Position numbers and translations under genes: made by a program
Virus record (IMG/VR): IMGVR_UViG_3300037160_000083
Location: 1 to 20,802 of that record
DNA from: a virus
Length of the DNA: 20,802 nt
Reading direction: 5' to 3' (one strand)
The notes under the pieces: generated by a model
Databases searched by the model: none
The model's input: the letters and a program-made list of their open reading frames with translations, nothing else
Told to the model about the DNA's origin: nothing
Part shown: in pieces, positions 1-20,802 of the stretch
How positions within the stretch are numbered: position 1 is the first letter of the stretch
Layout of the letters: each line of letters starts with the position of its first letter

Positions 1-135
1 GTCCTGTTCGTCCTGTTCGTGCGTAGTGAACCTGAGTCCCATAACCGATGTCAAGTACGACGATGTACACGATGTACACGATGTACACGATGTACACGAT
101 GTACACGATGTACGAAGATCTTAGTACGAAGCGCC
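1..135. repeat. 9-bp tandem repeats and GTACGAAG motifs in an intergenic region
   Basis: The unit gtcctgttc occurs twice at 1-18. The unit gatgtacac then repeats about five times in register between roughly 62 and 110. Two copies of GTACGAAG follow, near 111-132, separated by a GATCTTA spacer. The same GTACGAAG core returns as inverted repeats at the other end of the window (20653-20670 and 20742-20757). No gene is visible here. The motifs may be protein-binding sites, but nothing in the sequence shows what binds them. Confidence 0.6.
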
Positions 136-415
136 GTCAAAGACTATATTAGTTGATGGGAAGGAATAACGTGAAATTTTTTGCGTTATGGAAGGTGGTG
201 GATGTTTTACAAATTTTGTAAGATTGTTTGTAAAACTTAAAGATTGGTATAACGAGCGCCGAGTACAAGTACTCAGGCTCTAGTTTCAAGTGTTTGGAAT
301 GCGGGCATTCTGTTCGGTTAAGAGCAGGTTTGGCATTCTGTTTCAAACGCCCGCATGATAAGACTCGGGTCTCCCCTACTTACACAGCCAGGACGTTACG
401 ATTACGGTTACGTGG
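136..415. other. AT-rich gene-free stretch with a 10-bp inverted repeat
   Basis: This stretch is clearly more AT-rich than its neighbours. It holds a perfect 10-bp inverted repeat, GTTTTACAAA at 204-213 and TTTGTAAAAC at 227-236, with a 13-base loop that could be an operator or a transcript hairpin. A plus-strand reading frame through 245-400 has a CxxCGH-like motif but no convincing start and runs antisense into the ferritin-like gene. It may be the remnant of a zinc-ribbon gene. No intact gene is supported. Confidence 0.4.
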
Positions 416-916
416 TTACAGCTTTTCCGCGATGTACTCGCTCTCGCTCAACCCACCGACCAGCCGTAGCTGTTTCTCCAACCACCGCTGGTTTTTACGG
501 TGTTGGTGGATCAGGTCCTTCCAAACGTGTCTGGTCTCTTCGTCCCGTTGCTCGTAAGCGGTCGGGACGAACTCGTCGTCGTACAAACGCGCGATGGAGA
601 CTTCTTTGACTAGCGCGTCCTGCAACACACCCGTGAAGGTCAACGTACCTGGACTAGCTACGTCTACGGTGTACGAGACGGCTTCCGCGCCCGCGTCTTC
701 CTTACCGGTTGGGTCGGAGGTAAGGAAAAGGAGTTGTTTAGTCACGAGCTTCATCGCGTCATGGGCATCGTCGCCGAATGAGTCGAGTTTTGGCGCTACG
801 TCGTTCACGCCCATGAAGTGGACGAGACGCGCGTAGAGACGGTAGGAGAGGTTCAGTTGCGCTTCGAGCGGGAGAGCCGTGCGAAGGTTGGAGACGACGG
901 ATGGATTGCCGACCAT
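416..916 (-). CDS. Ferritin-like four-helix protein, ferroxidase centre probably lost
   Basis: The 166-residue protein has the length and helix pattern of a bacterioferritin/ferritin-like bundle. Helix A carries Glu18 in an EAQLNLSYRLY context. Helix B has D49xxH52 where ferroxidases have ExxH. Helix C has Glu105 (LVKEVSIARLY). Helix D ends in WLEKQLRLVGGL, very like the bacterioferritin C-terminus, but the second ExxH is replaced by residues around H139-N142. Iron oxidation is therefore doubtful; a structural or DNA-binding role is equally possible. It starts 45 nt after the Mom-like gene with no clear Shine-Dalgarno (SD) sequence and is the last gene of the head-region run in this window. 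The fold assignment is by pattern only. Confidence 0.6.
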   Translation of the reverse strand: MVGNPSVVSNLRTALPLEAQLNLSYRLYARLVHFMGVNDVAPKLDSFGDDAHDAMKLVTKQLLFLTSDPTGKEDAGAEAVSYTVDVASPGTLTFTGVLQDALVKEVSIARLYDDEFVPTAYEQRDEETRHVWKDLIHQHRKNQRWLEKQLRLVGGLSESEYIAEKL

Positions 917-961
917 GGCAACAGGTTAACACAACGGCAAACCGGCAAACCTAGTCGGCGG

Positions 962-1552
962 TCAAAACAGCGGGTAGACGAACACAAGTTTCGGGCGTAG
1001 GTCTTCCCGTTTCGTATTCCACACCCGCTTGCCGCTCCAGCTATCGGTCCCGACTCCAGCCACACGCTTGCACGTGTACCCAACGGTCTGTCCTACCATC
1101 TTCCACCCGTCGCGACGGTAGACCTCCCCAGTACGGGGAAGTTCCACCAACGATTCCAACCAAACTGGATCGTCGCCGTACTTTACGACCCAGGCACGTT
1201 GGATTACCGAACGCCAACAAGCCAGTACGGTTTGAGTGAAGTTACGGAACGGGTAACCGAAGTCAGTATCAGCGTCGGCTCGTTGCGGAGAGATATGGAA
1301 GAAAACGTTGTTGATCCCGTAGTTTAGTCCTTGCAGACAATTGAACCCGAGCGCGGCGTTGCGTCCAGGCAGGAAACGAGTGGACGAACCACCGACAATG
1401 TGTCCGTAATACTGCCCTGCGTGCAGGACAGCGTGACAGATATTGCGTCCGACGAAACCGCCAGGGTGGGAGTAGCGGACCTTCATGCAGTCCAACAGGC
1501 GTTGGTCCGTGCGCGAGGTCAGTTGTAGATCAACTTTGTACACACCACTCAT
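962..1552 (-). CDS. Mom-like GNAT-fold protein, candidate DNA adenine modification enzyme
   Basis: The protein is about 196 residues. The start MSGVYKVDL is preferred because its ATG overlaps the stop of the preceding gene (ATGA at 1549-1552); an upstream in-frame start would run deep into that gene. The C-terminal half has LVELPRTGEVYRRDGW followed by a VGxTxG-type segment and ends in RPKLVFVYPL. This resembles the Mom family, which installs an acetamido-type modification on adenine and is built on an acyltransferase (GNAT) fold. Mom in phage Mu protects DNA from restriction; a similar role is inferred here. The gene lies in the portal operon, so it is probably expressed late. The family call rests on recalled sequence pattern. 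Confidence 0.5.
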   Translation of the reverse strand: MSGVYKVDLQLTSRTDQRLLDCMKVRYSHPGGFVGRNICHAVLHAGQYYGHIVGGSSTRFLPGRNAALGFNCLQGLNYGINNVFFHISPQRADADTDFGYPFRNFTQTVLACWRSVIQRAWVVKYGDDPVWLESLVELPRTGEVYRRDGWKMVGQTVGYTCKRVAGVGTDSWSGKRVWNTKREDLRPKLVFVYPLF

Positions 1553-1803
1553 TTTGTCGCGTAAAGTACCATCTGCTCCGCGTTCCACAATCGCATCACC
1601 TGATCTGCGGAGATGTAAACGCAACCACCGTCGTCTAGGTCGAATTTAAGCATCGTAGATCGCGATTGTCCTTCGGACACCGACACGATCTTTCGAGGAT
1701 GGCTTAGCTCCTCTTTAAAATCGGCGGCAAACGCGCGGCGTAGAGCGCGTACGATTTCGGACTCGGTAAGCGGTTTATGTTCGGTGGTGGTATCTTGATC
1801 CAT
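1549..1803 (-). CDS. Small protein of unknown function downstream of portal
   Basis: An 84-residue acidic-to-neutral protein that I do not recognise. It begins 34 nt after the portal stop. The long open frame continues upstream, but that part only shadows the portal gene, so the start at 1803 (MDQDTTTEHK) is chosen. The middle (KIVSVSEGQSRSTMLKFDL, then CVYISADQVMRLW) reads as a compact alpha/beta domain without membrane segments. Its stop overlaps the next start as ATGA, indicating translational coupling with the Mom-like protein. Confidence 0.6.
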   Translation of the reverse strand: MDQDTTTEHKPLTESEIVRALRRAFAADFKEELSHPRKIVSVSEGQSRSTMLKFDLDDGGCVYISADQVMRLWNAEQMVLYATK

Positions 1804-1837
1804 ACTTTGTCGATCCGTTCTATTCGCTCTACTTTTC

Positions 1838-3325
1838 CTACAGATCTCCGTCGTCGAGCGCAGGCACGTCGGGTACGACTGGCATTGCCAACGCCAGCAT
1901 ATCGGACGTTTCGCTCGCGTGTCCGTTACCGTTCCCGATCTCGCTCTTCGGCTTTTTCTTCTTCGGCTTGGTTGGAGTAGGTACGGGCTTCGGATCAGTC
2001 GGTTCCGGTACGTTCGGTTTCGGCGTTGGCTTCGACGGCGGTGGAGGCGGTCGTACCCCGCTCGCCATCTCCGACCCGAGCGGAGCGGTGGCGATGTTGA
2101 CCCGCGGCATCTTCCCAACTCCTCCAGGCAACGGATTCCTACCTTCCAGATGCCGTACGTCATCGGGTCCGAACGCACCGGCTGTAGTAACGGATTGAAT
2201 GTACGTGGCACGGGACGCGTGGTCGGCGGCGAGGATGTAAGTGTAGTCGGGTTGAAGGAAGATGGCTTGACGGTCGCGTGTGGACAAAAGAGAGAAATGC
2301 ACTTCGGCGCACCAGTTAGCCGCATTGGGACCAAGCGTGTATTGTACGTACTCCATCCCCAATTTTTCGATGTTGTTATCGGTAGCCCTATCTAACGAAT
2401 TGATACGATGGCCTGGAACTTTACAGATTCGCGCGATCTCCGCGACTTGAAAGTTACAACTTTCGATGTACTGCGCGTCGGCGAGCTTCATGCCGATCTG
2501 CTGGTACTGCATGCCCTCTTCGAGGATCATCATCTTATGCGAGTTGGCTAAACCCGCATACTGCTTCATCGAAGCTTCGAGAGACGTTTGCGCTTTGACT
2601 CCAAGCTTGCTCGGATGGGTAAGGATTCCTTGGATCACGGCTCCGTTGGAGTAGAACCGACCCTGGTGCTCGACCATCGCCATTGACGTACCGAGACACT
2701 GCCGATGTACCTCGACGGTGGACAGTCCAACTAGTCCGTCCAAAGACGTGTTGCGTACGTGCAAGATCCGGTCGGACGGAATAGCGATTGGGTCCTTACG
2801 TCGGTCGAGCGGGTAGTAAAGGTAGACGATACGCCCACGCATGTCGTCAAACCCGTCGCCGACCAAATTATCCTTTCCGGGGTAGTAGATAGGCTTGACA
2901 CGATCCGGCCGGATTGGCCACAGCGCCGTTACCTGCCCACGTCCGTTCAGATCGATCAGCGAGTACGCGTTACCCCAAAGGTGTCTCCACGTCTCCTGTA
3001 CCCGCTTGAACCTGTACGCCGACATGTACGGGTTGGCCTCTTCCATAAACAACGGCCAAAGGTAGTGGTCACGGGCTTCGTCTCGCGCCTCTCCTTCGTG
3101 TCCGGCGCGCCAGCGGTAGGTTGGGAACGGGAGGGTGGCGAAATCGTCGGCCAAGACGTTCATGCAGGCCCAGAAAGCGGAGACTTGGAGTGCGTTACGC
3201 GGGGAGACGAGTTTACCGGTGTAGGTTGGAGCGCCACCGCCGGCGAGCATGTCGAGTACCGAGTCGAAGTCGGAGATCGACATGCGGCGTTCGATAACGT
3301 GGCGGGTGGCGCGGACCAGGTTCAC
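1838..3325 (-). CDS. Phage portal protein, HK97 family
   Basis: The 495-residue protein forms the dodecameric ring at the head vertex through which DNA is packaged. HK97-type portal features run in order: an N-terminal segment with NALQVSAFWACMNVLADDFATLPF, RFKRVQETWRHLWGNAYSLI in the middle, then GLVGLSTVEVHRQCLG, the YAGLANSHKMMILEEGMQYQ region and a VPGHRINSLDRATDNNIE stretch (the usual RVPP-type segment). The last ~90 residues are a low-complexity proline/lysine tail (PPPPPSKPTPKP and similar), longer than usual. The start is GTG with an extended -10 (TGCTATCCT) ending 6 nt upstream, so translation is probably leaderless. An internal ATG at residue 15 is an alternative. Confidence 0.93.
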   Translation of the reverse strand: MNLVRATRHVIERRMSISDFDSVLDMLAGGGAPTYTGKLVSPRNALQVSAFWACMNVLADDFATLPFPTYRWRAGHEGEARDEARDHYLWPLFMEEANPYMSAYRFKRVQETWRHLWGNAYSLIDLNGRGQVTALWPIRPDRVKPIYYPGKDNLVGDGFDDMRGRIVYLYYPLDRRKDPIAIPSDRILHVRNTSLDGLVGLSTVEVHRQCLGTSMAMVEHQGRFYSNGAVIQGILTHPSKLGVKAQTSLEASMKQYAGLANSHKMMILEEGMQYQQIGMKLADAQYIESCNFQVAEIARICKVPGHRINSLDRATDNNIEKLGMEYVQYTLGPNAANWCAEVHFSLLSTRDRQAIFLQPDYTYILAADHASRATYIQSVTTAGAFGPDDVRHLEGRNPLPGGVGKMPRVNIATAPLGSEMASGVRPPPPPSKPTPKPNVPEPTDPKPVPTPTKPKKKKPKSEIGNGNGHASETSDMLALAMPVVPDVPALDDGDL

Positions 3326-3331
3326 AGGATC

Positions 3332-3340
3332 AGGATAGCA
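3332..3340 (-). promoter_or_regulatory. Extended -10 promoter for leaderless portal transcript
   Basis: TGCTATCCT on the minus strand; its hexamer ends 6 nt before the portal GTG, so transcription would start at or next to the start codon. There is no good -35 and no SD. The identical nonamer precedes the plus-strand HNH gene at 12915. Confidence 0.55.
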
Positions 3341-3375
3341 CTACGACGAAACGCCAGGGACGGAGCTTGTCGTTG

Positions 3376-3744
3376 TCAGTCGAACAGCTTAACCCATTCT
3401 TCCAATTCCGCCCGCGTCCTCGCCAGCACGCCGTTCGCTTCCGACGCCACGTCCAGCAAGTGTTGTTTCCGCTTGTCGTGCTCCTCCAAGTCCCTGTTCG
3501 CGCGATTCGCCATACGTTGGGCTCGGATGCAGGACACGAGCAAAGTAGCGGACTCGGGGCCGAGCGAGATAAGGTCGGAGATGTCGCGGTTCTGCGCGGA
3601 CGAAAAGCCGGGAGAACCGGGAGAACCGGGAGGGACTGGACTGGTGGACGTGCGGACTGGTGCCGGTGCGGAAGTCTGAGACGGACCTGTCGTAGCAGGC
3701 GGTTGAATCGGCGGTTGAATCGGCGGTTGAATCGGCGGTGGCAT
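3376..3744 (-). CDS. Proline-rich/collagen-like small protein with C-terminal coiled coil
   Basis: A 122-residue protein. Residues 1-17 are near-perfect repeats of PPIQ encoded by a 12-bp DNA repeat. After a Ser/Thr/Pro linker comes a short Gly-x-y run (PPGSPGSPGF) encoded by a 9-bp repeat. The C-terminal 60 residues are highly charged and helical (NRANRDLEEHDKRKQHLL, RTRAELEEWVKLF), probably a coiled coil. It lies directly upstream of portal in the head operon, so a structural, tethering or scaffolding role is plausible but not shown. The spacer to the preceding gene is 32 nt, with a purine-rich AAAGGAAA upstream of the ATG. Confidence 0.6.
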   Translation of the reverse strand: MPPPIQPPIQPPIQPPATTGPSQTSAPAPVRTSTSPVPPGSPGSPGFSSAQNRDISDLISLGPESATLLVSCIRAQRMANRANRDLEEHDKRKQHLLDVASEANGVLARTRAELEEWVKLFD

Positions 3745-3776
3745 TGTTCGTTATTTCCTTTTCTTCGATCTTTATA

Positions 3777-4103
3777 TTACTGAGTTCGTTCGTCGCAACG
3801 CAACTCGTCGATTTCTCGCGCGTCACGATCCATCAAGATTGTGCAGACCGGGTTCGTCTTCCGCCCGTCGGCCATTTCCGTTACTCCGATAAACGCGCCA
3901 GTTCTCCACCAAGAGGGAGACCAGACGGGACCAACGCCAGCGGAGTTCAGGTAGTCGATCAGCGTCTCGCCGCAACGCGAACACAATTGGTTAGGACCGA
4001 TTGGGTCGGCGGCGACGTGGATGCGAGTACGGAAGTTCTTAGTGTAATCGGAACTGGAATCGTAACGGTACTGATCTTCCAGATACGTAGTGTTTGCTTC
4101 CAT
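3777..4103 (-). CDS. Small protein of unknown function with one CxxC
   Basis: A 108-residue soluble protein that I do not recognise. LCSRCGETLIDYL at about residues 41-53 is a CxxC knuckle and two more cysteines follow (PVCTIL and ELRCDE), so it may bind one zinc. It starts 5 nt after the preceding membrane-protein stop, with GGAGG/AAGGAG just upstream, one of the better SD sequences in the window. It belongs to the operon running from the zinc-ribbon protein towards portal. Confidence 0.6.
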   Translation of the reverse strand: MEANTTYLEDQYRYDSSSDYTKNFRTRIHVAADPIGPNQLCSRCGETLIDYLNSAGVGPVWSPSWWRTGAFIGVTEMADGRKTNPVCTILMDRDAREIDELRCDERTQ

Positions 4104-4108
4104 ACTCC

Positions 4109-4405
4109 TTACTCCTCCTCTTCCGTTCTACGTCCCATCTTATCCAACAAATCCTTCGCACGCTCCCTGTCGATCAGCATCAACGCCGCCACCCCCACCA
4201 CCCCACCCACCATCCACCCGGCAGGCTTCCACATCAGCCACGCGCCGTAGACGAACGAGGCGAGGCAGCAGAAGTAGAGGACGTTGAAGAGTGCGGAGGT
4301 GACAGTAACGGCTGATGGGAGGTTGGACAAAACGGAGATACCTACTTGACGTAAGGTACTGGAGACGGAGCGACGGAGCCGCGTTACGTTGTTTGTAAAA
4401 CTCAC
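4109..4405 (-). CDS. Small membrane protein, two transmembrane segments
   Basis: A protein of about 98 residues. A basic N-terminal half is followed by two hydrophobic segments, roughly SALFNVLYFCCLASFVYGAW and GWMVGGVVGVAALMLI, then a charged, Glu-rich tail. The GTG at 4405 is preferred: a TGCTATGCT extended -10 ends 7 nt before it. The upstream ATG at 4417 lies inside that -10 and would add four residues. The function is unknown. Its place among head genes allows a role in virion assembly or the membrane, but it has no lysis-cassette neighbours that would support calling it a holin. Confidence 0.55.
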   Translation of the reverse strand: MSFTNNVTRLRRSVSSTLRQVGISVLSNLPSAVTVTSALFNVLYFCCLASFVYGAWLMWKPAGWMVGGVVGVAALMLIDRERAKDLLDKMGRRTEEEE

Positions 4406-4412
4406 CGTCTCC

Positions 4413-4421
4413 AGCATAGCA
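4413..4421 (-). promoter_or_regulatory. Extended -10 (TGCTATGCT) before membrane-protein gene
   Basis: The hexamer ends 7 nt before a GTG that is in frame with the gene, fitting the leaderless pattern seen elsewhere in the window. Confidence 0.4.
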
Positions 4422-4432
4422 CGTAGTCCCGT

Positions 4433-5344
4433 TCACGCGATCACGCACAACGCCGTCCCGCATTGCGCGCAGAACTTGTTTGTCGCTTTGTTGACCTTCC
4501 CGCACGTCACGCAGGTAGGTTTTACGTCTACCGTAACTGGCATTACGACCGGTTGTCCGTTTACGTCTCCGCGCAGATGGAGGACGATGACGGTGCTGGT
4601 CGGTTCGAGCGGGAAGCCCGACACGTTGACGAATTGCTGACGGCTCTCGCCGCCGGGGACGGTAATGCCAACGTCCGTGTGCGTGACGGGAGTAACGGAG
4701 GAGCCGATGTCGGCACTACAGAAATTGGTGGTGGGGTGGATAACGGAACCGGGAGTCGGACCACATGCACCTTTTGAAATTGGATGCTGAGGACGGCTAG
4801 GACGACCGCGCATCGAACCGGCAGAAGCCGTCATTGGACTGCGCTGACCACCTGGCGTTCCCCACCGTGGTGCCATACGTTGAGGACGTACAGGCCAATA
4901 ATACGGATACTCGTAACCGTAGTCGTATGGTTGTACGTACGGCACGTACGGCACAGACGGGATTGAGATCGGCAAACATTCGTACCGTTGCACCACTTCC
5001 TTCCACGCCTCCACTCTCACCAACCCGTCCTCCGCCCCAACTCCCCGATGTTCCTCCACTTCCTTCGTCCGTTCGACGAACTTAAACCGATTCCCAGCCT
5101 GGAGGTTCCCGTTACGGACGAACCGTTCCAGTTCGACGCTGGAGTTTGGTCCAACGATCAGTTTGGTCCCGTCCGTCGCGTCCTTCCCGTTGATAGAGAC
5201 GGAGAACTGGATACGGACGGAGTTGAGGTTTTTGACCAGCAAACTGAATTCGCTGCCGAATGGAAGGGTTACGGTGTCGGAGTTTTCGCGAAGGACTTGC
5301 CCGTTCACCTTCACGACGGCCACTACGTTAGCGGTGTACATCAC
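4433..5344 (-). CDS. Phage virion-like protein with C-terminal double-CxxC zinc ribbon
   Basis: A 303-residue protein. Residues ~1-100 form a beta-rich domain with VTLPFGSEFSLLVKNLNS, a VGPNSSVELERFVRNGNLQ segment and an AGNRFKFVERT strand, a pattern I associate with phage structural or decoration proteins. A Tyr/Pro-rich linker follows (PYVPYVQPYDYGYEYPYYW). The C-terminus has TCVTCGKVNKATNKFCAQCG, a four-cysteine zinc ribbon. GTG at 5344 or ATG at 5341 is preceded by AAAGGAG at normal SD spacing. It lies between TerL and portal. Structural role inferred; exact function unknown. Confidence 0.6.
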   Translation of the reverse strand: MMYTANVVAVVKVNGQVLRENSDTVTLPFGSEFSLLVKNLNSVRIQFSVSINGKDATDGTKLIVGPNSSVELERFVRNGNLQAGNRFKFVERTKEVEEHRGVGAEDGLVRVEAWKEVVQRYECLPISIPSVPYVPYVQPYDYGYEYPYYWPVRPQRMAPRWGTPGGQRSPMTASAGSMRGRPSRPQHPISKGACGPTPGSVIHPTTNFCSADIGSSVTPVTHTDVGITVPGGESRQQFVNVSGFPLEPTSTVIVLHLRGDVNGQPVVMPVTVDVKPTCVTCGKVNKATNKFCAQCGTALCVIA

Positions 5345-5470
5345 GTTTTGTTCTCCTTTAAAACGGCGGGTGGACTAGATTCGCCCGAAAGGTTTAAAGT
5401 CCGTTGGAAATGTTTACCAAACTCAGTTTAGGTCCTAAAACGCTCGGTTGTCAACACAAACGTTTTTCGG

Positions 5471-5668
5471 TTACGTCTTTCGCTTTTCCGCTCCATCCCA
5501 CCGCGCCCTCGCCGCCTTCCTGGCAATCGCGCTCCGTCTCTTGGCCGACAGTCCAGCCGCGCGTGCGAGTCCTCCCTTGGACGCGCCGAGCGCGCTCAAC
5601 GTAGCGGCGGCGCGTTTGATACGAGTGCGTGTACAGGCGTCCGTGTCCGTATTCAAGTTCGTCTTCAT
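5471..5668 (-). CDS. Small basic protein with KGG/ARAAGLS repeat motif, possibly nucleic-acid binding
   Basis: A 65-residue strongly basic protein. The C-terminal 40 residues (SKGGLARAAGLSAKRRSAIA then RKAARARW) match a motif family common in phage and plasmid DNA-binding or toxin-adjacent proteins. A TTG 36 nt upstream could also start the frame, but the ATG at 5668 has TGCCATACT ending 7 nt before it, in the leaderless style of this genome. It begins 62 nt after TerL. Binding to DNA or RNA is inferred only from charge and motif. Confidence 0.55.
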   Translation of the reverse strand: MKTNLNTDTDACTRTRIKRAAATLSALGASKGGLARAAGLSAKRRSAIARKAARARWDGAEKRKT

Positions 5669-5675
5669 ACCGGGA

Positions 5676-5684
5676 AGTATGGCA
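5676..5684 (-). promoter_or_regulatory. Extended -10 (TGCCATACT) before small basic protein gene
   Basis: The hexamer ends 7 nt before the ATG at 5668. It departs from consensus in the first base of the hexamer. Confidence 0.4.
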
Positions 5685-5730
5685 CTGCTTGCCCGATAAA
5701 GCAAGTTAACTATTCCAAACGCTCGTTACG

Positions 5731-7791
5731 TTACCCCGAAACGATAATCGCGCCTCTTCCTTCGTAAACGCTCGGCGAGAACAACATAGCTCGGTACAAG
5801 CCATCGACGCCAGCCGAAACCCCGTCGATTCGATTACTCGTCCTAGTCCTCTCCGGCTTGGTGAACATCAGCAAATCGTTCTCTTCCTTCCCCGACACGC
5901 ACGAGGCGTTCCACTTCAACACCGGATGCCCGCCGTGGTACAACTTCCCTCCCGCGATCAACTCCATGACCTTCTTACTTGGAGCCGACAGACTAACCAT
6001 CCCTTGTTGGATGTCGATACACGCAAACCCGTCCCGAATCATCTTAGTAGACAACTCACGTGAGTTGTACCTATCGAAACAAATCTCGCGCAGATCAAAC
6101 ACCCTACTCCCCCACTCCAACCGTTCCCTAATAACGCTGTGGTTGATAACGTTCCCCGGACACGTCTCCATGTACCCGTCGTCGATCCACTTACGGTACG
6201 GCATACCGTCCTTACGTTCCTTTTGTAGTACGGTCGTTTCCGGTATCCAGAAGAAACTCAACCAGTCGTACGCCTCGTCCTCCCCTTCGCGCGGAAAGAC
6301 AAACACAACGGCGGACAAGTCGGTGGTCATACTCAAATCCACCCCCGCCCAGCACGGGCGGTCGATGAAGTGCTTGAGAACGGAGTCGGGGAGGGGACGG
6401 ACAAGGTCGCCGGCGGGGATGGCGGGGAGGAGACCGCGCGCTACCCAATCGCAATTGTCCTGGCACTTATCCCACATCTCCATGTCGATCAGCCGGTCTT
6501 CCTTTTGGTCCCATAGGTTAAGGAAGTAGCGTTTGAACGACGTAAGGTCGCCCTCGCTAGACAACTCGACGTACTTCTTCCTAACTTTCTCTATGTCTAA
6601 AAACCCTCCGTTCTGTTTCAACGACGGGTTGGCTTTGATCCAGGTACGCGGACTATCCACCGGGTCCTTCTTATCCGCCGCGTAAATCCTTCCGTAGAAC
6701 CCAGGGTCCTCGATTATCCCTTTCGCGATATTGACGGTCTTCTCGTGCAACCTCCACGCCAGCGGAGATTCGTTCTGCACCCCGGCGGTCGTGATCGCGA
6801 TAGTAAGCGTACGTTGACGAGTTATTCCGCCGTTGGCCAGCACGTCCCAATTCTCGATCTGTTTGCGCGTACGCCAACGGTGGAGTTCGTCAGCTACGGT
6901 AAGGGCCGGGTTTACGCCGTCGCCGAAATCTCCGTCTGCTGGCACGGCGGCGTAGAAACTTTCCGGATCGGAACGCTTTAGGATACGGGAAGTGCCACGG
7001 AGAAGGCGGAGGGAGGAAGTTAGGATAGGGGATTGTTCGACCATCTTACAGGCTGCACGGTACACGTTGAGAGCTTGACGGGAGACGGCGGCGGCACCGT
7101 ACACCTGACAACCCGGCTTGGAATTCATGATAAGTTCTAGTAAGACGATGCCACTAGCAAATTCCGTTTTCCCGGAATTTCCACTTGGTACTAAGTCATT
7201 GCCGACCAAGAATATGTGTGTAGGAGAGTCTACCGTAATACAACGAACGGGTACGGATTCTGTTCGACAAACTTCCGTCAACGTATGTCCACGAGGTCCA
7301 CGATAAGTGTAATAGCCAGATTCGTACAACTGTTTTGTAGTTACACGGTCTAAACCATCGTGGATAGGCCATTCATGACTGGCGTCCGCAACTATGAAGC
7401 TAGTGGCGAGACCGTGACCGTCGCGAAAACTTAATCGGTAACACTCCCGATTGTAGAAAACCGGACTGGTATCTATTACACGGCACAGGTTACCGGACTC
7501 GTCGAGAACCCGATCCCCTACCTCCACGTCGCCCATCGTCTTCCACCCCAACTCGGTTGGAATTGGTGTAGTTATGGCCAACGGTTTCTTCGGAAGTTCG
7601 AGGTAGACCATCTCCACCACTCTCTCCCCATCCTCGTTCAGATCCCCGTAGATACGGTTGATCGCCTCCTCCTCCCACGGACAGAGCAGGAACGGTTTGC
7701 CGTACCATTCGTCGGCGGAGTGTCTAAGGACGGACTCGAAGAAGTTCAGCGCGGCGTCGGCGTGCGGGCGGGAGAATGGCACAACGACCAT
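5731..7791 (-). CDS. terL: Terminase large subunit (HK97 type) interrupted by an intein
   Basis: The 686-residue precursor would become about 550 residues after splicing, normal for this family. The N-terminal ATPase holds an adenine-binding region (FLLCPWEEEAINRIYG), a Walker A that exists only after splicing (PKK joined to SGKTE), Walker B with D301-E302 (ALTVADELHRW) and motif III TLTIAITTAG. The RNase H-like nuclease begins at WAGVDLS with Asp485; further acidic positions lie in EICFDRYNS and GVSAGVDGLYRAM. The enzyme cuts concatemers and pumps DNA through the portal. The intein spans residues 70-205. The gene starts 51 nt after the phosphoesterase stop without an obvious SD. It is separated from terS by about 9.8 kb. 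Confidence 0.95.
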   Translation of the reverse strand: MVVVPFSRPHADAALNFFESVLRHSADEWYGKPFLLCPWEEEAINRIYGDLNEDGERVVEMVYLELPKKPLAITTPIPTELGWKTMGDVEVGDRVLDESGNLCRVIDTSPVFYNRECYRLSFRDGHGLATSFIVADASHEWPIHDGLDRVTTKQLYESGYYTYRGPRGHTLTEVCRTESVPVRCITVDSPTHIFLVGNDLVPSGNSGKTEFASGIVLLELIMNSKPGCQVYGAAAVSRQALNVYRAACKMVEQSPILTSSLRLLRGTSRILKRSDPESFYAAVPADGDFGDGVNPALTVADELHRWRTRKQIENWDVLANGGITRQRTLTIAITTAGVQNESPLAWRLHEKTVNIAKGIIEDPGFYGRIYAADKKDPVDSPRTWIKANPSLKQNGGFLDIEKVRKKYVELSSEGDLTSFKRYFLNLWDQKEDRLIDMEMWDKCQDNCDWVARGLLPAIPAGDLVRPLPDSVLKHFIDRPCWAGVDLSMTTDLSAVVFVFPREGEDEAYDWLSFFWIPETTVLQKERKDGMPYRKWIDDGYMETCPGNVINHSVIRERLEWGSRVFDLREICFDRYNSRELSTKMIRDGFACIDIQQGMVSLSAPSKKVMELIAGGKLYHGGHPVLKWNASCVSGKEENDLLMFTKPERTRTSNRIDGVSAGVDGLYRAMLFSPSVYEGRGAIIVSG
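7177..7584 (-). other. Class 3-like mini-intein in terL Walker A (136 codons)
   Basis: The in-frame insertion encodes 136 residues starting PLAITTPIP and ending LVPSGN, followed by Ser206. Removing it rebuilds PKKSGKTE, the terminase P-loop. Block A has GWKTMGDVEVGDRVLDESG. Block B has ADASHEW, so His139 is followed two residues later by Trp141. Block F has VRCITVDSPTH with Cys184. The first residue is Pro, not Cys or Ser. These are marks of class 3 inteins, which use the block F Cys, the block B Trp and the +1 Ser. The block G Thr is Ser203 and the penultimate His is Gly204, both unusual. There is no room for a homing endonuclease domain. Confidence 0.88.
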
Positions 7792-7842
7792 TGTAGAACA
7801 AACGACGGACGTAGGAGGAAGTACGCCCGTCGAGCCGGGTCG

Positions 7843-8463
7843 TCAGTATACGATGGCAACGCTGGCAGCGTCGAGCACGGGAGGTAGTCTGACGAACTTC
7901 CCCGTCTCCCAAACCGGCGTGCGGCCTAACCGTAGCAGGCGGTCAAGCGTGAGCGGCCTGTACTGCATCAACTCCGCCGAGATCAGAATATGACGTCCGT
8001 CCTCTATCAGATTGCCACGGTGCCCGTACGGTGTGTGCAAGTGTCCATGGACGTTGAAGTGCGCGCCAAGTGCGTCGAGTACGCCGGACGGGAGAGGCTC
8101 GTGCGAGAACGTCAGCGTGCGTCCACGGTAGTCCAACACCGCGAGTTTGACTACAGCATCCCAGCCTAGTTTGAGCGACCAAGCGATACTTGGATTGTCG
8201 TGGTTGCCTAATACTAGTAGCGTGGAGACGAAGCGGGAACGGAGATCCGACAGGAATTGTCGAGCCAAGTCCTCGCCAGATCGGTACAGACATACGTCTC
8301 CTAAATTGATTAGTTGGTCACCGGAACGTAGGATTTGTAGGCCAGTTCGGATCGACTCGGCAAAATTGGCGGGACGATGTTCGAGTTCGACGAGTTTGTC
8401 GTGTCCGAGGTGCCAGTCGCTCGAAACGTAGATGTCGGGAACGCGGTCCTGGTCTAGATTCAT
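7843..8463 (-). CDS. Calcineurin-like metallophosphoesterase
   Basis: A 206-residue single-domain metal-dependent phosphoesterase. All five family motifs are present: D16-W-H18, G-D56 (LINLGDVCLY), G-N87-H88-D (LVLGNHDN), H121 (FSHEP) and H139-G-H141-L-H143. These residues build the di-metal site that hydrolyses phosphomonoesters or diesters. The substrate cannot be read from the sequence. The position directly after the tRNA array and near RtcB makes RNA-end or cyclic phosphate processing a reasonable guess only. TGCTATACT ends 8 nt before the ATG at 8463; AGGAA overlaps the gap, so either leaderless or SD initiation is possible. Confidence 0.85.
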   Translation of the reverse strand: MNLDQDRVPDIYVSSDWHLGHDKLVELEHRPANFAESIRTGLQILRSGDQLINLGDVCLYRSGEDLARQFLSDLRSRFVSTLLVLGNHDNPSIAWSLKLGWDAVVKLAVLDYRGRTLTFSHEPLPSGVLDALGAHFNVHGHLHTPYGHRGNLIEDGRHILISAELMQYRPLTLDRLLRLGRTPVWETGKFVRLPPVLDAASVAIVY

Positions 8464-8471
8464 AAGTTCCT

Positions 8472-8480
8472 AGTATAGCA
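8472..8480 (-). promoter_or_regulatory. Extended -10 (TGCTATACT) before phosphoesterase gene
   Basis: Consensus-like extended -10 between the last tRNA of the array and the phosphoesterase. The predicted start of transcription falls at the ATG. This separates the gene from the tRNA transcript. Confidence 0.55.
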
Positions 8481-8491
8481 AACGATAGTAG

Positions 8492-8569
8492 TGGTGGCCC
8501 CGGAGCGAATCGAACGCTCGAACCTGTCGCTTAGAAGGCGACCGCTCTGTCCATCTGAGCTACGAGGCC
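8492..8569 (-). tRNA. tRNA-Arg(UCU)
   Basis: Anticodon TCT (complement at 8533-8535) reads AGA. The acceptor GGCCTCG pairs with CGGGGCC with one G-U, discriminator A, CCA encoded. D-loop GG and T-loop TTCGATT are canonical. Last tRNA of the array in transcription order. Confidence 0.95.
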
Positions 8570-8578
8570 GTGAGGTGG

Positions 8579-8652
8579 GGTGCGGTGGCGGAATCGAACC
8601 GCCGGCCTGATTCTTAGGAGGAATCCGCTCTGTCCTTCTGAGCTAACCGCAC
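8579..8652 (-). tRNA. tRNA-Arg(CCU)
   Basis: Anticodon CCT (complement at 8616-8618) reads AGG. Acceptor GTGCGGT/ACCGCAC is perfect and the T-loop is TTCGATT. The 3' end continues CCCACC, so a clean CCA is not encoded, unlike nearly all other tRNAs here. The preceding HNH stop lies 3 nt upstream. Confidence 0.93.
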
Positions 8653-8654
8653 GT

Positions 8655-9161
8655 TTACGCGAACAAGTACCTGTTCCAGACTTCCTGATCTCCTTGCATC
8701 AACCTCAACTTCGCGTGTATCCCAATTGATCTAGGCGGACGCGCGAGCGCCATCCCGGCTTCGGCTGGCGTCCTGTCGCCTTTACGATTATTATCGGAAA
8801 AACAACAGGCAACCAAATTGTCCCACGTCGATTGACCGCCGCGAGAGCGCGGCACCACATGATCCAAGGTGAGATCTTTGGACGGTAGCGTATGTCCACA
8901 GTACTGGCACGTGCTCTGATCGCGCAGAATAATTCCCTTACGCGAGACCGAACGGTTGAACCGCGGCACGCGCCGATACCGTACCAGCCGAATCACGGAC
9001 GGGAGACGGATCTCCAATTGCGAAGTGTGGATAACGTGGTCGGACGGAACTTCCACGACGGCTGCACACTTACAGATGAGCTTCATCGCACGACGTGCGG
9101 AACAGATGTGGATCGGTTCAAAACTGGCGTTGAGAACTAACACTAGATGATTTAGGCTCAT
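8655..9161 (-). CDS. HNH endonuclease (bacterial/phage 5-methylcytosine-type HNH family)
   Basis: A 168-residue protein. The N-terminal half (VLNASFEPIHICSARRAMKL, then RLPSVIRLVRYRRVP) and the C-terminal HNH core (CQYCGH, LTLDHVVPRSRGG, NRKGDRTPAEAGM) match a widespread stand-alone HNH family. The second metal-binding cysteine pair is altered: where ACxxCN is expected the sequence has ACCFSDN. It starts 9 nt after the RtcB stop and ends 3 nt before tRNA-Arg(CCU), so it is embedded in the tRNA transcript. A role as a mobile nuclease or in DNA processing is inferred. Confidence 0.9.
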   Translation of the reverse strand: MSLNHLVLVLNASFEPIHICSARRAMKLICKCAAVVEVPSDHVIHTSQLEIRLPSVIRLVRYRRVPRFNRSVSRKGIILRDQSTCQYCGHTLPSKDLTLDHVVPRSRGGQSTWDNLVACCFSDNNRKGDRTPAEAGMALARPPRSIGIHAKLRLMQGDQEVWNRYLFA

Positions 9162-9170
9162 GGTCTATCC

Positions 9171-10346
9171 CTAATCCCGGTACGGATCGACTTCCCGCTC
9201 GCCCGCCATCGCCACGCCAATCGGTTTCAACGCGTGCAAAACGCGAATACTTCCCGCGTGTTCCGCCAGCACGTCCGTCAACCGTTTGTAACAGTCCGGC
9301 GACTCGTCCACTCCAGCCCCGCGCAACTCCACGTCCGCACGGCTCACCCACCCGTCCATCATCGCCTGCGTTACCTTACCGACGCGCTTTACCTCACCCG
9401 TGCGCCGATCCACCTTTCCCTTCGCCTCCATCCTGCCCATAACTCGTCCAGCCCCGTGGATGGTCGAATAGAGGGATAGCCCCGCGTCTTCGTTCTCGAC
9501 GCCCTCGATTATGACCGAGATCTCTCCCATACTACCCCCGACGAATCCGCGCTGGCCGGGGAAAGCTGGCGTAGCTCCCTTACGAACCACCCACAACATT
9601 TCGCCTTGGTGCTCTTCACGCCACGCGAAATTATGGTTGTTGTGTACTTCCTCCAGCACGTTAGCGCCAAGGATCTTAGCCACCCGTTCGCTAACCCAGT
9701 CACGGCCTGCGTAGGCGTAACGTCCCGCCAACGTCATACAAGCGAGATAGTCGGCACCCATACTGTCGGTGGCCGAGATCACGCACGGCTCCACGTCCAT
9801 CCCGTCCTTCGCGCCGGCGGCGTTTAGGAAGTACGTCGCGGTTTTGTGTCCGAGTCCGCGCGATCCGAAATGTACGCCGATCCACACGCGCCCGAGTTCG
9901 TCCTCGAAGATGTCAACGTAGTGGTTGCCGGACCCGACCGTACCAAGTTGTTGGTGCGCCATTTCCTTAAGCGGCGCGACTGCGGTTAGTTTCCACGCAT
10001 CGTCGTCGAACAGTTCGTGGTCGATCCGCTCGTTGTTTTTTCGACCGACGCCGAAACTGATAATGCGAAACACGTCGTCCATAATCGTGGAGATGTTACG
10101 GCGCACGTCCGTTACGTCCGCGTCGGTTAGGATAGCGCGGTTTCCACAACTTATGTCGAACCCGACTCCCGACGGACTGATCTTGTCTTTGTACGCCACC
10201 ACCCCGCCTATAGGCACTCCATACCCAGCGTGGTGGTCGGCCATAAGCGCCACCCGGTCGGCGGTTTTAGCGCACGTTTTGATCTGGCGTAACGCCCACT
10301 CGTCCACGGGCGTACCCCATACTGGAATTCCATCGATTAGTTGCAT
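9171..10346 (-). CDS. rtcB: RtcB-type RNA ligase (3'-phosphate/5'-hydroxyl RNA repair)
   Basis: A 391-residue ligase that joins RNA ends left by tRNA-cleaving nucleases (2',3'-cyclic phosphate or 3'-phosphate to 5'-OH) using GTP and Mn2+. Metal and GTP motifs are intact: ADHHAGYGVPIG, SGVGFDISCGNRAI (Asp64, Cys67), VGSGNH (His142), VHFGSRGLGH (His159), HNNHNFAWRE, GATPAFPGQRG and the guanylylated His297 in HGAGR. The length fits the short RtcB subgroup. No archease or RtcA lies nearby. It sits inside the tRNA array between tRNA-Lys(UUU) and an HNH gene and shares their transcript, so repair of phage or host tRNAs cut by defence nucleases is the natural inference. Confidence 0.95.
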   Translation of the reverse strand: MQLIDGIPVWGTPVDEWALRQIKTCAKTADRVALMADHHAGYGVPIGGVVAYKDKISPSGVGFDISCGNRAILTDADVTDVRRNISTIMDDVFRIISFGVGRKNNERIDHELFDDDAWKLTAVAPLKEMAHQQLGTVGSGNHYVDIFEDELGRVWIGVHFGSRGLGHKTATYFLNAAGAKDGMDVEPCVISATDSMGADYLACMTLAGRYAYAGRDWVSERVAKILGANVLEEVHNNHNFAWREEHQGEMLWVVRKGATPAFPGQRGFVGGSMGEISVIIEGVENEDAGLSLYSTIHGAGRVMGRMEAKGKVDRRTGEVKRVGKVTQAMMDGWVSRADVELRGAGVDESPDCYKRLTDVLAEHAGSIRVLHALKPIGVAMAGEREVDPYRD

Positions 10347-10383
10347 TTGCGATGTACCGTCCTTGATCCTAAGTTGTAGAATG

Positions 10384-10460
10384 TGGTCCGCCGAGCCGGT
10401 CCCGCCCCGGCTGCGTCCTGTTTAAAAGACAGGTCCACGTTCTCTCAGTGGTATCGGCGG
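10384..10460 (-). tRNA. tRNA-Lys(UUU) with altered elbow
   Basis: Acceptor CCGCCGA/TCGGCGG, discriminator A and CCA are encoded. Anticodon stem CCTGT/ACAGG with loop CTTTTAA. The T-loop is GGCGGGA instead of TTCRANY and the D-loop TGAGAGAAC has no GG but offers A18-G19 opposite G55-C56. First RNA upstream of rtcB. Confidence 0.85.
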
Positions 10461-10461
10461 A

Positions 10462-10539
10462 TGGTGCCAGATCGGAGGATCGAACTCCGCTTTAGCCGGT
10501 ATGTAAAGCCGGTCCAGGCGACCAGCCTGGGTATCTGGC
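10462..10539 (-). tRNA. tRNA-Val(UAC)
   Basis: Anticodon TAC (complement at 10503-10505) reads GUA. Acceptor GCCAGAT/ATCTGGC, CCA encoded, D-loop GG and T-loop TTCGATC. Oddities: A8 in place of T8, and a C-A mismatch closing the anticodon stem (31-39). Confidence 0.9.
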
Positions 10540-10546
10540 GAAACTT

Positions 10547-10621
10547 TGGTAGGCCCTTTGGGAATCTAACCCAATCCAGCGACTTTATAAGAATCGCACG
10601 CATACGGAGCGTCTAGGGCCT
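10547..10621 (-). tRNA. tRNA-Ile(UAU)
   Basis: Anticodon TAT (complement at 10587-10589) reads AUA directly, without needing lysidine modification of a CAU anticodon. Acceptor AGGCCCT/AGGGCCT, CCA encoded. D-loop TCCGTAT has G18-U19 and T-loop TTAGATT has U55-A56, a changed but complementary 19-56 pair. Confidence 0.9.
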
Positions 10622-10622
10622 A

Positions 10623-10698
10623 TGGCTCCCCGACCAGGATTCTAACCTGGAACCTCACGGTTAACAGCCGTGCTCTCTAACAGTTGAGATATCGGGGA
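10623..10698 (-). tRNA. tRNA-Asn(GUU)
   Basis: Anticodon GTT (complement at 10663-10665). Acceptor TCCCCGA/TCGGGGA, discriminator G, CCA encoded. D-loop AACTGTTA has U19 in the canonical position and T-loop TTAGAAT has A56, so 19-56 is U-A rather than G-C. Confidence 0.95.
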
Positions 10699-10707
10699 AT
10701 ATGCACT

Positions 10708-11464
10708 TTAAATGCCTACTGCAATCTTGAGATCCTGTTCGACGGCCTTACGACCACGAGCACCCTTTACGGTACCGGCATTCCAACCGTCTAACAACCC
10801 GTATTCCCTAGCTTCTTTCAAACTAGGGACCAACATGAGCCACGCTTCAAATGGCATGTCTCGACGGAACATATTGCAACGCATACAGGCCGCTACGACA
10901 TTCGTTCTCACGTGACCAATACTGTTATCAATACGATCAAGTGTCATCTTTCCGACTACGTCACCGCAGTACTCGCAGCCACCGGAAATCCTGTTTTTGA
11001 TAAATTGCCAATCGAGATCATTCTCTAGTCCACGTAGCTTATCGGACCTGCGGGAGTCGCAGAGTATAAACATGAACCGCTTGTCCAGGAGACTGTCTCC
11101 GAAGACGATCTACGGCTTTCCTTCTATCCAGTTCGCGCTGTTTAGCCAATGCCGTAGTCGGATATTTTTTCCTGTGCTCAACGTCGCATGTATAACAAAG
11201 GAACCTCCTATAAAAATTATTCCCAACCTTTCGGACGGCAAACCTAACCTCTGGCTCTTTTTGTCCGCAACCTTTGCAACAATGCTTGATCGGTGGTCGA
11301 TGTTCAGAAACGTACGCGATATGCTTCTCCCGATTGGCCTTATACCACAATCGGTTATAGTCAACCATACACGACTGACACCAAGTCTGTTTTGCTTGGT
11401 CTATTTTGCGTGTATAGAACTCGCTATCTTCTTTTATCTGCTTACACCGTGTACAAAACTTCAT
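10708..11464 (-). pseudogene. HNH homing endonuclease split by a +1 frameshift
   Basis: Two overlapping frames make one recognisable protein. The upstream frame (11039-11464) has two zinc-knuckle modules, FCTRCKQIK...WCQSC and HCCKGCGQK...LCYTC, then a basic linker. The downstream frame (10708-11073) has the HNH core: CEYCGD, KMTLDRIDNSIGH, NVVAACMRCNMFRRDMP and an EAWLMLVP tail typical of phage homing nucleases. Homologues that I recall carry these in one chain; here reading must move +1 near 11085-11095, where the two frames can be joined as RRQS to LLDKRF. No slippery heptamer is visible, so this is more likely a mutation than programmed shifting. The downstream ATG at 11073 has no SD. Confidence 0.75.
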
Positions 11465-11494
11465 ACAATCAGTGTACCACTTTTAAATGAAAAC

Positions 11495-11572
11495 TGGTGC
11501 GCCCAAAAGGATTTGAACCTTTGACCACACGCTTAAGAGACGTATGCTCTGACCAGACTGAGCTATGGACGC
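11495..11572 (-). tRNA. tRNA-Lys(CUU)
   Basis: Anticodon CTT (complement at 11535-11537). Acceptor GCGTCCA/TGGGCGC, CCA encoded, D-loop GG and T-loop TTCAAAT. Fully canonical elbow, in contrast to tRNA-Lys(UUU). Confidence 0.95.
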
Positions 11573-11580
11573 GAAACTTT

Positions 11581-11654
11581 TGGTAGCGCTAGCGGATCTC
11601 GAAACCGCATCGAATCCTTGAAGGGGATTCATCCTACCTTTAGACGATAGCGCC
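11581..11654 (-). tRNA. tRNA-Glu(UUC) with C33
   Basis: Anticodon TTC (complement at 11620-11622) in loop CCTTCAA, so position 33 is C instead of the near-universal U. Acceptor GGCGCTA/TAGCGCT with a G1-U72 pair, CCA encoded, T-loop TTCGAGA with a T-T mismatch at 53-61. Confidence 0.85.
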
Positions 11655-11655
11655 G

Positions 11656-11731
11656 TGGTCTCGTAGGTGAGAATTGAACTCACTGTCACTTCCTTGAGAG
11701 GGAAGGCGCTCGGCCGGTCGCGCTCTACGAG
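11656..11731 (-). tRNA. tRNA-Glu(CUC)
   Basis: Anticodon CTC (complement at 11696-11698). Acceptor CTCGTAG/CTACGAG, CCA encoded, T-loop TTCAATT, D-loop with GG. Only one nucleotide separates it from tRNA-Glu(UUC). Confidence 0.9.
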
Positions 11732-11741
11732 TCTTACAAAA

Positions 11742-11818
11742 TGGCGCTCCGTGGGAGGCACGATCTCCCCGTCTCTTGGTTGACAACCAAGCGCCTCGAC
11801 CATCTCGGCCTACGGAGC
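11742..11818 (-). tRNA. tRNA-Asp(GUC)
   Basis: Anticodon GTC (complement at 11782-11784). Acceptor GCTCCGT/ACGGAGC, discriminator G, CCA encoded, D-loop GG. T-loop ATCGTGC keeps U55-C56 but has A54. Confidence 0.93.
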
Positions 11819-11822
11819 AAAA

Positions 11823-11888
11823 GTGGGTGGGCGTCAATCAATCACACCGCCTGTTACATGAACCGATCTTACGATTCCGGTCACCCAC
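11823..11888 (-). ncRNA. CCA-less tRNA-like element of unknown identity
   Basis: It has the position and size of a tRNA in the array, with a perfect 7-bp closing stem GTGGGTG/CACCCAC. The interior lacks a normal anticodon arm. It can form GAATCG-TAAGAT-CGGTTC and GGTGT/ACGCC hairpins. The 3' end reads TTT, not CCA. It is either a badly decayed tRNA or an untranslated structural RNA. Confidence 0.35.
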
Positions 11889-11895
11889 AAATTTA

Positions 11896-12005
11896 TGGAG
11901 CGGCGAGGACGAATCGAACATCCGCGAGCCGGTTCGGTGTCGCGCCACCTTGCCGACCATGACACGGGCTGGAATCCCGTCGCTCTGCCACTGAGCTATC
12001 GCCGC
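11896..12005 (-). tRNA. tRNA-Gly(UCC) with a 40-nt structured variable arm
   Basis: Acceptor GCGGCGA/TCGCCGC, CCA encoded, D-loop GG, anticodon TCC (complement at 11971-11973), T-loop TTCGATT. Between the anticodon and T stems lie 40 nt (11924-11963) instead of 4-5. They fold into a 6-bp stem (GGTCGG/CCGGCT with wobble), a symmetric CAA/GAA internal loop, a 4-bp stem GGTG/CACC and a GCGCGA loop. Glycine tRNAs are normally class I, so this arm is very unusual. Confidence 0.85.
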
Positions 12006-12017
12006 ACAAACGAAACA

Positions 12018-12093
12018 TGGTCCGCTCATTCGGATTTGAACCGAAAGCTGCTCCTTCGGACGGAGCCGACCTGTCCAGTTGGTCGATGAGCGG
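12018..12093 (-). tRNA. tRNA-Arg(CCG)
   Basis: Anticodon CCG (complement at 12057-12059). Acceptor CCGCTCA/TGAGCGG, CCA encoded, D-loop GG, T-loop TTCAAAT, short variable loop. Confidence 0.93.
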
Positions 12094-12100
12094 TTAGAAT

Positions 12101-12189
12101 TGGGACGCCCGACAGGACTCGAACCTGCATAGAGCATTACGCTCCCACGTTCGTAGCGTGGTACCTGATCCAAATTAGGTTACGGGCGC
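12101..12189 (-). tRNA. tRNA-Arg(ACG) with a long variable arm
   Basis: Anticodon ACG (complement at 12152-12154), the type that is deaminated to ICG. Acceptor GCGCCCG/CGGGCGT with G1-U72, CCA encoded, T-loop TTCGAGT. The variable region is 16 nt and forms a GAGC-GTAAT-GCTC hairpin, a class II feature not expected for arginine. Confidence 0.9.
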
Positions 12190-12198
12190 GTGAAAACT

Positions 12199-12274
12199 TG
12201 GCAGCGGCGGCAGGATTTCAACCTGCGCGTGTTCGGGTCAGAGCCGAATGCCTTAAGCGCTTGGCTACGCCGCT
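12199..12274 (-). tRNA. tRNA-Gln(CUG)
   Basis: Anticodon CTG (complement at 12239-12241). Acceptor AGCGGCG/CGCCGCT, discriminator G, CCA encoded. T-loop TTGAAAT has G56; the D-loop AAGCGCTTAA offers G18-C19, a reversed but complementary 19-56 pair. Confidence 0.92.
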
Positions 12275-12298
12275 GTATAACTTGTACGTACTTCCGAT

Positions 12299-12374
12299 TG
12301 GCGGGGGCGCTCGGGCTCGAACCGAGACTCGGTGGAACCAAAATCCACTGCATTGCCTATTATGCTACGCCCCT
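12299..12374 (-). tRNA. tRNA-Gln(UUG)
   Basis: Anticodon TTG (complement at 12339-12341). Acceptor AGGGGCG/CGCCCCC with an A1-C72 mismatch, in keeping with the weak first pair favoured by glutaminyl-tRNA synthetase. Discriminator G, CCA encoded, canonical elbow. Confidence 0.92.
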
Positions 12375-12381
12375 TCAAACT

Positions 12382-12457
12382 TGGGTTGAGGTACGGGAAT
12401 CGAACCCGTCTTTGCGGTTCCACGGACCGCTGCCTAAACCGCTCGGCCAACCCCAAC
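12382..12457 (-). tRNA. tRNA-His(GUG) with C33
   Basis: Anticodon GTG (complement at 12421-12423) in loop CCGTGGA, so base 33 is C. The histidine identity pair is present: G at -1 (complement at 12457) opposite discriminator C73. CCA encoded; D-loop GG and T-loop TTCGATT are canonical. Confidence 0.93.
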
Positions 12458-12470
12458 ATGAAACTATAAC

Positions 12471-12700
12471 GCTAGCGTGCCGGTTAGGTCCCGGCTATGG
12501 CCGCATCGCGGGGTTTACATCCACCTGCCGATGAACAGGTACCCGCGAAATTAAAGCCGCGCGACAGTTTGAGCGCGGTTACTCTTGGCCCATGGCCGCC
12601 GATCTTCCTTCCACCTCTTCACGGGAGGTAATCTGACAATCGGCACCGTCCCAGGATGGGGCTCGGTTTCCACTGTACGATCCGTCGTACCGACGCTAGC
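12471..12700 (-). ncRNA. 230-nt structured RNA with tRNA-like ends, unknown class
   Basis: The termini pair perfectly over 8 bp (GCTAGCGT with ACGCTAGC), spaced like a tRNA acceptor. Two nt inside is a GTACGA-CGGA-TCGTAC hairpin in the D-arm position. The hairpin GCCGG-GACCTAA-CCGGC stacks directly on the 3' strand, like a 5-bp/7-nt T-arm. Between them are four more hairpins, including GCCGATT/GATCGGC enclosing ACCTC/GAGGT, CCGCGC/GCGCGG, and CGCGGG/CCCGCG enclosing ACCTG/CAGGT. There is no CCA. The topology recalls tmRNA, but G3-U70 and the usual 5' motif are missing. It fills the gap between tRNA-His and tRNA-Phe. Confidence 0.45.
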
Positions 12701-12704
12701 GACT

Positions 12705-12779
12705 TGGTGCCTGCTGCGGCGCTCGCATCCGCGTTACCGGCTTTTCAGACCGGCGCTACGCTATCTCAGCTAAGCAGGC
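12705..12779 (-). tRNA. tRNA-Phe(GAA) with altered elbow
   Basis: Anticodon GAA (complement at 12744-12746). Acceptor GCCTGCT/AGCAGGC, CCA encoded. T-loop TGCGAGC has G55-C56; the D-loop AGATAGCG offers A18-G19. The T-stem has an A-G mismatch at 53-61. Confidence 0.85.
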
Positions 12780-12787
12780 GAACTGAT

Positions 12788-12859
12788 GAGGTGGTAGTAG
12801 ACCTTTCGGTCCTCGTGCCGCAACGTTTATCGGCACTTCGCGGTTGCCCGCCACACCTC
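12788..12859 (-). ncRNA. 72-nt cloverleaf-like RNA with GNRA tetraloops, no CCA
   Basis: The whole 72 nt folds as a four-way junction. Closing stem GAGGTG/CACCTC; D-like arm GCGG-GCAA-CCGC; anticodon-like arm GTGCCG with a 10-nt loop and CGGCAC; T-like arm GACC-GAAA-GGTC. Every stem is perfectly paired, and two arms end in GNRA tetraloops instead of D and T loops. It lies between tRNA-Phe and the plus-strand HNH gene. It is not a translatable tRNA. A decoy, a processing signal or a remodelled tRNA are all possible. Confidence 0.45.
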
Positions 12860-12898
12860 GTAAAAATGGTGGACCTTGCTACGGTTTCATTGCAACCG

Positions 12899-12907
12899 TG
12901 CTATCCT
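12899..12907 (+). promoter_or_regulatory. Extended -10 (TGCTATCCT) for plus-strand HNH gene
   Basis: Identical to the nonamer before portal. The hexamer ends 7 nt before the ATG at 12915, predicting a leaderless transcript independent of, and opposed to, the tRNA array. Confidence 0.5.
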
Positions 12908-12914
12908 CATACTT

Positions 12915-13529
12915 ATGAACTCACGTTTCAATCCCTCTCAGATAACACGTACTTGCCCGAATTGTGGCAAACAATTCCAACCTCAAATGCGCGACGTTAA
13001 CCGAGGCTTTGGCAGATACTGTTCGGTAAGTTGCGGCTCGCAACATCGCCAACGTCAAAGGTACGGGCCGCGTATCGACACGACATGCGGATTTTGCTTA
13101 AAACCGTTAGTTAAATTGGCTAGCGAACTCGCAAAAAGTCATAGTGGCCTATTATTCTGCACCCGAAAGTGCAAGGATTCCGCCCAACGTATCGAAGCCG
13201 GGATCACGGCTATTCAGCCAAAACACTACGGAACCGCCGCAAATGTAAGCACCGAGATCTATAGAGCGATAGCGTTCAAACATCACGCGGCACGTTGCAA
13301 TCGTTGTAACTATGATCGTGTACCAGAGATACTGCATGTGCATCATTGTGACCGCGACCGCTCAAACAGGAAGCCAGAAAACTTAGAAATTATTTGCCCA
13401 ACTTGTCATGCCGAAGAACATTACTACGCTAAGGACGGCATGTTTGGCAAAAACAAGTACAAAGTGGTGGATCTCGTCGGCTCTGCCCCGACCGCCTCCT
13501 GCGTGCAAAACAGGCGCTCTCCTGAATGA
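12915..13529 (+). CDS. HNH endonuclease with zinc-finger N-terminus, plus strand
   Basis: A 204-residue protein, the only HNH gene opposed to the array. The N-terminus has two zinc-binding modules (TCPNCGKQF...YCSVSC and TCGFCLKPL...FCTRKC). The C-terminal HNH core reads CNRCNYDRVPEILHVHHCDR, RKPENLEIICPTCHAEEH. The ATG at 12915 is preferred over an upstream in-frame start because of the -10 at 12902-12907. The last ~22 codons are antisense to tRNA-Ala, so the gene has either inserted up to or run into the tRNA. A selfish element using a tRNA-array site is inferred. Confidence 0.88.
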   Translation: MNSRFNPSQITRTCPNCGKQFQPQMRDVNRGFGRYCSVSCGSQHRQRQRYGPRIDTTCGFCLKPLVKLASELAKSHSGLLFCTRKCKDSAQRIEAGITAIQPKHYGTAANVSTEIYRAIAFKHHAARCNRCNYDRVPEILHVHHCDRDRSNRKPENLEIICPTCHAEEHYYAKDGMFGKNKYKVVDLVGSAPTASCVQNRRSPE

Positions 13530-13540
13530 GCTAGAGACCC
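13465..13540 (-). tRNA. tRNA-Ala(UGC) with altered elbow
   Basis: Anticodon TGC (complement at 13505-13507). Acceptor GGGTCTC/GAGATCC contains the alanine identity pair G3-U70. CCA encoded. T-loop GGCAGAG has G54, G55 and C56; the D-loop ATTCAGGA has A18-G19 in canonical positions. The 3' half is overlapped antisense by the HNH gene. Confidence 0.88.
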
Positions 13541-13550
13541 GTAAACTGAT

Positions 13551-13643
13551 GAACGGCATCGTCGTCTGTCTCTGCCTGGATGTCTCCAAAACACGTTAGC
13601 GCGCGGGCATCCCCGTGGGTTTCGCATACATCGGATGCCGTTC
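13551..13643 (-). ncRNA. 93-nt element closed by a 10-bp stem, no CCA
   Basis: The ends pair perfectly over 10 bp, GAACGGCATC with GATGCCGTTC. Inside are GATGT/ACATC and a CGGG-GATG-CCCG hairpin. A second GATGCC could compete for the 5' strand, giving an alternative fold. A GTGT-TTTGGAG-ACAT arm looks like a proline anticodon loop, but no complete cloverleaf fits. It fills the spacer between tRNA-Ala and tRNA-Met. Its class is unknown. Confidence 0.35.
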
Positions 13644-13648
13644 AACTT

Positions 13649-13726
13649 TGGTAGCAGGACTAGGAATCTAACCTAGCTAGTTCTGCGTTATGAGCGCAGC
13701 GTGTGCAACAGCTCAACTTTCCTGCT
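13649..13726 (-). tRNA. tRNA-Met(CAU), probably elongator
   Basis: Anticodon CAT (complement at 13690-13692). Acceptor AGCAGGA/TCCTGCT, CCA encoded. It has no initiator-type GGG/CCC anticodon stem, and A1 pairs with U72. T-loop TTAGATT (A56) goes with D-loop U19 (AGCTGTTG). The D-stem is poorly paired. Confidence 0.88.
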
Positions 13727-13741
13727 ATAACTCTACAAACT

Positions 13742-13817
13742 TGGTACGCGCGGAAGGAGTTAAACCTTCTTGAACTATCTTATCAGGATAGCGCCTAAGT
13801 CGTTCAGCCACGCGCGT
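13742..13817 (-). tRNA. tRNA-Ile(GAU)
   Basis: Anticodon GAT (complement at 13782-13784). Acceptor ACGCGCG/CGCGCGT, CCA encoded. T-loop TTTAACT has U56 and the D-loop GAACGACTTA has G18-A19: the 19-56 pair is A-U. Confidence 0.92.
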
Positions 13818-13824
13818 ATGAAAC

Positions 13825-13900
13825 TGGAGCCGACGGCCGGGAACGATCCGGCGACCTTACCCTTACCAAGGGTACGCTCTACCACCTGAGCTACATCGGC
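13825..13900 (-). tRNA. tRNA-Thr(GGU)
   Basis: Anticodon GGT (complement at 13865-13867). Acceptor GCCGATG/CGTCGGC, discriminator U, CCA encoded, D-loop GG. T-loop ATCGTTC has A54. Very similar 5' half to tRNA-Thr(CGU), suggesting duplication. Confidence 0.93.
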
Positions 13901-13915
13901 GAAACCTTACGAAAC

Positions 13916-13991
13916 TGGAGCCGACGGAGACAATCGAAGTCTCGACCTCCGATTTACGAAAACGGCGCTCTACCACCTGAGCTACGTCGGC
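13916..13991 (-). tRNA. tRNA-Thr(CGU)
   Basis: Anticodon CGT (complement at 13956-13958). Acceptor GCCGACG/CGTCGGC, discriminator U, CCA encoded, canonical elbow with T-loop TTCGATT. One T-T mismatch in the anticodon stem. Confidence 0.93.
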
Positions 13992-13992
13992 A

Positions 13993-14068
13993 TGGAGCCG
14001 GGAGGGACGCTCGAAGTCCCACAGTCCACTTTACAGGAGTGGCGCTCTGCATCTTAAGCTATCCCGGC
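13993..14068 (-). tRNA. tRNA-Thr(UGU) with C33
   Basis: Anticodon TGT (complement at 14033-14035) in loop CCTGTAA, so base 33 is C. Acceptor GCCGGGA/TCCCGGC, discriminator U, CCA encoded. T-loop TTCGAGC is normal, but the D-loop AAGATGCA lacks GG; it keeps G19. Confidence 0.9.
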
Positions 14069-14072
14069 AAAA

Positions 14073-14160
14073 CTTTACGGCGGGCGCTCTACCATTGAGC
14101 TAACGGCCTCGGAAGCAAGGGAGGTCGTACTGGACTCGAACCGAACATCTCCCGCCTGCT
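14073..14160 (-). tRNA. Candidate circularly permuted (or rearranged) tRNA: 3' half precedes 5' half
   Basis: In transcription order a 3' half comes first (14160-14122): anticodon-stem strand GCGGG, variable AGATG, T-loop TTCGAGT and acceptor strand ACGACCT. After 12 nt comes a 5' half (14109-14073): acceptor strand AGGCCGT, TA, a perfect GCTC-AATGGTA-GAGC D-arm, and anticodon-stem strand CCCGC. Joined in tRNA order, the anticodon stem pairs 5/5 and the acceptor 6/7 (one C-A). The T-stem is damaged, no CCA follows, and the anticodon cannot be assigned. It is either a permuted tRNA gene or the scar of a tandem-duplication deletion. Confidence 0.55.
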
Positions 14161-14236
14161 TGGAGCGACCACCCGGCTACGATCCGGGAACCTCGACTTC
14201 GGCAAAGTCGCGCTCTACCCGTTGAGCTATGGCCGC
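14161..14236 (-). tRNA. tRNA-Gly(GCC)
   Basis: Anticodon GCC (complement at 14201-14203). Acceptor GCGGCCA/TGGTCGC, discriminator U, CCA encoded, D-loop GG. T-loop ATCGTAG has A54. The permuted tRNA halves follow its CCA immediately. Confidence 0.92.
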
Positions 14237-14243
14237 GAAACTT

Positions 14244-14444
14244 TGGTCGGTCCTGACAGTTCGCCGTTTGAGTTACCAGGATTTCACAGATGTTCCGTTA
14301 GCGCGAATCGTCATCCGCGCCGCTTTGTCTTCTGGTATCTACCTGTCGTCCACCGGCGATAAGGCCGGAGCACTTTTTCCATACCCGTCAGCTCGTGAGG
14401 TACGCCTCGGATCGCCCGCAAGGGTGGCTCAGTGCTTAGGACCG
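14244..14444 (-). ncRNA. 201-nt RNA with tRNA acceptor and encoded CCA, tmRNA-like topology
   Basis: The ends form a perfect 7-bp acceptor CGGTCCT/AGGACCG followed by discriminator A and CCA, exactly as in neighbouring tRNAs, but the interior is about 183 nt. It contains GAGG-CGTA-CCTC, CCGGC-CTTATC-GCCGG and GCGCG/CGCGC hairpins, a possible TGAG..ACC/GGT..CTCA long-range helix near the ends, and a GCACT/AGTGC pairing. There is no T-arm with UUC, no G3-U70 and no 5' GGUUCGAC signature. It could be a divergent phage tmRNA, a tRNA holding an intron, or a new CCA-ended RNA. Confidence 0.5.
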
Positions 14445-14457
14445 AAACTTTCAAAAA

Positions 14458-14533
14458 TGGAGCGTCCTGCGGGTAACCCTCCCGCTTAAAACTGGTTTGG
14501 AAGACCAGTGCCTCAGTTTTCGGCCAAGGACGC
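14458..14533 (-). tRNA. tRNA-Gly(UCC), second copy, altered elbow
   Basis: Anticodon TCC (complement at 14499-14501) in loop CTTCCAA. Acceptor GCGTCCT/AGGACGC, discriminator U, CCA encoded. T-loop AGGGTTA has G55-G56; the D-loop AAAACTGA can supply A18-C19. Unrelated in sequence to the other tRNA-Gly(UCC). Confidence 0.85.
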
Positions 14534-14615
14534 ACGTTTGTAAAACGACTTCCGATTCAAAGATCGACGGCCCGGTGGTCGTAACCACGCAAAGCCAATG
14601 TACCTATCGTTTAGA

Positions 14616-14972
14616 TCAATTCCAATTCTGGTACCACCCCGCCAGCAACTTCCCGCCGTCGGGCATCTCCGGATCGTACGGACGCGCTCTCAACTCTTCC
14701 CGGTACATCGCGCGTAACCGTCTCTGCCACAACCGTTTCATATCCATCGGCGGTGGGTAGAAGTAGTGGTTGCCGAACGGGTAACGTTCCTTCCGCCTGT
14801 ACAACCCCCGACGAGTCTCGTACTCGCGCGGGCTGAAGCATGAGCGCCGGTCGCCGTTACGGTTACCGTACGTGCCAGGTTTGTGGCGTCCGCAGTACCC
14901 GTCTTCCCCTATCGGTTCCCACACACGGGTTTCCGTACACAGGTCCCAATAGTGCGTGTTGTTTCTCGACAT
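14616..14972 (-). CDS. Small basic protein of unknown function within the tRNA array
   Basis: A 118-residue Arg- and aromatic-rich protein that I do not recognise. The N-terminal 50 residues contain three cysteines and a histidine (LCTETRVW, DGYCGRH, RRSCFSPREY), which could hold a metal. The C-terminal half is basic with several Tyr/Trp (KRLWQRRLRAMYREELRARP, GWYQNWN). The start at 14972 has GGAGG 13 nt upstream, rather far. It sits between tRNA-Pro and tRNA-Gly(UCC) on the same strand and is probably cotranscribed. RNA binding is a guess from charge only. The 80 nt after its stop (14535-14615) hold one GTGGT-TACG-ACCAC hairpin and nothing else recognisable. Confidence 0.55.
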   Translation of the reverse strand: MSRNNTHYWDLCTETRVWEPIGEDGYCGRHKPGTYGNRNGDRRSCFSPREYETRRGLYRRKERYPFGNHYFYPPPMDMKRLWQRRLRAMYREELRARPYDPEMPDGGKLLAGWYQNWN

Positions 14973-15023
14973 GTTAGCCTGTTATCCTCCTACAAAGCTG
15001 ACATGGCGCACCTCCTTAGAATT

Positions 15024-15101
15024 TGGTCTGGGCGGCTGGATTTGAACCAGCGAAAACCTGCTCCCAAGGCAGGTGGGCAAACCAGACTACCCTACGCCCA
15101 G
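15024..15101 (-). tRNA. tRNA-Pro(UGG)
   Basis: Anticodon TGG (complement at 15064-15066). Acceptor CTGGGCG/CGCCCAG, discriminator A, CCA encoded, D-loop GG, T-loop TTCAAAT. Canonical throughout. Confidence 0.95.
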
Positions 15102-15109
15102 ATGTACTA

Positions 15110-15155
15110 CCACAAAAACCAAACGGCCCGGAATTCCTTTCGGAAACCGGGCCGT
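15110..15155 (-). terminator. Rho-independent terminator-like hairpin inside the tRNA array
   Basis: Perfect 9-bp arms (15123-15131 and 15147-15155, core GGCCCGG/CCGGGCC) with an inner TTCC-TTTC-GGAA helix, followed on the minus strand by TTTGGTTTTT. It lies upstream of tRNA-Pro, so it would attenuate transcription from the 17 kb promoter before the remaining tRNAs unless they have their own promoter or the phage antiterminates. Confidence 0.65.
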
Positions 15156-15348
15156 CTTGAAATCGAACTTTATTCCAAGTCGGCTCAGGTCCCCATTGGA
15201 CGCGCGTCCGTATTGACAGTACGGGTCGGGCGCGTTGTGGGTTCCGCTATGGCGAAATGGAATTTCTGTCTCATCTTTTCAGGCCACTACGTTTCAACAA
15301 GTTCAGTATGCGCTAATTCCGTTTCGGAAAGCAAGCATTATTTTGAGA
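15156..15348. other. Gene-free stretch upstream of plus-strand small gene
   Basis: About 190 nt without a convincing gene. It has a GGACGCGCGTCC palindrome near 15198 and an isolated TTGACA at 15214-15219 with no matching -10 at normal distance. It separates the terminator from the plus-strand zinc protein gene. Confidence 0.35.
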
Positions 15349-15354
15349 TATTAT
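15349..15354 (+). promoter_or_regulatory. -10 hexamer TATTAT for leaderless plus-strand gene
   Basis: The hexamer ends 6 nt before the ATG at 15361. The intervening TGGAGC is too close to the ATG to be a good SD. Confidence 0.4.
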
Positions 15355-15360
15355 TGGAGC

Positions 15361-15648
15361 ATGCCCACTCGCGGTATCGGCTACGCCTTTCGCCAGCGTC
15401 CAGCCCAAGCACGGTTTTGTCCATGGTGCGGGGTGGAGTCGTTGGAACGGGATCAGTACAAACGGGATCGGCACAGTCACGGAGTCGGGAACGGCGGGTG
15501 CCATCCCGAGTTCGCATGTAGGACTTGCGGGTCGGGGTTCGAGCTACGGAACTCGTACAGAGCTGATCAGGCCGTGGCGTTGTTGCGCGCCGAGTCGCGC
15601 CTGCGCCCGGACGATTTTGAGAAGGTGGCGGAAGCGGAGTGGAGTTGA
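15361..15648 (+). CDS. Small zinc-ribbon-like protein, plus strand, unknown function
   Basis: A 95-residue protein. FCPWCG at about residues 19-24 and GCHPEFACRTCG around 48-59 supply two CxxC knuckles; a FELRNSYRADQA segment and an Arg/Glu-rich C-terminus follow. It probably binds zinc; I do not recognise a family with confidence. The start at 15361 fits the leaderless -10. The last ~7 codons are antisense to tRNA-Ser(CGA). Like the HNH gene at 12915, it is opposed to the array and butts against a tRNA 3' end. Confidence 0.55.
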   Translation: MPTRGIGYAFRQRPAQARFCPWCGVESLERDQYKRDRHSHGVGNGGCHPEFACRTCGSGFELRNSYRADQAVALLRAESRLRPDDFEKVAEAEWS

Positions 15649-15716
15649 ACCCTCAAGGCCGTTTAAGGACCAACTGTTTTCGAGACAGTTCCCGTCGCCA
15701 ATCGGTGTGCGCTTCC
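15626..15716 (-). tRNA. tRNA-Ser(CGA)
   Basis: Anticodon CGA (complement at 15680-15682). Acceptor GGAAGCG/CGCTTCC, discriminator G, CCA encoded, class II variable arm. T-loop TTCAACT; the T-stem carries one bulged A. The 3' end is overlapped antisense by the plus-strand gene. Confidence 0.9.
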
Positions 15717-15726
15717 ATAAAACTGG

Positions 15727-15800
15727 TGGAGGGCCGCGAGCGAATCGAACGCTCTGTCAATCGCTTTGCAGGCGATGTGGTCACCGTTTCCCTGCGACCC
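15727..15800 (-). tRNA. tRNA-Cys(GCA)
   Basis: Anticodon GCA (complement at 15767-15769). Acceptor GGGTCGC/GCGGCCC, discriminator U (a cysteine identity base), CCA encoded, D-loop GG, T-loop TTCGATT. Confidence 0.95.
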
Positions 15801-15808
15801 TTAAAAAG

Positions 15809-15850
15809 TGGCACACCCGCGAGGATTTGAACCCCAACGGGAGAACCGTT
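15809..15850 (-). pseudogene. Truncated tRNA: T-arm and 3' acceptor with CCA only
   Basis: T-loop TTCAAAT in a T-stem TGGGG/CCTCG, then acceptor strand CGGGTGT, discriminator G and CCA. No 5' acceptor strand (ACACCCG) or D-arm exists upstream, where tRNA-Trp ends directly. An AACGG/CCGTT hairpin precedes it. A remnant of a deleted tRNA. Confidence 0.7.
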
Positions 15851-16262
15851 AAACTTGGCACGGGGGCCGAGGATCAAACTCGGCTGACTGGTTTTGGAGA
15901 CCAGTCGCTTCTTCAGAAACACCCCCGCGTATCCTGATCCGACTCCTAACCCTGTGACAGCACGCACATACCAGATCGCATTTGGCGATTTCCCTATCAA
16001 TCCTTTCCTTTGACCAGCCCGCCCTAACTACCATAGCGATGTTAATGTCCTTCTGGCTCCCTGGCAAATGGTCAAAGTCCATCGCACAATAATGGAACTT
16101 CCGGCCACAGTCTGCGCAAGGCCCATTCTTGGCTTCACGGATAATATCTTCTGCCCTACGTTTTTGTAATGCTCTCGCCTTGATATATTGCTCTTTATGT
16201 GAATAATAGTGTCTCAGGCGCGCAGCTCGGTTTCTTTCATCCAACGGATTTTTGTATGGCAC
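15849..16262 (-). CDS. HNH endonuclease whose frame runs through tRNA-Trp
   Basis: A 137-codon frame. The family part is residues ~1-108: MPYKNPLDERNRAARLRHYY, a Lys/Arg helix, GPCADCGRKF, MDFDHLPGSQK, EIAKCDLVCACCHRVR, a small HNH group common in phages. The remaining ~25 residues are simply the tRNA-Trp sequence read as protein, with the stop just past the tRNA CCA. Insertion immediately 5' of tRNA-Trp is likely. It starts with GTG; TGGTATAAT ends 7 nt upstream, and TGGAG in the gap is too close for a strong SD. Confidence 0.85.
   Translation of the reverse strand: MPYKNPLDERNRAARLRHYYSHKEQYIKARALQKRRAEDIIREAKNGPCADCGRKFHYCAMDFDHLPGSQKDINIAMVVRAGWSKERIDREIAKCDLVCACCHRVRSRIRIRGGVSEEATGLQNQSAEFDPRPPCQV
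15856..15928 (-). tRNA. tRNA-Trp(CCA) with reduced D-arm
   Basis: Anticodon CCA (complement at 15895-15897). Acceptor GCGGGGG/CCCCCGT with G1-U72, discriminator G, CCA encoded. The D-arm is TTTC-TGAA-GAAG with only a 4-nt loop. T-loop TTTGATC has U56, matching G18-A19 in the D-loop. It lies wholly inside the 3' end of the HNH frame. Confidence 0.88.
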
Positions 16263-16269
16263 GGCTCCA

Positions 16270-16278
16270 ATTATACCA
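16270..16278 (-). promoter_or_regulatory. Consensus extended -10 (TGGTATAAT) before HNH gene
   Basis: The hexamer TATAAT ends 7 nt before the GTG start at 16262. It could also feed transcription into tRNA-Trp and the following tRNAs. Confidence 0.55.
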
Positions 16279-16327
16279 AATGCGGGTTGGAGTCGGCTTA
16301 CCTCACCATCGGTTACGGGTGCGTGGT

Positions 16328-16402
16328 TGGTGCCCGCTACAGGTCTTGCACCTGCACTGAACCGCGTTTAGGGCGGTTGCCTCTGCGTTGGGCTAAGCGG
16401 GC
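16328..16402 (-). tRNA. tRNA-Leu(UAA), class I shape, C33, altered elbow
   Basis: Anticodon TAA (complement at 16368-16370) in loop CCTAAAC (C33). Acceptor GCCCGCT/AGCGGGC, CCA encoded. The variable loop is only ~5 nt, although bacterial leucine tRNAs have long arms. T-loop TGCAAGA has G55; the D-loop can supply A18-G19. Confidence 0.85.
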
Positions 16403-16412
16403 AAACGTAACT

Positions 16413-16486
16413 TGGTCCCGGTAGTAGGTTCGACCCTACAGGACTTCTCTTTTGAGGAGAAGATGTCTGCCTTGCATCATACCGGG
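16413..16486 (-). tRNA. tRNA-Leu(CAA), class I shape
   Basis: Anticodon CAA (complement at 16452-16454). Acceptor CCCGGTA/TACCGGG, CCA encoded. Short variable loop GTCCT. T-loop GTCGAA is only 6 nt; the D-loop keeps GG. Confidence 0.88.
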
Positions 16487-16492
16487 TGAAAT

Positions 16493-16577
16493 TGGTGGGC
16501 TCGGAGAGATTCGCACTCTCATGCCTTTCGGCGCTCCGTTCTGAGCGGAGTCTGTATACTTGTTCCAGCACGAGCCC
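16493..16577 (-). tRNA. tRNA-Leu(CAG)
   Basis: Anticodon CAG (complement at 16541-16543). Acceptor GGGCTCG/CGAGCCC, CCA encoded. The only leucine tRNA here with a long variable arm, GCC-GAAA-GGC. T-loop TGCGAAT has G55; the D-loop GAACAAGTATA supplies A18-G19. Confidence 0.9.
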
Positions 16578-16578
16578 G

Positions 16579-16656
16579 TGGTGTTCGGGATGGGGGTCGA
16601 ACCCATAAGACAACGGTTCTTAACCGTTGATGTCTGCCAAATTGCATCACCCGAAC
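16579..16656 (-). tRNA. tRNA-Leu(AAG), class I shape
   Basis: Anticodon AAG (complement at 16619-16621). Acceptor GTTCGGG/CCCGAAC, CCA encoded, D-loop GG, T-loop TTCGACC. Short variable loop. A34 with leucine is uncommon in bacteria and would need deamination to read CUC or CUG. Confidence 0.9.
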
Positions 16657-16659
16657 GCT

Positions 16660-16748
16660 TGGTGGGCATCGCAGGATTCAAACCTGCACTCCCGGATGGG
16701 AACTCTGTTTTACAGACAGGCGCGGCCAATCGTATCCGCCTGATGCCC
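16660..16748 (-). tRNA. tRNA-Tyr(GUA)
   Basis: Anticodon GTA (complement at 16711-16713). Acceptor GGGCATC/GATGCCC, CCA encoded, class II variable arm TTCCC-ATCC-GGGAG as expected for tyrosine. T-loop TTTGAAT has U56 and the D-loop ATACGATTGG has A19. Confidence 0.93.
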
Positions 16749-16782
16749 AAAACGTTAAATTGTCAAAGATCAAATATCAGAA

Positions 16783-16872
16783 TGGCGGAGAAGGCCAGAT
16801 TTGAACTGGCGGTGGTGTTATCCACGGTCGGTTAGCAACCGACTGCCTTAAGCCTGACTCAGCCACTTCTCC
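16783..16872 (-). tRNA. tRNA-Ser(GCU)
   Basis: Anticodon GCT (complement at 16834-16836). Acceptor GGAGAAG/CTTCTCC, discriminator G, CCA encoded, class II variable arm, T-loop TTCAAAT, D-loop GG. First tRNA after the array promoter. Confidence 0.95.
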
Positions 16873-16894
16873 GCAAGGTAAAGGTAAAGGTGGA

Positions 16895-17008
16895 TTACCA
16901 ACTGAGTCGCAGTCGATACGATAAGGACGATAGGGACGCTAGGGACGATGAGCGGGAGGGACAACTCGGCGAAAGCGAAAGTCGCAAGCGTAGGGCTGTG
17001 GTGCTCAT
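16895..17008 (-). CDS. Possible 37-residue leaderless leader peptide before the tRNA array
   Basis: An ATG lies 6 nt after the array promoter's -10, and the frame stays open for 37 codons. The product is Ser/Leu/Arg-rich (LRLRLSLSPS, LASLSSLSYR) and is encoded by imperfect 9-bp repeats at about 16919-16965. Composition suggests a by-product of repeat DNA, but translation from a leaderless start is possible. Weakly supported. Confidence 0.2.
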   Translation of the reverse strand: MSTTALRLRLSLSPSCPSRSSSLASLSSLSYRLRLSW

Positions 17009-17014
17009 GAGAAA

Positions 17015-17044
17015 AGTATAAGGCCAAACCGTTTCCGGCGTCAA
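17015..17044 (-). promoter_or_regulatory. sigma70-like promoter for the tRNA array
   Basis: The -35 TTGACG (17039-17044) and -10 TATACT (17015-17020) on the minus strand have an 18-bp spacer. It is the best full promoter in the window, about 140 bp before the first tRNA, and no other gene starts between. Confidence 0.75.
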
Positions 17045-17049
17045 GCGAT

Positions 17050-17115
17050 TTCTTTTACGAACGAGACGAGCGAGACGAACGAGACGGCGACCTCGCGTTA
17101 TCAGGCAAGGTCGCC
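17050..17115 (-). terminator. Hairpin and 9-bp repeats between terS operon and tRNA array
   Basis: Perfect 8-bp inverted repeat GGCGACCT/AGGTCGCC (17086-17093 and 17108-17115) after the last gene of the terS operon. No U-run follows; instead there are three 9-bp repeats of the type gaacgagac (about 17059-17085). A terminator is likely from position but is not of standard form. Confidence 0.45.
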
Positions 17116-17149
17116 GTTACCGTTTACCGTCTCGCTTACGTTGCGCTCT

Positions 17150-17329
17150 TTAATTACCCGTCGCGCACCACGGCCAGCACGGCGGCGCGCCAGGCGGCGG
17201 ATCGGGAGGCATTGTCGGACCGTGGTCAACTACTGTCGTTGGAGCAGCCGTATTGCTGCCTCCGACGATTTGGGGCGCTTGTTGGGTAGCAGCCAACAGC
17301 GCGATGAGAAGTACTGCCGTTTGAATCAT
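17150..17329 (-). CDS. 59-residue secreted-like, proline-rich small protein
   Basis: An N-terminal hydrophobic stretch MIQTAVLLIALLAATQQAPQ resembles a signal peptide or membrane anchor. A Thr/Ala linker follows, then a Pro-rich tail with MPPDPPPGAPPCWPWC, ending in two Trp and a CxxxC. An in-frame stop lies just upstream, so the ATG at 17329 is the only good start; SD is weak. It follows the 71-residue gene by 33 nt and ends the terS operon. Unknown function; a spanin-like or small lipoprotein role is not supported, since no lipobox is seen. Confidence 0.5.
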   Translation of the reverse strand: MIQTAVLLIALLAATQQAPQIVGGSNTAAPTTVVDHGPTMPPDPPPGAPPCWPWCATGN

Positions 17330-17362
17330 CGAACGGGTAGTGCGGACAGCGCGCGAAAAATC

Positions 17363-17578
17363 TCAAAAATGTTTTGACGTCCGTCCGCCTGGTCGTACAG
17401 GCTGCACGACCGCGCATGCCCACTTCATCGCACCAGCCGCGTTGTCGTCGAGAAAACGCGCAAGTTCCAGAAAGCCAAGTTGCACGCATTCGGACGCCAG
17501 GATACGCATACGGTCGTGTTCGCGTAAGGCGCGTTCGGACTGTACGAGACGGGCGGGATCTAGGTCGGAGTCAATCAT
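17363..17578 (-). CDS. Small protein overlapping the terS stop, unknown function
   Basis: A 71-residue protein starting within the last codons of terS (8-nt overlap), a typical translational-coupling arrangement. The first 50 residues are acidic and helical (ARLVQSERALREHDRMRILA, GFLELARFLDDNAAGAM). I recognise no family. Its position directly after terS suggests a packaging or head-assembly accessory role, which is inference only. Confidence 0.55.
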   Translation of the reverse strand: MIDSDLDPARLVQSERALREHDRMRILASECVQLGFLELARFLDDNAAGAMKWACAVVQPVRPGGRTSKHF

Positions 17579-18239
17579 CGCCGGAGTCCTCCGCCAAAAC
17601 CGTTCCTATCTCCATCTCCGTCTCCAGTAAAGGTTCTGGTCCAGGTACGGGCTCGGACGACTCCGGTTCCGGCGGCACCACAAACGGTTTGGTCGGTCTC
17701 GGCATCCGTGGGCGACTCAATATTTCCGCCAGTTCCTTCGCCGCACTGCCCTTATCCCCATCCTTACCGACGTTGGCCAACCTCGTCCTGCTCACTGGCG
17801 TTAGTCCGAATTCCGAGCAGAACCGTACGTAGATCGTCCAGTATTTAACGCTGATCCCGACGGACGGATTAGCTTTACGGTCTGCCACTATAAACGCCTC
17901 GGCGTCCCGATCCCACACGCGTTTGTCGATCAACTGCCCGCGCTGGTCCACGTCCGCGTCGGCCTTTATCGCCTCCCCGTACGCACGACAAGCCCCGTGG
18001 AGCGCGGCACAGTCGGGGCGCTTTTGTAGTCCCATGATTTCGAGTTGGGCGGCGAGTAGGTCCCAGAGAGTGCGGGCCTCGCCGGACAAGCTGGGTGGAG
18101 GAGCGCCGTACCCGGATTCGGGGACGGGTTCGGACTTGATCCGTTCGGCGAGCTTGCGCTTGCCGATCTTGCGCAGGTCCCCTTCGGCGGCGCGGACGGA
18201 GAGGGGTTTGGGACGGCGTCCGCTACCTAGAGCGCGCAT
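17571..18239 (-). CDS. terS: Terminase small subunit, P27 family
   Basis: A 222-residue protein that binds the packaging site and regulates TerL. Family features: GRRPKPLSVRAAEGDLRK at the N-terminus, PPPSLSGEARTLWDLLAAQL, the DCAALHGACRAYGEA helix, and VGISVKYWTIYVRFCSEFGL followed by PVSRTRL near residue 150. The C-terminal 40 residues are a Pro/Glu-rich tail. It starts inside the end of the previous gene (13-nt overlap) with GGAAGG upstream. terL lies about 9.8 kb away on the same strand, beyond the tRNA array; these genes are adjacent in many phages. Confidence 0.9.
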   Translation of the reverse strand: MRALGSGRRPKPLSVRAAEGDLRKIGKRKLAERIKSEPVPESGYGAPPPSLSGEARTLWDLLAAQLEIMGLQKRPDCAALHGACRAYGEAIKADADVDQRGQLIDKRVWDRDAEAFIVADRKANPSVGISVKYWTIYVRFCSEFGLTPVSRTRLANVGKDGDKGSAAKELAEILSRPRMPRPTKPFVVPPEPESSEPVPGPEPLLETEMEIGTVLAEDSGDD

Positions 18240-18550
18240 GGGGGACCGCCTTCCATAGTTTCCAATGCTAGGTCTAGAGATAAGTCAAAATCGGGGACGG
18301 TGCGGGTAACCTCGTTGTTCGTCGCCGTTTCCGTCCGTTCGCGCGCTCGCGCCAACCTGAACCCACGGTCCAGGACGAGCAATCGCGGGCCTGCGCTTCC
18401 GTCGGATGGAGTCGTGGCAAGGAGCCAAGTATCCTGAATTGCCCTGTGGTGATGTTGCCCTAATGTCATCTCGGTTTCCAGTACGTATACGACATCGGGT
18501 CGTAACTCCACTTGCAAAAGATCGTTGAAATTCACCATCGTCGATTCCAT
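18227..18550 (-). CDS. Protein of unknown function upstream of terS
   Basis: A 107-residue soluble protein that I do not recognise. It has LRPDVVYVLETEMTLGQHHH near the N-terminus, a His cluster followed by RAIQDTWLLATTP and a RLLVLDRGFRLAR strand-helix, and a C-terminal acidic helix. The start at 18550 has GAGG at good spacing; a second ATG four codons later is possible. Its end overlaps the terS start, and it follows the cysteine-rich gene by 6 nt. Confidence 0.6.
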   Translation of the reverse strand: MESTMVNFNDLLQVELRPDVVYVLETEMTLGQHHHRAIQDTWLLATTPSDGSAGPRLLVLDRGFRLARARERTETATNNEVTRTVPDFDLSLDLALETMEGGPPCAL

Positions 18551-18556
18551 CGTTTT

Positions 18557-18925
18557 CTACCTCGTAACTTTTTCTTCCTTATATTCCGCGCTACAGATCC
18601 GTTCCCTAAGAGCGAAGTACCGCTTAGTCCACCGCGCATCGGCGGGGTTGCATCCAAAACCGTTGATACAACACACGTGCGCCGTACACAACGGCCTTAC
18701 GTGCGGCGGAGCTATACAACCGTTCGGTCCCATTAGAGGGAGCGTCGGATGACTAGTTGGCACAAGAGGCTGGCCGATCTCGACGGCGCGCTCCATCGCC
18801 ATCTCGCAATACTCGGGACTACAGCACGAGTGCGGAGCGCGACAGGCACCGGCACCTTCGCCGGCGCACAAAGGTTGCGTCAGTTTCGCCATTTCTACGT
18901 ACAAGTCAATGAGCTTCGGCGTCAT
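18557..18925 (-). CDS. Cysteine-rich protein, probable metal binding
   Basis: A 122-residue protein with about a dozen cysteines in two clusters: CAGEGAGACRAPHSCCSPEY-C in the N-terminal third, and NGCIAPPHVRPLCTAHVCC with GFGC in the C-terminal half, then a basic helix. The CCxxxxC spacing recalls YkgJ-type zinc- or iron-binding proteins, but I cannot assign the family firmly. It begins 3 nt after a small membrane protein gene in the terS operon. It may bind zinc or an iron-sulfur cluster. Confidence 0.6.
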   Translation of the reverse strand: MTPKLIDLYVEMAKLTQPLCAGEGAGACRAPHSCCSPEYCEMAMERAVEIGQPLVPTSHPTLPLMGPNGCIAPPHVRPLCTAHVCCINGFGCNPADARWTKRYFALRERICSAEYKEEKVTR

Positions 18926-18928
18926 AGT

Positions 18929-19075
18929 CTATCGTTCCAGCCAAACCACAAGTAGGACAAGCAGCGAAAGGGAATACACGACACACGAGGCAAACGGATT
19001 GTCTATCAAGGCGAGAAGCAGGTCCCCAGCGAAGATCAAAACGATTACGACCGCGATCTTGAGTTTGTCCGCCAT
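18929..19075 (-). CDS. 48-residue membrane protein, two transmembrane helices
   Basis: Too short for many gene finders but well framed. The ATG directly abuts the TAA of the previous gene and the TAG is 3 nt before the next ATG. The protein starts MADK, then KIAVVIVLIFAGDLLLALI and SCVVYSLSLLVLLVVWL, a helical hairpin in the membrane with a short polar loop (DNPFA). Size and topology resemble small phage holin-like or host-modifying membrane proteins; no lysis partner is nearby, so function is left open. Confidence 0.65.
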   Translation of the reverse strand: MADKLKIAVVIVLIFAGDLLLALIDNPFASCVVYSLSLLVLLVVWLER

Positions 19076-19468
19076 TTACCTTTGTGCCTGATATCCGTAG
19101 ACGAACAGCGGCATCTCGTTTGCGCGTTCCTCCATCGTTCTGGTGAAGGTGATCCGCCACAGCTTTTCGTACGGCAACCAGTTCCTGATGCTCCAGACAA
19201 TGGAGAGGTCGAAGACAGGTAGCCCGTAGTCGCATAGTGCAGCCAATGCCCTAAAGCCATGTGCGTCTTCGCCAGTACAGATCATGTCGATGGTCGGACG
19301 GTCGTAGGAATGTCCCTTGCCACCTTGGCACGACTGGCATGTTTCCATTCCACCGGCCGCGTGCAGTACGCGCACCGCGAAACGTATCCCAGCGTCGAGA
19401 TCCCGGTAGAAGTCTTCGGGCATCGTCATGTCGCGCAAAGGAACGTCATTGGACTTTTTGAGTTTCAT
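19076..19468 (-). CDS. Conserved phage protein with GMETCQSCQGG motif, unknown function
   Basis: A 130-residue protein. The segment FYRDLDAGIRFAVRVLHAAG followed by METCQSCQGGKGHSYDRPTI resembles a phage hypothetical family that I recall from many tailed phages; CxxC plus GHSYDRPTI may be a metal site. The C-terminal half (GFRALAALCDYGLPVFDLSI, WRITF) looks like an alpha/beta domain. Its ATG overlaps the previous stop (ATGA at 19465-19468). Confidence 0.65.
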   Translation of the reverse strand: MKLKKSNDVPLRDMTMPEDFYRDLDAGIRFAVRVLHAAGGMETCQSCQGGKGHSYDRPTIDMICTGEDAHGFRALAALCDYGLPVFDLSIVWSIRNWLPYEKLWRITFTRTMEERANEMPLFVYGYQAQR

Positions 19469-19872
19469 ACCCGTTTAGGAACTCCATCCTCGATTTCTTT
19501 CCGCGTTCTGCAAAGCGGAGGTTCGTGACGTACAACCACCCAACCGTCCGTCCCATTCGCTTCTTCCGTGCAACCAGGGCAGACTGGACAGACGGAACTC
19601 GGTTCTCGTCCGTAGATCCCTTCCCTAACCTCCGCTTGAGCTAGTTCGCGTATGATCTTGTGGCGTCTCGTCATTGTCACTTGCGCTCCTTCACTTAAAT
19701 CCTCACCTGCACTTCCAACGGGCCGAACCAACAGACCCTGTGTGTGTACTTCGCCGCGCGGGGCCAGTCGCCTTCCAGTCTCTACACGCGCTTTACGGTA
19801 CGCGTATATCTTGAAAACCAGGAGTACAACAAGACTCATGGCCTGTACGCCCAATGCAATGCCTAACAACAT
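19465..19872 (-). CDS. Membrane-anchored protein with cytoplasmic cysteine-containing domain
   Basis: About 135 residues from the ATG at 19872, which has GGAG at normal spacing. A TTG start 13 codons upstream would read the duplicated end of the HNH gene and is not preferred. One transmembrane helix (MLLGIALGVQAMSLVVLLVF, then KIYAYRK) is followed by a polar domain containing CPVCPGC and a later Cys, a possible metal site. Function unknown. Confidence 0.55.
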   Translation of the reverse strand: MLLGIALGVQAMSLVVLLVFKIYAYRKARVETGRRLAPRGEVHTQGLLVRPVGSAGEDLSEGAQVTMTRRHKIIRELAQAEVREGIYGREPSSVCPVCPGCTEEANGTDGWVVVRHEPPLCRTRKEIEDGVPKRV

Positions 19873-19897
19873 GTTCCTATTCTCCGTTCGTTCCTGC

Positions 19898-19920
19898 TGT
19901 CTCTCCCCCAACGTCTTCGC
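19898..19920 (-). repeat. 23-bp direct repeat, copy B
   Basis: Identical over 23 bp to 20147-20169. It encodes the same KTLGERQ string as the HNH C-terminus, here just upstream of the membrane-anchored protein gene. Confidence 0.9.
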
Positions 19921-19924
19921 ACGA

Positions 19925-20146
19925 TTAGTCTGCCCGCCGAATGTACTGCAATGGCGGACGTTGTTTGTCGCCTACCTCCGATGTGCAGGAGGGGCAAGGC
20001 TCTTTCTCCTCCTCCGCTAAAAAAGCCTTCACGGCCTCGTCGTCGTCAACAAATATTTGGGATAGGTGCCATTCCTGGTAATGACCGCACAATTTTTTGA
20101 CTGGCGTTAATACCAAACCGAATACCGAATCGTCGTCAGTCGTCAT
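19925..20146 (-). CDS. Small acidic protein with C-terminal CxxC, unknown function
   Basis: A 73-residue protein. The N-terminus is MTTDDDSVFGLVLTPVKKLC and is followed by an acidic middle (FVDDDEAVKAFLAEEEKEP) and PCPSC near residue 53, which could pair with Cys20 and His22 for zinc. The start overlaps the HNH stop (ATGA at 20143-20146). The gene is bracketed by the two copies of a 23-bp direct repeat, as if inserted or duplicated as a unit. Confidence 0.55.
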   Translation of the reverse strand: MTTDDDSVFGLVLTPVKKLCGHYQEWHLSQIFVDDDEAVKAFLAEEEKEPCPSCTSEVGDKQRPPLQYIRRAD

Positions 20147-20598
20147 TGTCTCTCCCCCAACGTCTTCGCGCTATGGCACACCGAGCACAACGTCTGCAAA
20201 TTATCCAGATCGTGCCGTAACTCCGGCGCAACCCTGATCGGAACCGTATGGTCGGCGTGGAGGTGCCGTTCCTTCTGCCTAAACCGCCATCTTAGCTCTT
20301 CCAGCACGCGTGACGGAGTTGGTACGGACACCGTATCCAGTCCCGTCTCCCTCGCTTCCCTACTCAACCTGAAAATATCCGGTTCCCACCCGCACCGTCG
20401 GCACCTCCACTCGTCTCTCACGAAACAACGGACGCGCAACACCTGGAATAGTTCGTCGTACCCGCGCCCGGTCGAGGACCCGCGCGCTCTACTCGCCCCG
20501 CCCTTACACACCGTACACATCCCTCCCGTATCCGTCAGTTCCACGCACCCCGGCGTGCGACACGGACGTAACGGGAGGGACGAGGTCGGAGGCGTCAT
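20143..20598 (-). CDS. HNH endonuclease, packaging-associated type
   Basis: About 151 residues from the ATG at 20598. The N-terminus has CRTPGCVELTDTGGMCTVC, a zinc module, then RGYDELFQVLRVRCFVRDEW and WRCRRCGWEP, and the HNH core LHADHTVPIRVAPELRHDLD-N followed by LCSVCHSAKT. HNH proteins of this type are often encoded near terminase genes and can stimulate TerL cleavage; here it opens the operon that contains terS. The ATG at 20664 would add 22 residues but lies upstream of the promoter, so the internal start is chosen. Confidence 0.85.
   Translation of the reverse strand: MTPPTSSLPLRPCRTPGCVELTDTGGMCTVCKGGASRARGSSTGRGYDELFQVLRVRCFVRDEWRCRRCGWEPDIFRLSREARETGLDTVSVPTPSRVLEELRWRFRQKERHLHADHTVPIRVAPELRHDLDNLQTLCSVCHSAKTLGERQ
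20147..20169 (-). repeat. 23-bp direct repeat, copy A
   Basis: Covers the last codons of the HNH gene (KTLGERQ). Identical copy at 19898-19920, 249 bp away on the same strand. Confidence 0.9.
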
Positions 20599-20606
20599 CA
20601 CCCGGT

Positions 20607-20636
20607 AGTATACAGCAGTTTGACAATTTTCCGCAA
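20607..20636 (-). promoter_or_regulatory. Promoter of the HNH-terS operon, leaderless
   Basis: -10 TATACT (20607-20612) and -35 TTGCGG (20631-20636) with an 18-bp spacer on the minus strand. The -10 ends 8 nt before the ATG at 20598, so the transcript would begin at the start codon. Confidence 0.6.
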
Positions 20637-20639
20637 ATT

Positions 20640-20770
20640 CGCACAAACTTATGTACGAAGACATTCGTACGTCGATCTTACTACTAATTAGTTAGTAATG
20701 TTAACGACAGTTGACATAGGTTAACGAAATATGTTAACGACTACGAAGACCTTCGTACGAACGCTATACT
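20640..20770. promoter_or_regulatory. Intergenic region with paired palindromes and GTTAACGA repeats
   Basis: Two near-identical inverted repeats, GTACGAA-GACA-TTCGTAC (20653-20670) and TACGAAG-AC-CTTCGTA (20742-20757), flank three copies of GTTAACGA (about 20699, 20719 and 20733) and a TTGACA (20711). TATACT at 20764 on the plus strand may serve a gene outside the window. This resembles a cluster of repressor or operator sites. Confidence 0.5.
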
Positions 20771-20802
20771 AGTTCGCACAAGCGCGGAACTTCGTCGATG
20801 CC

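Follow-up and report, generated by a model that had tools for sequence, protein, structure and literature searches.

The window that we analysed, the 20,802 nucleotides of IMG/VR record IMGVR_UViG_3300037160_000083, contains a large terminase (TerL) gene that is interrupted in its P-loop. The gene occupies positions 5731-7791 on the minus strand and encodes a precursor of 686 residues with a computed mass of 77.3 kDa that comprises the TerL ATPase and nuclease together with an intein. Within these 686 residues Pfam matches the domains TerL_nuclease (1.4e-33) and, from residue 206 onwards, TerL_ATPase (1.2e-12), and PHROG 9 is matched over residues 206-674 (5.3e-115). Alignment with intein-less TerLs divides the precursor into an N-extein of 69 residues ending in LELPKK (7585-7791, minus strand), an insert of 136 residues running from Pro1 to Asn136 (7177-7584, minus strand; precursor residues 70-205; 15.1 kDa computed) and a C-extein of 481 residues plus stop that starts SGKTE and carries TerL from the Walker A lysine onwards (5731-7176, minus strand). 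The reading frame is intact on both sides of the interruption, and the spliced product is predicted to be a TerL of 550 residues (62.1 kDa computed). The original prediction of a 136-codon insert at this place was exact in its coordinates, open reading frame and residue numbers.

We used a whole-protein scan of IMG/VR to collect 33 TerL loci, 32 of which cover the insertion site. All 32, which are 53-66% identical to the spliced TerL, lack the insert and read in line across the junction as [PV]KK/[SAT]GK[TS]E (here and below, the slash marks the junction), with VKK only in L014. Removal of the insert had been expected to rebuild the Walker A sequence PKKSGKTE, and these homologues, reading through the site without it, bear this out. 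A terminase carrying the segment uninterrupted, which had been named in advance as the observation that would speak against an intein, was looked for and found in none of the 32. The segment is therefore an in-frame insert with exact boundaries between PKK and SGKTE, which are unambiguous at the protein level and where no host residue has been lost, and its excision restores the Walker A motif of TerL. An exact-peptide search using the intein alone found no relative.

Searched with phmmer against all PDB chains, the insert best matches two class 3 DnaB-1 inteins, one from M. smegmatis (6bs8, 1.7e-25) and one from M. chimaera (6rix, 2e-25). The alignments span intein residues 2-136, and an AlphaFold2 model built from 34 aligned sequences (pLDDT 93, pTM 0.86) shows a HINT fold with blocks A, B, F and G, in line with the forecast that class 3 inteins would align over these blocks; a single-sequence model reached only pLDDT 36 and was set aside. 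The top structural matches of the model are again M. smegmatis DnaB-1 (Z 22.6; 1.3 A over 125 residues) and M. chimaera DnaB-1 (Z 21.8), followed by engineered gp41-1 (Z 18.3) and native gp41-1, the nearest native class 1 fold (Z 17.9), with other inteins at 16.5 or below. The insert itself is unmatched by NCBIfam and Pfam at their cut-offs, which reflects model sensitivity only. Searches with Pfam, NCBIfam and PHROG also gave no endonuclease match inside the insert, which at 136 residues in all is a mini-intein, and here too the original prediction was right.

Class 3 inteins have been called from the absence of Cys at position 1 together with a Cys at F:4 (PMC7891396), and the terL intein has both features. 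Its first residue is Pro, and so offers no Ser, Thr or Cys nucleophile; Pro is found at this position in 37/134 class 3 inteins compared. The class 3 initiating Cys (F:4, intein Cys115, precursor Cys184; 7240-7242, minus strand), the block B His (B:10, His70/His139; 7375-7377, minus strand) and the class 3 Trp that forms a His70-x-Trp72 motif with it (B:12, Trp72/Trp141; 7369-7371, minus strand) are invariant in both intein alignments. So is the terminal Asn136 (G:7; 7177-7179, minus strand), which is predicted to cyclize. The first C-extein residue, Ser+1 (7174-7176, minus strand), is the predicted second branch point and is S, A or T in the intein-less homologues. When the terL intein is aligned with 33 viral mini-inteins of class 3, the residues that never vary are D24, F53, H70, W72, P112, C115, V118, D119 and N136. 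The assignment to class 3 had been proposed from Pro1, H139, W141, Cys184 and Ser206 at +1 in precursor numbering; these residues, the phmmer match and the structural comparison agree with it. Thus, by sequence, predicted fold and catalytic residues, the terL insert is shown to be a class 3 intein.

The intein differs from its class at two nearly invariant C-terminal positions (7180-7185, minus strand), with Ser134 in place of Thr at G:5, the third letter of the WCT signature, and Gly135 in place of the penultimate His at G:6. Thr at G:5 is a signature with known exceptions and not a strict requirement. It is present in 132/134 class 3 inteins compared, the exceptions being the terL intein and CcrRogue (true end VVVHN), and the terL intein alone among the 134 has Ser there. 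Departures from Thr at G:5 make up 4.6% of 1701 published class 3 inteins (PMC7891396), little may change when this Thr is mutated (PMC5222942), and in gp41-1 the T123S variant retained activity, Ser serving at the equivalent position in cleavage (PMC12245125). The penultimate Gly has a counterpart in the Bethlehem RDF intein, which splices efficiently with Gly at this position and in which a Gly-to-His change slowed splicing, although that intein is class 1, has an endonuclease and lies in a different host protein (PMC5050341). Gly also recurs, as do Cys, Ala and Gln, at the penultimate position of class 3 inteins at the same site. The Ser-Gly combination had been flagged as unusual, which holds for the Ser but not for the Gly. 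Compact at 136 residues, with W-C-S as its triplet and Gly-Asn at its end, this class 3 intein may serve as a probe for the residues that the class 3 route truly needs.

Comparison with characterized inteins places these departures in context. M. smegmatis DnaB-1 (PDB 6bs8, 6own), at about 43% identity, has the same fold, His B:10, Trp B:12, Cys F:4, His F:13 and terminal Asn, and like the terL intein lacks an endonuclease (139 versus 136 residues); the two DnaB-1 inteins, from M. smegmatis and M. chimaera, are both mini-inteins of 139-145 residues. The M. smegmatis intein splices by the class 3 route and requires Cys F:4 (PMC5222942). It interrupts the DnaB helicase and ends in THN, whereas the terL intein interrupts TerL, ends in SGN and has five extra residues (HGLAT) after residue 56. 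The split class 3 intein AceL NrdHF (PMC7891396, PDB 6zgq) is active despite departures from WCT and from the block F and block G His residues; it differs from the terL intein in being split, in its MCT triplet, in missing both His residues and in its less similar structure (Z 14.3).

The K/SGKT junction lies three residues upstream of GK/T, the 'classic' P-loop intein insertion place (PMC5050341). Mycobacteriophage TerL1 inteins also lie in the TerL ATPase domain, several of them in the P-loop and class 3 inteins among them (Kelley et al. 2016, PMC5050341), and representative members have been shown to splice quickly (PMC5050341). Those of NelitzaMV, Minerva and Makemake differ from the terL intein in having about 330-350 residues, a THN end and insertion at GK/T, GKG/S or other sites. 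The majority of the TerL P-loop inteins that we examined are at GK/T or GK/S, and K/SGK was not seen in the isolate-phage hits inspected, which were part of several hundred records (NelitzaMV, Minerva, Makemake, Nebkiss, Zipp, YungMoney, CN1A, SOVA965, ELT3, RaK2 and others). K/SGK is absent from the Walker A sites that PMC5050341 describes for the TerLs of mycobacteriophages.

We searched IMG/VR for same-site inteins using a class 3 C-terminal pattern in which [ST]GK-like codons were fixed after the junction and the penultimate residue was left free. Many class 3 inteins use the K/SGK junction, with ends TGN (L128-L130, L133-L136 and L131), TCN (L143, L145, L150, L153, L156, L157, L162 and L173), TQN (L139), TAN (L172) and THN (L144, L146-L148, L155, L158 and L174). 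The host TerLs of L144 (ETPKG/...THN/SGKTPLASG) and L153 (ETPKG/...TCN/SGKSPLAAG) are similar to the present TerL around the junction. The TerL class 3 inteins that we compared at [KGRQ]/[SC]GK (L128-L131, L133-L136, L139, L143-L148, L153, L155-L158, L173 and L174) share the Walker A junction with the terL intein, and many have Gly, Cys, Ala or Gln in place of the penultimate His and keep the block F His. Unlike the terL intein all of them have Thr at G:5, and most are 296-400 residues long, with a few mini-inteins of 144-173 residues; the tree places the terL intein with none of them. The terL insert adds a new and slightly aberrant class 3 mini-intein to a Walker A junction of TerL that inteins occupy repeatedly in metagenomic phages.

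Some loci recovered in these searches are of a different kind. A separate C-terminal DNA pattern returned nine loci, L131 among them; one of the nine, L132, we rejected as a fortuitous match. Inteins at DxK/TGK were also rejected as same-site inteins, their sites resembling Cas4/RecB-type nucleases and not a P-loop. A supported group of class 3 inteins (L140, L142, L149, L151, L152, L159-L161, L163-L166, L168-L170 and L175) is mostly at D[YWL]K/TGK, a site that resembles the Cas4/RecB-type catalytic motif, and keeps the penultimate His throughout. One record, IMGVR_UViG_3300044265_000008 (L122 / L134), has a 998-residue TerL ORF with two class 3 inteins, one of 296 residues at PQK/SGKG with a TGN end and a mini-intein of 132 residues at ..QDE/TGIW.

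Replacement of the penultimate His is concentrated at the K/SGK site. Among inteins with both ends recovered and with the terL intein left out, it is seen in 13/22 at this site versus 5/110 at other sites (p 9e-9) and, after crude clustering, in 7/13 versus 0/48 (p 4e-6), an association that offers only three usable independent pairs on supported branches and to which shared ancestry may contribute. One of the five found elsewhere, L167 (AQK/...TCN/TGKGP), appears to lie at this Walker A site as well, its +1 residue being Thr.

According to PMC5050341, the block F His can substitute for the penultimate His. The terL intein, which is without the latter, keeps a His at F:13 (His123, precursor His192; 7216-7218, minus strand; PMC7891396 numbering), a residue absent from the original prediction and a candidate stand-in for the missing one. 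With the terL intein left out, F:13 His is present at the K/SGK site in 17/17 inteins without a G:6 His versus 2/9 with it (Fisher p 5e-5), and over all 136 other sequences in 19/22 versus 66/114 (p 0.015), a correlation drawn from few independent lineages, only three usable independent pairs, a poorly resolved tree and two sets fetched by different rules. The pattern at the K/SGK site suggests that His123 may assist Asn cyclization in the terL intein, although this role need not hold because AceL NrdHF splices without either His (PMC7891396). The two K/SGK-site inteins that have both His residues, L141 and L148, fall in supported groups (98) that also include L139, the Gln case, and the Cys lineage (L143/L145/L157/L173), as might be expected if the penultimate His was lost from inteins that already had the F:13 His. 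More tentatively, and as a possibility that we do not favour, TerL class 3 inteins at this site may have repeatedly shed the penultimate His and come to use the block F His, a site-tuned change in Asn cyclization that could pace terminase activation and of which the SGN form would be the most divergent. With the K/SGK-site set, substitution of the block F His for the penultimate His becomes clearly testable.

We think it highly probable that the insert is an active class 3 mini-intein, acquired and since deprived of its endonuclease, in the Walker A motif of a TerL that functions only after splicing. Splicing of the precursor is predicted from its sequence and modelled fold, and the order of steps by analogy with the established class 3 route (PMC5222942, PMC7664689). 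Cys115 would attack the Lys69-Pro70 bond (precursor numbering) directly, assisted by His70 and Ser134 in place of the His and Thr of the Cys-His-Thr triad, and the N-extein acyl group would then pass to Ser+1. Asn136 would cyclize, presumably with help from His123 instead of a penultimate His, and an O-N acyl shift would rebuild LPKKSGKTE, such that TerL would bind ATP and package DNA only once spliced. Because the Walker A motif is split before its Gly-Lys, ATPase activity prior to splicing is very unlikely, and it is sound to infer that packaging depends on splicing.

As G:5 and G:6 are both changed, splicing could be reduced or conditional, or the intein could be in early decay. Ser134 and Gly135 might slow Asn cyclization so that splicing trails translation or sets the time at which TerL becomes active; the penultimate residue does alter the splicing rate in other inteins (PMC5050341), and the class 3 catalytic Cys can be oxidized, with N-cleavage then blocked (PMC7664689). 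However, no change at G:5 is milder than Ser, the intein has His123, and non-His penultimate residues are common among same-site relatives in intact TerL genes, and we regard such an impairment as rather unlikely. It is very improbable that the insert is decaying in a nonworking terminase or that the phage uses another TerL. Although two nearly invariant residues are changed and the record, of only 20.8 kb, leaves space for a second terL elsewhere, the insert has kept every nucleophile along with both W and C of its class 3 signature, the ATPase and nuclease domains of the extein give good scores, portal and terS genes are in the same record and the model folds with pLDDT 93. A non-splicing domain retained in the mature terminase is scarcely credible, as it has the altered G:5 and G:6 residues in its favour and nothing further, and runs against a near-complete class 3 residue set, the retention of all Walker A junction residues and the empty sites in all homologues.

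The composition of the active intein that we favour is in keeping with acquisition from elsewhere. It has 49.5% GC and 46% GC3, compared with 55.8% and 70% for the exteins, and the lowest GC3 of any 136-codon extein stretch is 58%, above that of the intein. In the tree it falls in an unresolved group of 39, and its closest sequence, at 56% identity, is the GK-site intein L074; grouping the terL intein and the TGN lineage as one clade is compatible with the data (p-AU 0.66), and the terL intein may or may not share an origin with the other same-site inteins. We infer that the terL intein was horizontally acquired and that its homing endonuclease was lost in the past. At the K/SGK site a recent endonuclease deletion is seen directly: L143 (165 residues) and L145 (350 residues) are the same Walker A class 3 intein without and with the endonuclease region, and the 503 C-terminal residues that their host TerLs have in common are 98% identical. 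Alternatively, the terL intein might move in trans through a free-standing HNH endonuclease of the same genome. The record does have several HNH or endonuclease VII-like genes among the tRNAs (8655-9161, which is nearest to the intein, 10708-11464, 12876-13529, 15849-16262 and 20143-20664), but none is beside or inside the insert, and we found no evidence tying any HNH gene in the record to the intein. Moreover, homologues of the 20143-20664 gene lie near terS in the intein-less L029 and L023, which points to a packaging role, and the majority of same-site relatives, at 296-400 residues, are as long as inteins that contain an endonuclease domain. We therefore consider homing in trans improbable.

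In the intein-less relatives a terS homologue lies just upstream of terL. In the present record the terS-terL gap is about 9.8 kb and holds at least 28 tRNA genes, rtcB, a metallophosphoesterase gene and several HNH-type genes. The tRNA array was delimited with ARAGORN (at least 28 genes; 8492-16872, minus strand), and Rfam adds tRNA sites near 11899-12005, 13468-13540 and 13652-13726; the RtcB-type RNA ligase gene (9171-10346) lies within the array. No tRNA genes were found in the available DNA of 14 tested relative loci of the same TerL type. Between portal and terL, a 303-residue protein (4433-5344) has a C-terminal zinc-ribbon-like CxxC...CxxC and no PHROG match. The phage record also encodes a Ferritin/Dps-like protein (416-916; Pfam Ferritin 4.3e-6) and has two short tandem arrays, one of a 9-base unit, GTACACGAT, repeated 6.4 times (55-113) and one of an in-frame 12-base unit (3698-3739) that gives a repeated QPPI in the 3376-3744 ORF.

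Follow-up and report, generated by a model that had tools for sequence, protein, structure and literature searches.

Matched replacements of tRNA elbow bases in a phage tRNA array suggest conservation of geometry rather than base identity

The elbow pairs of tRNA (G18-U55, G19-C56, and U54-A58) are near-universal. This raises the question of whether translation requires those bases or just their geometry. Phage tRNA arrays appear to provide a natural experiment, in that many of their isoacceptors carry matched replacements, dozens in all. Here we describe a 20,802-nucleotide stretch of DNA from a soil phage (“the window”; IMG/VR virus record IMGVR_UViG_3300037160_000083, positions 1 to 20,802) that carries such an array, a dense cluster of tRNA genes for most amino acids, together with genes for a portal protein and for the large and small terminase subunits. 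An earlier reading tallied about 35 tRNA genes, whereas ARAGORN lists 28 and a parser that recognizes only stems yields 30. The window genes described below are on the minus strand. The array is adjoined by a gene for an RtcB-type RNA ligase (9171..10346; PF01139, 7.7e-67), beyond which lie two canonical tRNA-Arg genes (UCU and CCU; 8496..8652), and array L006 is arranged likewise in both respects. A calcineurin-like metallophosphoesterase is encoded at 7843..8463. The sequence relatives of RtcB suggest that the phage host belongs to the Acidobacteriota. When the array was compared with GenBank phages by Megablast, zero matches were found. Relatives of the portal protein are distant and were left out of further comparison, and terminase relatives, which are mostly short, were scanned together with the remaining loci.

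The earlier note had described about 13 window tRNAs whose elbow changes come with matched partners, and this description holds. Pair 18-55 or 19-56 is replaced in 13 tRNAs, spread over eleven amino acids. Loop sequences are given below as D-loop/T-loop and were read from the window minus strand by the stem-only parser, which ignores loop sequence; all 12 altered tRNAs that it parsed are matched. The combination U19-A56 is present in tRNA-Asn(GUU) (10627..10698; AACTGTTA/TTAGAAT), in tRNA-Ile(UAU) (10551..10621; TCCGTAT/TTAGATT), which also has A8-U14, and in tRNA-Met(CAU) (13652..13726). The last of these has a poor D stem and escaped the parser, and it was recognized as the 13th matched case in an Rfam alignment that has no modelled 19-56 pair, sets U under G19, and gives the T-loop as UUAGAUU. 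Pair A19-U56 is carried by tRNA-Ile(GAU) (13746..13817; AACGACTT/TTTAACT), tRNA-Trp(CCA) (15860..15930; TCTGAAGA/TTTGATC), and tRNA-Tyr(GUA) (16664..16748; ATACGATTGG/TTTGAAT), and C19-G56 by tRNA-Gln(CUG) (12203..12274; AGCGCTTA/TTGAAAT).

At the neighboring pair, A18-G55 is found in tRNA-Phe(GAA) (12709..12779; AGATAGCG/TGCGAGC), tRNA-Leu(UAA) (16332..16402; AACGCAG/TGCAAGA), and tRNA-Leu(CAG) (16497..16577; AACAAGTAT/TGCGAAT). It is joined by G54-G58 in tRNA-Lys(UUU) (10388..10460; TGAGAGAAC/GGCGGGA), where G19-C56 remains, and in tRNA-Ala(UGC) (13469..13540; ATTCAGGA/GGCAGAG), which retains G3-U70 as read from the sequence. All three pairs are swapped in tRNA-Gly(UCC)-2 (14462..14533; AAAACTG/AGGGTTA), which has A18-G55, C19-G56, and A54-U58. 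The exception is tRNA-Thr(UGU) (13997..14068; AAGATGCA/TTCGAGC), whose U18 stands unmatched beside an ordinary UUC, as the earlier note had said. Of the 30 window tRNAs that the parser recovered, 18 retain U55-C56.

Two further covarying pairs had been overlooked in the earlier note. The T-loop has 7 nt and is closed by a stem of 5 bp, which leaves no doubt about positions 54 to 58. Pair 54-58 is replaced in six window tRNAs. The change from U-A to A-U occurs in tRNA-Asp(GUC) (11746..11818), where 18-55 and 19-56 are normal, in tRNA-Thr(GGU) (13829..13900) and tRNA-Gly(GCC) (14165..14236), where the rest of the elbow is normal, and in Gly(UCC)-2; the G-G form is confined to Lys(UUU) and Ala. 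Pair 8-14, which lies outside the elbow, also covaries, changing from U-A to A-U or G-G, and A8 goes with U14 (Fisher p=1.8e-11). Furthermore, C15-G48 and U15-A48 occur nine times each as alternatives. The forms taken at the elbow are all four Watson-Crick pairs at 19-56, G-U or A-G at 18-55, and U-A, A-U, or G-G at 54-58.

Position numbering was checked by structural alignment with a covariance model that was built from canonical host tRNAs alone and is blind to the elbow pairs in question, and under this model the observed 19-56 covariation score was reached in none of 500 shuffles, which ignore the kinship that exists among some array tRNAs (those of L006 and L099, and the Ala tRNAs of L093 and the window). 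We also sampled 415 tRNAs from the arrays of phages or mobile elements at 22 loci. Departures from U55-C56 were present in 44 of these tRNAs, and the bases at 18 and 19 match in 40 of the 44 (four are unmatched), compared to a mean of 13.2 and a maximum of 25 in 20,000 permutations. Part of the matching (about 30% by permutation) is free because D-loop length is variable. Three matched cases are trivial in that U55 became C while GG was kept, and their exclusion leaves 37 of 41. Chance or reading bias was ruled out by the stem-only parser, the permutations, and the pair-blind covariance model. Elbow swaps are more frequent in the window (12/30) than in other arrays (32/385; p=1e-5), and they are also enriched in the window relative to changes at 8-14 (p=0.008).

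The same kind of matched change, which the earlier note had proposed to look for in relatives, is present in related arrays, where it affects different tRNAs and thus indicates several independent events. In arrays located by a separate route, using a T-arm pattern, seven of seven altered tRNAs are matched. For Phe, L074 has G18-U55 (AGATGGCA/TTCGAGC) where the window has A18-G55 (AGATAGCG/TGCGAGC), and the neighboring bases are nearly identical. The T-loop of Ile(GAU) in L093 equals that of window Ile(GAU) but is combined as G19-U56, L073 Phe has U19-G56, and L099 Glu has A19 with C56 where its L006 counterpart has G19. These three combinations are possible intermediates. Escherichia phage T5 encodes a tRNA-Ile1(GAU) with A19-U56 that keeps U54-A58, and its record describes it as convertible to an amber suppressor. 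On the host side, all 46 parsed tRNAs of one acidobacterial genome (Terracidiphilus) are canonical. A strict T-arm pattern requiring a base other than C56, followed by CCA, gave 69 matches in 99 Acidobacteriota genomes, and the 39 that were inspected include only two tRNAs, both array-borne with A19-U56, as well as one sequence that resembles the 3' end of a tmRNA. As far as these two surveys reach, unusual host tRNAs are ruled out as an explanation for the Acidobacteriota. A requirement for RtcB was also ruled out, given that swaps occur in array L336, whose 14 kb contain no match to RtcB.

Although the altered window tRNAs depart from the bacterial standard of G18-U55, G19-C56, and U54-A58, they have the intact cloverleaf stems and the 7-nt anticodon and T loops of functional elongators. 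For the 12 swapped tRNAs, the mean number of Watson-Crick pairs is 6.83 of 7 in the acceptor stem, 4.67 of 5 in the anticodon stem, and 4.83 of 5 in the T-stem. Stem quality is equal when swapped tRNAs are compared with canonical ones (acceptor pairs 6.36 versus 6.45; T-stem 4.70 versus 4.72). The swapped tRNAs carry an encoded CCA, and N73 is the base usual for bacteria, namely G in Gln, Asn, and Trp, U in Gly, and A in Tyr, Leu, Ile, Ala, Phe, and Lys. No association was found between elbow swaps and changes at 8-14, 15-48, or 53-61.

We consider it most likely, with a probability of roughly 0.62, that selection on three-dimensional geometry maintains the array tRNAs as working adaptors, while compensatory double changes let base identity drift at the elbow of D-loop and T-loop. 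The matched pairs preserve shape, which suggests that it is the fold that must be conserved and not the particular letters. Since compensatory alternatives are seen at 8-14 and 15-48 too, a general geometry-preserving drift would suffice, and explanations restricted to the elbow are weakened. The intermediates along the way are probably wobble pairs or single mismatches, and some of them would still be visible. Because an RtcB ligase adjoins the array, we infer that the phage tRNAs stand in for host tRNAs damaged or depleted in infection. In a cell, every tRNA is exposed lifelong to modification enzymes and to other factors that read the elbow, which would bar cellular tRNAs from such changes, and this constraint may be weaker for tRNAs used only in infection. 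Uniform drift does not predict the higher share of elbow swaps in the window than in other arrays.

This enrichment, over other arrays and over 8-14 changes alike, would be better accommodated if the swaps were selected to hide the tRNAs from a host nuclease, toxin, or modification enzyme that reads GG (18-19) or U54-U55-C56, with function kept. We regard this as possible but rather unlikely. Whichever kind of swap occurs, the GG and UUC motifs are both lost, and the adjoining RtcB gene is also consistent with such an escape. It would be the elbow counterpart of the escape proposed for phage tRNAs whose anticodon-loop mutations would let them evade nucleases (PMC10264068), and the defence nuclease AriB of PARIS reportedly contacts the D-loop in a base-specific manner (PMC12409363). 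However, U55-C56 is kept by the 18 parsed window tRNAs noted above, and covariation at non-elbow pairs makes the pattern explicable without escape. We know of no elbow-reading defence, and none was found in the literature searched. Somewhat more doubtful still is an arms race at the elbow, in which a host effector or modification enzyme would read GG/TPsiC and arrays would rewrite 18-55, 19-56, and 54-58 as matched pairs that the ribosome accepts and to which the effector is blind.

An improbable alternative is that host TruB, TrmA, and TrmH cannot keep pace with a burst of phage tRNA, and that the swapped pairs give an elbow that is stable without pseudouridine-55, ribothymidine-54, and Gm18. 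The modified bases are indeed removed by A18-G55, A54-U58, and G54-G58, and modifications of the T-loop and G18 are described as stabilizing the elbow (PMC7912444), but U54 and U55 survive the 19-56 swaps. It is very improbable that the tRNAs have a specialized non-ribosomal role for which the elbow was changed so that the ribosome or EF-Tu is bypassed, a role comparable to that of the staphylococcal cell-wall tRNA-Gly type, in which elbow alterations are known and one isoacceptor has lost its D/T contact. That tRNA-Gly is a precedent (PMC4810233), but in the window eleven amino acids are involved, identity elements are kept, and the contact is replaced by matched bases. Decay to pseudogenes or non-translational remnants, with matches arising by chance or selective reading, is equally remote and already contradicted, as the earlier note had argued: broken tRNA pieces lie at about 14066-14160 and 15801-15850 and 4/44 altered tRNAs are unmatched, but stems, discriminators, and encoded CCA are preserved, 40/44 and a further 7/7 are matched, and swaps show no link to other core departures.

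The geometry-keeping interpretation can be set against known systems. The tRNAs for which anticodon-loop escape was proposed resemble those of the window in that many phage tRNAs differ from the host at sites that are otherwise conserved, and in that tRNAs are damaged and repaired in their surroundings, but their changes are in the anticodon loop rather than in matched pairs of the elbow and tertiary core, and the terms elbow, T-loop, and D-loop are absent from the main text (PMC10264068). The tRNA array units known from phages, plasmids, and mobile elements are likewise dense and cover most amino acids (PMC5966550, PMC12803027). They are considered a putative antidefence system, and D-arm structural differences are mentioned for their tRNAs (PMC12803027), whereas the terms D-loop and T-loop are absent from both main texts. 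Natural tRNAs without standard elbow bases also include tRNA-Pyl and animal mitochondrial tRNAs (PMC7609411), but these have a smaller D-loop or a contact that is changed or missing, whereas window loops are of ordinary size with one-for-one replacement of pairs. T5 has one parsed tRNA changed at 55-56 (tRNA-Ile1) compared to 13 in the window. Zagryadskaya, Kotlova and Steinberg (2004) reportedly selected suppressor tRNAs in vivo from randomized D and T loops. Such selections address, as the window does, which elbow combinations still translate, but with laboratory libraries, and in one study nine of nine D/T-loop variants carried GG and U55-C56 (PMC6337575). No description of matched elbow-pair replacement in phage tRNAs was found in the literature searched.

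Annotation tools can overlook swapped tRNAs, such as the five window tRNAs absent from the ARAGORN listing (Lys(UUU), Ala, Met, Tyr, and Gly(UCC)-2). These arrays supply ready-made double and single variants with which to probe the needs of the ribosome, RNase P, aminoacyl-tRNA synthetases, and modification enzymes. They allow the question of why elbow bases are never altered in cells to be tested on natural material, and their swapped tRNAs may reveal elbow-reading immunity.

Matched base replacement at the tRNA elbow, with tRNA anatomy kept, is seen in the array of this virus. An earlier note claimed that about 13 window tRNAs carry such replacements at 18-55 and 19-56, and that Thr(UGU) is an exception to the matching. 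With a parser that relies on stems only, all 12 of these tRNAs that could be parsed have matched D-loop partners. The 13th, Met, has a poor D stem, and its Rfam alignment sets U19 opposite T-loop A56; Thr(UGU) is indeed an exception. Six tRNAs have the third elbow pair, 54-58, replaced as well: Asp, Thr(GGU), Gly(GCC) and Gly(UCC)-2 carry A54-U58, and Lys(UUU) and Ala carry G54-G58. Gly(UCC)-2 carries replacements at all three pairs.

The 20.8-kb record encodes a portal protein and the large and small terminase subunits, and its minus-strand tRNA array (10388-16872) adjoins a gene for an RtcB-type RNA ligase. ARAGORN lists 28 tRNAs in the window. Our custom parser, whose score draws on stems, features of the anticodon loop, bases 8 and 14 and the CCA end but is blind to T-loop bases and positions 18-19, found 30, each with an encoded CCA; among those missing from the ARAGORN list are Lys(UUU), Ala, Tyr and Gly(UCC)-2.

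Several other features of the window were recorded. In tRNA-Gly(UCC)-1 (11895-12005, minus strand), the cloverleaf is complete and its variable region holds an additional, fifth arm of ~30 nt, which is unusual for tRNA-Gly. At 14066-14160 (minus strand), the 3' half of a tRNA precedes the 5' half, with ~8 nt between the two; together they have 6/7 acceptor pairs, 5/5 anticodon-stem pairs and a poor T stem, and this is either a tandem-tRNA relic or a permuted tRNA gene. A truncated 3' half (15801-15850, minus strand; T arm, acceptor strand and CCA) sits between the Cys and Trp tRNAs without a 5' half. Inside and around the array are HNH or HNH-like genes, with family matches at 8655-9161 and 20143-20664, a weak match at 12876-13529, and probable members, judged by sequence only, at 10708-11464 and 15849-16262. 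A ferritin-like protein gene (416-916, minus strand) lies downstream of the portal gene. The large terminase gene (5731-7791, minus strand) has a ~140-aa insert that interrupts the Walker A region, is missing from relatives and looks like a mini-intein.

Position numbering was examined with a covariance model trained on 19 canonical acidobacterial tRNAs, in which 18-55, 19-56 and 54-58 were left unmodelled. Structural alignment of array tRNAs to this pair-blind model reproduces the elbow pattern. The 19-56 covariation scores on these alignments were 0.224 and 0.093, compared to shuffled means of 0.085 and 0.017, and 0/500 shuffles, which do not correct for kinship, reached the observed score. 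A control slid by +3 outscored the true 19-56 register in one of the two covariation counts. The clearest single comparison is tRNA-Phe in the window (D-loop AGATAGCG, T-loop TGCGAGC) and in L074, a Bryobacterales MAG array (D-loop AGATGGCA, T-loop TTCGAGC). These loops are near-identical around the elbow, and therefore the G18-to-A and U55-to-G changes are unambiguous.

Cellular tRNAs provide a baseline. All 46 parsed tRNAs of Terracidiphilus gabretensis have GG and TTC.A, and a strict T-arm pattern with C56 finds matches in each of 99 Acidobacteriota genomes. Without C56, the pattern gives 69 matches in these genomes. Only 2 of the 39 inspected are tRNAs, both Ala(UGC) with A19-U56 within tRNA arrays, and one more resembles a tmRNA 3' end. 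In two arrays reached by this pattern (L336 and L339), 7/7 altered tRNAs are matched.

Related arrays were reached through RtcB searches. They include L074, whose RtcB is the closest found (80% identical), Tunturiibacter jumbo phage Tunturi_5 (L073), and L006 and L099, whose tRNA order is close to that of the window; Erythrobacter phage L02 (L239), T5 (L241) and T4 (L240) were added. Matching extends beyond the window: among 415 tRNAs parsed from 22 loci (window included), U55-C56 is altered in 44, of which 40 are matched, compared to a mean of 13.2 and a maximum of 25 in 20,000 permutations. Leaving out three trivial cases (C55 with GG kept) gives 37/41. The unmatched tRNAs are L093 Thr (C19/A56), L228 Arg (A19/G56), L093 Ile (G19-U56) and Tunturi_5 Phe (U19-G56). 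Two of these four are wobble pairs and therefore possible intermediates. The Ile(GAU) T-loop is identical in the window and L093, and position 19 is A in the former and G in the latter.

Two further Thr(UGU) tRNAs (L155 6017-6088 and L156 9243-9310) have a very small D arm with the loop AGTAG, and the L156 copy additionally has A56. L006 2284-17996 is an RNA-repair and defence-like island, in which a near-syntenic tRNA array and RtcB lie beside a TROVE (Ro60-like) protein and McrBC-like genes, with a subtilase, an AAA ATPase and an integrase.

Covariation is not confined to the elbow. Among 402 array tRNAs from the 22 loci, 8-14 is U-A in 318, A-U in 16 and G-G in 9, and A8 co-occurs with U14 (Fisher p=1.8e-11). 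The Levitt pair, 15-48, has C-G and U-A alternatives (9 each), and 53-61 is A-U in 14 tRNAs. Stem quality is the same in swapped and canonical tRNAs. Covariation beyond the elbow together with intact stems fits conserved geometry with drifting identity. Across the array set, elbow swaps showed no association with changes at 8-14, 15-48 or 53-61. However, the window is richer in elbow swaps than other arrays (12/30 vs 32/385, p=1e-5; excess against 8-14 changes, p=0.008; both tests ignore shared ancestry), which speaks against uniform drift. The swaps are possibly an escape from an elbow-reading effector. Anticodon-loop changes have been proposed as nuclease escape of phage tRNAs (PMC10264068), and AriB reportedly makes a base-specific D-loop contact (PMC12409363). 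The literature searched yielded no known elbow-reading effector.

In reviews, the pairs G18-Psi55, G19-C56 and U54-A58 are described as highly conserved or universal (PMC4810234, PMC7912444), with exceptions such as tRNA-Pyl and mitochondrial tRNAs, in which the D/T contact is altered or lost (PMC7609411). We found no compensatory elbow changes in phage tRNAs in the open-licence papers searched; an earlier report may exist, in particular in older T5 tRNA work. Function of array tRNAs with altered elbows is supported indirectly by T5 tRNA-Ile1, which has A19-U56 and which its record calls convertible to an amber suppressor. The array may supply tRNAs in place of host ones lost during infection, and RtcB may repair those that are cut. 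In cells, modification enzymes and other readers would act on the elbow of all tRNAs, which would be why cells retain the standard elbow bases.

Follow-up and report, generated by a model that had tools for sequence, protein, structure and literature searches.

The tRNA arrays of phages are generally regarded as codon supplements or as spares against tRNA-cutting defences. The bacterial Y RNA YrlA has a permuted tRNA topology, and tmRNA (RF00023) closes a large interior with a CCA-ended acceptor. The archaeal multi-intron tRNAs described in a 2014 review are interrupted at more than one place and occur in genomes that also encode RtcB, and the carriers of permuted tRNAs that it names are archaea, algae, and a nucleomorph (PMC4033280). 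GOLLD and ROOL are presented in PMC12286853 as structured noncoding RNAs of phages and prophages, of unknown function and often near tRNA islands.

Here we describe a 201-nt element in the tRNA array of a soil phage. It follows an elongator tRNA (RF00005) in its place within an array, its encoded CCA, its 7-bp acceptor and 2-nt linker, and the lengths of its D-stem (4 bp), anticodon stem (5 bp), variable region (5 nt), and T-stem (5 bp, running without a break into the acceptor). It departs from one in its length, its 58-nt D-loop, its 83-nt T-loop without a UUCRA motif, and its 6-nt anticodon-type loop. Unlike tmRNA, it has its inserts in the D- and T-loops rather than in the anticodon region, and it has no T-loop of the canonical kind. 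It differs from the archaeal multi-intron tRNAs in its bacterial host lineage and in that excision gives no canonical tRNA. GOLLD and ROOL, in contrast, are described as much larger (many GOLLD RNAs exceed 800 nt) and are not tRNA-shaped (PMC12286853).

The element and its place in the array

The window, by which we mean the whole 20,802-bp stretch of DNA that was analyzed, is an IMG/VR virus record with a minus-strand array of 28 tRNA genes (ARAGORN). Further array tRNAs were found with Rfam, with relaxed ARAGORN, and with the strict descriptor defined below (10384-10460). The window also encodes a portal protein, a terminase, and the RNA ligase RtcB, the last about 4 kb from the element. Among GenBank phages, RtcB has its best match in Tunturiibacter phage Tunturi_5 (66% identity), for which 43 tRNA genes and a tRNA ligase have been reported (PMC11924767). 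Because of this match, and because the terminase has relatives in Acidobacteriota genomes (5 loci), the phage host is probably an acidobacterium. The terminase ORF (7791-5731, minus strand) has an apparent insert near its N terminus that is intein-like by eye, and its relatives align to both flanks.

The sequence-only reading of this locus, which named no strand, had reported a perfect 7-bp acceptor with A-CCA enclosing about 183 nt and several hairpins. We found that all three statements hold on the minus strand, which is also the strand of the array (CGGTCCT...AGGACCG-A-CCA, 14444-14244). CGGTCCT (14444-14438) pairs with AGGACCG (14254-14248) at 7/7 positions and is followed by A and CCA (14247-14244), the acceptor encloses 183 nt, and the computed fold contains several interior hairpins. 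We also found tRNA spacing at every junction of the minimum-energy fold, where the linker is AA and a single T separates the D-stem from the anticodon stem. All stem pairs (21/21) are Watson-Crick. The features are as follows.

14458-14533, minus strand: upstream neighbor tRNA-Gly(tcc), with an unusual T-loop (ARAGORN relaxed score)
14244-14444, minus strand: the element, a 201-nt CCA-ended tRNA-shaped unit (minimum-energy fold and strict descriptor)
14438-14444, minus strand: acceptor 5' strand CGGTCCT (fold; pair probabilities 0.91 to 1.0)
14432-14435, minus strand: D-stem 5' strand GCAC (extended to 6 bp in the fold)
14374-14431, minus strand: expanded D-loop, 58 nt (one imperfect hairpin in the fold)
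14370-14373, minus strand: D-stem 3' strand GTGC (fold)
14353-14368, minus strand: anticodon-type arm CCGGC-CTTATC-GCCGG with a 6-nt loop (fold)
14343-14347, minus strand: T-stem 5' strand GACAG, after the 5-nt variable region TGGAC (pair probabilities about 0.7)
14260-14342, minus strand: expanded T-loop, 83 nt (one inner helix plus two hairpins, without a UUCRA motif)
14248-14259, minus strand: T-stem 3' strand CTGTC running into the acceptor 3' strand AGGACCG (fold)
14244-14247, minus strand: discriminator A and encoded CCA (sequence)
14237-14243, minus strand: spacer AAGTTTC before tRNA-Gly(gcc) (sequence)
14161-14236, minus strand: downstream neighbor tRNA-Gly(gcc) (ARAGORN, Rfam)
9171-10346, minus strand: gene for the phage RNA ligase RtcB, close to the array (Pfam PF01139, E = 7.7e-67)

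The element fills the slot between tRNA-Gly(tcc) and tRNA-Gly(gcc) and has an array spacer on either side. AAAGTTT lies directly 5' of it, and the ACCA end is followed by AAGTTTC and then by the next tRNA. An (A)AAGTTTC spacer is found again after the ACCA of tRNA-Ile(tat) and after that of tRNA-Glu(ttc). When 380 nt were cofolded, tRNA-Gly(tcc), the element, and tRNA-Gly(gcc) formed three separate units. In the syntenic contig L006, which has a matching tRNA order, the element is absent and tRNA-Gly(tcc) is joined directly to tRNA-Gly(gcc) with one base between them.

A pattern search with the 3' end of the element returned 15 stretches, of which 4 are the ends of genuine phage tRNA-Arg(TCG) and 11 are not tRNA ends. 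The element matches tRNA-Arg(TCG) at 15/16 positions of the 16-nt 3' end and at 11/13 of the first 13 nt, and the 12 nt at 14248-14259, comprising the 3' strands of the T-stem and acceptor, are identical in the two. As tRNA-Arg(TCG) shows, an end with this sequence can work as a tRNA end. Because the search was made with the 3' end and 11/15 matches are not tRNA ends, the resemblance is weak evidence of descent.

The fold has an energy of -72.9 kcal/mol (z = -2.69, with 2/200 shuffles as low; 204 nt). For the 201-nt sense strand, z was -2.31 (6/200 shuffles as low), and for the antisense strand it was -0.23. In these models the structure is strand specific, being unusual in the sense strand and not in the antisense strand. 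The z-score alone is weak evidence, because structure is also present in other spacers of this array and of related ones, in some cases with a lower z-score (23 stretches tested). Two structured spacers of the window (12704-12457 and 13648-13541, minus strand) have perfect 9- to 11-bp closing stems without CCA and z-scores of -2.87 each. A single family uniting the element with structured spacers (window 12704-12457, L059 4888-5113, and L073 6734-6928) through a AAGAGTAA-like motif was considered and rejected: the motif recurs at many unrelated sites, and none of these three spacers was matched by the covariance model of the element.

A nondecoding RNA or a broken tRNA gene

We read the element as a nondecoding tRNA-shaped RNA, predicted to be one unit of the polycistronic tRNA array, and we rate this reading just short of an even chance. 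Its probable ancestor is a tRNA gene in which structured domains took the place of the D- and T-loops. A likeness to tRNA had already been proposed from the letters, and it held for the acceptor, D-, anticodon, and T-stems with their tRNA spacing in a tRNA slot; the loops of a decoding tRNA are absent. According to our model, the array transcript would include the element, host RNase P would cut it at C14444, and the 3' side would be trimmed to the encoded CCA. The coaxial stack of acceptor and T-stem, with the CCA end, would protect the RNA and offer it to enzymes that bind tRNA, while the swollen elbow loops and the anticodon-type loop would exclude it from decoding. Decoding is unlikely because that loop, CTTATC, has 6 nt, where a tRNA has 7. 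In a phage that also bears RtcB, the RNA could then serve as a decoy or a structured scaffold, for instance one that counters host defences that cut tRNAs. Such a role may be suggested by its neighborhood of RtcB and a tRNA array.

We looked for relatives of the element. None was found by blastn and nhmmer in 129 loci, by a single-sequence covariance model in 42 sources, or by the covariance model over 27 whole contigs, where the one match covered 14 bases (E = 8.8). An exact 18-mer searched for in all viral contigs gave no match to a homolog, and the region had no match in the GenBank phage collection. Of two Acidobacteriota genomes, one gave no match and the other gave three weak matches of 19 to 31 bases (best E = 0.061). 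By these comparisons, the element is an orphan among the sequences searched, from which records very close to the window may be missing, and because it has no homolog, covariation evidence is absent.

The orphan status favors another account, namely, that a tRNA gene was broken by two insertions, one in the D-loop and one in the T-loop, and is now a recent pseudogene whose RNA function is gone and whose stems are intact because the event is recent. We regard this as a real, if doubtful, possibility. The missing copy in L006 agrees with it, as do interrupted tRNA genes in the same array, such as tRNA-Trp halves at about 16323 and 15810 split by an ORF and a second tRNA-Trp and a Gly(TCC)-type tRNA at 12005-11896 with about 35 extra nt. 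However, insertion boundaries, repeats, and second copies of the loop sequences were looked for and none were found. A recent insertion should also leave the canonical loop sequence behind, and no excision brings back a consensus T- or D-loop. Insertions into the loops do not explain a 6-nt anticodon-type loop, and the fully Watson-Crick stems likewise argue against decay; few tRNAs pass the strict descriptor, so the 21 pairs are better preserved than those of most genuine tRNAs in the array. Because the stems are fully Watson-Crick, the anticodon-type loop has 6 nt, and excision does not bring back canonical loops, we lean slightly toward a nondecoding RNA over a wrecked tRNA gene.

Introns, chance, and known RNA families

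The topology had also been taken to suggest a tmRNA or an intron-bearing tRNA, with the proviso that the hallmarks of both were missing. We found that the proviso was correct and that neither assignment held. In an intron-bearing tRNA, a hypothetical endonuclease would cut out the two loop inserts and the phage RtcB would ligate the ends, in an archaea-like manner. The nearby RtcB gene is consistent with this, as are the oversized tRNAs of phage contig L161 with about 50-nt inserts in the anticodon stem (by eye) and the multiple noncanonical introns of archaeal tRNAs (PMC4033280). However, of 17 simple splice products of the element, 0 had a UUCRA-type T-loop and 0 had a GG-bearing D-loop, so introns in both loops were rejected. 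The element itself lacks the UUCRA motif, we found no Rfam group I match, and ARAGORN gave no intron model at both ends. The anticodon-type loop would still have 6 nt, the terminase relatives belong to Acidobacteriota, which are bacteria, and no splicing endonuclease was found among the 10 proteins scanned in this 20.8-kb fragment. We therefore consider splicing improbable.

We also considered whether the element is an inverted repeat that arose by chance in a spacer that is not transcribed. A 7-bp acceptor with NCCA within 66 to 260 nt occurred 9.6 ± 3.4 times in each shuffled window (50 shuffles, both strands scanned); such pairs are frequent by chance, and on its own the acceptor with CCA is weak evidence. 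We then used a strict descriptor with the stem lengths of the element, free D- and T-loops, an anticodon loop of 6 to 8 nt, a variable region of 3 to 6 nt, and Watson-Crick pairs only. On both strands of the window it matched the element, four single tRNAs, and one chimera of neighboring tRNA-Thr genes, leaving the element as the sole non-tRNA unit. The full Watson-Crick cloverleaf was found in 0/200 and 0/3,000 dinucleotide shuffles, counts that overstate significance since the descriptor was written after the fold had been seen. With looser linkers, the descriptor found no oversized unit in 129 related loci (1,854,608 bases), and none was found in 41 further loci (418,809 bases), many of them tRNA rich. 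When G-U pairs were allowed, it matched 1 in 200 shuffles and a number of loci, and a relaxed spacer scan, with 1,254 matches in 243 spacers, cannot discriminate. The post hoc descriptor weakens the significance, yet not enough for chance to be likely. The frequency of acceptor-CCA pairs and the lack of conservation speak for a chance repeat, but against the empty shuffles and a location flanked on each side by an array spacer and a tRNA, we give it little probability.

The covariance searches proposed for tmRNA and group I introns found neither at the element. No Rfam 15 family, tmRNA included, matched it when 501 nt were searched at E values up to 5; the same holds for GOLLD and ROOL, on the assumption that both families are in the library. 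The RF00005 covariance model did not match the element, and ARAGORN found no tmRNA. The tmRNA search method works, as it gave a match of 106 bits in L018, a more distant RtcB-bearing phage contig. These families are excluded at the tested thresholds. A reduced tmRNA or a member of another known RNA family would fit a CCA-ended acceptor around a large interior, and L018 has a true tmRNA, but without an Rfam match, an ARAGORN tmRNA, or a T-loop this is extremely improbable. A mimic of the 16S 790-loop in the T-loop (GTAGATACC) was dropped, as the string is found in many places. The exact 16S 790-loop string GGATTAGATACCC occurs in a phage spacer at L068 20279, possibly by chance.

Permuted units and interrupted tRNAs

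Using a permuted-tRNA descriptor over 2.29 Mb, we found six places: one in the window, three in L068, and one each in L139 and L172. We take the matches in L139 and L172 for the 3' ends of ordinary tRNAs that pair by chance, and the third match in L068 (20421-20530) has a competing reading. In shuffles, the descriptor gave 3 matches per 1,000 for the window and 1 per 1,000 for L068. The remaining units are as follows.

14080-14155, minus strand, window: permuted tRNA-like unit in which the 3' half precedes the 5' half (permuted descriptor)
8254-8352 and 8356-8427, plus strand, L068: two tandem permuted tRNA-like units (perfect T-arms)

The window unit lies between tRNA-Gly(gcc) and tRNA-Thr(tgt), and its two tRNA halves pair together, with 6/7 acceptor pairs, 5/5 anticodon stem pairs, only 3/5 T-stem pairs, and no CCA. 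Judged by sequence, the L068 units are better examples. The one at 8356-8427 is nearly perfect (acceptor 7/7, T-stem 5/5, D-stem 4/4, anticodon stem 5/5, 8-nt linker), and this phage contig encodes RtcB too. As the two units are only three bases apart, they cannot both obtain 7-nt anticodon loops from the gap, and they resemble tRNA-like modules more than decoders. The permuted units are predicted to form circularly permuted modules in which the acceptor end is closed and the anticodon end open. We found no report of permuted tRNAs in phages in the literature searched. We do not claim YrlA membership for 14155-14080: its Rfam YrlA score of 19.3 bits is far below threshold and lower than the 24.3 bits from ordinary tandem tRNAs at 13947-13876.

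Rather unlikely, in our estimate, is the broader proposal that RtcB-bearing tRNA-array phages use array slots for nondecoding tRNA-fold RNAs of two kinds, loop-replaced (the element) and permuted (window 14155-14080 and L068 8254-8427), which may be decoys or scaffolds for tRNA-recognizing enzymes, with RtcB as a partner. An array slot that makes a nondecoding tRNA-shaped RNA would point to another use of phage arrays. Such units could be common and unseen, because tRNA finders and Rfam miss them. The expanded-loop and permuted descriptors can be applied to all phage arrays.

Other tRNAs in these arrays are interrupted or enlarged. At about 16323-15808 (minus strand), a tRNA-Trp that corresponds to the tRNA-Trp of L006 is interrupted close to its anticodon loop by an insert that contains an ORF (16262-15849) and a complete tRNA-Trp (15928-15856). 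The ORF is HNH-like by eye and has no Pfam match; the insert is possibly a selfish element with a spare tRNA. The tRNA at 12005-11896 (minus strand) is 110 nt long, has the anticodon TCC, and carries its extra nucleotides in the variable region. In L161, the spacers at 8950-9797 and 10009-10157 (minus strand) hold CCA-ended tRNAs of 131 and 138 nt. Their anticodon-stem inserts have a common ATGGTTATC-like 3' end and look by eye like small tRNA introns in a virus contig.
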